From: Deltaproteobacteria bacterium RIFOXYA12_FULL_58_15
GTDB lineage: Bacteria; Myxococcota; XYA12-FULL-58-9
Direction of reading: 5' to 3'
Length of the DNA stretch: 35,969 nt
Assembly (NCBI GenBank): GCA_001798605.1
Contig: MGST01000327.1
Location: 514-36,482, forward strand
Shown here: positions 1 through 35,969 of the stretch, piece after piece
How positions within the stretch are numbered: the stretch's first letter is position 1
Layout: each line of letters opens with the position of its first letter
Notes under the pieces: generated by a model
Told to the model about the DNA's origin: nothing
What the model saw: only the letters and a program-made list of their open reading frames with translations
Databases searched by the model: none
Program-made: the position numbers and the translations under genes

Positions 1-818
1 CTCACCCTATTCTTGCGACTCTTGTCGGGATTCTGACTGTACGTCAGCAACTGCCCCATGGTCATGTGCTGCAGGTTCGACACCGTCTTCGGACGTTTGT
101 TCACCAAACGCCCGACATCGAGACGATACCGGCTCTCGTCAAAACGTAGAACGCGAATCAAGTCTGACTTCTGATCGTGCAAGACGATGGCACCGTCTTT
201 GAGATCAAAAATGATGTCACTGGTATTGTCACCAGCAGCAACCTTGCCGCGACGGGCTGAGATGACGATAGGCCGCTCGCCATCACGGCGGTCGGCGAAC
301 ACCACCTCCAGGAGCTCGTCCCCCTCTTTGCCCTGAGCCATGAAAGTGACGCCGCTCACCCACTCATTGAACTTTCCGACTCGAACGCCCGAGGCCAACG
401 CCCTTTGGGCACTCTGCTGGAAAACTTCATTGAGCCCGCGCACACCCCAGGGCTCTCCGTAGATCAGCATCCAGGCGCAAACCCCTGCGAGCAGTACCCC
501 TGTGACCGCCGGTATCCCAAGCAGCTGCAAGGGGCTGCGACCGCCTGCTGACATGGCGATGATCTCGCGATCCGAAGACATCCGACCCACTGCGAGCAAA
601 GTGGCAAACAGCAAGCTCACAGGGATCAACAATCCCATCAATGGTGGAAATGAATAGATCAGAGCCTGCAAGATCTCGAAGCCGGTAACAGAGAGGCCGG
701 TAACTGTATCGGACACTTTTAAGACCTGGGCGAACGCGACCACAACGAAAAACAGACTCATGCCCACACAGAACGGCACGGTTATCTCGCGCAGCAAATA
801 GCGATCGAGGGTCCTCAC
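1..818 (-). CDS. LptF/LptG-family (YjgP/YjgQ) LPS export permease, partial
   Basis: About 272 residues are visible and the C-terminus lies beyond the left edge. The protein starts MRTLDRYLLREITVPF, typical of YjgP/YjgQ permeases, followed by three hydrophobic segments within the first about 130 residues and the family signature around SSDREIIAMSAGG. A soluble beta-rich stretch (FMAQGKEGDELLEVV onward) matches the periplasmic jellyroll. In known systems LptF and LptG form the inner-membrane part of the LptB2FG transporter that moves lipopolysaccharide toward the outer membrane. The start is a GTG with AGGAG five bases upstream; no ATG sits nearby. It begins 28 bases after the stop of the upstream kinase gene, so the two are probably co-transcribed. 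I cannot tell LptF from LptG, and a second permease may lie just outside the window. Confidence 0.85.
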   Translation of the reverse strand, partial: MRTLDRYLLREITVPFCVGMSLFFVVVAFAQVLKVSDTVTGLSVTGFEILQALIYSFPPLMGLLIPVSLLFATLLAVGRMSSDREIIAMSAGGRSPLQLLGIPAVTGVLLAGVCAWMLIYGEPWGVRGLNEVFQQSAQRALASGVRVGKFNEWVSGVTFMAQGKEGDELLEVVFADRRDGERPIVISARRGKVAAGDNTSDIIFDLKDGAIVLHDQKSDLIRVLRFDESRYRLDVGRLVNKRPKTVSNLQHMTMGQLLTYSQNPDKSRKNRV

Positions 819-846
819 TATCTCTCCTGGTTCTTCGCAGGGGCGG

Positions 847-2079
847 CTAAAAGCCGACGTTGGTGCCAAGCTCCACCAAGGAATCCAACAACTCTTCGGA
901 AATGAACCCGAGAGAATACAGCGCTGCGGCAACGCCGATACCCAGTGCAGTCCCCACCAACATCCCAGACACCAACCAAGTCCAACGACGGCGGCTGCGC
1001 GTCGAGTTGTCAAACACCGGGCGAGACTGCGCGTCGAGGGTGACACCGGTGATCTCGCGCATCATATCCTCAGCAGGAGCAAGGGCTTGAATCATCTGGA
1101 TCAACGAACGGGCCCGTTGTCGATTGTGATCTTTGAGGGCAACCTTCAGATCTCGAACGAGCACATCGAGACGGCGTTCGCGTTGCTCGACCGCATGCCC
1201 GGCCGGATTCTTGTCGTATTTTGCGAGTTCTTGTCGAACCTCTTTGACTCCATGGAATGTCAAACATTCGAGAAGCGCGTCGCGCATTTGCGCGGCGCTC
1301 GGCCAGCGATCCTTGGGCTTGGTGGCCAAACACTTGCTGAGCAGGTCGGCAAACTGAGCGGACAACTGGTCATTGTACTCGCGCGGATCGGCGTACTTGC
1401 CACGTCGCAAACGGCTGAACATTCCCTCGACGGTGGGTGCCTCGAAGGGCAGATGACTGGTGGTCAAGTTGTAGAGCACCACTCCCGCTGAGAATATGTC
1501 GGTGCGCGCGTCAATGTTCTTACCAATGAACTGTTCGGGCGACATGAATCCAGGAGTACCCAACACCTGTGTGAGGGTGCGATCGGCGTGTGTACCGAGC
1601 GGGTTGTCTCTGTCGAAGGCCTTAACCACACCGAAGTCGGTCAGAACCACCCTGCCCTTGTTGAGCATGATGTTTTCAGGCTTGATGTCACGGTGCACGA
1701 CGTGGTGGGCGTGGGCGTGCTCAAGTGCCAACGCGAGCTCGTGGCCGATGCACACCACCGTCGCCTCCGAGAGGGGTCCACGATGCGCGAGCATGTGGAA
1801 GAGCGACAGGCCAGGAACGAATTCCATGACGAGGTAGAGATCAGCGGCGTCTTCACCGCTGTAGTCGTACAACTCAACAATGTTTGGATGTTTGAGGGTA
1901 GCGATGGCCTTGGCTTCGATTCGAAAACGATGGCGAAAACTTTCGTCGTTGGCGCCCGCGGTTAGGACCTTGATCGCGACCTGCCGATTGAGTTTGGGGT
2001 CGTCAGCAAGGTACACCTTGCCCATGGCTCCTTGCCCTAAGAGCCGTTTGATCTGGTATCGGTCTATCTGCATACCCAC
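847..2079 (-). CDS. PknB-type Ser/Thr protein kinase with C-terminal membrane anchor
   Basis: This is a Hanks-type kinase of about 410 residues. Visible motifs are the glycine loop GQGAMG (15-20), the ATP-binding Lys37 in VAIKV, the catalytic loop HRDIKPEN (129 onward), DFG (148-150) and the GTPGFMSPEQ activation segment. All catalytic residues are present. After the kinase domain come a charged linker and one membrane segment at about 366-392, with a short tail beyond it that carries no recognisable sensor domain such as PASTA. The start is a GTG, with an in-frame ATG six bases later. No clear ribosome site precedes either, but TAGAGT, resembling a -10 box, lies six bases before the GTG, so the mRNA may be leaderless. 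It sits just upstream of the LPS permease gene; a regulatory link is inference only. Confidence 0.93.
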   Translation of the reverse strand: MGMQIDRYQIKRLLGQGAMGKVYLADDPKLNRQVAIKVLTAGANDESFRHRFRIEAKAIATLKHPNIVELYDYSGEDAADLYLVMEFVPGLSLFHMLAHRGPLSEATVVCIGHELALALEHAHAHHVVHRDIKPENIMLNKGRVVLTDFGVVKAFDRDNPLGTHADRTLTQVLGTPGFMSPEQFIGKNIDARTDIFSAGVVLYNLTTSHLPFEAPTVEGMFSRLRRGKYADPREYNDQLSAQFADLLSKCLATKPKDRWPSAAQMRDALLECLTFHGVKEVRQELAKYDKNPAGHAVEQRERRLDVLVRDLKVALKDHNRQRARSLIQMIQALAPAEDMMREITGVTLDAQSRPVFDNSTRSRRRWTWLVSGMLVGTALGIGVAAALYSLGFISEELLDSLVELGTNVGF

Positions 2080-2144
2080 GGTGCAACTCTAACGCTGCAG
2101 CATTCGCAAGGACAGAACCAAGTGAAAAGAAGGAGAGACCGTAG

Positions 2145-5051
2145 TCAGAAAGGATTTCCCATCACCAGAAAGACTTGCTTGAGATCGCTGTCTGCGCCGA
2201 GCCCATGGCCAAAACCCAGCCTCAGGGTCACCGGCAATCCATGACCGAGCAAGATATCGAGACGTAACTCCGCCCCCGCACTGTAGTGTTGATGATTGAC
2301 GAGCTCCTCGCTCACATCGGCGATCGTGGCTGCGTCAACAAATGCCGCCAGGTGCAATGCTCGGAAGTAGAAGGGCAGCGTCGCGACACCTGACTCGACG
2401 TCAAACAGCGGCATGCGATACTCTGCATGTCCTTCGATGAGCACGTCACCAACAAATGGAGCGACGGGAAAACCCCGCAGGGCACCAGCGGTACCGAGTC
2501 GAGCATTCAACAAGTCAAGGAGAAGGTCGCGCGGCGGTAACCCACCGATGGCGAACAATCGCCGTTTGCGATAGCCGCTGTCACCGTATGCACCAAACAG
2601 CGAGATCGCCAGAACCTGACGCGCAAGCAACGGATTCTCAATGTATTGAGTGATTCGGGCGCTGCCAATCATCGCGCTGTATTCGGATCCCAACCACGGA
2701 TCCTCAACACGAAAAGAGAGAGCCACGCCAGTACCCTCCTCCGGCGAGATAGAGCCATGATAGGAGTGAACATTGGAAAAACCCACTTCGACCGCCATTG
2801 ACGCAAATCGGCCCTGGTCAATGAGCTCCGGCGCTTGGTCGGTTGGCGCAAAGCGGATGGGACTGTGAGCCTGGCGGTATTGCAGTTGATACTGTGGTCG
2901 CAGCCACAGCGACCAATCCCGCCTCTCGACAACGGGTATCCGCGTGCTGATTCGCCCGGTCCAAACATCTTCTTCAATGCTGCTTGCAATGCCATTGTGG
3001 ACATAGGGAAACGCGGCGAAACCGAGATTCCGCACCAACTCTAACGTGAAACCTGGATGAAATTGCGCATTGGTGTAAGCGGCAGAAAAACCGAATACCT
3101 CGGAGTAGATGCCGTACCAGACATCCAACGCATAGCGGTGTTGCTCGACGGCATCGAACCCCGTCACCGACGCACCGATGACGTCGCCACGAGCATCAGC
3201 GCTCACCACCGGCAGCCACGCCCGTGGCAGAATCGTCGACCAAGGTCGGTAGGACTCACTTGAATAGGCTCGAGACGATGGTTGCGTAATGTTTCTGACG
3301 GCAGGGGGCGAATCATAAGCAATCTGCTCGACTGGGGGCAGATCCTCAATGTGACCAACGGCAATCTGTGCGAGATCGAAACCACTGGCACCGTATGTAC
3401 GGTACAAAACGCCAGAACCGTCAACGGTCGGCTCTGGCTCAAACGCACCACCAAGGACCCGCGTCAGCCGGCGCAAGGGCCCACCCCTGACCGGCAAAGC
3501 ATAGAGATTGTAGAAGCCGTCGCGGTCGGAGTGAAACAGCACCCACTCACCATCGCCAGTGAATACGGGACTGCCATCGGCGGCTTGGTCCGCTGTCAGG
3601 TTTGCAATCACGCGACTTTCGAGGTCGACTACGTAGATATCCCGCTGCCCATGGGCGAACCCGGCAAAGACCAATTGACGACCGTCTGGCGCGAACCGGG
3701 GCGACCACACCTGGGTGTTCTCTCCAAGGTCAACGACGGTCTCCATTTTCGTGGGCTCATCAATCGGTGCCCGTCGTATGACGCTGTGCAAACCGAGGTT
3801 TTGCCCAAACACCAACCAGTCACCATCGGCAGACACGTCAGGCCCGTGGGCGCGCAGACCCTCCGTCAGACGCTCGACTGACCCATCCTCGAGGTCCAAC
3901 ATGAACAGATCGCCGTAGGAGCGGTACACCCGATGGGTCTCAATCTGAGATACCACCGCGCGACGACCATCGGGCAGCAGGGCGAGCTCGGCACCGTCTT
4001 GGACTCGTGCGACCTGGCATTCGATACCGTCACGACGCAACATCTTAACTGCGGCATGTGAGTTGATCGCTGACTCGACAAAAATCACCGAGCCATCGCG
4101 AGTCAAACGGGCGGCGCCGATTTGCTGGCCCCGATGGGTCAGAGGACTGCCCTGCATGAGCCCACGACTGAGAACTTCGCGTTGTTGCGTGCTGTAGCGT
4201 CGACGCAACTCTGTAGTGAACTCGTCGTACAGCTCGGGGAAAGCCCTACCGACTGCTGCAACGATGCTGCCGTTGACGGCGAAGGGCACCAATCGACCGC
4301 CGTAGTCGTGGCTCATGCGGCGCAGAGCATCCTCGCCATAACGCTCGACGATCCAATTGAGGAACCGGCTGCCGTAGAGATAGGGAATCACACCTTGGGG
4401 CCACTCCCAAGGCGAGCCGGAGATACCGTCAAGGTCCAAAAGCCTCGATGACCGGTCATCTTCAAGCGTCGCCATGCGCAGGACCATGTCGAAGTAGGGG
4501 CTGTTGACGCGTCCAGCCCCAGTCAACTCCGATTCGAAATAGGTGGCGAGCCCTTCGAACACCCACGGCGGTTGCGTGCCATTGGGAGCGAGAATGCGAC
4601 CAAAGAGCGTGTTAACCACATCCGGCAGTCCTTTGATGGTGTCGATGTGAACAATGTGGGCAAGCTCATGTGCAACCATCTGGTAGACGTAGTCGTGATA
4701 ATCTCCGAGCTCACTCACTTCTTCGGGAGCAACCAAGTTCAAACCAACGAGGTTGTAGGGCCGGCTTTGGGCGAAACCATTGGCAGTGTCGGTGTCCTCG
4801 GAGAGAACGATGGGGATCGGTGTTTGTGGGATCCATGCCAAACGCTTGGTGAGCTGCTCCCATGCATCCTCGCCGGCTGACGCTACACGACTCGCAGTGG
4901 ACTCATACCCCTCGGGAAAATGAACGTGAAAGTGCGGTGAGACCAGCGTACGCCACTCGGTGTCAGGATCATATGCCTGAGCTTTCGCGGCAATGATCAA
5001 CACCCACATCGCCACTCGGATGCGCCAACCCCAGCCGAGCGCCATTGTCAC
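2145..5051 (-). CDS. Secreted gluzincin metalloprotease / TolB-like propeller / outer-membrane beta-barrel fusion
   Basis: A 968-residue protein with three parts. A signal peptide (about 1-26, ending AKAQA) leads into a peptidase-MA-like domain with HELAH at 128-132 and a third zinc ligand candidate Glu166 in WVFEGLATYFE, the gluzincin pattern. Residues about 310-590 carry repeats such as DLFMLDLEDGSVERLTEG and DIYVVDLESR, typical of WD40-like PD40 blades seen in TolB. The last about 370 residues resemble the Bac_surface_Ag/Omp85 barrel, with an LRGFP motif in place of the usual VRGY/F and a C-terminal Phe (MGNPF), the outer-membrane insertion signal. The protein therefore probably anchors its own protease at the outer membrane; which side the protease faces cannot be read from sequence. 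Its start overlaps the stop of the upstream hydrolase gene by 4 bp, so translation is likely coupled. Confidence 0.88.
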   Translation of the reverse strand: MTMALGWGWRIRVAMWVLIIAAKAQAYDPDTEWRTLVSPHFHVHFPEGYESTASRVASAGEDAWEQLTKRLAWIPQTPIPIVLSEDTDTANGFAQSRPYNLVGLNLVAPEEVSELGDYHDYVYQMVAHELAHIVHIDTIKGLPDVVNTLFGRILAPNGTQPPWVFEGLATYFESELTGAGRVNSPYFDMVLRMATLEDDRSSRLLDLDGISGSPWEWPQGVIPYLYGSRFLNWIVERYGEDALRRMSHDYGGRLVPFAVNGSIVAAVGRAFPELYDEFTTELRRRYSTQQREVLSRGLMQGSPLTHRGQQIGAARLTRDGSVIFVESAINSHAAVKMLRRDGIECQVARVQDGAELALLPDGRRAVVSQIETHRVYRSYGDLFMLDLEDGSVERLTEGLRAHGPDVSADGDWLVFGQNLGLHSVIRRAPIDEPTKMETVVDLGENTQVWSPRFAPDGRQLVFAGFAHGQRDIYVVDLESRVIANLTADQAADGSPVFTGDGEWVLFHSDRDGFYNLYALPVRGGPLRRLTRVLGGAFEPEPTVDGSGVLYRTYGASGFDLAQIAVGHIEDLPPVEQIAYDSPPAVRNITQPSSRAYSSESYRPWSTILPRAWLPVVSADARGDVIGASVTGFDAVEQHRYALDVWYGIYSEVFGFSAAYTNAQFHPGFTLELVRNLGFAAFPYVHNGIASSIEEDVWTGRISTRIPVVERRDWSLWLRPQYQLQYRQAHSPIRFAPTDQAPELIDQGRFASMAVEVGFSNVHSYHGSISPEEGTGVALSFRVEDPWLGSEYSAMIGSARITQYIENPLLARQVLAISLFGAYGDSGYRKRRLFAIGGLPPRDLLLDLLNARLGTAGALRGFPVAPFVGDVLIEGHAEYRMPLFDVESGVATLPFYFRALHLAAFVDAATIADVSEELVNHQHYSAGAELRLDILLGHGLPVTLRLGFGHGLGADSDLKQVFLVMGNPF

Positions 5052-6019
5052 GCGATCTCACCATCTCGACCCACCACGGGCAAAACACGCTCTTCGAGGA
5101 AACGACGGACGCGAACACCAACCAGTCCCGGCATCTCCAACGGCGCAATGTGAGTACCCCAAGGCACAATCAACAGCTCGCTGCCGGCGATCAATTTTTG
5201 CATGCGCTTGGATACCCACACCGGAGCAAAGTTGTCCCGCTCGCCAGCGACGATCAACGTCGGGGCGGTGATGAAATGCAATTCTTGCTCAACAGTGTGC
5301 TTGCGGACTTGATCGAGCATACGAAAGAACAACTGCACATCCAATTGCACCAAATGATCGAAGTAGGGCTGAAAATCAGCTCGATCGACCAACGGTCCTT
5401 GGACCTCGATGCGAACGGCCAGTTGATAGGTCAACTCCGAGGCGAAAATTTGGCGCCACACTTCCTGGCCAACCCGCGGCAATCGCTGCACCAACCCATT
5501 CAGAACGGGAAATAGGCGTGCTGTCAGTCGATTGCCATGAAAGGTTTCGAGCAGATGACCATATGTCCCACACATCTCGACCAGTCCGACGACCCTCTCG
5601 GGATAGTGGATGGCAAAATCGAGGGACAACTGCACCCCCATGGAATAGCCAAGCAGAACAGCCCTCTCGATGCCCAACTCGTCAAGTACCGCCAAAAGAT
5701 CCTGGCGGAGCTCGGGCACTCCCACGGCGTTGGGGTCGGCGGGCATGTCGCTTTGTCCGTGCCCTCGATAGTGCCAACTCACGACTTGGAAACCAGGTTG
5801 CAGCGCCGGTAGAAGGTACCGCAAAATAAAACCATTGCAGCCAATTCCGTCACACAAAACGACAGGTAATCCGCGCCCCCAGGACAAGACCAACAAGGAT
5901 GTGCCGTCAAAAGACCGAACAAATCGCTCTTCTACCACGATAGAAGGAGGAGCGACCGCATCCCCGCGCGAAACTGCGTGTGCTCTACCACCAATTTTCG
6001 ACCTTGGCTTATTTGACAT
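5048..6019 (-). CDS. Alpha/beta hydrolase
   Basis: A 323-residue alpha/beta-hydrolase-fold enzyme. The nucleophile elbow is GYSMG with Ser126. Asp262 (in AGERDNF) and His290 (in PWGTHIAP) complete a plausible catalytic triad. The HYRGHGQS segment is typical of the esterase, haloperoxidase and epoxide-hydrolase branch. No signal peptide is evident, so it is probably cytoplasmic. The substrate is unknown. It ends inside the start of the protease-barrel gene (ATGA overlap), which suggests one operon. A TAGAAT hexamer lies nine bases before the ATG with no Shine-Dalgarno sequence, so the 5' leader may be very short or absent. It is divergent from the cation exporter gene. Confidence 0.9.
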   Translation of the reverse strand: MSNKPRSKIGGRAHAVSRGDAVAPPSIVVEERFVRSFDGTSLLVLSWGRGLPVVLCDGIGCNGFILRYLLPALQPGFQVVSWHYRGHGQSDMPADPNAVGVPELRQDLLAVLDELGIERAVLLGYSMGVQLSLDFAIHYPERVVGLVEMCGTYGHLLETFHGNRLTARLFPVLNGLVQRLPRVGQEVWRQIFASELTYQLAVRIEVQGPLVDRADFQPYFDHLVQLDVQLFFRMLDQVRKHTVEQELHFITAPTLIVAGERDNFAPVWVSKRMQKLIAGSELLIVPWGTHIAPLEMPGLVGVRVRRFLEERVLPVVGRDGEIA

Positions 6020-6128
6020 GTTCGCATCATTCTACCGGCAGGCCCGAGGACACGCCACATGCGCTAGGCCTGGAGATCAGTCCATGGTTGTAGCGCGGTG
6101 CAACACCGACTGCTATGGTCGAATTGCG

Positions 6129-7223
6129 ATGGGCAGGCACGAGCACCACAAACAACACGAACACCAACACGGGCACAAAGACGGGCACGGGCACGGGCAC
6201 GGGCACGACCACAAACACGGACACGGGCACGGGAACGACCACAAACACGGGCACGGGCACGGGAACGACCACAAACACGGGCACGAAGACGGGCACAAGC
6301 ACGAGCAGGCGCACGGGCACGTTCCGACAACCAAGAAGCGCCTGTTTGCAACCCTCGCGGTCACCTTTCTGATTATGGTGGCCGAGGTAGTGGGCGGACT
6401 CTGGTCGGGCTCACTCGCACTGTTGGCAGACGCCGGCCACATGCTGACCGATGTATTGGCGTTGGCCATCGCCTCAGTCGCTCTTGTCTTGAGCAGCCTG
6501 CCCGCTGACGACCGCCGAACCTATGGATATCGACGCCTGGAGATTTTCGCGGCGCTCATCAATGGCGTGGCCTTGGTGGTGGTAAGCATCTCGATCTTCA
6601 TCGAAGCGACAGAGCGATGGGTCACCCCGCGCGAGGTCGACACGGTTGTCATGGGCGTGGTCGCAACCATTGGATTGGCGGCGAACCTGGTTGGATTGTG
6701 GCTCTTGGGCGGGCATCGCGGCAATCTCAATGTTCGCGGTGCCTTTCTCCACATCCTCGGCGACACTTTGAGCTCTGTAGGAGTGCTGGTGACCGCGGGG
6801 CTCATCGCTCTGACCGGTTGGACAAAGCTCGATGCCATCGTCTCGATGGGCATTGCCCTTGTCATCGTCGTGACATCGGTGAGTTTGCTCCGGGAAGTCG
6901 TGGAGGTTCTCCTAGAGGCAGCGCCACGTTGCATAGACACCGACGTTGTTCGCTCAGCCATATGTAGCCTCGACAACGTGGATGGCGTCTTTGATTTGCA
7001 CGTTTGGAGTATCACCAGCGGCATGCCAGCGCTCAGCGCTCACGTTGTTATATCGAATCCAGAGGTTGACAGAGACGTGGTACTCATAGGCATCGCAACC
7101 ATGTTGCGCGAGGATTTCTCCATCAGCCACTCGACACTACAGCTCGAGTCGCATGCGCATGAAAGTTGTTATTGCGCGGAAGCGTCGAACGCGCGCAGAG
7201 ACAACGTCGGTAAGGCCGATTGA
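6129..7223 (+). CDS. Cation diffusion facilitator (CzcD/ZitB-like zinc exporter) with His-rich head
   Basis: About 364 residues. Residues 1-64 are an extreme His/Gly/Asp/Lys tract built from decapeptide repeats, expected to bind zinc or similar metals. Then follow the six-helix CDF core with the metal-site motifs HMLTD (His104, Asp108) and HILGD (His208, Asp212), and a cytoplasmic C-terminal domain containing DVLHVW-like DLHVWSITSG. The family exports divalent cations in exchange for protons. I chose ATG 6129 because the protein then begins MGRHEHH, as CDF proteins usually do, and TATGGT lies nine bases upstream. ATG 6084 in the same frame has a better ribosome site (GGAGA, seven bases away) and would add 15 residues, so the start is uncertain. 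A longer extension back to 5835 is unlikely because it runs into the divergent hydrolase gene. Confidence 0.93.
   Translation: MGRHEHHKQHEHQHGHKDGHGHGHGHDHKHGHGHGNDHKHGHGHGNDHKHGHEDGHKHEQAHGHVPTTKKRLFATLAVTFLIMVAEVVGGLWSGSLALLADAGHMLTDVLALAIASVALVLSSLPADDRRTYGYRRLEIFAALINGVALVVVSISIFIEATERWVTPREVDTVVMGVVATIGLAANLVGLWLLGGHRGNLNVRGAFLHILGDTLSSVGVLVTAGLIALTGWTKLDAIVSMGIALVIVVTSVSLLREVVEVLLEAAPRCIDTDVVRSAICSLDNVDGVFDLHVWSITSGMPALSAHVVISNPEVDRDVVLIGIATMLREDFSISHSTLQLESHAHESCYCAEASNARRDNVGKAD
6181..6285 (+). repeat. 30-bp in-frame tandem repeat encoding His-rich decapeptides
   Basis: The 30-base blocks 6211-6240 and 6241-6270 differ at one position, and a partial third copy begins at 6271. The preceding block 6181-6210 is a diverged copy. 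The unit encodes HKHGHGHGND, inside the N-terminal head of the CDF exporter. Since the unit is a multiple of three, copy-number change would alter the number of His residues without shifting the frame. Confidence 0.9.
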
Positions 7224-7239
7224 CCGGTCCTCGCCGGTC
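7222..7239 (+). terminator. Hairpin at the end of the CDF gene
   Basis: A perfect six-base stem, GACCGG (7222-7227) pairing with CCGGTC (7234-7239) across a six-base loop, overlaps the TGA stop and is followed by TTTCTC. It sits in the 40-base gap between convergent genes. The stem is short and the T run is broken, so it is a modest candidate for intrinsic termination. Confidence 0.45.
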
Positions 7240-7263
7240 TTTCTCACTTCTTGTTTCACTTTC

Positions 7264-8142
7264 CTACTCGAGACCCAGGTCGCAAAGAGCCGACTCATCC
7301 AGACCTATCGCGTGTCCGACCTCGTGCAGCACGGTCGTACGTATTTCTTCAATGAGGATGTCTTTGGAAGGACAGGCACGCTCTAGGTTGCGCTTAAAAA
7401 GAAGAATGGTGGGTTGTTGTTCAGACGGCGCATCCAGCAAGGAAAGCTCGGTTGGTGGCACGCCGATGAACATGCCGAGCACCCGCGGCGACAACGGCGG
7501 ATCTGACTGCAACAAATCTCCTGGGTGTACGACGTCGGCAATGAGGATGGGTATACCCTTGGTGGCCTGGCGTACTGGCTCGGGCAAGCATGCCATCGCC
7601 TCCTCCACCACCGCCTCAAAATCGTTTCTCGTCAGCTGCGGGGTGACGGGGTATAGCTCCGGTGCGAGCGCGCGCGCCTTGCGGAAATACTCGATGTCGC
7701 GTCCAGTACCCATGATTTCTGCAATCAAACCGAGGGCAAAATGGGCCTCGGCGAGATTGGGTTGGCCACGCAAAGCGCTGCGCAATGCGTTGTCGGCCTC
7801 AGCAAAGCGGACCAACTCAAACAGAGCGAGACCGCGGCAACAATCCAGCTCTGCATCAGCAAGATCTGGATCGGCAACAGAGTCATAACTGGACAACGCT
7901 CCCAGCGCGTCACCGAGTTGGAGGAGCACATCGCCACGCATCAAGGCCGCATGGTAACGCGCGTCATCCCCTTGCAGGGCCGCGAGGTCACACAACTGCA
8001 GAGCATCATGATATCGGTCATCGCCCATGGCGACCTCTGCTTGGTCCAACTGCTCCTGCCAGGTCATAGGAGATCCGTGGCTTTTTGGCTCGGATCTGAG
8101 CCCAATACCGATATCTGCATTCTTCACTCCCTGTGTCGCCAT
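7264..8142 (-). CDS. TPR protein with C-terminal zincin-like metallopeptidase domain
   Basis: A 292-residue protein. The first two thirds show helical TPR-like repeats (for example DRYHDALQLCDLAALQGD and LAEAHFALGLIAEIMG). The last about 100 residues match the zincin-like metallopeptidase family (Pfam Zincin_1, formerly DUF1025): FIGVPPTELS, ILLFKRNLERACPS and the zinc motif HEVGHAIGLDE with His273 and His277. Members of that family are usually stand-alone proteins of about 120 residues, so the TPR fusion is a notable feature. No signal peptide is visible, which suggests a cytoplasmic protein. The start at 8142 has only a weak GAGCGG upstream. An in-frame ATG at 8067 (protein beginning MTWQEQ) has no ribosome site. 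Confidence 0.85.
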   Translation of the reverse strand: MATQGVKNADIGIGLRSEPKSHGSPMTWQEQLDQAEVAMGDDRYHDALQLCDLAALQGDDARYHAALMRGDVLLQLGDALGALSSYDSVADPDLADAELDCCRGLALFELVRFAEADNALRSALRGQPNLAEAHFALGLIAEIMGTGRDIEYFRKARALAPELYPVTPQLTRNDFEAVVEEAMACLPEPVRQATKGIPILIADVVHPGDLLQSDPPLSPRVLGMFIGVPPTELSLLDAPSEQQPTILLFKRNLERACPSKDILIEEIRTTVLHEVGHAIGLDESALCDLGLE

Positions 8143-8421
8143 AGCATGCCGCTCGGACCATCTGAAGCGAGTTTGCTAGGGCTCATTCGAAAGATGCCAT
8201 GTCGCCGATTTGGGCAAAAACACGTTGGGTCGCAATTCGATCCGATCGAGAATCTCGATTTTGTGTGGTCAAATAGGACGGTCCTACCGATAATCAGGCC
8301 GCAGACAGTTTGTTTGCGTCGAGGAGGGGCGCTCTGAGGGGCCTCGTGCCGGTTGACAGACTGAATGCGGTAGTGCCTATGTTGAGTCGACATCGAGCGC
8401 AAAGACGCTGTTGGAGTCACC
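8143..8421 (+). promoter_or_regulatory. Intergenic region upstream of the Cys-rich lipoprotein gene, weak promoter candidate
   Basis: This 279-base gap lies between divergent genes and shows no convincing small gene. TTGACA at 8353-8358 matches the sigma-70 -35 consensus fully, but the best -10 (TATGTT, 8378-8383) is 19 bases away, longer than ideal. GGAG at 8413-8416, five bases before the GTG at 8422, is the ribosome site that decides the downstream start. Confidence 0.35.
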
Positions 8422-10269
8422 GTGAAAAAACCAGAGTTGTTCATCTTTGCAATGTTCGTCGCAGGGACCGTGTCCTTGTGGAGCGGGTGCAACGCACCAC
8501 GCAGCCCAAAATGTGTGGGGCAAGAATGTCTCGAGGCTGACGCCGACGCCAAAGGATTCTGTGTCATCAACGAAGATTGCGCCACCGGGGAGACCTGCAA
8601 AGGTGGCAACTGCCAGCCACAAAACGGTGGAATCTGCGCGGTCAACAACGACTGTTCTTTGGGCATGTTCTGCAACATCATTCGCGGCAAGTGCGTCGAG
8701 TGCCTCGACCACGATCATTGCGACCTGCCGCTGGTCTGTCGAGCAGATGGTACCTGCGGCGCGGATTCACCTTGCAGCTCCGACGGTCAATGTGGTGTCG
8801 AGGTCTGTGACGAGACCCTGGGTTTTTGCGTCGAGTGCGTCATCAACGACGATTGTCCTGACGACAATGTGTGCAGAGAGCGTCGGTGTCGTGTCCCCGA
8901 CAACCAGCCGGGCTGTCTCTCAGATACCGAATGCCAGCCCTATGGCCAGATCTGCGATCCGACAACCAGCAACTGCGTCCAACCCGAATGCACAACCGCC
9001 GCGGCGTGCGCCACGCCTTTGGGATGCGTCAATAACCGATGTAAGCCTTGCCAATCGGCCGGGCAGTGCCGCAACGGCGAGGTATGCAACACAGCCACCG
9101 GCACCTGCGTGCAACCAAGTACCGGTTGTACCTCCGACGCCAGCTGTCCCGGACAACACTGTCGACAGTCGACCGGAACCTGTGTCGACTGTCTCGAGGA
9201 CGGTCACTGCGATCTCAACGAAACCTGCAACCCCGACGTCGGTGTGTGTCTACCGACGAACTCCGGATGCACGGGCAACGGCGATTGTCCCGGAGAATAC
9301 TGTTTGATCGCCACCGGTGATTGCGTCGCGTGTCTCACTGCAGCCCACTGTGAAGAAGAAGTGGAAACCTGCAGTCAAGCGTACACTTGCATTCCTGTTG
9401 GATCCGGTGACGTCGGAACCCCATGTGACAGCGCCGACAATTGCAACGATGGCTTGGTTTGCCTCGGCGACCAATGCTCCCGTCCGTGTATTGGCTCAGG
9501 CAAGGGTGGCGAGGAGGACTGCCCCCTGGGATCTGCCTGTTACGATTTCAAATCAGGCACCCTCGATGGCCTGCGTATGTGCGTCGGCTCAACTCTGCTC
9601 AACGCAAGCACCCCAGGTCAACCATTTGACATGGCTCCTGGTGACGACTGCACCTTGCGCAATGGTTGCCAAACAGGAAATTGCTTCGCCGATACCAACT
9701 GCGCACGCAGTTGCGGTGCCAACCGAGACTGCTCGGTCGGCGACGTATGTTACGCGGCGATGGATAGTTCCGGCGTACACACGGCTGAACATCTTTGCTT
9801 CGACTCCGATCTCGCCAACTACGCAGCGGTGGGCGAGTATTGCAACAACAGCGTGGAGTGTGACAGCGGCTTGTGTGTTGGCACCTGCGGAATCCTTGGC
9901 ATTAGGGACTGCAACAGCTCAAAGGACTGCTCGCTCTTGTCTCTCTGCCACGGGACCTGCGCCAACCATTGTCGCAGCAATGCCGACTGCCCCACAGGGG
10001 AAGCCTGCAACCCCTGGGCAACCACAGCATCGTATTTTGAGGGCGTGGTGACCGTGTGCACAACCAAGTTTTTCAATGGCACCGCAACCTATGGCGCCTC
10101 CTGCACCAGCTCCAGCCAATGCGCCAGCGATTGGTGCGTCGGCGGAATCTGCACGACCCCCTGTGGCACCAGCGCCGACTGCACGGGTGCCCTGTCCCAA
10201 AGGAAGTGCACACCGTTGACCTTCATGGACAATGGTGAGCCGCTGTACTCGCTGACTTTCTGTCAGTAA
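8422..10269 (+). CDS. Cys-rich repeat lipoprotein (Dickkopf/EGF-like spacing)
   Basis: A 615-residue predicted lipoprotein. The N-terminus has a basic start (MKKPELF), a hydrophobic core and a lipobox ending WSGC at about residue 23. The rest is a long series of Cys-rich modules of about 35-45 residues, with recurring patterns such as CVINEDCATGETCKGGNC, CVECVINDDCPDDNVC and CRSNADCPTGEAC. Such disulfide-rich repeats are common in surface proteins of Myxococcota and resemble the eukaryotic Dickkopf N-terminal Cys-rich fold. No enzymatic motif was seen. The start is GTG with GGAG five bases upstream. It is followed after 90 bases by another lipoprotein gene on the same strand. The function is unknown; a surface adhesion or scaffold role would be speculation. 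Confidence 0.88.
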   Translation: MKKPELFIFAMFVAGTVSLWSGCNAPRSPKCVGQECLEADADAKGFCVINEDCATGETCKGGNCQPQNGGICAVNNDCSLGMFCNIIRGKCVECLDHDHCDLPLVCRADGTCGADSPCSSDGQCGVEVCDETLGFCVECVINDDCPDDNVCRERRCRVPDNQPGCLSDTECQPYGQICDPTTSNCVQPECTTAAACATPLGCVNNRCKPCQSAGQCRNGEVCNTATGTCVQPSTGCTSDASCPGQHCRQSTGTCVDCLEDGHCDLNETCNPDVGVCLPTNSGCTGNGDCPGEYCLIATGDCVACLTAAHCEEEVETCSQAYTCIPVGSGDVGTPCDSADNCNDGLVCLGDQCSRPCIGSGKGGEEDCPLGSACYDFKSGTLDGLRMCVGSTLLNASTPGQPFDMAPGDDCTLRNGCQTGNCFADTNCARSCGANRDCSVGDVCYAAMDSSGVHTAEHLCFDSDLANYAAVGEYCNNSVECDSGLCVGTCGILGIRDCNSSKDCSLLSLCHGTCANHCRSNADCPTGEACNPWATTASYFEGVVTVCTTKFFNGTATYGASCTSSSQCASDWCVGGICTTPCGTSADCTGALSQRKCTPLTFMDNGEPLYSLTFCQ

Positions 10270-10287
10270 CCTCCCACGCCCGCCGGG

Positions 10288-10307
10288 ACCGTTGGGCACC
10301 GTTGGGC
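10288..10307. repeat. Tandem 10-bp direct repeat upstream of a lipoprotein gene
   Basis: ACCGTTGGGC occurs twice back to back (10288-10297 and 10298-10307), 53-72 bases before the start at 10360. A third partial copy (TTGGGC) follows. The period is about one helical turn, so it could be an operator, or chance in a GC-rich spacer. The remainder of the 90-base gap holds nothing I recognise. Confidence 0.4.
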
Positions 10308-10359
10308 TTGGGCACCCCACCTTGACCCACTGTCGTCGTCGGGCCATGGTTGTGCCCAA

Positions 10360-11361
10360 ATGACTCGCGTCATTGCATCTCTGACAATTGTCTGCATGGC
10401 TGGGTGCCAGGCCGACACGCCTCCTGCCCCTCCCGCGCCTGCGCGGATCGAGATGGCAGTCGAAACGCCTGCCCCACCTCCCTTCGAGCCTGAGATCGTC
10501 GCATATCGAGCTCCTGTGATTGAGGAGGCGCAGGTTGTTCGCAGGGGTAAGAAGGTTTCGCTGCGCCTCAATTGGGCAAGCGTCAACGGTGCCAGCAGCT
10601 ATCAAACCCAGATTTCCAAAGTTCTTACTTTTCAACGCAACTCCCAAGAGGGAGTGACTCGCAAACCACGCTTTGTCGCCAAGCGACTATCCCCTGGAGT
10701 CTACTTCTGGCGGGTTCGGGCCATTGGCGACGCTGGAGAGGGGGCGTGGAGCGACGTTCAGGTGCTCGACGCCACGGTCACTGGCAAAAAAAGCAAACGC
10801 AACCTCGTGGTCGCTGACATATCACCGGAAACCAAAGTCACCCAAGCAACCCAAGAGATCGAAGCCATGCGCTTGGTCTGGCAACAACCCAGACATCGCG
10901 CCGTGGTCACGAAAAGTCCCATCCATGTCGAAGGAGTGGCAACCAGCGGTACCAAACTGCAAATCAACACCCTGACTCCCATCACCGTTGACTCGACATT
11001 CGACGTGGCGATTGATCTCGAGCATGGTCGCAACGAACTCGTCATGACGGGCACCCTCGACGACCAACAAAAAACTCTCAGACGAGTCGTTTACTACGCC
11101 GACCCGGAGAAGCTTGCGCCCATTCGTCAACGATTCGAAGAACTGCGCAAACAGCTCGAGGAAATCGCGGCGATCCGCGGCGAGCTGACAGAGACCGCTC
11201 GAACTCTGGAGAGTCGGTTGAAGAGGACCGATGACAAAGATTCTATTGCGGAGATCAAAGAGGAGATGGACCACATCACCCAGATACGCCGCGAGATTGA
11301 CCAGGAGATCAACAGCGCCCTCGGAAACCTCGACGAATTGCTGACCGACTTTCCACGCTAA
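10360..11361 (+). CDS. Predicted lipoprotein with fibronectin/Ig-like domains and C-terminal coiled coil
   Basis: A 333-residue protein with a lipoprotein signal (lipobox MAGC, Cys about residue 16), then a Pro-rich linker. Residues about 65-130 look like a fibronectin type III-like domain (LRLNWASVNGASSYQTQIS, then GVYFWRVRAIGDAGEGAWS). A second beta domain follows (SPIHVEGVATSGTKLQI to GRNELVMTG), resembling glucodextranase-like Ig folds. The last about 80 residues form a charged helical, probably coiled-coil tail (RFEELRKQLEEIAAIRGEL). It probably sits in the envelope with its C-terminus in the periplasm. The family is not recognised beyond this. The ribosome site is weak. It converges on the FHA transducer gene with a 26-base gap. 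Confidence 0.8.
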   Translation: MTRVIASLTIVCMAGCQADTPPAPPAPARIEMAVETPAPPPFEPEIVAYRAPVIEEAQVVRRGKKVSLRLNWASVNGASSYQTQISKVLTFQRNSQEGVTRKPRFVAKRLSPGVYFWRVRAIGDAGEGAWSDVQVLDATVTGKKSKRNLVVADISPETKVTQATQEIEAMRLVWQQPRHRAVVTKSPIHVEGVATSGTKLQINTLTPITVDSTFDVAIDLEHGRNELVMTGTLDDQQKTLRRVVYYADPEKLAPIRQRFEELRKQLEEIAAIRGELTETARTLESRLKRTDDKDSIAEIKEEMDHITQIRREIDQEINSALGNLDELLTDFPR

Positions 11362-11387
11362 CGCGTCAAACCATCGAGGCACTTACG

Positions 11388-13667
11388 CTAGAAGCCGATG
11401 CTCTTGAAGATAAATGGATAGGTAATGATGACCTCACCACCTCGCGGTTTGGGAAACACCCAACTGCGGATCGCACCCATGATGCAATTGGTGGCCGACG
11501 TTGACTGGAGACTGGTGTAAGTCTGCCGCGCCGATCGTACGCTGCCGCTGGTGCCAACTGTCCATTCGACCTGCACCTTGCCAGAGAGACCGGGCGTTTT
11601 GATGAGCTCGCGCTCATAGCAGCGTTGGATCTCACCGATGTGTGCGTTGATGACCTTTTGGATCTCGTCACGGTCGAGTTGACCTTGCCCCACGGAACGC
11701 ATCGCCTTGGGATCCTTCTGTACCAAACCGCCGACGCCCTTGCCCTTGCCGCGGGCGAGCCCACCACCACCGCCGCCGCCGCGCAACAACGTGGCACCAC
11801 CTTTGGTCATCAAGCCACCGCCACCACCGCCGACGGACAGACTGCTGGATGGCAGCTTGCCAATCAATCCAGAGACCCTAAACCCGACCGCCCCCCCAGG
11901 CACTCTCGCAGCGGTGAGGTTCGACACCGCGGCAACCGCAGCGGCGGGTCCCGGCGCCTGAGATGAGCCGCGCTTCGACAACAAGCCCAGCACCCCAGCG
12001 GGTGCCGCCGACTGTCCACCAGGCCGGGGTTTTCGCCGACTCGGTTTCGCCTCACTCTTGGCGACTGGCTCAGGCGCTTCTTCCTTGACCTCCTCCGGCT
12101 TCTCCTCGGCAGGCGGCTCTTCGAGCTGCGGCGCGGCATCGAGCGTCACCTCGACAAAATCGTCGTTCTTGCGCAGAGTCGAATGAACCAGCTCGGGAGG
12201 AACAAAGAGGTACACCGACAGAAGGGCGAGAACGTGCACTCCGAATGAGGCACCAAAGGACTTCACCACGCTGCCATCGGGCCGCACTCGATCGGCGATG
12301 GTGCGCTCGTCCTCGATGGGAACGGGCGGCACCACGTAGCGAATATGATAGCGGGTGGCACCATCGGCAACGTCGAGCACTTCACCATCACACAAGCCCA
12401 TGACCCGGGTACCGCGCCGCTTGCCCTTGTCGGAAACCTTGTCGAGCTTGAGACGCTCCTGACCACGCTTGAGAGTCCCATCGATCTGCTGATGCAGCTC
12501 GACGCGACAATCGCCTTTGCCCGTGTATTTGAGCAGGCGCAGGCGAGGCGGAAGATCTCGCGCCCGCCGCCGCATCATGAAACCTACTTCGGGACCAATC
12601 CAGAACGACTGCCCTTGACTGAGCAAGGTGACGTCGGTGACCGTGTCCCCCTGAAGGGTGAGCACCTCAATGGCTCGACCACGCTTGCTGCGGGGCTCGG
12701 CAATCGTAGCGTCCTCTTGCAACAGTTGCGCAACCAGCGAAAACGGCGGCACATAATTGGCGTCGTCATCATCATCGTCGTCGTCGTCGTAGGCGACGGT
12801 CGGAACGGGGCCGGCATCATCATCGGCAGCGCTCGAATCATCTTCATCAAACCGCTCGTCGCGCTCAGGCGCGGTGGACGCAAAAGCGGTGTCGAGATCA
12901 GCACCCTCGTCATCAACAAACCGAGGTTCTTCGGCAACTGGTGCCTTCGGCTTTGCCGGCATCTTCGGTTTGGCCAATGGCTTTGGCTTGGCCTTGCCAT
13001 TCGATTTCTCGGGGGGCAGTGGGCCACCCTGGGCTCTGCCGTCCGGTGCGGTAATGCCGATGCCCTCGAGGACCGCACCGAAGCGCTCCTTGTCCATGAT
13101 CTCGCCGCGATCACGAAACTCCGCTCTCTGCTCGATATTCTTGCGGGAGGGACCGTCCACGTGCCCCGAAACATCGTCCCAGTCCGAGATGTCCCCGCCG
13201 GATCCTTTGGACGCAACTTGATCGGCGCGGGTTCTCGCGATGAGATCCTCGGGAAACGGATCTGCCTGGGTCTTGCCGGCAAGATCATCCCCCAATGAAG
13301 CCACCTGCGCAGCCACAGTTGCTTCGGGCATGCCGGCCGCTGGTTGGTTGCGACTGACGAGCTTGATCTTGAGGGAGTAGTCGCCGAGCAAGACCTCGTC
13401 GAGTCGAGTCAGCTCAGATTGTTGGATTCTCTGGTTGTTGAGGTAGATACCATTGGTGCTGCCGTTGTCCCGGATGACCACACGGGCCCCGTCGTGTTCG
13501 AGGACCGCATGTTTGCGTGACACCTGACTCGAATCGAGGACCAGGTCAGCGACGGCAGGATCCCGACCCACCGAGATCGCTTGTTCGGAGAACATGTCGG
13601 TCCCGATGAATTCACCGTTTTTGAAGATGAAGACCTGTAGGACGGCTGGGCTGGGGCGCGATGGCAA
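11388..13667 (-). CDS. FHA domain / TM / TonB-like (AgmX/PglI C-terminal) energy transducer, GltG-like
   Basis: A 759-residue protein. An N-terminal FHA phosphothreonine-binding domain (about 10-105) has the key residues Gly34-Arg35, SRKH (50-53) and NGSTNG (68-73). A long acidic and Pro/Lys-rich linker with a poly-Asp run follows, then a second beta domain (about 330-450), one membrane segment (about 470-490), and a Pro/Glu- and Gly-rich periplasmic spacer. The C-terminus (about 662-759, DEIQKVINAHIGEIQRCYERE onward) matches the AgmX/PglI TonB-like domain. This is the layout of GltG in Myxococcus gliding motility, where TolQR-type motors drive such proteins. The start is TTG, five bases after GAGGAG, which lies in the last codons of the small upstream gene, so translation is likely coupled. 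It is the last gene of the motor-like operon. Confidence 0.88.
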   Translation of the reverse strand: MPSRPSPAVLQVFIFKNGEFIGTDMFSEQAISVGRDPAVADLVLDSSQVSRKHAVLEHDGARVVIRDNGSTNGIYLNNQRIQQSELTRLDEVLLGDYSLKIKLVSRNQPAAGMPEATVAAQVASLGDDLAGKTQADPFPEDLIARTRADQVASKGSGGDISDWDDVSGHVDGPSRKNIEQRAEFRDRGEIMDKERFGAVLEGIGITAPDGRAQGGPLPPEKSNGKAKPKPLAKPKMPAKPKAPVAEEPRFVDDEGADLDTAFASTAPERDERFDEDDSSAADDDAGPVPTVAYDDDDDDDDDANYVPPFSLVAQLLQEDATIAEPRSKRGRAIEVLTLQGDTVTDVTLLSQGQSFWIGPEVGFMMRRRARDLPPRLRLLKYTGKGDCRVELHQQIDGTLKRGQERLKLDKVSDKGKRRGTRVMGLCDGEVLDVADGATRYHIRYVVPPVPIEDERTIADRVRPDGSVVKSFGASFGVHVLALLSVYLFVPPELVHSTLRKNDDFVEVTLDAAPQLEEPPAEEKPEEVKEEAPEPVAKSEAKPSRRKPRPGGQSAAPAGVLGLLSKRGSSQAPGPAAAVAAVSNLTAARVPGGAVGFRVSGLIGKLPSSSLSVGGGGGGLMTKGGATLLRGGGGGGGLARGKGKGVGGLVQKDPKAMRSVGQGQLDRDEIQKVINAHIGEIQRCYERELIKTPGLSGKVQVEWTVGTSGSVRSARQTYTSLQSTSATNCIMGAIRSWVFPKPRGGEVIITYPFIFKSIGF
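12761..12790. repeat. Triplet microsatellite encoding poly-Asp
   Basis: Ten consecutive triplets that read GAC or GAT on the minus strand encode an uninterrupted Asp run in the cytoplasmic linker of the FHA transducer. Slippage here would change linker length in frame. Confidence 0.85.
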
Positions 13668-13669
13668 TT

Positions 13670-13906
13670 TTACTCCTCAAAAACCGTGCGGATGATACGT
13701 TGGCGAAACGAACGGCCTCGACGGACCAAACTGCGAATATCTATCTCCTGTCGATCGTAGATGTATACGGATCCTGCCTTGGTGGTTTGGCCTTTGATCA
13801 ACCGGTCGTCAAAATCGACGCGGGTCGGGCCTCGATATCCCTGGGCCAACGCCACTGAGGCGAATGCAAAACTGAGCAAGAGTCCAATGATGATCTTCTT
13901 GACCAT
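13670..13906 (-). CDS. Small secreted protein of the TolQR/FHA operon
   Basis: A 78-residue protein with a clear signal peptide (MVKKIIIGLLLSFAFASVALA, cleavage near residue 21). The mature part is about 57 residues and strongly basic at the C-terminus (RSLVRRGRSFRQRII). It contains no Cys, so it is a periplasmic candidate rather than a lipoprotein. The start is certain: GAGGAGG lies four bases before the ATG. It sits between the second TolR-like gene (9-base gap) and the FHA transducer gene (2-base gap). I do not recognise a named family, but its position suggests a periplasmic accessory of the motor or transducer complex. That role is inferred from operon context only. Confidence 0.85.
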   Translation of the reverse strand: MVKKIIIGLLLSFAFASVALAQGYRGPTRVDFDDRLIKGQTTKAGSVYIYDRQEIDIRSLVRRGRSFRQRIIRTVFEE

Positions 13907-13915
13907 GCTGCCTCC

Positions 13916-14425
13916 TCAAATCTTTCGCTGAACTGCCAGGCGGAACTTGATGAAACCGGCGTTGGCGGCTGTCTTCAACACCCGATCGACGGTGTCGGAA
14001 CGGGTGCCCGTGGCCGCCTCAAAGTACACAATCTGAGTCTCGTCTTCTTCGTCCTCACCACTCGGCTGTGACTTGACGGTGCCCTGCTCAAGTCGGGCCT
14101 TCTGCTTTTTCATTTCACGCAGCAATGGCACCACGTGCTTGTCACTGTCGAGATCACTGGCCTGAAACTCACCCCCAGAGAGGCGACAAACGATTTTTTC
14201 CTCAACCCGAACGTCTTCGGTGGAGATCGACACCTTGACGACCAATTTGATTGGCCGCTCTGAGGTCGACTTCGGCAAACTGAAGTCTTTCGGGGGCATA
14301 ACCTCACTCTCCTCGGTGGAGAAATTGACAATGAGGAAGATGAGAACAATCGTAAGGATGTCCATCAACGACGTGATGTTGAGTGAGAATTCTTTGGCTT
14401 CGCGACGGGCTCTCTTTGTGAACAT
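13916..14425 (-). CDS. ExbD/TolR-family biopolymer transport protein (second copy, with Asp)
   Basis: A 169-residue protein with a short basic cytoplasmic head (MFTKRARREAKEF), one membrane helix and a periplasmic domain. The helix begins NITSLMDILTIVLIFLIV and carries the conserved membrane Asp (residue about 22) that serves as the proton carrier in ExbD/TolR/MotB-type stators. The periplasmic part includes a charged stretch rich in Glu and Lys (about 130). It is the third gene of the operon, after the TolQ-like gene and a first TolR-like gene that lacks this Asp. The two TolR-like genes are separated by 11 bases. In known systems TolQ and TolR type subunits convert proton flow into movement of a TonB-like partner; here the FHA transducer is the likely partner. 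Confidence 0.88.
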   Translation of the reverse strand: MFTKRARREAKEFSLNITSLMDILTIVLIFLIVNFSTEESEVMPPKDFSLPKSTSERPIKLVVKVSISTEDVRVEEKIVCRLSGGEFQASDLDSDKHVVPLLREMKKQKARLEQGTVKSQPSGEDEEDETQIVYFEAATGTRSDTVDRVLKTAANAGFIKFRLAVQRKI

Positions 14426-14436
14426 GACTTGCTCGC

Positions 14437-14973
14437 CTACTTAAGCCGACTCGACAAAACAACTTTTGGAAACAACTCCACCTTGCTCTTCATGGTGCCG
14501 CGCTCGATGGTCTTGTCCCGCACGGCATCCATCGTGACAATCACATCTTCGTAAGGTATTTCCGGATCGGGCGTGACAATGACCGTGTCGGAGGCAGCGT
14601 ACTTGCCCTTGATCTTGTACGCCGAATCTCGCAGTTGGTCGTACATCGCCTTTTCTACCCGCTCATCAACGCCCTTGACCCTGGGGATCTTGTCCCTGAG
14701 AGTTGCAATGATCCCAGGATCAATGGTGTCACTTGCCGCCTGTAGGTTGAAGGCGTCTGCGGTTATGTCGAGCTGCAGGGTAATTTTGTCCTCGTCCTTC
14801 GCGATGTCAGTCTCACCTGTCTCCGTCGAAGCTATGGGGATGGTGATTTGGATAACGGACATATGGAAAAAGGCTGCGGACAAAAGAAGAAACGGGATCA
14901 GAGCCGTGAACAAATTCATGACCGGAATGAGGTTGGGAACAAGGTCCTCGGGCTCTTTTTTCTCAATCTTCAC
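14437..14973 (-). CDS. ExbD/TolR-like protein with Asn in place of the membrane Asp (first copy)
   Basis: A 178-residue protein with the ExbD/TolR layout: a short cytoplasmic head (MKIEKKEPEDL), one membrane helix (about 13-36) and a periplasmic domain. The helix reads NLIPVMNLFTALIPFLLLSAA: the position where ExbD-type proteins have the proton-accepting Asp holds Asn. The periplasmic part ends with a segment (ASDTVIVTPDPEIPYEDVIVTMDAVRD) close to the usual TolR/ExbD C-terminal fold. It is the second gene of the operon, 18 bases after the TolQ-like gene. It may be a structural or regulatory partner of the Asp-containing copy in a mixed dimer; this is inference. No other acidic residue lies within the helix. 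Confidence 0.82.
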   Translation of the reverse strand: MKIEKKEPEDLVPNLIPVMNLFTALIPFLLLSAAFFHMSVIQITIPIASTETGETDIAKDEDKITLQLDITADAFNLQAASDTIDPGIIATLRDKIPRVKGVDERVEKAMYDQLRDSAYKIKGKYAASDTVIVTPDPEIPYEDVIVTMDAVRDKTIERGTMKSKVELFPKVVLSSRLK

Positions 14974-14991
14974 GAGAACCCCAACCTTGGA

Positions 14992-15630
14992 TCAGGCGCG
15001 CTTCTTTGCGAGTCGACGATTGCGCGCCGAGAGGTAATTGAACAAGTCCGTCGACTTGGTTTCAATCTGCGACAAGATCACGTTCTGCCGAGTCTGGAAA
15101 ATCGTGAAAGCGACGATGCACGGGATTGCGGCGATCAATCCAAACGCCGTGGTAAACATGGCGACCGCGATACCCTTTGAGAGAATTTCCTGCTTGGCGG
15201 CCGCATCTGCTTGAGCTACGCCCTTGAACGCTTCAATCAGACCCATGATCGTGCCAAGCAACCCCAACAACGTGGCGATGTTGGCAATCATGCCGAGATA
15301 GGTGACTCGTTTTGTTACAACCGGGACCGCCTTCATGGTGGCCGCCTCCATGGCCCGTTGGATGTCCTTGTCAGACTCATTGGCTTTCATCAGCCCTGAC
15401 TTGACAACATCAGACAATGGATGCCCTGACTCGACGTTGCATGCCTCGATTGCACGGCTGAACTTCTTTTCCTCGAGATAACCAATGATTTGGTTGACGA
15501 ACTGCTCCGCGTTTAGACGATAGCGGAAGTACAAGAAGTATGTCCTCTCAATCATCACGGCCACGCCTACCACTGACGCCACGAGGATGACGTACATAAA
15601 CTCGCCGCCACGCTGCAGAATATCGAACAT
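14992..15630 (-). CDS. MotA/TolQ/ExbB-family proton channel protein
   Basis: A 212-residue protein with three membrane segments: about 10-30, about 110-135 (LGMIANIATLLGLLGTIMGLIEAF) and about 150-175 (IAVAMFTTAFGLIAAIPCIVAF). The conserved MotA/TolQ/ExbB core motifs LLGLLGTIMGLI and GIAVAMFTTAFGL-IP are clear, and the length is typical of the family. It is the first gene of the five-gene operon leading to the FHA transducer. The 117-base gap upstream of it should hold the promoter, but I see no convincing -35/-10 pair there. GGAG about 11 bases before the ATG is the likely, somewhat distant, ribosome site. By analogy it forms the stator that works with the TolR-like proteins. Confidence 0.92.
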   Translation of the reverse strand: MFDILQRGGEFMYVILVASVVGVAVMIERTYFLYFRYRLNAEQFVNQIIGYLEEKKFSRAIEACNVESGHPLSDVVKSGLMKANESDKDIQRAMEAATMKAVPVVTKRVTYLGMIANIATLLGLLGTIMGLIEAFKGVAQADAAAKQEILSKGIAVAMFTTAFGLIAAIPCIVAFTIFQTRQNVILSQIETKSTDLFNYLSARNRRLAKKRA

Positions 15631-15747
15631 TTCAGGCTGCTCCAGAGATTGCGTTCATGCGCCAGAGGGCTCCACTACTTATGTGAGCGCACGTTTTACC
15701 CCAATTCGGACTTCACAAACAAGCGGGACGAGAGGAATGGGAAAAGA

Positions 15748-17640
15748 TCAATAATAACCGACCTTGACAAGCATTCCGCTCGCACCCACGAGCCACAGAC
15801 GACGAAGCTCACCGGCCCCCGTCACCCACAGGGCGGTGATATTCTCTGAGATGCCATTGTCGATGCACTCGCCCGTGGTCGGCTCAGGGTTACAAAGCAC
15901 CGCGATGTCGCCGCCGTACTCGAGCAGCACACCCGAGTCACCGACTGCGTAACCTCTCTCCTGCCCAAGGGAAAACACTCCAGAGAGAAACGCCGGTGGT
16001 GCCCCTTGACGCGTTTCGAGACCACAGCCGCTCCCCGGTGCGATCATCACCACGGCACCACCAGCACCGACAGCGTGGAAAACTCCTTCCCGCTGGCTCA
16101 CCGACGCCAAGACCGGGCGTTCATCGAGAGGATGGGGCGTCGCGGATGCACAATCGGGACGAATCCATACTTCGGTGGGATCGAGTTGCCCACCAAGATT
16201 GAGATAGACGATCGTGCCGCCAGCGCCAACGGCAACCACCGTGCTGCCATCCGAGGTCACAGCGCGCAACGTTTTGTCGAGACGGAAGAAGCAATAGGGA
16301 CATGCGTCGGAGCACTCCCCCGCCACAAGGGCACCGCAGGCATTGTCAGCGCGCAGGCCTGTGCGATCCTCGACCAAGGACAGGCACCCGGGCCCCTGAC
16401 AGGCGGCGCCGGTGAGCTCATCCTGGTCACCGCTCACACAGCAAGCGCCGTTCGCACAATTGCACTGGGTCTTGTAGACATTGCATTGAGCTGGACAACG
16501 CGGCGCCAAACGCCCTTGGCAATTCTGGCCAGGGCCGACGGGATCTTGGAATGGACAATCGTTGCTATGAAAGTACGCCAGTTGTTCTTGTGCAATCCAC
16601 GCACCGCGGTCGGTTATGGGCAACAACGGAGCGGCCACAGTCTGCGCGGCGTTGGGCCCAGCGTAGGTGATCACTGTGCCATTCTCGCCAACCGCCACCA
16701 CCATGACATGGGTGTTCTCGTAGACCATGGCCCAAACATCCATGAGCGTCGGACGAAATTCATCGAGGTCCCGCTCGCCAATCTCTCTGTCACAGACCGT
16801 GCCGACACCGTCGGCGTCGGGATCGGCCTGCGGTGCCCTCTCGCCACAATAGCCATCGATGCAGTCCTCACCTCCTGCACAGGTTCCGCCGCAGGTCGCC
16901 GGTAGAAATGCACCATCGTCGGGCCATTCCAAACATGTCTGGTTCTCGAAGTCGTCGTCGAGGTCGGTGATGGGCCGCATGGTGCCGTTGGGACTGCTTC
17001 GGCAGTTGTCATCACAATTGTTGGTCCCACTGCTCTTGCAGGTGTCCTTGCAACTCCACCAACCGTCTGGTCCCCCCGTGATTGGATCACCACCGCCGTC
17101 GTCGAGAATTCCATCGCCGTCGGAGTCGGGACAAAACGGATCGATCTTCACATAGGGAGTGAAGCCAACCCCAGGCTCTGAGATCGTCTGCCACACTCCA
17201 TTCTCAGGGGTTGGATTGGCGACAGCAGACGGGTTGGGATGAAAATGCAACAGGGTTCCGTTCCACCCCACCGCAAACATCTCACCATCAACTCGCTCCT
17301 GACCAAAGTCACGACCGTTCTCAACACCCCAAATGCCGGTGAGATGCTCTGTGGTCCCCGAAGGCATGGTCTTCCAATGACCCTCGGGGTTTGTGGGGGT
17401 CGCCCGGTTGGTGATGATCGCCCCATACCAACCAACGACAAACAGCGCACCATCACTGCGACCCCAGACATCGGTGAAGGTCATGTTGCCTTGGTTGTGC
17501 TCAATCGTCTCGAAATGCCACCTCGGTGGCTCATCCACGTCGCCCTTGGCGACCGCCCCAGCGGTTTTCTCCTGGCAGCCCGCAAAGCTCGCAGACATGA
17601 GCAGAACAGCAAAAAGAGGATGTCGATGCTTTCGAACCAT
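15748..17640 (-). CDS. Predicted lipoprotein with beta-propeller-like and calcium-type repeats
   Basis: A predicted lipoprotein of 630 residues. I start it at ATG 17640 because the protein then begins MVRKHRHPLFAVLLMSASFAGC, a good lipoprotein signal; a longer reading to 17718 would bury it. Repeated GxxG-centred blades such as DVWGRSDGALFVVGWYGAI, MFAVGWNGTLLHF and VMVVAVGENGTVITY suggest a beta-propeller like the BNR or YCF48 type. An inserted Cys-rich stretch contains thrombospondin type 3-like motifs (DSDGDGILDDGGGD, DPDADGVGTVCD) likely to bind calcium. TACCCT lies six bases before the ATG and no ribosome site is visible. It is divergent from the VWA-like lipoprotein gene, with 129 bases between the starts. 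The function is unknown. Confidence 0.8.
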   Translation of the reverse strand: MVRKHRHPLFAVLLMSASFAGCQEKTAGAVAKGDVDEPPRWHFETIEHNQGNMTFTDVWGRSDGALFVVGWYGAIITNRATPTNPEGHWKTMPSGTTEHLTGIWGVENGRDFGQERVDGEMFAVGWNGTLLHFHPNPSAVANPTPENGVWQTISEPGVGFTPYVKIDPFCPDSDGDGILDDGGGDPITGGPDGWWSCKDTCKSSGTNNCDDNCRSSPNGTMRPITDLDDDFENQTCLEWPDDGAFLPATCGGTCAGGEDCIDGYCGERAPQADPDADGVGTVCDREIGERDLDEFRPTLMDVWAMVYENTHVMVVAVGENGTVITYAGPNAAQTVAAPLLPITDRGAWIAQEQLAYFHSNDCPFQDPVGPGQNCQGRLAPRCPAQCNVYKTQCNCANGACCVSGDQDELTGAACQGPGCLSLVEDRTGLRADNACGALVAGECSDACPYCFFRLDKTLRAVTSDGSTVVAVGAGGTIVYLNLGGQLDPTEVWIRPDCASATPHPLDERPVLASVSQREGVFHAVGAGGAVVMIAPGSGCGLETRQGAPPAFLSGVFSLGQERGYAVGDSGVLLEYGGDIAVLCNPEPTTGECIDNGISENITALWVTGAGELRRLWLVGASGMLVKVGYY

Positions 17641-17769
17641 AGTGCGAGGGTACCCCAAGAACTGCGGCGTGGCCACCCTGCTCTGCTGGGCAATTGACCA
17701 CAAAACGCGGGGCCACACATACCCATGGGCATTGGGCCCAACAGCGGGTAGACTGGCTTGGGGAAGACC

Positions 17770-19959
17770 ATGAAAAACTGCACTGCCATGCTAAAGATCT
17801 GCCTGTTCATTCCACTCATGGTGGCCTTGGGCTGCACCGACTCCGATATCTACACCGCGACGGGTGTCGAGCCCTACCGCCCCGATCGCATCGCCATTAC
17901 TGGACGGTTGTGCACAGAGGACATCACGGGTCCCAATTTCCCGGTGAAGATTCTCACGATGATCGACACCACCAATGCGATGTTCAACGCCGACCCTGAC
18001 CTCTACAGGTTCTGCGGACCAGGTGCGTCGACATGCGCCTCGGGCAGTCTCAATGGTTTCGTTGACCGCATGCGCAACCAGCAGAACGTTCGCCTCGGCT
18101 TTGCTGGCATCTCCAATGTATCGAAACCCATTACCCCAGTGCCCGCGGCATTGTGCCAACCGCCCCCATGCGATGCACAACAGTTCTTCTCCGGCCGTGA
18201 TATCGACGGCGGCCTCTTGCAGAGCGCCCTTTCGCTGCCCACGGGCAACCAACGGGACATCTCCAATGCCATATCCCAGGCCGAGAGCTTCATTACTGCC
18301 GACATGGCGTCCTCATCGGCGGGTGAAATCCTGCGTAGTCGTTATCTGGTATTTATGCTCCTCGCCGGACCGCCAACAAACTCTGTGGCCACCTCGCAGC
18401 TGGTGCAACAGGTCGAGCATCTGCGAGACTTTGTTTACAGCAAAGGAGCGTTGGAGTTTCGCCTGAACATAGGTCTGCTCTATTTTGGCAATCGCAGCAT
18501 CACTGCGCCACCGACAGGATACGGCTGCCATTTGCCGGAGGGCAGCACGGCCTGCAGTTGCGGGGGATCCTGCGTGGGTGACAACCCCAACTACTGCTCC
18601 GCTTGCTGCGCCACCGCAGGCAGTCCGCCGTCGCCCTTTGGCAGCTTGAGCTGGGAGGTCTACAACGAACAAGCGAGTCAGGTTTATTCTGCCCTGTCCT
18701 TCGCAGGGGACGGATTGTTTCGTGAGTTCGAATGCCCCGCCGTCATGGAGATCCGCCTCGACGCGGCAGCCACTTCGATCCAGCTGAAACGAAAAGATAT
18801 CGTCGCCTACAATATCAACGTCAAGCTGGCAATCGACGGCCCGGTCATCGACAGCGATGGTGACGGTTTGGCAGATTATGAGGAAGCACGAGCACAGCCG
18901 CACACCAATACCGACAACTGGGACACCGACGGAGATGGGCTCAGCGACCGTCTCGAGTTTCGAGCCTTCCCGCGCCAAGACCCGACCGACAACACCGACC
19001 GACCGGCTTCCTGTCCTGATCCAGAGATACTCGGCATCATTCCCGATCAAGACCTCGATCTCCTCAACGACTGCGAAGAGGGACTCTTGCAAACAAGCCC
19101 GTCAATTCCCGACACAGACGGCGATGGCTTACCCGACGCGCTCGAATTTATGAGTAGCACCGTGCCAACCTCTGCGGACGACCGTTTGCTCGATTTTGAC
19201 GGTGATGGCATCGCCAATGCTGAGGAAGTGTTGGCACACACGAACCCGCGGACCAACGATGGCCGCCTGCGAGGAGCAGAGGGTTACCGCACGGAGATCA
19301 TTGATCTCGGAATCCGCACCGTCTCCGACATGGAGGACACTCGGCAGCTTCGCGCCATCAGCTTCCGTTCTGCATCCAACAACGTCGTTGGTGGAGCGGG
19401 CCTGTTGCGGTGGAACTACACCGGCAAGACGATGAGCGCCGACGGCCGCGATGCCTCACCACGCAGCGTCGAGTGGAGCGACGCCAGGTGGCAGATTCCG
19501 CCCTATTTCACACCCATCCCCACGGTCATCGACGAGGGAAGCGGAATGTACACTCTGCGCGCTGAGAGCGCGTCGACCGGCGAAATCTTGGAAATCAAGG
19601 TATACGTCCACGAAAATTGGCTTCCCGATGAAGACACCGAAGTCTTCCCGTTGATCTCCACCTCCGACCGCAACTGCTACGACGTGCAAATCTCCAACAT
19701 CAAGCTCCTGCAGACCCGCGAAGCAGAAGACATCATCCACGTCGGCGAGACCCACGAGGAAGGCACCAACCACATCCTGGTGTTCTTCACCCAGGCTCCA
19801 GAAGACCGACTCGACTCGCCAGGCATTGCCAAGGTTGCGGTCCTCGATCCTGTGATCTACCGCTGCACGGATCCCAATGACATCGAGTCATGCGCGCGCA
19901 ATCCTGACTCCGGCTTCCTCGAGATCACCGATGCCGACTTCGCCGCGTCGGTGCCATAG
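17770..19959 (+). CDS. Lipoprotein with degenerate VWA-like domain and thrombospondin type 3 repeats
   Basis: A 729-residue predicted lipoprotein (MKNCTAMLKICLFIPLMVALGC, lipobox ALGC). The ATG at 17770 follows GGGGA; an in-frame TTG 12 bases earlier is less likely. The N-terminal about 330 residues resemble a von Willebrand A domain, with a hydrophobic strand then IDTTNAM where an intact MIDAS would read DxSxS, and a later FMLLAGPP strand. A Cys-rich insert (CSCGGSC, CSACCATAGS) interrupts it. Residues about 360-500 hold calcium-binding repeats DSDGDGLADYEE, DTDGDGLSDRLEF, DTDGDGLPDALEF and DFDGDGIANAEE. The C-terminal part is beta-rich and unassigned. It is followed after 11 bases by another lipoprotein gene, so they probably form one operon. 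It is likely a surface protein. Confidence 0.85.
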   Translation: MKNCTAMLKICLFIPLMVALGCTDSDIYTATGVEPYRPDRIAITGRLCTEDITGPNFPVKILTMIDTTNAMFNADPDLYRFCGPGASTCASGSLNGFVDRMRNQQNVRLGFAGISNVSKPITPVPAALCQPPPCDAQQFFSGRDIDGGLLQSALSLPTGNQRDISNAISQAESFITADMASSSAGEILRSRYLVFMLLAGPPTNSVATSQLVQQVEHLRDFVYSKGALEFRLNIGLLYFGNRSITAPPTGYGCHLPEGSTACSCGGSCVGDNPNYCSACCATAGSPPSPFGSLSWEVYNEQASQVYSALSFAGDGLFREFECPAVMEIRLDAAATSIQLKRKDIVAYNINVKLAIDGPVIDSDGDGLADYEEARAQPHTNTDNWDTDGDGLSDRLEFRAFPRQDPTDNTDRPASCPDPEILGIIPDQDLDLLNDCEEGLLQTSPSIPDTDGDGLPDALEFMSSTVPTSADDRLLDFDGDGIANAEEVLAHTNPRTNDGRLRGAEGYRTEIIDLGIRTVSDMEDTRQLRAISFRSASNNVVGGAGLLRWNYTGKTMSADGRDASPRSVEWSDARWQIPPYFTPIPTVIDEGSGMYTLRAESASTGEILEIKVYVHENWLPDEDTEVFPLISTSDRNCYDVQISNIKLLQTREAEDIIHVGETHEEGTNHILVFFTQAPEDRLDSPGIAKVAVLDPVIYRCTDPNDIESCARNPDSGFLEITDADFAASVP

Positions 19960-19970
19960 TAGAGACAACC

Positions 19971-20456
19971 ATGAGACAACTCCTCCTACTCCTCTACCTC
20001 GGAACCTCGATCGCCTGCGACCCCGGTTCTGAAGAATCTTTCTTGCAGGGCCGATCCCTTCAGCCTTGTCTGCAAAACATACCGGTGTGTCCCGACTTCT
20101 TCGCCCGTTGCGAGCTCAACGAGACGACCTACGCCCAAATGCGGTTCCCTGACGACTCACCGTTTCACTTCCTCGTGTCGGCGCTTCCCGAGGAAGAGAT
20201 CGAAGTGACTCTCTATTTCGTCACCCAAAACGATGTGGGCCTGTCAACCAACATCCTCTGGTACGAGCCCGGGTGCTCCGACGTCTACAAGTGGAAGAGC
20301 GAGGGGCTGGACATCTTCGCCGAAGCCGAGGACTCCAATACCTTTGTTCGCAAAGAAAGGGTCTATGAAGGTGGCGACCATCCCATCGAGATCGATTCCG
20401 ATATGCGCTCCATTGTGGACGTCACCGTCAAAGTGAAGATTCCCGGAACCCGCTAA
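19971..20456 (+). CDS. Small predicted lipoprotein downstream of the VWA-like lipoprotein
   Basis: A 161-residue protein with a short signal (MRQLLLLLYLGTSIAC) whose lipobox SIAC gives Cys at residue 16. The mature part contains a Cys cluster (CLQNIPVCPDFFARC) and a later single Cys, then an acidic, beta-rich body. I do not recognise a family. It starts 11 bases after the stop of the preceding lipoprotein gene and is likely co-expressed and perhaps a partner of it. It converges on the alpha/beta hydrolase gene; the 65-base gap shows no clear terminator. Confidence 0.8.
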   Translation: MRQLLLLLYLGTSIACDPGSEESFLQGRSLQPCLQNIPVCPDFFARCELNETTYAQMRFPDDSPFHFLVSALPEEEIEVTLYFVTQNDVGLSTNILWYEPGCSDVYKWKSEGLDIFAEAEDSNTFVRKERVYEGGDHPIEIDSDMRSIVDVTVKVKIPGTR

Positions 20457-20521
20457 TTCTCCCTGCAGACAGAGTCCCGCCACCGACGCCTAAGCGCGAC
20501 CTCCAAACCAACGCCCAAGTG

Positions 20522-21433
20522 TTACTCAAAGAGATGGCGTTTGATGCGCTCGAGCATCGCGCTCCAGCTCTGTTGCCCGACAGCCCGTTGGTAGGCGATC
20601 ACGTGATGATAGGTCTGCTCCGCGTCTATTGATTTGCGCAAGGAGATCCCCTGCCAGCGATTCAGGCCGTAGTCTGCGATCATGGCGCGCAGGGCGGCGG
20701 CGTCCACCAGCTCGTCGTCCTCATCGATGAAAACGAGAGTGGGCACATTGATGCGGTCACGCGCCAACGGCTCGAGCCCCTCCTGCAACGCAAACAGAGC
20801 TTCGTAGGCGGCGATCGGTGTCCCAAAGTTCGCTCGGTCGGCCTCGGGTGCGGAGCTCGGCAACACCAGGCCAGGCCAGGCTGACAAGAGTCGCACACCG
20901 CTGGCATACCAATGGACACACAGCGCGGGCGCCAAGAGCACCATGGCCTCGAAGCGGGCTCCACCCCCATTGACGAGATCTACGCCAACGAGCGCCCCCA
21001 GTGAAAAAGCAACGAAGACCAGAGGCACACCGGTCACATCTGCACGCTCGCGGGTCAAGAGATAGCCGCAACGGGTCTGTCGCCGCCAGGTGTCCGCATC
21101 GACCGACGCGAACGTCTGTTGACGGCTGATTGGATCCGAACCATGGCCGATGAGATCCAAACGCATGACGGCAACGCCCATGTTGTTGAGCTCGACAATG
21201 AGCTCGTTCATCCGTGAGGGCTCTTGATTGAGGCCGTGCATGACCAAGGCGACAGCCCGCGGCGTCGGGCTCGACGCCTCAAACCAGTGGGTGGCCTGCC
21301 ACAGCCCGCCACCGTCGAGAGAGCTCTCGCACTCACCGGGCACGAGGACGCTCAGGGCACCCACCAACCACGCCGTCATCATCGCCAGAGTGTCGTGCAC
21401 GAAGGTGAGGTTTGTCAAATCGACGTCCGTCAT
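20522..21433 (-). CDS. Alpha/beta hydrolase (serine aminopeptidase S33/lysophospholipase-like)
   Basis: A 303-residue alpha/beta-hydrolase-fold protein. VALVMHGLNQ supplies the oxyanion-hole region and RLDLIGHGSDP resembles monoacylglycerol lipases. The nucleophile elbow is AFSLG with Ser144, so the first Gly of GxSxG is Ala. Asp candidates lie in FIDEDDELVD, and His in EQTYHHVIAY. A hydrophobic stretch at about 18-33 (MMTAWLVGALSVLVPG) could be a signal or anchor, and a start at ATG 21382 would place it at the very N-terminus. Location is therefore uncertain. The gene stands alone on the minus strand, divergent from the beta-helix gene. Confidence 0.82.
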   Translation of the reverse strand: MTDVDLTNLTFVHDTLAMMTAWLVGALSVLVPGECESSLDGGGLWQATHWFEASSPTPRAVALVMHGLNQEPSRMNELIVELNNMGVAVMRLDLIGHGSDPISRQQTFASVDADTWRRQTRCGYLLTRERADVTGVPLVFVAFSLGALVGVDLVNGGGARFEAMVLLAPALCVHWYASGVRLLSAWPGLVLPSSAPEADRANFGTPIAAYEALFALQEGLEPLARDRINVPTLVFIDEDDELVDAAALRAMIADYGLNRWQGISLRKSIDAEQTYHHVIAYQRAVGQQSWSAMLERIKRHLFE

Positions 21434-21564
21434 GTCAGCTGTGGTGTGCGCAACGCCGGTGACGCCGGCGGCATTGGCCTTGTCGACACTGCCACAACGA
21501 GCTATCTAGGATTTGTCTGCCCGGCGTTCAGAGTGCTGAAAGGTCGCCAGGCACGCCAGGGTAT

Positions 21565-23847
21565 TTGACCGAGAACAGGGCTCATGTGAAGGCATCTGTT
21601 GGCCAACTCGATCCGTCGTTCAGGCCCAGGCCTCGAAGGAGGATCAACACTATCTACTGGAAACGCCTGCGACTGCGTTTTGCCGCGCGGTGTCTACTCC
21701 TGATCGCCGCACTGTCGGGTTGCGGCGTTGGAAAAATTTCGGTGCAGCGTAGCTGTGAAACGAACGCACAATGCCCGAGCGGGTTGTGTGGCGATGGGGC
21801 TTGTTTTCCGACGGTCTGCAGCGGCTCGTGCGCTGTCCGCGACGCCGCCACGGGGAACTGCCGACCGAATGCGACGTCGTGTACGGGCAGTTGCGCCACC
21901 TGCGTTGGCAGCGGTACGGAGTTCAACTGTTCGGCCGACGTGGCCCTTTGCACAAACACCTGCGACATGTGTAGCGGCTCGGGCACGAGCTTTGGCTGCA
22001 GTGCCGACCCAGAATGTAGCATTCCTACCTACTATGTGAGCAACCTCGGTGATGACGCCAATTTGGGCACCACACCGGCCGTCCCTTGGAAAACATTGGC
22101 CAGGGTCAATGCCGCAACATTGGCCGCGGGAGATACCGTGCTGCTCAGACGTGGGGAGATATTCACTGAACAGTTGATATCGCCACGATCATCTATCACC
22201 TTCGGAGCCTATGGCACGGGCGCCAAACCGGTCATCAGTGGATTCCGAACCGTCACCGGATGGATTGAACAAGCCAATGGGATCTACAGTGCCCCTTGGC
22301 CGGCAGATGCGAATTCGGTGACCGTAGACGGTGCTCCTACTCCTATGGGTAGATACCCCAAGACCGAATGGCTTACTTTCGAATCGTTTGTAGGAACAAC
22401 TTCAATTGCAGATAACCAATTGGTTGACTCCCCAAACTGGACCGGAGCAGAGGTGGTCATTAAGAAGAACAATTGGACTATTGACAGAAACCTAATCACC
22501 GAGCACAGAGACGGCACAATCACCTACGCGAGTGGTTCCACGTACAGCCCAGTTTTGGTTAATGGCGTTTTTAGCTATTTTCTACAACGTAGTGCCAATG
22601 CCCTCACAGAGTTTGGTGATTGGTATTCTACCGGCGAACATCTGTTCATGTATTTTGGCGCCAACAATCCAAGCGACCACACAATCAAGGCCAGCGTTAT
22701 CGACAAATTGATCGATATCAGTTATCGAAACAGCAACACATTTAAGGATTTGTCAATTGAGGGTAGTAATAATTTTGGCGTATACATTTATTTGTCAGAA
22801 AATATCTTTTTCCAAAACTGCGATTTTACTAACCATGGTGACGTGGCATTCTGGGGTGGTAGTTCAAACATCCTCACGGTGGATGGCTGCACTTTCGACA
22901 ATACAAACGGGATAGCCATGAATGTCAATGTAAAGACAACGGCAGTAAGGAATTGCCATGTGAACAACTCCGGGATGATTGCTGGTATGGGTAACAAATC
23001 GGGTGCCTCGTATTATGGACTGAAGATACGAAGTGCAGATGGAATTATCGAAAATAATGTCATTACAAATAGCGGTTATATACCGATAATTTTTAGCAAC
23101 AACAATATCAAAATCAGACACAACAAGGTGGACAATTTCTGTAATCTATTGACAGACGGCGCCGGCATTTACACTTACATTGAAACAACCAATCCACCAA
23201 GTATGGGGCAGGAGGTATACAACAATATTGTGATGAATGGTGGCGCGAATGGTCTATATTCTGACGGGGTTTCCAATCATGTGTCCTTCTACAACAACAC
23301 CATCATGAATATGGCTAAAAATGGCATTCATATGAATAATCCAACGAGCAATCTCGTTTATAATAATACATTCTACAACTGCACAAAATTCGGCATGAGT
23401 ATTCAGAATTTATATCAGGATACAGAATATTGGGTGATGGCTGCTGAAAATTCGCTGTATGGAAACCTAATTGTTCAAGGTTCAAACACACAAGGCATAA
23501 TGGAGTTGTGTGATGGCCGAACATATTCAATCGGTGGTTTTGGGACAAGTGACAACAATACGTTCATCGTTGAGTCGGACGGGCCCGGACTTTTTAGCGC
23601 ACTGCACGTGTTGCCGTCATACTCGGTCGTCCCTTATGACCTGACCGACTGGCGTGTGTTTTCGGGGCAGGAGGCCAACTCTACGCTAATTCCCACAACG
23701 CTTTCTGATGTTCAGCTTCTGTACAACGATACGTCAGAGGACAAAGTCTTTCCCCTTGATGCGCCAATGACTGACGCCGAGGGTGTTGAATATGAGTCGT
23801 CTGTCACACTTGCACCCTTCTCATCGATTGTGTTGTTGGCGTTGTGA
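21565..23847 (+). CDS. Right-handed beta-helix repeat lipoprotein with Cys-rich N-terminus and AT-rich core
   Basis: Up to 760 residues. A lipoprotein signal (CLLLIAALSGC) is followed by a Cys-rich region (CETNAQCPSGLCGDGAC and similar). From about residue 152 (IPTYYVSNLGDDANLG) a long parallel beta-helix follows, with N-rich PbH1-type rungs (NTFKDLSIEGSNNFGVYIY, SFYNNTIMNMAKNGIHM). Such domains often bind or cleave polysaccharide, but no catalytic set is evident. The start is uncertain. TTG 21565 and GTG 21586 (AGGG five bases before) both leave an unusually long head before the signal core, while the best ribosome site (AAGGAGG, 21636-21642) has only ATC codons downstream in frame. About 22340-23560 is far more AT-rich than its surroundings, which suggests import. 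In the 131-base upstream gap, TTGTCG (21480) and TATCTA (21503), 17 bases apart, form a weak promoter. Confidence 0.82.
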   Translation: MTENRAHVKASVGQLDPSFRPRPRRRINTIYWKRLRLRFAARCLLLIAALSGCGVGKISVQRSCETNAQCPSGLCGDGACFPTVCSGSCAVRDAATGNCRPNATSCTGSCATCVGSGTEFNCSADVALCTNTCDMCSGSGTSFGCSADPECSIPTYYVSNLGDDANLGTTPAVPWKTLARVNAATLAAGDTVLLRRGEIFTEQLISPRSSITFGAYGTGAKPVISGFRTVTGWIEQANGIYSAPWPADANSVTVDGAPTPMGRYPKTEWLTFESFVGTTSIADNQLVDSPNWTGAEVVIKKNNWTIDRNLITEHRDGTITYASGSTYSPVLVNGVFSYFLQRSANALTEFGDWYSTGEHLFMYFGANNPSDHTIKASVIDKLIDISYRNSNTFKDLSIEGSNNFGVYIYLSENIFFQNCDFTNHGDVAFWGGSSNILTVDGCTFDNTNGIAMNVNVKTTAVRNCHVNNSGMIAGMGNKSGASYYGLKIRSADGIIENNVITNSGYIPIIFSNNNIKIRHNKVDNFCNLLTDGAGIYTYIETTNPPSMGQEVYNNIVMNGGANGLYSDGVSNHVSFYNNTIMNMAKNGIHMNNPTSNLVYNNTFYNCTKFGMSIQNLYQDTEYWVMAAENSLYGNLIVQGSNTQGIMELCDGRTYSIGGFGTSDNNTFIVESDGPGLFSALHVLPSYSVVPYDLTDWRVFSGQEANSTLIPTTLSDVQLLYNDTSEDKVFPLDAPMTDAEGVEYESSVTLAPFSSIVLLAL

Positions 23848-23851
23848 CGGA

Positions 23852-23886
23852 AGTGGACCCCGCGACCTGCCTCCGGGCAGGCCACT
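23852..23886. terminator. Hairpin between convergent genes
   Basis: CCTGCC (23866-23871) and GGCAGG (23876-23881) form a six-base stem around a TCCG tetraloop. AGTGG (23852-23856) and CCACT (23882-23886) can extend it across a nine-base bulge on one side. It lies in the 73-base gap between the beta-helix and esterase genes. No T run follows on either strand, so it may act as a factor-dependent or processing structure rather than a classic intrinsic terminator. Confidence 0.4.
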
Positions 23887-23920
23887 GTCATGGGGAGACA
23901 AACGAGACCGACCTCTGTGA

Positions 23921-24784
23921 TCATTGAGGGCTTGGAACTGTCTTTCTTTGTGTGAACAACCACTCGATGAGACCTGGCTCACGGTAGGCGGGCTCCCATG
24001 CTGCATGGTTGACGGCTGGGTACTCGGTATACCGCGGCTCGCCACCGCCTCGGCGGATCGCCTCGATCATTTGGCGGGTCTCAGCGACCGGGACCACGTC
24101 GTCGTCGATGCCGTGAAATGCCCAGATGGGCATGTTCACCAGAGTGTTTGCTCTCGTTGGATCACCGCCGCCACAAATCGGCACCGCCGCCGCGAAATCC
24201 CCGGGCCAACGCTGAACAGCCTCCCAGGTTCCATATCCCCCCATCGAGACGCCGGTCACGTAGATGCGCTCTGTATCGATGGGAAGCTCTGCCTGCAGTT
24301 GATTCAAGAGCTGCCTGGTCAATAGCAGATTGTCCGTAGGCTCCGCCTGCATGACGCTGTGTTCGGTGGACCATCCGTACGTCGCCCAAAGCTCGCCCCG
24401 TGGCACAACAGGTGCGACGACGTACATCGGATGTTGCAATGACGCCACGCGCAGGAACTCTGTGATGTGCGCGATGTGCTCGCCGTGCCTCGCCCCACGG
24501 GAACCCGCGCTGTGGAGAAACAACAACACGGGATAGGTAACATCCTCCTCGGCTTTCGCAGCCACCTTGACCGGTGCCGCAAAGAAAAAACGCAACTCAG
24601 AGCCGTTGTGGACAAACTTTCGTTGCTCGAAGGCCACGATGTTCTTTCCCGCGGCTGTGCTAGCAGTGCTGGTCGCGCTGGTCGCGCTGGTCGCGCTGGC
24701 ACACAGGCAACTGCGTTCGCACGACGCCGCGACAAGGGCGATTGTGAGCGCCGCAATGATTTCATTGGCGGTTACCGTTGCCAT
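23921..24784 (-). CDS. Predicted exported esterase/phospholipase (alpha/beta hydrolase)
   Basis: A 287-residue protein. A hydrophobic N-terminus (ALTIALVAASC) looks like a signal peptide with an imperfect lipobox at Cys22. A low-complexity Ala/Thr/Ser linker follows. The enzyme domain resembles PHB-depolymerase or carboxylesterase-type hydrolases: the nucleophile elbow is GVSMGG with Ser180, an Asp lies in FHGIDDDVVP (227-229), and His260 is in PAVNHAAWE. It probably acts in the envelope or outside the cell on an ester; the substrate is unknown. The start is supported by GGAG eight bases upstream, which overlaps the final codons of the ABC exporter gene, so the two genes are translationally linked. 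Confidence 0.87.
   Translation of the reverse strand: MATVTANEIIAALTIALVAASCERSCLCASATSATSATSTASTAAGKNIVAFEQRKFVHNGSELRFFFAAPVKVAAKAEEDVTYPVLLFLHSAGSRGARHGEHIAHITEFLRVASLQHPMYVVAPVVPRGELWATYGWSTEHSVMQAEPTDNLLLTRQLLNQLQAELPIDTERIYVTGVSMGGYGTWEAVQRWPGDFAAAVPICGGGDPTRANTLVNMPIWAFHGIDDDVVPVAETRQMIEAIRRGGGEPRYTEYPAVNHAAWEPAYREPGLIEWLFTQRKTVPSPQ
24668..24699. repeat. Tandem 9-bp repeat in the esterase linker
   Basis: GCTGGTCGC occurs three times in direct succession (24668-24694) with a partial fourth copy. On the minus strand it encodes Ala-Thr-Ser repeats in the linker just after the signal peptide, so copy changes keep the frame. Confidence 0.85.
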
Positions 24785-24789
24785 TGCTG

Positions 24790-26589
24790 TTACTCCATGT
24801 CCCCAAGGACTTGGGCGGTGACAAACTGTCGGTCGATCAGGTGCCGATACAATCCCAACGGCTCTTGCATCAACGTCAGGTGGGGGCCGGCCTGCACAAC
24901 CCGACCGCGGTCGAGGACCACCACACGATCAGCCCCCATCACAGTGGAGAGCCGATGCGCGATGATCAGCGTTGTGCGTCCATGCATCAAACGCTCCAGT
25001 GCTTCGCGCACCAAGAACTCGCTCTCGGCGTCCAACGCTGAGGTGGCTTCGTCGAGGATGAGAATCTGCGGATCCTTGATTACCGCGCGAGCAATCGCAA
25101 TTCGCTGCTTCTGGCCACCTGAGAGTTGTATTCCGCGTTCCCCAACCAACGTCTCATATGCGTCGGGAAAATCGCGGATGAAGTCGCGCGCATTGGCGGC
25201 CGTCGCTGCCGCCTCGACCTCTGCATCTGTTGCCCCAGGCCGACCATAACGAATGTTATCGGCCACACTTGTCGACAGGAGAATCGGTTCCTGGGCGACT
25301 GTGCCGATTTGTTCCCTCAACCAGGTTGCGTCCAGGTCGCGCACATCATGACCATCGATGGTGACTCGACCAAGGTTTGGGTCGTAGAAACGCGGAATGA
25401 GTGTCGCGATGGTCGACTTGCCTCCACCGGACGGCCCCACCAACGCAACGACCTCGCCATGTTGGACGCGCAAGTCGATGTTCTCCAAGACGGTGACATC
25501 CGGGCGCGATGGGTAGGCAAAGGTGACGCCGCACAAATGGATGTCGCCACGAATCTCCGATAGACGCAGGCCACCGGTGGCCTCCATCTCAGGGACTCGG
25601 TCTAACAACTGAAAGACGCGCTCCCCAGCTCCGGCCGCACGCATGAAATCGGCCCAAAGACTTCCGAGCGCTCCAAGGGACATCGTCAAAAGCAGGGTAT
25701 AGAGGATGAAGGAGGTGAGATCGCCGACACTCATGGCGCCGTCGAGGACCAGTCGGCCGCCATACCACAAAACCACTGCGATTGCCCCGTATCCGGCAAA
25801 CGACACCGCTCCTGAAAAGACGGCGACGTGGAGCACCCGACGCTTGGCTGTTTGGAACGAGTCCTCGATCGCCGCGACATAACGCTTGGACTCGGCGTCC
25901 TCACGAGCAAAAGCACGCACCGTGCGAATACCCGAAATCGTTTCTTCCGCCACCTCACCAGCTCGCGCCAGGGCGTCCTGAAACGCGCGGGAAAATTTAC
26001 GCAAACGCCGTCCGATCACGAGGGAAGAAATCACCACTGCCGGCACAACGGAGAGCATGATCACGGTGAGAACGGGCGAGGTGTAGAAAAGCAATGCAGT
26101 CCCGCCAACCGCCGTCGCCCCATGCCGCAACACCATCGAAATATTCACACTGACAGTGTTCTGCAGCGTGGTGGTATCTGATGCCAGACGATTGGTGAGC
26201 TCCCCGGTACGCGTTTTGTCAAAGAACGCCACTTCCTGCCGCAGGATGGCGCGGTAGAGCCCTTCTCGCAGATGCGAGACAATTCGCTCACCGACAACAG
26301 TAAAGAGATAGTGCCGTAGGGCGGTGGCAACACCCTGAACCAAAAAGATTGCAACCATGGCCACCGCAGCCTCATCCACAGCAGCAGCTCCACCCCCACC
26401 CAAGGCCTGATCAATGATCACCCGAATTGCCTGCGGATAGGCGAGTCCCATGACGCTGCCAATCAACAAGAAGAGCATACCCACCGCGAGTGGTCGCCAA
26501 TGGGGCCGCGCCAATCCGGCAAGATGCCGCAAGAGCGTTTTCACCTCTGCGCGGGTCACCTTCGGTGTGAGGTTCGAGTCCGGCGTCAT
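24790..26589 (-). CDS. ABC exporter, fused membrane and ATPase half-transporter (MsbA/BmrA-like)
   Basis: About 599 residues from ATG 26589; upstream GTG 26598 and TTG 26604 in the same frame are possible starts. The N-terminal about 320 residues form the type-1 exporter membrane domain with six predicted helices. The ATPase domain has Walker A GPSGGGKST, Q-loop TVAQEP, signature LSGGQ, Walker B ILILDEATSALD and the switch His in IIAHRLSTV, all intact. Exporters of this type act as dimers on lipids, drugs or peptides; the substrate is unknown. A possible promoter is TTGAGG, 17 bases, TAGCTT, read on the minus strand in the gap to the divergent gene at 26719. The esterase gene follows six bases downstream. 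Pairing with an esterase suggests, without proof, a lipid or hydrophobic-ester substrate. Confidence 0.93.
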   Translation of the reverse strand: MTPDSNLTPKVTRAEVKTLLRHLAGLARPHWRPLAVGMLFLLIGSVMGLAYPQAIRVIIDQALGGGGAAAVDEAAVAMVAIFLVQGVATALRHYLFTVVGERIVSHLREGLYRAILRQEVAFFDKTRTGELTNRLASDTTTLQNTVSVNISMVLRHGATAVGGTALLFYTSPVLTVIMLSVVPAVVISSLVIGRRLRKFSRAFQDALARAGEVAEETISGIRTVRAFAREDAESKRYVAAIEDSFQTAKRRVLHVAVFSGAVSFAGYGAIAVVLWYGGRLVLDGAMSVGDLTSFILYTLLLTMSLGALGSLWADFMRAAGAGERVFQLLDRVPEMEATGGLRLSEIRGDIHLCGVTFAYPSRPDVTVLENIDLRVQHGEVVALVGPSGGGKSTIATLIPRFYDPNLGRVTIDGHDVRDLDATWLREQIGTVAQEPILLSTSVADNIRYGRPGATDAEVEAAATAANARDFIRDFPDAYETLVGERGIQLSGGQKQRIAIARAVIKDPQILILDEATSALDAESEFLVREALERLMHGRTTLIIAHRLSTVMGADRVVVLDRGRVVQAGPHLTLMQEPLGLYRHLIDRQFVTAQVLGDME

Positions 26590-26683
26590 GTTCGTCACTG
26601 CCAATGTAAGCTAGTTCGCCAACGCCATGACCTCAAGGTCCACAGAGCCTTGGGGTTCGACAAAATATCCAGCGGTTGGGCAT

Positions 26684-26712
26684 TTGCCACCATTGGATGG
26701 CGGCGCTAGAAT
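26684..26712 (+). promoter_or_regulatory. Sigma-70-like promoter giving a leaderless mRNA
   Basis: TTGCCA (26684-26689) and TAGAAT (26707-26712) each match consensus at five of six bases and are exactly 17 bases apart. The predicted transcript start, about seven bases after the -10 box, falls on the A of the ATG at 26719. No ribosome site exists before that ATG. Confidence 0.65.
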
Positions 26713-26718
26713 CACCCC

Positions 26719-27798
26719 ATGTTCTGCACCCAGAGCTGCCGCAGCTATCTCATCGCTCTCGCATCCTTCGTGGCGCTGTCCTTCGCAACTGAAGCGCGTG
26801 CCAAGAAGAGGAGCGTCAACCATACCGTCGCGGTTTTTCTGGTGGCCAACGGCACTCCCAGTCACAAATTGTTGGGTGCCCTCGCCGCTGACCTCACCAA
26901 GCCGCAGAATTCAACCAAGATTATTTCGGGAAAGCAGCTGCGCAAGGTACTGCAAAAAAAACCCGACGCTGCTATCGTCACATGTGGTTCCGATATCGGT
27001 TGCATCGCCAAGCTCGGCGGCAAAGCCCGTGCGAGCTTCGTACTCTATGCTACGGTTGCGTCCTCCCCTGGTGGCATCCAAGCGCAATTCTTGATGGTTG
27101 ACGTCGCATCCCAGCAATTGGCCGACAAAGTCACCGTCGAGATCACTTCGGTCGCTGATCTGACCCGACAGATGCAAAAGCTCAGGCCCAGACTGTTTAT
27201 GGAATCGAGCTCGGCCAGTGAGAGCGAGACCGAGGAGATCCCCCTCGATATGGTGTTGGAGGATCCAGAACCGCAGCCAGTTGTTGCAAAACAAACAAAA
27301 CTTGCGGCCAACTCATCGGATGACGAGCTACCACTCGAATTCGCGCTCGAACCTGGCGAGACGACCGTCACAACCGAGGCCGAGACCACTGCAATTTCTG
27401 CGTTGTCCGGCGACTTTGCCCCTGCTCCAGTCGAGGAAACACCATCCCGATCGCCGTTTTTCACCTACATTGGAATTGGCGTGGCCGGGCTCGGCGTGGC
27501 CGCCTTGGGCACCGGGTGTTACTTCAGCCTTGAGGCACAGTCCAAGGGCAATGAAGCCGACTCCGCCAAACGCGGACCGGGCGGTGATGCACAGACGGAC
27601 GTCTATGGGCTCTACCAGGAATCGTGGGATGCCACCGACATGTCCTACATTTTTTACGGCGTCGGCGGAGGACTTGCGGCACTTGGTGCCGGACTCATCA
27701 TGCTCGACTTGATATGGCTCGATGGTGGCAATCAACCGAAGACTTCGGTGAATGTCGGGCCCAATGGAGCGTCCGCGTCCCTAACCTGGTCCTGGTAG
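26719..27798 (+). CDS. Secreted or membrane protein with TolB-N-like domain and two C-terminal hydrophobic segments
   Basis: A 359-residue protein. The signal peptide (about 1-28, ending EARA) precedes a domain of about 140 residues (HTVAVFLVANGTPSHKLLGAL, ending DLTRQMQKLRPRLF) that resembles the TolB-N or penicillin-binding-protein-activator LpoB type fold often found in Myxococcota. An acidic, Ser/Glu-rich linker (about 165-240) follows. Two hydrophobic segments (YIGIGVAGLGVAALGTGCYF and FYGVGGGLAALGAGLIMLDL) then lie near the C-terminus, and the tail is SVNVGPNGASASLTWSW. The tail could span or associate with a membrane. The function is unknown. The gene appears to be expressed from a leaderless transcript and is divergent from the ABC exporter. 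Confidence 0.82.
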   Translation: MFCTQSCRSYLIALASFVALSFATEARAKKRSVNHTVAVFLVANGTPSHKLLGALAADLTKPQNSTKIISGKQLRKVLQKKPDAAIVTCGSDIGCIAKLGGKARASFVLYATVASSPGGIQAQFLMVDVASQQLADKVTVEITSVADLTRQMQKLRPRLFMESSSASESETEEIPLDMVLEDPEPQPVVAKQTKLAANSSDDELPLEFALEPGETTVTTEAETTAISALSGDFAPAPVEETPSRSPFFTYIGIGVAGLGVAALGTGCYFSLEAQSKGNEADSAKRGPGGDAQTDVYGLYQESWDATDMSYIFYGVGGGLAALGAGLIMLDLIWLDGGNQPKTSVNVGPNGASASLTWSW

Positions 27799-27831
27799 CG
27801 TGACGGGCTTTGCGGCCTCACCGAAGAGTTG

Positions 27832-28056
27832 CTAGTCGTCCTCGCCAATGCCAACGAGATCATCAATCTGATAGATCTCCACGTGATGGCATTTCTCGCA
27901 CACGAACTTCCGCACCTCAACACCACCAAATGAACGATGGAACGTCTCGTCCTTCCAATCACGACTGGTCGCGCCCTGTTCAATGTGCGCCTGCGAACGC
28001 ATGTAGCTCGCACACTTGGGACAAATCTCGAGGTGTTTGAGATTCTTTTCAACCAT
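27832..28056 (-). CDS. Small zinc-ribbon protein
   Basis: A 74-residue protein beginning MVEKNLKHLEICPKC. I start it at ATG 28056 because GGAG lies five bases upstream; a longer reading to 28080 has no ribosome site. Two CxxC knuckles, CPKC (residues 12-15) and CEKC near residue 54, form a likely zinc ribbon. The tail is acidic. It is cytoplasmic by prediction. It is the last gene of the acyl-CoA dehydrogenase/MeaB/HEAT operon, 33 bases after the HEAT gene, and converges on the gene ending at 27798. No specific function can be given. Confidence 0.75.
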   Translation of the reverse strand: MVEKNLKHLEICPKCASYMRSQAHIEQGATSRDWKDETFHRSFGGVEVRKFVCEKCHHVEIYQIDDLVGIGEDD

Positions 28057-28089
28057 GGCCTCTCCAGAGTGTCGCCACAAAAACGTCAG

Positions 28090-29397
28090 TCACTGGTCTA
28101 TCCCCGCCAGGGCAAGACTCGCAGCCGCACGCACCTCGACGTCTGAATCGGCCGCCAAGATTTCCAATCCCCGCTCCGCCAATCGTTCACCATGGCGTTG
28201 CAAACGACTCACCAAGATGGTGATGGCATCGAGTTTGTACGAAACAGGTGCGTCTGCCAAGGCGACCTCGGGATCGTGCTCGAGCAGCCAATCGCGGGCG
28301 GTCCAGCCCACCTCGGGATCCCCATCGTTGACAAAAGCCGACAATGCGCTGGTGCAGCCGACAGCGCCCCGCACCAGACATCTAGCACGCGACGCATGCA
28401 GAGCTTCGACTCGCACTCTGGCGCTGACGTCATGGCCGAGAAGCCATATGGCGGCGGCGACCTGCGACCCTTGCAGCTCCGGCAATATCTGAGCCACTCG
28501 CTCGCGAACATCGACTCGAGAATCTGTCACGGCAGCTAATGCCATGTGCGTGAGAGAAGACCATCGCGCCTCGGCAGTTCGTCTCAGCACCTCGAGGGCG
28601 ACCCCCGTCTCGGTCCCTACGTTCATGCCTGCGCCAACCAGCTCATCGGCGATAAACATGCGGGCAGCCGGCACCTCCGTCGAGGCCGCAACGAAGAACT
28701 CCTCGTTCCCACTCTCGACCAGAGCCCATGCCGTGCCCTTGGGGTCTCCACACAAAGCGCGAACCTCACCCTTTGCCACTTGCACGGCGACGGTCGGATG
28801 ACTCGAGGGTGAGCGAAACAATCCTGCACTGCCGCCAAACAGAATGCCACTGGGCCCGCTGACAATGTGCTCCGGTGTGATTGGCAGGTGACCCACCGAC
28901 TCGCACTGTTTCGGTGCAGCGCATTGCAGCACCTCATCACCCAACACGATCCGCGCCTCCGCACCAATATGCAAGGCCTTGGCCAGCCCGCAGCGCCTCA
29001 GTCGGGCAGACTCAATGTTACCCGTGTCGACATCAATACGCACCAACGCTCCGTGGCAAGCGAGCCAGATGTATTGCCCATGTCCCCCGAGGATCTTCAC
29101 CTGTCCCGACTTGCCGACAATCCCAGGAATCTCGAGAGTCTTGGACTCGTCTCCACGCCGAAGCTGCCACTTGTCAGACACCAACAACTCAAACTGACCG
29201 CTATCGGTGTTGCCTGCGATGATCTGCAAGGCGGCACCTGTTGCGTCAACGACGGGCACTCCGGCAAGCAGCTGGACCTGTCTCGACCCGACCTCAACCC
29301 CGATCCCATCCATCTGCACGAGGAGCCCGCCCGTCTCGGCTACACACCTGCCAGAATGGACGGCGAGAAAGATGCCGATGAGCAGTGTCGTAACCAT
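28090..29397 (-). CDS. Exported protein with propeller-like N-terminus and HEAT-like repeats
   Basis: A 435-residue protein with a signal peptide (MVTTLLIGIFLAVHSGRCVA, cleavage near residue 20). Residues about 20-250 are beta-rich with blade-like repeats (HGQYIWLACHGALVRIDVDTG, GPSGILFGGSAGLFR). The rest, from about 270, is helical with HEAT-like repeats: RVDVRERVAQILPELQGS, SARVRVEALHASRARCL and SDVEVRAAASLALAGI. HEAT repeats usually serve protein binding. The ATG overlaps the stop of meaB by one base (TAATG), so translation is coupled to that gene. The function is unknown and the link to MeaB may be only shared transcription. Confidence 0.85.
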   Translation of the reverse strand: MVTTLLIGIFLAVHSGRCVAETGGLLVQMDGIGVEVGSRQVQLLAGVPVVDATGAALQIIAGNTDSGQFELLVSDKWQLRRGDESKTLEIPGIVGKSGQVKILGGHGQYIWLACHGALVRIDVDTGNIESARLRRCGLAKALHIGAEARIVLGDEVLQCAAPKQCESVGHLPITPEHIVSGPSGILFGGSAGLFRSPSSHPTVAVQVAKGEVRALCGDPKGTAWALVESGNEEFFVAASTEVPAARMFIADELVGAGMNVGTETGVALEVLRRTAEARWSSLTHMALAAVTDSRVDVRERVAQILPELQGSQVAAAIWLLGHDVSARVRVEALHASRARCLVRGAVGCTSALSAFVNDGDPEVGWTARDWLLEHDPEVALADAPVSYKLDAITILVSRLQRHGERLAERGLEILAADSDVEVRAAASLALAGIDQ

Positions 29398-30350
29398 TAC
29401 CGCGTCTCCCGAATCGCCTCCACGAGACTTGCAACCTCAGCGTACGGATCACTGCCGTTGGCAACCCGCTGTCGCGCCGCGTCCAACGCCAGACCCAGCT
29501 TCGTTTTGCCCTCATCAACCAATGCCGAGTCCAACATGCGCTCGAAAACCTCACTCACCTGCATGGACATTCGCAGAGCACCCGCCGGACCCTCGAGAAA
29601 TTCCCGATGACGCTCGATTGCCTCGAGCAACTCCGTGATGCCCTCCCCGCGCGAGGCCACCGAGCGCAACACCGGGGTCTCCCACTCTGATCGCGGTGGA
29701 ACCATAGTGAAAACCTGTTGCAGGCTGTTCTCCAGCTCGTACACCCCATCTCGGTCTGCCTTGTTGATGAGAAAGATGTCGGCGATCTCCAACAGACCCG
29801 CCTTGATCGCCTGGACATCGTCGCCAAGTCCGGGGACCATGACCACGACCGTTGTGTGTGCGAGACGCGCCACATCGACCTCGTCCTGCCCAACGCCGAC
29901 AGTCTCCAAAAGGATCGCCTCAAAACCCGCGGCGTCGAGCACCCTGGTGGAGTCAAATGCCGCGCGCGACAGACCGCCCAGGGCACCTCGCGTTGCCAAA
30001 GAGCGAATGAAGACACCATCATCAGTGGCATGGCGGTTCATGCGAATGCGATCGCCCAAAATGGCACCGCCGGAGAATGGACTCGACGGATCGACGGCCA
30101 GAACCGCGACCCTGCGCCCTTGCTTGCGCAACGCGGTGATGAGCCCATCGACGACAGTCGATTTTCCTGCGCCGGGGTTGCCTGTGATACCAATGACGTG
30201 CGCGGCTCGACGATGACCATGCAATCGCGAGGCGAACTCACGCCCGACCCTTGGGTGGTCGTCGACCCATCGCAACGCTCGCGCAATCGCGCGCCTCTCA
30301 CCCGCGACGACGCGAGCAGCCAAGCCATCCAAGTCCAACGGTTGCAACAT
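29397..30350 (-). CDS. meaB: Methylmalonyl-CoA mutase-associated GTPase MeaB
   Basis: A 317-residue P-loop GTPase of the MeaB/ArgK family. The Walker A motif GITGNPGAGKST lies at about 54-65; LAVDPSSPFSGGAILGDRIRM and the following GVFIRSLATRGALGGLSRA are family signatures, and LINKAD is the NKxD guanine-specificity motif. Length is normal. Known MeaB proteins load and protect adenosylcobalamin in methylmalonyl-CoA mutase, or the related isobutyryl-CoA mutase, in propionate and branched-chain catabolism. No mutase gene is in this window. It begins directly after the acyl-CoA dehydrogenase stop (TAGATG), so the two genes are one transcription unit. Confidence 0.95.
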   Translation of the reverse strand: MLQPLDLDGLAARVVAGERRAIARALRWVDDHPRVGREFASRLHGHRRAAHVIGITGNPGAGKSTVVDGLITALRKQGRRVAVLAVDPSSPFSGGAILGDRIRMNRHATDDGVFIRSLATRGALGGLSRAAFDSTRVLDAAGFEAILLETVGVGQDEVDVARLAHTTVVVMVPGLGDDVQAIKAGLLEIADIFLINKADRDGVYELENSLQQVFTMVPPRSEWETPVLRSVASRGEGITELLEAIERHREFLEGPAGALRMSMQVSEVFERMLDSALVDEGKTKLGLALDAARQRVANGSDPYAEVASLVEAIRETR

Positions 30351-31442
30351 CTAGCCCATAACCCCCCGCAGTGTGGTTTGGGCAACGAGCGTCCGCTGTT
30401 CGTTGCGGGGCATGCCCACCGTCGCGATAACCTGAGCGTCGCGATAGAGCAACTCGGGGAGGAAATCGCGGGTGTAGCCAAATCCACCATGGATCTGCAC
30501 TGCCTGGTCTGCCGCAAACTTGGCTGCATCACCCGCTAGGTTTTTGGCCATCGCCGCCTCCGTTGAAAATGGCGCGCCGCTCGCAGCCAGAGAAGCTGCA
30601 CGCGCGACCAGCATAGCTGCGGCACCGGCCTTCGTCGCTGCGTCCGCGAGTTTCCACTGTATTCCCTGGAATTCCGCGATCGGTCTACCAAATTGTTTGC
30701 GCTCTTCGGCGTAGGCCGACGCCACTTCGACGGCATGATGGGCAATGCCCACTCCGAGGGATGCGAGAGCTACCTCCACCATAGGCTCTTCCGCCCACGC
30801 ACCGACGGCCACGAGACGTTGCTCATCGGCGAGCCACTGCTTGTCGAAGTGCCAATCGGCGAAACCCAGAGCGCACATCCCGAGCGGCGCATCCGATGCC
30901 GTTACGGAGAACATCCCTTTCTTCACAACAAACGCTGTGGGACCGGTGTCAGTCATGGCAGAGATCACCGCAACCTCAGCAAGCTGCCCCAAGGGCACCT
31001 GGGCCTTCGTGCCCGAAACAATCCAACCTCCGCCGTTGTGGGTTGCACTCAACTCTGGCGCACCCCCTACAGCGGCGGTCCCCAGGATCTCGCCCTGAGC
31101 CAAAGCGCGCAGCAGATCTTTCTTCTGCGCAGCCGTACCATGTGTCTCTATTGCCCCCGCACATCGAGCCACGTGTGCCACCACGCCGAGGGCGAGAGCT
31201 GCGTCGCCGCGGGCGAGCTCCTCCACCACGATGCACAACTCGGGTAAGCCCAGGCCCGCGCCGTCCCATTCCTCGGAAACGGTGACCCCCAACAGACCCA
31301 TTTCCACGAGCTCGGCAAACACCTCGTCGGGGATCCTGCTCTCCTCCTCCCACTTTCTGGCACGTGGGATCACGCGGTCAGCAACGAACCGCGCAACCGT
31401 CTCCTGCAACATGACCTGGTCCGAGCTCAACGAGAAGTCCAA
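30351..31442 (-). CDS. Acyl-CoA dehydrogenase family protein lacking the usual catalytic Glu motif
   Basis: A 363-residue acyl-CoA dehydrogenase. I start it at TTG 31442 because GGAGG sits five bases upstream and the protein then begins MDFSLSSDQVMLQETV, the normal family N-terminus; extension to 31550 is unlikely. Signatures include ERKQFGRPIAEFQGIQWKLAD and QIHGGFGYTRDFLPELLYRDA. After this, the usual EGTxxIQ segment with its catalytic Glu is replaced by GMPRNEQ, so the Glu position aligns with Gly. A Glu lies near the isovaleryl-type alternative site (in PMVEVALASLG), one position off by my alignment. The protein may use that residue, or may not be a conventional dehydrogenase. It leads the operon with meaB, suggesting branched-chain or short-chain acyl-CoA metabolism. 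Confidence 0.88.
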   Translation of the reverse strand: MDFSLSSDQVMLQETVARFVADRVIPRARKWEEESRIPDEVFAELVEMGLLGVTVSEEWDGAGLGLPELCIVVEELARGDAALALGVVAHVARCAGAIETHGTAAQKKDLLRALAQGEILGTAAVGGAPELSATHNGGGWIVSGTKAQVPLGQLAEVAVISAMTDTGPTAFVVKKGMFSVTASDAPLGMCALGFADWHFDKQWLADEQRLVAVGAWAEEPMVEVALASLGVGIAHHAVEVASAYAEERKQFGRPIAEFQGIQWKLADAATKAGAAAMLVARAASLAASGAPFSTEAAMAKNLAGDAAKFAADQAVQIHGGFGYTRDFLPELLYRDAQVIATVGMPRNEQRTLVAQTTLRGVMG

Positions 31443-31734
31443 GATAGCCTCCACCGAAAATCTGTTGCCCCGGCAATAACCGATCCGCCTTTGAACCACA
31501 ACGGTGATGGGCCCAGCGGAGTTGTCACCGCAGGTGTTGCCAGCATTCATGCCACCAGATCACGGCGGGCGAGCCTGTACAAGCCCCTACCTCCCAATTA
31601 CTCCCAATTGTCCGTCCCAAATTCTGCTGTCCTTCTCTTCCTGTCTGTGTACGAGCGCTGTATAGGGGCTGCGAACGGCCAAGGGCCGCAATCGACCCGA
31701 GTTGGGGAGTGCGCCAGGAGCGAGGAGACAAACC
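31443..31734. promoter_or_regulatory. 292-base divergent intergenic region with direct and inverted repeats
   Basis: This gap separates the ACAD/meaB operon from the ASPIC/UnbV lipoprotein gene. CTCCCAATT occurs twice ten bases apart (31591-31599 and 31601-31609). AGCCCCTA (31582-31589) is repeated as the perfect inverse TAGGGGCT (31663-31670). TATAGG (31661-31666) is a possible -10 box that overlaps the second arm, with only a weak -35 (TTCCTG, 31638). GAGGAG at 31722-31727, seven bases before the ATG, sets the downstream start. No small gene is convincing here. Confidence 0.4.
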
Positions 31735-33528
31735 ATGTGGACGAAGTTACCCACAATCATCGCGATCTCGTTGTCGTTGTCCGTGTTGGTAGGATGCAAC
31801 AACGAGGAACCCGCGCCGATAACCTGCAGCGGTGACGTAACTCCCATCGGCGAAAACTTCTTTGCCGACATCTCCGACTCGAGCGGCATTCGCGGCGAGA
31901 ACTTCGATCCCGCTCCCGCCATCACCATCACCATCAACGACCACAGTGCCGTCGGCTTCGTCGATATCAACGGGGACGGCTATGACGACATCATCGCCCA
32001 CAACCTTTGGCCCAATATCGCTCCCGATTGGAATGGGCAAAAACCTCTCGAGCATTTGGTGTTTCGCAACAACGGCGACAAGACTTTCACCAACGTTACC
32101 GATCTCTCGGGTTTGCGCGACGTCGACGCCGCCTTCTTTGCCTATGGCGACATCGACAACGATGGCGACACCGATATTTTTGCTGGCTTTCCTCTCCAGA
32201 CAGTCGGCCATCGCAACTCCGTATGGCTCAACGACGGAAAGGGTGTGTTTGTACAAAAGGCTGGCTCGTCTCCCGGCTCAGGAGCCTATGCGGCGTCCGG
32301 TATTCTCGCCGATTTTGATGGCGATGCTGTCTTGGACCTCTTCATTGGCAACGGACACACCCTCGCCGCCGTCCCCGACGACTTCTACCTCGGCAATGGT
32401 GACGGCACCTTCACCAATGCCAACGGCCGTCTCTTGGGTCTGAGTGCCTCCATCACCGATGGGTCCGTCGCCTGCGATTACGACAACGACAATGATCTGG
32501 ATATCTTTGTTTCCACCTATGGTGTCAGTTACGAGAATGGCCACAACATCCTCTGGGAAAACGACGGCCAAGGAAACTTCACCAATGTCGCCGAGGCGCG
32601 TGGCTTCGCCTATCAGAAGACCGGCAACTACTACCTCGAAACCACGGGCTACGGTGAGGACGACGAGCAGCCTGCCTCCGGATCCTACGTCGGCTCCAAC
32701 GGCTTCGGCATCGACTGCGCCGACGTCAACAACGACGGCTTCCTCGACGTCGTCGTCTCGGCCATCTCACACCCCGACAGCAACAACCTCTCAACCAAGT
32801 GGTCGGACCCCACCGTGCTTTTGATCAATCAAGGGCCCAACGGCAACTTTGGCTTCATCAATCAGTTTCTGGAACGCGGCCTAATTTTCAACGAAGGCGA
32901 CAGCGACGCGAGCTTTGCCGACTTCGACAATGACGGGCGTCTCGATATCGCATTGTCCCGCAGCAAGAAGTACGAAGGCCATTACAGCAAGAATGAGAAC
33001 AAGGGTTACTTCGGCTTGTTTCATCAGCTCTACAACGCTTTCGAAAGCGTCGGCCTCATTAGCGGCATCAACGATCCCGATGACACAGTGCTCTGTCGCA
33101 TGGGAGATGCCCAAAGTCACGCTTGGGCCGACATCGACCTCGACGGTGATCTCGATCTCCTCGCCGGCGGGCGCAACGACGAATGTCCGGGACTCGTCGG
33201 TCGCCCCAACTTCCTGTTTGAGAATCTCATCGGTTCGAAGAATCCGTGGGTCGCCTACAAACTCCGCGGCGACGGTGTTCACGTCCCCCGGGACGCTACC
33301 GGTGCTCGAGTGGTCCTTACCTTTGACGACGGCGAAGAGATCCTCACCCGCGAGGTGAAGACCAATCAAGGCAACTGGAATCCCTCAGACACCCGCACAC
33401 TCTACTTCGGACTCGGCGCACGGGACATCTGTGGTGCCAAGGGTGAAGTCACGTGGCCCGACGGCACCCGCGTAAAGCTGAGTGCCGCAGCGCTCAAGCC
33501 TCGCAAGATCCACGAGTTGCGTTATTAA
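31735..33528 (+). CDS. VCBS/FG-GAP repeat lipoprotein with ASPIC/UnbV domain (CRTAC1-like)
   Basis: A 597-residue predicted lipoprotein starting MWTKLPTIIAISLSLSVLVGC with a clear lipobox (LVGC). The ATG at 31735 has GAGGAG seven bases upstream; a longer reading to 31702 is not needed. The body carries VCBS/FG-GAP calcium-loop repeats such as DINGDGYDD, DIDNDGDTD, DFDGDAVLD, DYDNDNDLD and DIDLDGDLD, which fold as an integrin-alpha-like propeller. The C-terminus (GARVVLTFDDGEEI, then GEVTWPDGTRVKL) matches the ASPIC/UnbV domain found with such repeats in CRTAC1-like proteins. It is probably calcium-dependent and surface exposed; an adhesion role is plausible but unproven. Confidence 0.92.
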   Translation: MWTKLPTIIAISLSLSVLVGCNNEEPAPITCSGDVTPIGENFFADISDSSGIRGENFDPAPAITITINDHSAVGFVDINGDGYDDIIAHNLWPNIAPDWNGQKPLEHLVFRNNGDKTFTNVTDLSGLRDVDAAFFAYGDIDNDGDTDIFAGFPLQTVGHRNSVWLNDGKGVFVQKAGSSPGSGAYAASGILADFDGDAVLDLFIGNGHTLAAVPDDFYLGNGDGTFTNANGRLLGLSASITDGSVACDYDNDNDLDIFVSTYGVSYENGHNILWENDGQGNFTNVAEARGFAYQKTGNYYLETTGYGEDDEQPASGSYVGSNGFGIDCADVNNDGFLDVVVSAISHPDSNNLSTKWSDPTVLLINQGPNGNFGFINQFLERGLIFNEGDSDASFADFDNDGRLDIALSRSKKYEGHYSKNENKGYFGLFHQLYNAFESVGLISGINDPDDTVLCRMGDAQSHAWADIDLDGDLDLLAGGRNDECPGLVGRPNFLFENLIGSKNPWVAYKLRGDGVHVPRDATGARVVLTFDDGEEILTREVKTNQGNWNPSDTRTLYFGLGARDICGAKGEVTWPDGTRVKLSAAALKPRKIHELRY

Positions 33529-33537
33529 CCCGACACC

Positions 33538-33566
33538 CGCGAGCTCCCCACGGCGGTTCGCTCGCG
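33538..33566. terminator. Weak hairpin between convergent genes
   Basis: CGCGAGC (33538-33544) and GCTCGCG (33560-33566) form a seven-base GC-rich stem with a 15-base loop just after the stop at 33528. The loop is long and no T run follows, so a terminator role is only tentative. It lies in the 62-base gap before the end of the MaoC-type gene. Confidence 0.3.
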
Positions 33567-33590
33567 CTGCTCCGGTCGTTCCACAACCGT

Positions 33591-34472
33591 TCAGCTTTGA
33601 GTCGGTATTGCGCTGCCGAGCAAGTGCGGCATCCGCCCATCGGCCGAATGCACAGAAAACGCCATGCCCATACCACCCGGCTTGCACGAGAAACGCACGG
33701 TTGACGGCAGAAGCAGCGGTCGTTTGAAGTTGGCCTCGACCCGCAGTGGATAACTGGGCAAGTCGTCGCCTAGGGCCGCGAGGCAACGCGCCAAGGTCCA
33801 CAACCCGTGGGCGATGGCGCGAGGAAAACCAAAGAGTTTGGCCGTCGGGCCAAAGAGGTGGATGGGATTGTAGTCGCCTGAGACTCGCGCATACTGTCGC
33901 CCCATGCTTTTTGGCACCTTCCAGTCTTCCACCCGCGTATCAACGGATAACGGCTCCGTTTGACCGCTACGGCCTCGATTAGGTGGGGTTGTTGATTTGT
34001 GCCGCTCGCGCACCAAGATCGTGTTGACGCAGGTCCACACCCGCGTTCCCGCGACGTCGACCGTGGTGGTCAGATCGAGCTCGACGCCACGTTTGACTGG
34101 GCGATGACCGTCGACCCAAGAACACAAATCCAAAGACTCCTCTGCCCCAAGCGCTCGAGTGGCTTCGATGGTGCTGCCTATGTGAACCATCCCCAGGGGG
34201 GAGAGTGGAAACTGTTGGGTCAACATGAGCTCGACGTTGACACAGGCACCCAACACCATTGGGTAGCTCAACGGCAGCACATCCGTAGCGAAACCACACA
34301 ACCGACAATACGCGTCGAGCTTGCGGCGCTCCACCACGACACCGCCGAGGTGTACTTCAATGCGCGGCACCTCTCCGTCGGGTGTCAAACCCGCCTTGCG
34401 GGTCAGGAGCATGCGGCCATAGGCGCGAGCCAGTGAGGGCACCCTGTCGAGCTCGATTCGAATGGCTGACAT
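33591..34472 (-). CDS. MaoC-type hotdog dehydratase (acyl-CoA/enoyl-CoA hydratase family)
   Basis: A 293-residue protein with two hotdog halves. The C-terminal half has the MaoC/R-hydratase signature YARVSGDYNPIHLFG followed by FPRAIAHGLW, giving the catalytic Asp and His pair in DYNPIH. The N-terminal half (about 30-150) looks like a degenerate hotdog without that motif. The double-hotdog length of about 290 is typical of HTD2-like and MaoC-like (R)-specific hydratases, which act on enoyl-CoA or enoyl-thioester substrates. It starts five bases after the stop of the coiled-coil gene, with a run of G overlapping that stop serving as a possible ribosome site. A role in fatty-acid metabolism agrees with the nearby dehydrogenase and MeaB. 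Confidence 0.88.
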   Translation of the reverse strand: MSAIRIELDRVPSLARAYGRMLLTRKAGLTPDGEVPRIEVHLGGVVVERRKLDAYCRLCGFATDVLPLSYPMVLGACVNVELMLTQQFPLSPLGMVHIGSTIEATRALGAEESLDLCSWVDGHRPVKRGVELDLTTTVDVAGTRVWTCVNTILVRERHKSTTPPNRGRSGQTEPLSVDTRVEDWKVPKSMGRQYARVSGDYNPIHLFGPTAKLFGFPRAIAHGLWTLARCLAALGDDLPSYPLRVEANFKRPLLLPSTVRFSCKPGGMGMAFSVHSADGRMPHLLGSAIPTQS

Positions 34473-34477
34473 TCGTT

Positions 34478-35969
34478 CTACCCCCCCGTGAGTTGCGTCC
34501 TGAGTTGGGCAATCTCGGCATGCTCGTCAGCAAGTGCAGCCTCAGCCTCCTCGATTTCTTCGATGCTCATCTCGCCCGTTTCACGGGCACGGACAAGCTT
34601 GGTGTGCCATTTGTCCAAGACCTGTTCCCGACTGTCGAGCTCTTCGAGCTTCCGTGCGACCTCGTCGTACGCAGTCACCGCCAGCGTGCTTGCGGCTGGT
34701 ACACCTGCAGACGAAGCCCCATCGAGCTTGTGGAATTGCTCCGCCACCCATTGCTGATCTCGATCAATAGATTGCCGCAGAGCATCCAGATCAGCCCGCT
34801 CCGCATTTTGGGCGTCCTGGGCCGATTGCAGCGCATTCTCTTTGTCATTGACCTCGATCTGCAACACGGCCAAGCGGTCGAGCTCAGATTGACACAACAG
34901 CAGTTTGTCGTCGACTTCACGTTGTTTCGCGTCGAGAGACGCCTGGGACGCATCGATTTGCGTGCGCAGCTCGATCAGCATCTCGCGCTCTGCAACAAGA
35001 TTCTTCTGCTCCGCTTCAAGTTCTTGCCGAGTCATATCGAGATCGGCAAGATTCTGTCGCAGAGTCTCTTGCTGCAAAATTAGCTCCGTTTCACGGATCT
35101 CAAAGGCAGCTTGCATCTCCTCCACGCGGGATCGCGTGGCGACGAAGTTGGTCTCCCGCTCTAGCAACGCCTCAGTCCTCTGCTCGAGGGCCACGGCCAT
35201 CTCCTCGAGCTCGGCACTCTTCCCTGCCGAAGCGACTTCCCTCTCCGCCAATTGTTTCGCTTGACGCTCGAGATCTGATGCTTGGACCTCTAGCTCAGCC
35301 GCGGTCTGCTCGACGCGAGCAACGTTCTCGCTGAGCGCCCTCTCTTTGTCTGCTACCGTGGTAGCGCGTCGGTCGAGTTCTGATTGGACTGCCTCAAGCT
35401 CCGCCTCACGAGCGGCAATGGTCATCTCCCTCTCATCGAGACCACTTTGCCTGACGGTCAATTGCTGGTCCAGAGTTTCAACCTCCTGGTGCAAGGCGAT
35501 CGTAATCCGTTGCTGCTGCTCGAGCTGTTCGGTCTCACTGGCGATTTCGCCCGCTCGGGCCTCTATCTCACTGCCTCGACTCTCCAATTCTCGCATTCCA
35601 GCCGCGACGGTCGCCTCACGCTGCGCGAGATCCGCTGTGAGAGCCTCCTCTCGCTCTTGGTGCTCGATCACTCGGTTCGCGTACGCCAGCTCCCGTTCCT
35701 CTTGCTGCTTCTGGCGTTCTTCGAGCGCCGACTCTCTGTCGCCGAGCACAAGGTCTCTGGCCTCCAATTCGCCCTGGCGCTGATTCAATGCCAACGTGCG
35801 CTCTTCGACCTCCGCTGCTCTTTCGTCGAGGGCCGTCGAAACCTCGCACTCCCGTTTGGCGAGAACTTCCTCTGTTGCACGGATCTTCTCAGCAAGTGCG
35901 GCCTCCGTAACGCGCGTATTCTCATCCAAAGCCGACTCGAGCGCACACTCTCTTTTCTTGTGTGCAAGG
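34478..35969 (-). CDS. Long coiled-coil protein, partial (N-terminus beyond the right edge)
   Basis: The frame is open to the window edge, so at least 497 residues are coding. The TTG and ATG near 35925-35929 are only internal codons: the sequence upstream continues in frame as LAHKKRECALESALDEN with no stop. Nearly the whole protein is Glu/Ala/Leu/Gln/Arg-rich heptad sequence, predicted as a long coiled coil. Phrases such as LDEREMTIAAREAELE, LAEREVASAGKSAELE and KRECALESALDE/KRECEVSTALDE recur with variation. Only the last about 100 residues (SSAGVPAASTLAVTAYDEVARK onward) show a short break. It ends five bases before the MaoC gene. Its function is unknown; a filament or scaffold role is inference. 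Confidence 0.82.
   Translation of the reverse strand, partial: LAHKKRECALESALDENTRVTEAALAEKIRATEEVLAKRECEVSTALDERAAEVEERTLALNQRQGELEARDLVLGDRESALEERQKQQEERELAYANRVIEHQEREEALTADLAQREATVAAGMRELESRGSEIEARAGEIASETEQLEQQQRITIALHQEVETLDQQLTVRQSGLDEREMTIAAREAELEAVQSELDRRATTVADKERALSENVARVEQTAAELEVQASDLERQAKQLAEREVASAGKSAELEEMAVALEQRTEALLERETNFVATRSRVEEMQAAFEIRETELILQQETLRQNLADLDMTRQELEAEQKNLVAEREMLIELRTQIDASQASLDAKQREVDDKLLLCQSELDRLAVLQIEVNDKENALQSAQDAQNAERADLDALRQSIDRDQQWVAEQFHKLDGASSAGVPAASTLAVTAYDEVARKLEELDSREQVLDKWHTKLVRARETGEMSIEEIEEAEAALADEHAEIAQLRTQLTGG

Follow-up and report, generated by a model that had tools for sequence, protein, structure and literature searches.

Within the window, the whole 35,969-nucleotide stretch of DNA analysed here from Deltaproteobacteria bacterium RIFOXYA12_FULL_58_15 (contig MGST01000327.1), an operon encodes two TolR-like proteins that differ at the channel residue, one having Asn and the other Asp. 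A 5:2 ion motor is modelled as having a pair of equivalent Asp sites that alternate, and the locus raises the question of whether such a motor can run on one.

A motor operon with unequal TolR subunits

Five ORFs were located on the minus strand at the coordinates of the original prediction, with intergenic gaps of 18 (TolQ/TolR1), 11 (TolR1/TolR2), 9 (TolR2/CglF-like) and 2 bases (CglF-like/GltG-like), so that the tightly spaced gene set it described stands:

14992..15630, minus strand: TolQ/AglR-like ring subunit, 212 aa (PF01618 and alignment to ExbB 5sv0_B)
14437..14973, minus strand: TolR1, TolR-like subunit in the AglQ position, 178 aa, with Asn20 and Pro27 (PF02472)
14914..14916 (plus-strand numbering), minus strand: Asn20 codon of TolR1, AAT, equivalent to AglQ Asp28
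13916..14425, minus strand: TolR2, TolR-like subunit in the AglS position, 169 aa, with Asp22 (PF02472; ExbD-like periplasmic fold)
14360..14362, minus strand: Asp22 codon of TolR2, GAC, sole channel Asp of the TolR1/TolR2 pair
13670..13906, minus strand: small secreted CglF/GltF-like protein, 78 aa (CglF profiles and slot in relatives)
11388..13667, minus strand: GltG-like transducer, 759 aa, with N-terminal FHA domain, TM segment near 471-489 and C-terminal AgmX/PglI (TonB-like) domain

TolQ matched PF01618 at 96.8 bits (cut-off 22.9), and both TolR1 (43.0 bits) and TolR2 (49.5 bits) exceeded the PF02472 gathering cut-off of 25.4. The conserved membrane Asp of PF02472 is present in TolR2 and absent from TolR1, whose TM segment has no other acidic residue, and the predicted contrast at the channel position was confirmed as Asn20 (AAT) and Asp22 (GAC). 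An energiser of the Tol-Pal or TonB type was rejected, as TIGR02796, TIGR02797, TIGR02801 and TIGR02803 all scored far below cut-off and the operon encodes neither Pal nor a receptor.

The GltG-like protein contains a canonical FHA domain (61.9 bits, cut-off 20.7) and a myxo_SS_tail domain (111.9 bits, cut-off 40), in agreement with the Agl/Glt-like motor and membrane-spanning FHA/TonB-like transducer that had been proposed. Its C-terminal domain passes the cut-off of NF033768, and the protein as a whole scores 178 bits against the GltG equivalog NF033760, below the cut-off of 650. The small protein had been thought to lack a family, which did not hold: it matches NCBIfam CglF (NF033764) weakly (28 bits, 1.6e-6, below the cut-off of 90) and reaches 60 bits with a CglF profile made in this analysis, to which the small protein itself contributed. 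Its best relative lies in locus L057 (5.5e-8), and a CglF-like protein occupies the same operon slot in L189-L195. Judged by its sequence, it is a diverged CglF/GltF.

Conservation of the Asn/Asp pair

Among 115 non-identical TolQ-TolR1-TolR2 sets, 45 have Asn at the TolR1 channel position, 69 have Asp and a single relative (locus L171) has Gly, and the conservation in related genomes that the original prediction proposed to check is thus established. TolR2 has Asp in all 114 readable sets, and an Asp-containing TolR2 adjoins TolR1 in 69/69 Asn or Gly copies, overlapping loci counted. Gene order is fixed as TolQ-TolR1-TolR2, with TolR1 and TolR2 co-occurring strictly one-to-one. The Asn copy, which might have proved rare, erroneous or without a conserved Asp partner, is common and always beside the Asp copy, and on these alignments many bacteria have kept the unequal arrangement. 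Because the Asn is near-invariant inside its groups and is always accompanied by Pro at +7 (45/45 Asn sets), it looks selected rather than decayed. We give virtually no credence to an artefact of sequencing or assembly, or to TolR1 as a dying gene: the assembly is fragmented (381 contigs), but the same Asn recurs in a paralogue on contig C277 and in the 45 non-identical sets of many genomes, in intact ORFs. Sequencing error as its source was rejected on this conservation.

Residues in both TolQ and TolR2 go with the TolR1 Asn. Aligned to ExbB 5sv0_B, the window TolQ has Thr at the positions of T148, 180 and T181, and Val in place of E176. Thr at position 180, next to the channel Thr, is found in 34/34 Asn sets versus 2/47 Asp sets, and the channel Glu at the E176 position in 0/34 versus 31/47, an association that comprises only four independent contrasts after phylogeny is taken into account (sign test p 0.125, low power). 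GltG was seen with 30 of the 34 Asn sets versus 5 of the 47 Asp sets. A single Asn/Gly clade was rejected (p-AU 5e-6) on a 49-row LG+G4 tree with long branches, the group having been named after the tree was seen.

Gliding genes and the output of the motor

The original prediction saw no gliding partners in view, and indeed no other glt gene lies in the window, but the search elsewhere in the genome that it suggested found GltB-GltA-GltC-GltD homologues on contig C271 (L221), in the order seen at the related locus L192:

8143..8832: GltB homologue
8829..9500: GltA homologue
about 9344..11095: GltC homologue
11123 onward: GltD homologue

At L192, one operon runs TolQ-TolR1-TolR2-CglF-GltG and then GltB-GltA-GltC-GltD; its barrels pass OMP_myx_plus, and its GltC-like protein (4.7e-16) falls below cut-off. 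Genomes of family f7 carry TolQ-R1(N)-R2(D)-CglF-GltG in a single operon, and contig C277 of the present genome holds a second Asn/Asp set, GltD-GltE-CglF-TolQ-R1-R2-GltG. No Asp/Asp TolR pair was found among the PF02472 matches of the genome, which is 92.6% complete. Since GltBACD are present and no such pair was found, any gliding by the host must use an Asn/Asp motor. The search did not recover CglB by curated score (best 32.5 bits, cut-off 200).

The operon may instead energise something else, such as envelope stabilisation or polymer export, its likeness to gliding systems being ancestry only; this is a serious possibility, somewhat under an even chance. It would accommodate the GltG, CglF and CglB scores below equivalog cut-offs, and M. 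xanthus offers a precedent, a related machinery, Nfs, that serves the spore coat rather than gliding (PMC3858216). Against it stand the GltB-GltA-GltC-GltD homologues, which are present in the genome and in L192 share one operon with this motor type. This alternative concerns the output and not the motor, and is compatible with the explanation that we prefer.

A proposed single proton site per subunit pair

Our best reading, with a probability of about 0.5, is an Agl/Glt-type envelope motor with a TolR1:TolR2 heterodimer and one proton-carrying Asp. The operon would supply two parts of this machine, its engine in the inner membrane and the transducer that spans the periplasm, with a ring of five TolQ surrounding one TolR1 and one TolR2 as an asymmetric stator. 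The proton-binding Asp would be on TolR2 only, the TolR1 Asn being permanently neutral and mimicking a site that stays protonated. Only TolR2 Asp22 would take up and release the protons that come in via TolQ, so that each Asp visit yields a single power stroke; a turn would then have five strokes rather than ten, or the motor would move back and forth. GltG may relay motion or tension, its C-terminal TonB-like domain crossing the periplasm to reach toward CglF/GltF and the outer-membrane GltB/GltA/GltC/GltD subcomplex (contig C271), and a phosphothreonine signal at the cytoplasmic FHA domain may gate the coupling. The biological output would be surface transport or gliding. We hold more tentatively, just short of an even bet, to the full TolQ5-TolR1-TolR2 scheme, in which the axle is heterodimeric with the proton Asp on one subunit, the ten-fold cycle becomes five-fold or reciprocating, and TolQ is re-tuned to a neutral partner.

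The M. xanthus mutant AglQ D28N loses proton conductance, motility and sporulation (PMC3858216), and for this reason TolR1 alone is an unlikely proton carrier. Because AglQ D28N is dead although the AglS Asp is kept, one Asp is insufficient in the M. xanthus motor, which counts against our best reading, as do motor models that need both Asp sites protonated (PMC10659934). It is further weakened by a TolQ association on four contrasts only and by a TolR1 model that lacks a significant structural match.

TolR1 and TolR2 share only distant likeness (13-16%). The TolR2 model has an ExbD-like periplasmic fold, and a PDB sequence search with TolR2 returned weak ExbD matches only; a longer helix distinguishes the TolR1 model, whose fold search gave no significant structural match and none to ExbD, and the PDB sequence search with TolR1 gave no ExbD match. 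These differences, together with the rule of homodimers in known 5:2 motors (PMC9389320), would suit two homodimeric complexes, with TolQ5(TolR2)2 as the proton motor and TolR1 apart, in a non-conducting TolQ5(TolR1)2 or outside the ring, as an anchor, brake or adaptor for GltG. We regard this as unlikely, as a shared complex better fits the one-to-one co-occurrence and fixed Q-R1-R2 order, the TolQ and TolR2 residues that track the Asn, and the essential AglQ Asp28 of Asp/Asp relatives despite the AglS Asp (PMC3858216). Even for AglQ and AglS, the choice between homo- and heterodimers is described as not known (PMC9389320), which also counts against our best reading. It is more doubtful still that the Asn is not inert and hydrogen bonds with TolQ Thr180/Thr181 in proton transfer, both subunits alternating with changed chemistry. 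Such a role would explain why the Asn is strongly kept in its groups without random replacement and is accompanied by a TolQ Thr adjoining the channel Thr, but Asn is not protonatable in the physiological range, the TolR1 TM segment offers no acidic substitute, Gly is tolerated in L171, and AglQ D28N is dead (PMC3858216).

Ten-fold symmetry has been called 'almost certain to be a universal feature' of 5:2 motors (review, PMC9389320). If our best reading is true, this supposedly universal cycle becomes five-fold or reciprocating, and nature may have a motor in which each subunit pair offers just one proton site. A widespread motor family with one partner whose Asn is fixed is a natural experiment that can separate 5:2 motor models, which differ on whether a fixed neutral site permits rotation with half the protons or restricts rotation; it also offers a direct route to the AglQ/AglS heterodimer question in gliding (PMC9389320). 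No report of a natural TolR1-type Asn was found in the open-access literature, and literature searches found no MotB heterodimers or natural Asn variants.

The ExbB-ExbD, TolQ-TolR and MotA-MotB 5:2 motors belong to the same protein superfamily, and their channel Thr residues are kept in the window TolQ; they have a homodimer with two Asp, whereas the window encodes two different TolR proteins, one without Asp. The second TolQ/TolR/TolR set of Myxococcaceae, which we take to be MXAN_3003-3005-like, has the same TolQ-TolR1-TolR2 order and a TolR2 that resembles that of the Asn sets (NITAMMDMMTILLVFLLKSFA), but is Asp/Asp and without adjoining glt genes (L153, L109). Also close is the gliding machinery AglR-AglQ-AglS with GltA-K of M. 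xanthus, which shares TolQ and two TolR in the same order, a GltG-like transducer, CglF/GltF, and GltB-GltA-GltC-GltD homologues in the genome. It differs in that AglQ and AglS are both Asp (L152, L154, L155), in that the window transducer and CglF fall below curated equivalog cut-offs, and in that the window unites motor and transducer in one operon; by alignment, TolR1 occupies the AglQ position and naturally carries the equivalent of the D28N that paralyses Agl. The Group B 'core complex' consists of GltD, E, G and C with AglR, Q and S (Luciano et al. 2011, PMC3169522), and the main text of that paper contains no word beginning 'aspart' and does not discuss the Asn as an Asp loss. As in that complex, one operon joins motor and glt genes here; the window set is without adjoining GltD, GltE and GltC, whereas the C277 set fits closely.

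The five-gene operon and its channel residues

Five tightly spaced minus-strand genes had been predicted, and all five were confirmed, separated by gaps of 18, 11, 9 and 2 bases:

14992-15630 (minus): TolQ, 212 aa, MotA_ExbB family
14437-14973 (minus): TolR1, the first TolR-like subunit, 178 aa, ExbD
13916-14425 (minus): TolR2, the second TolR-like subunit, 169 aa, ExbD
13670-13906 (minus): small secreted protein
11388-13667 (minus): GltG-like transducer, 759 aa

Both TolR-like proteins exceed the Pfam gathering score for ExbD. The transducer combines an FHA domain containing the GRD, SRKH and STNG residues with an AgmX/PglI C-terminal domain that scores above cut-off and, like TolR1 and TolR2, has a single hydrophobic segment. 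The expected swap of Asn for the channel Asp was found in TolR1 (LIPVMNLFTALIPFLL, Asn20), and TolR2 does keep its Asp (ITSLMDILTIVLIFLI, Asp22). For the single chain of TolR2, AlphaFold predicts a transmembrane helix (20-35) and a periplasmic fold like that of ExbD (pLDDT 75.5), with PDB matches to ExbD (8pek and 8p9r) and TolR (5by4), of which only 8pek falls below 0.001. In the single-chain model of TolR1, the helix is longer (16-41) and the periplasmic domain is mixed (pLDDT 81.4); no significant structural match to it was found in the PDB.

The small protein had been described as lacking a recognized family, a view that no longer holds. It matches CglF (1.6e-6, 28 bits; cut-off 90), and its best relative found is the CglF of another locus, L057 (5.5e-8), which also directly precedes a GltG. 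A CglF profile built in this analysis, which itself included the small protein, gives 60 bits. One family of genomes, f7, keeps this gene in its place after TolR2 and before GltG. The small protein is termed CglF/GltF-like here. At L057 (51-3020), a second CglF-GltG pair lies directly upstream of a TolQ-TolR1(Asn)-TolR2(Asp) set.

Several other genes were observed in the window. A 656 aa open reading frame without a Pfam or NCBIfam family (15748-17718, minus) immediately precedes TolQ in the same orientation. A TSP3-repeat protein (17758-19959, plus) is similar to MtsD, a protein of cell-cell cohesion (7.6e-32, below cut-off), and has a weak similarity to CglD. A 968 aa protein (2145-5051, minus) unusually combines a TolB-like PD40 propeller with a weak C-terminal Omp85-like match (9e-4), and one frame (7264-8142, minus) encodes TPR repeats followed by a zincin-like metallopeptidase domain. 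A PknB-like Ser/Thr kinase (847-2079, minus) shares the window with the FHA-bearing transducer and is a possible source of its phosphopeptide signal.

Conservation of the Asn/Asp pair

A scan of named genomes using the Asp copy as query returned 80 loci. Most belong to Myxococcota or to MAGs of unclassified Deltaproteobacteria, with UBP6 among the other groups represented. The neighboring TolR1, which was not the query, carries Asn in about 32 of the 80 and Asp in most others. Further loci came from searching at class level with TolR1 and at phylum level with TolQ (195 genomes). Among 115 non-identical TolQ-TolR1-TolR2 sets, the TolR1 channel residue is Asn in 45, Asp in 69 and Gly in 1, so the Asn copy is not rare. 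TolR2 has Asp in 114/114 readable cases, an invariance that is partly built into the 80-locus scan because one of its two peptide patterns contains this residue; it also holds in loci retrieved via TolQ or TolR1. An Asp copy lies within 1.5 kb of every Asn or Gly copy (69/69, overlapping loci counted), and the pairing anticipated by the original prediction is thus conserved. The Gly-bearing TolR1 (LGPMMGLISILIPCLL; L171/L032, G001:C82) has an Asp-carrying TolR2 beside it, and the gene order matches that of the window's genome. At another locus (L205, G003:C6, 7065-10962), two TolQ-TolR-TolR sets that differ in type lie one after the other.

Other residues accompany the Asn. Pro occurs at +7 in all 45 Asn copies of TolR1 and in only four Asp copies; those four branch together within the Asn sequences, which suggests a reversal to Asp. 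In TolQ, numbered as ExbB from alignment to 5sv0_B, Thr occupies position 180, immediately preceding the channel Thr181, in 34/34 Asn sets versus 2/47 Asp sets, in which this position is mostly Asn, while Glu at E176 is present in 0/34 versus 31/47. TolR2 has Ser at -3 from its Asp in 33/34 Asn sets, compared to 5/47 Asp sets. Kinship accounts for part of this association: no more than four or five Asn/Asp changes are required on the trees, and in most pairings the TolQ Thr agrees in 4/4 independent contrasts (median p 0.125). A reduced test rejected the grouping of all Asn/Gly copies in one clade, indicating that Asn was gained, or lost, more than once.

A second motor and Glt partners in the same genome

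The window's genome (6.37 Mb, 381 contigs, 92.6% complete) has nine ExbD matches, of which five belong to single-gene systems and the other four make up two TolR pairs, with no Asp/Asp pair among the nine. The second pair and a further operon are located as follows:

Contig C277, 8968-17843 (L018): second motor operon, GltD-GltE-CglF-TolQ-TolR1(Asn)-TolR2(Asp)-GltG, in this order
Contig C271, 8143-13833 (L221): GltB-GltA-GltC-GltD-like operon, with genes in order at 8143-8832, 8829-9500, about 9344-11095, and 11123 to the end

The C277 TolR1 has Asn at the channel position (INLTPMMNLIAILIPVLL) and its TolR2 has Asp; the TolR1 sequence is interrupted in places where stretches of N (gap or masked) occur. 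No FHA match was found in the C277 GltG, and the canonical FHA domain therefore sets the window's transducer apart from its paralogue.

GltG is in view in 30/34 Asn sets versus 5/47 Asp sets, a descriptive comparison of related loci of unequal length. The window arrangement, TolQ-TolR1(Asn)-TolR2(Asp)-CglF-GltG with a long GltG, is also found in seven f7 genomes (G011, G013, G014, G015, G017, G018 and G019; L189-L195) and in G174 (L198), where the CglF match is weak; in G004, the motor genes alone are still together. At L192, GltG has an FHA domain, and the genes after it encode two outer-membrane barrels that pass the OMP_myx_plus cut-off, a protein resembling GltC (4.7e-16, which is below cut-off) and a TPR protein resembling GltD. 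The C271 operon contains these four partner genes in the same order. The claim that no gliding-specific partners are in view must accordingly be revised for the genome. CglB gave weak matches only. The window's motor and the C271 operon are probably one machine split over two places, with C271 the likely outer-membrane half.

Mechanism and relation to the Agl/Glt machinery

In this superfamily, two inner subunits sit inside a ring of five, and MotB D22N is used to imitate the protonated form (PMC9389320). If TolR1 and TolR2 pair, they would present one Asp and an Asn that always stays neutral. Should rotation require neutrality at both sites, the Asn partner would permit it at each protonation of the TolR2 Asp, with five strokes in every turn; in the rail model (PMC9389320), a limited swing might be all that a fixed neutral site allows. 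The real motor may behave in either way. The sequences, their conservation, the residue association and the partner genes are observed; co-assembly, proton flow and output are predictions.

Agl sets in Myxococcus, Pyxidicoccus and Anaeromyxobacter genomes are ordered TolQ, TolR, TolR. The first TolR of Pyxidicoccus (MAGGMDTGQGGKGKKSLDVAINLTAFIDLMAV) has Asp at residue 28, identifying it as AglQ, and the second is AglS (LLITPLVDMFVIIVLFLI). The window's TolR1 holds the AglQ position and is a natural carrier of the equivalent of D28N, a substitution with which M. xanthus AglQ no longer supports proton conductance, gliding or sporulation (PMC3858216). Searches of the open-access literature turned up no account of this natural Asn. 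The operon's motor is a new form of the Agl/Glt kind. The operon resembles the gliding machinery in gene content and order, and it most likely works like that machinery. It differs from the strict Agl/Glt gliding machinery in that GltG, CglF and CglB all score below equivalog cut-offs and TolR1 lacks the channel Asp: while AglQ and AglS both keep this residue, the window's TolR1 has Asn instead.
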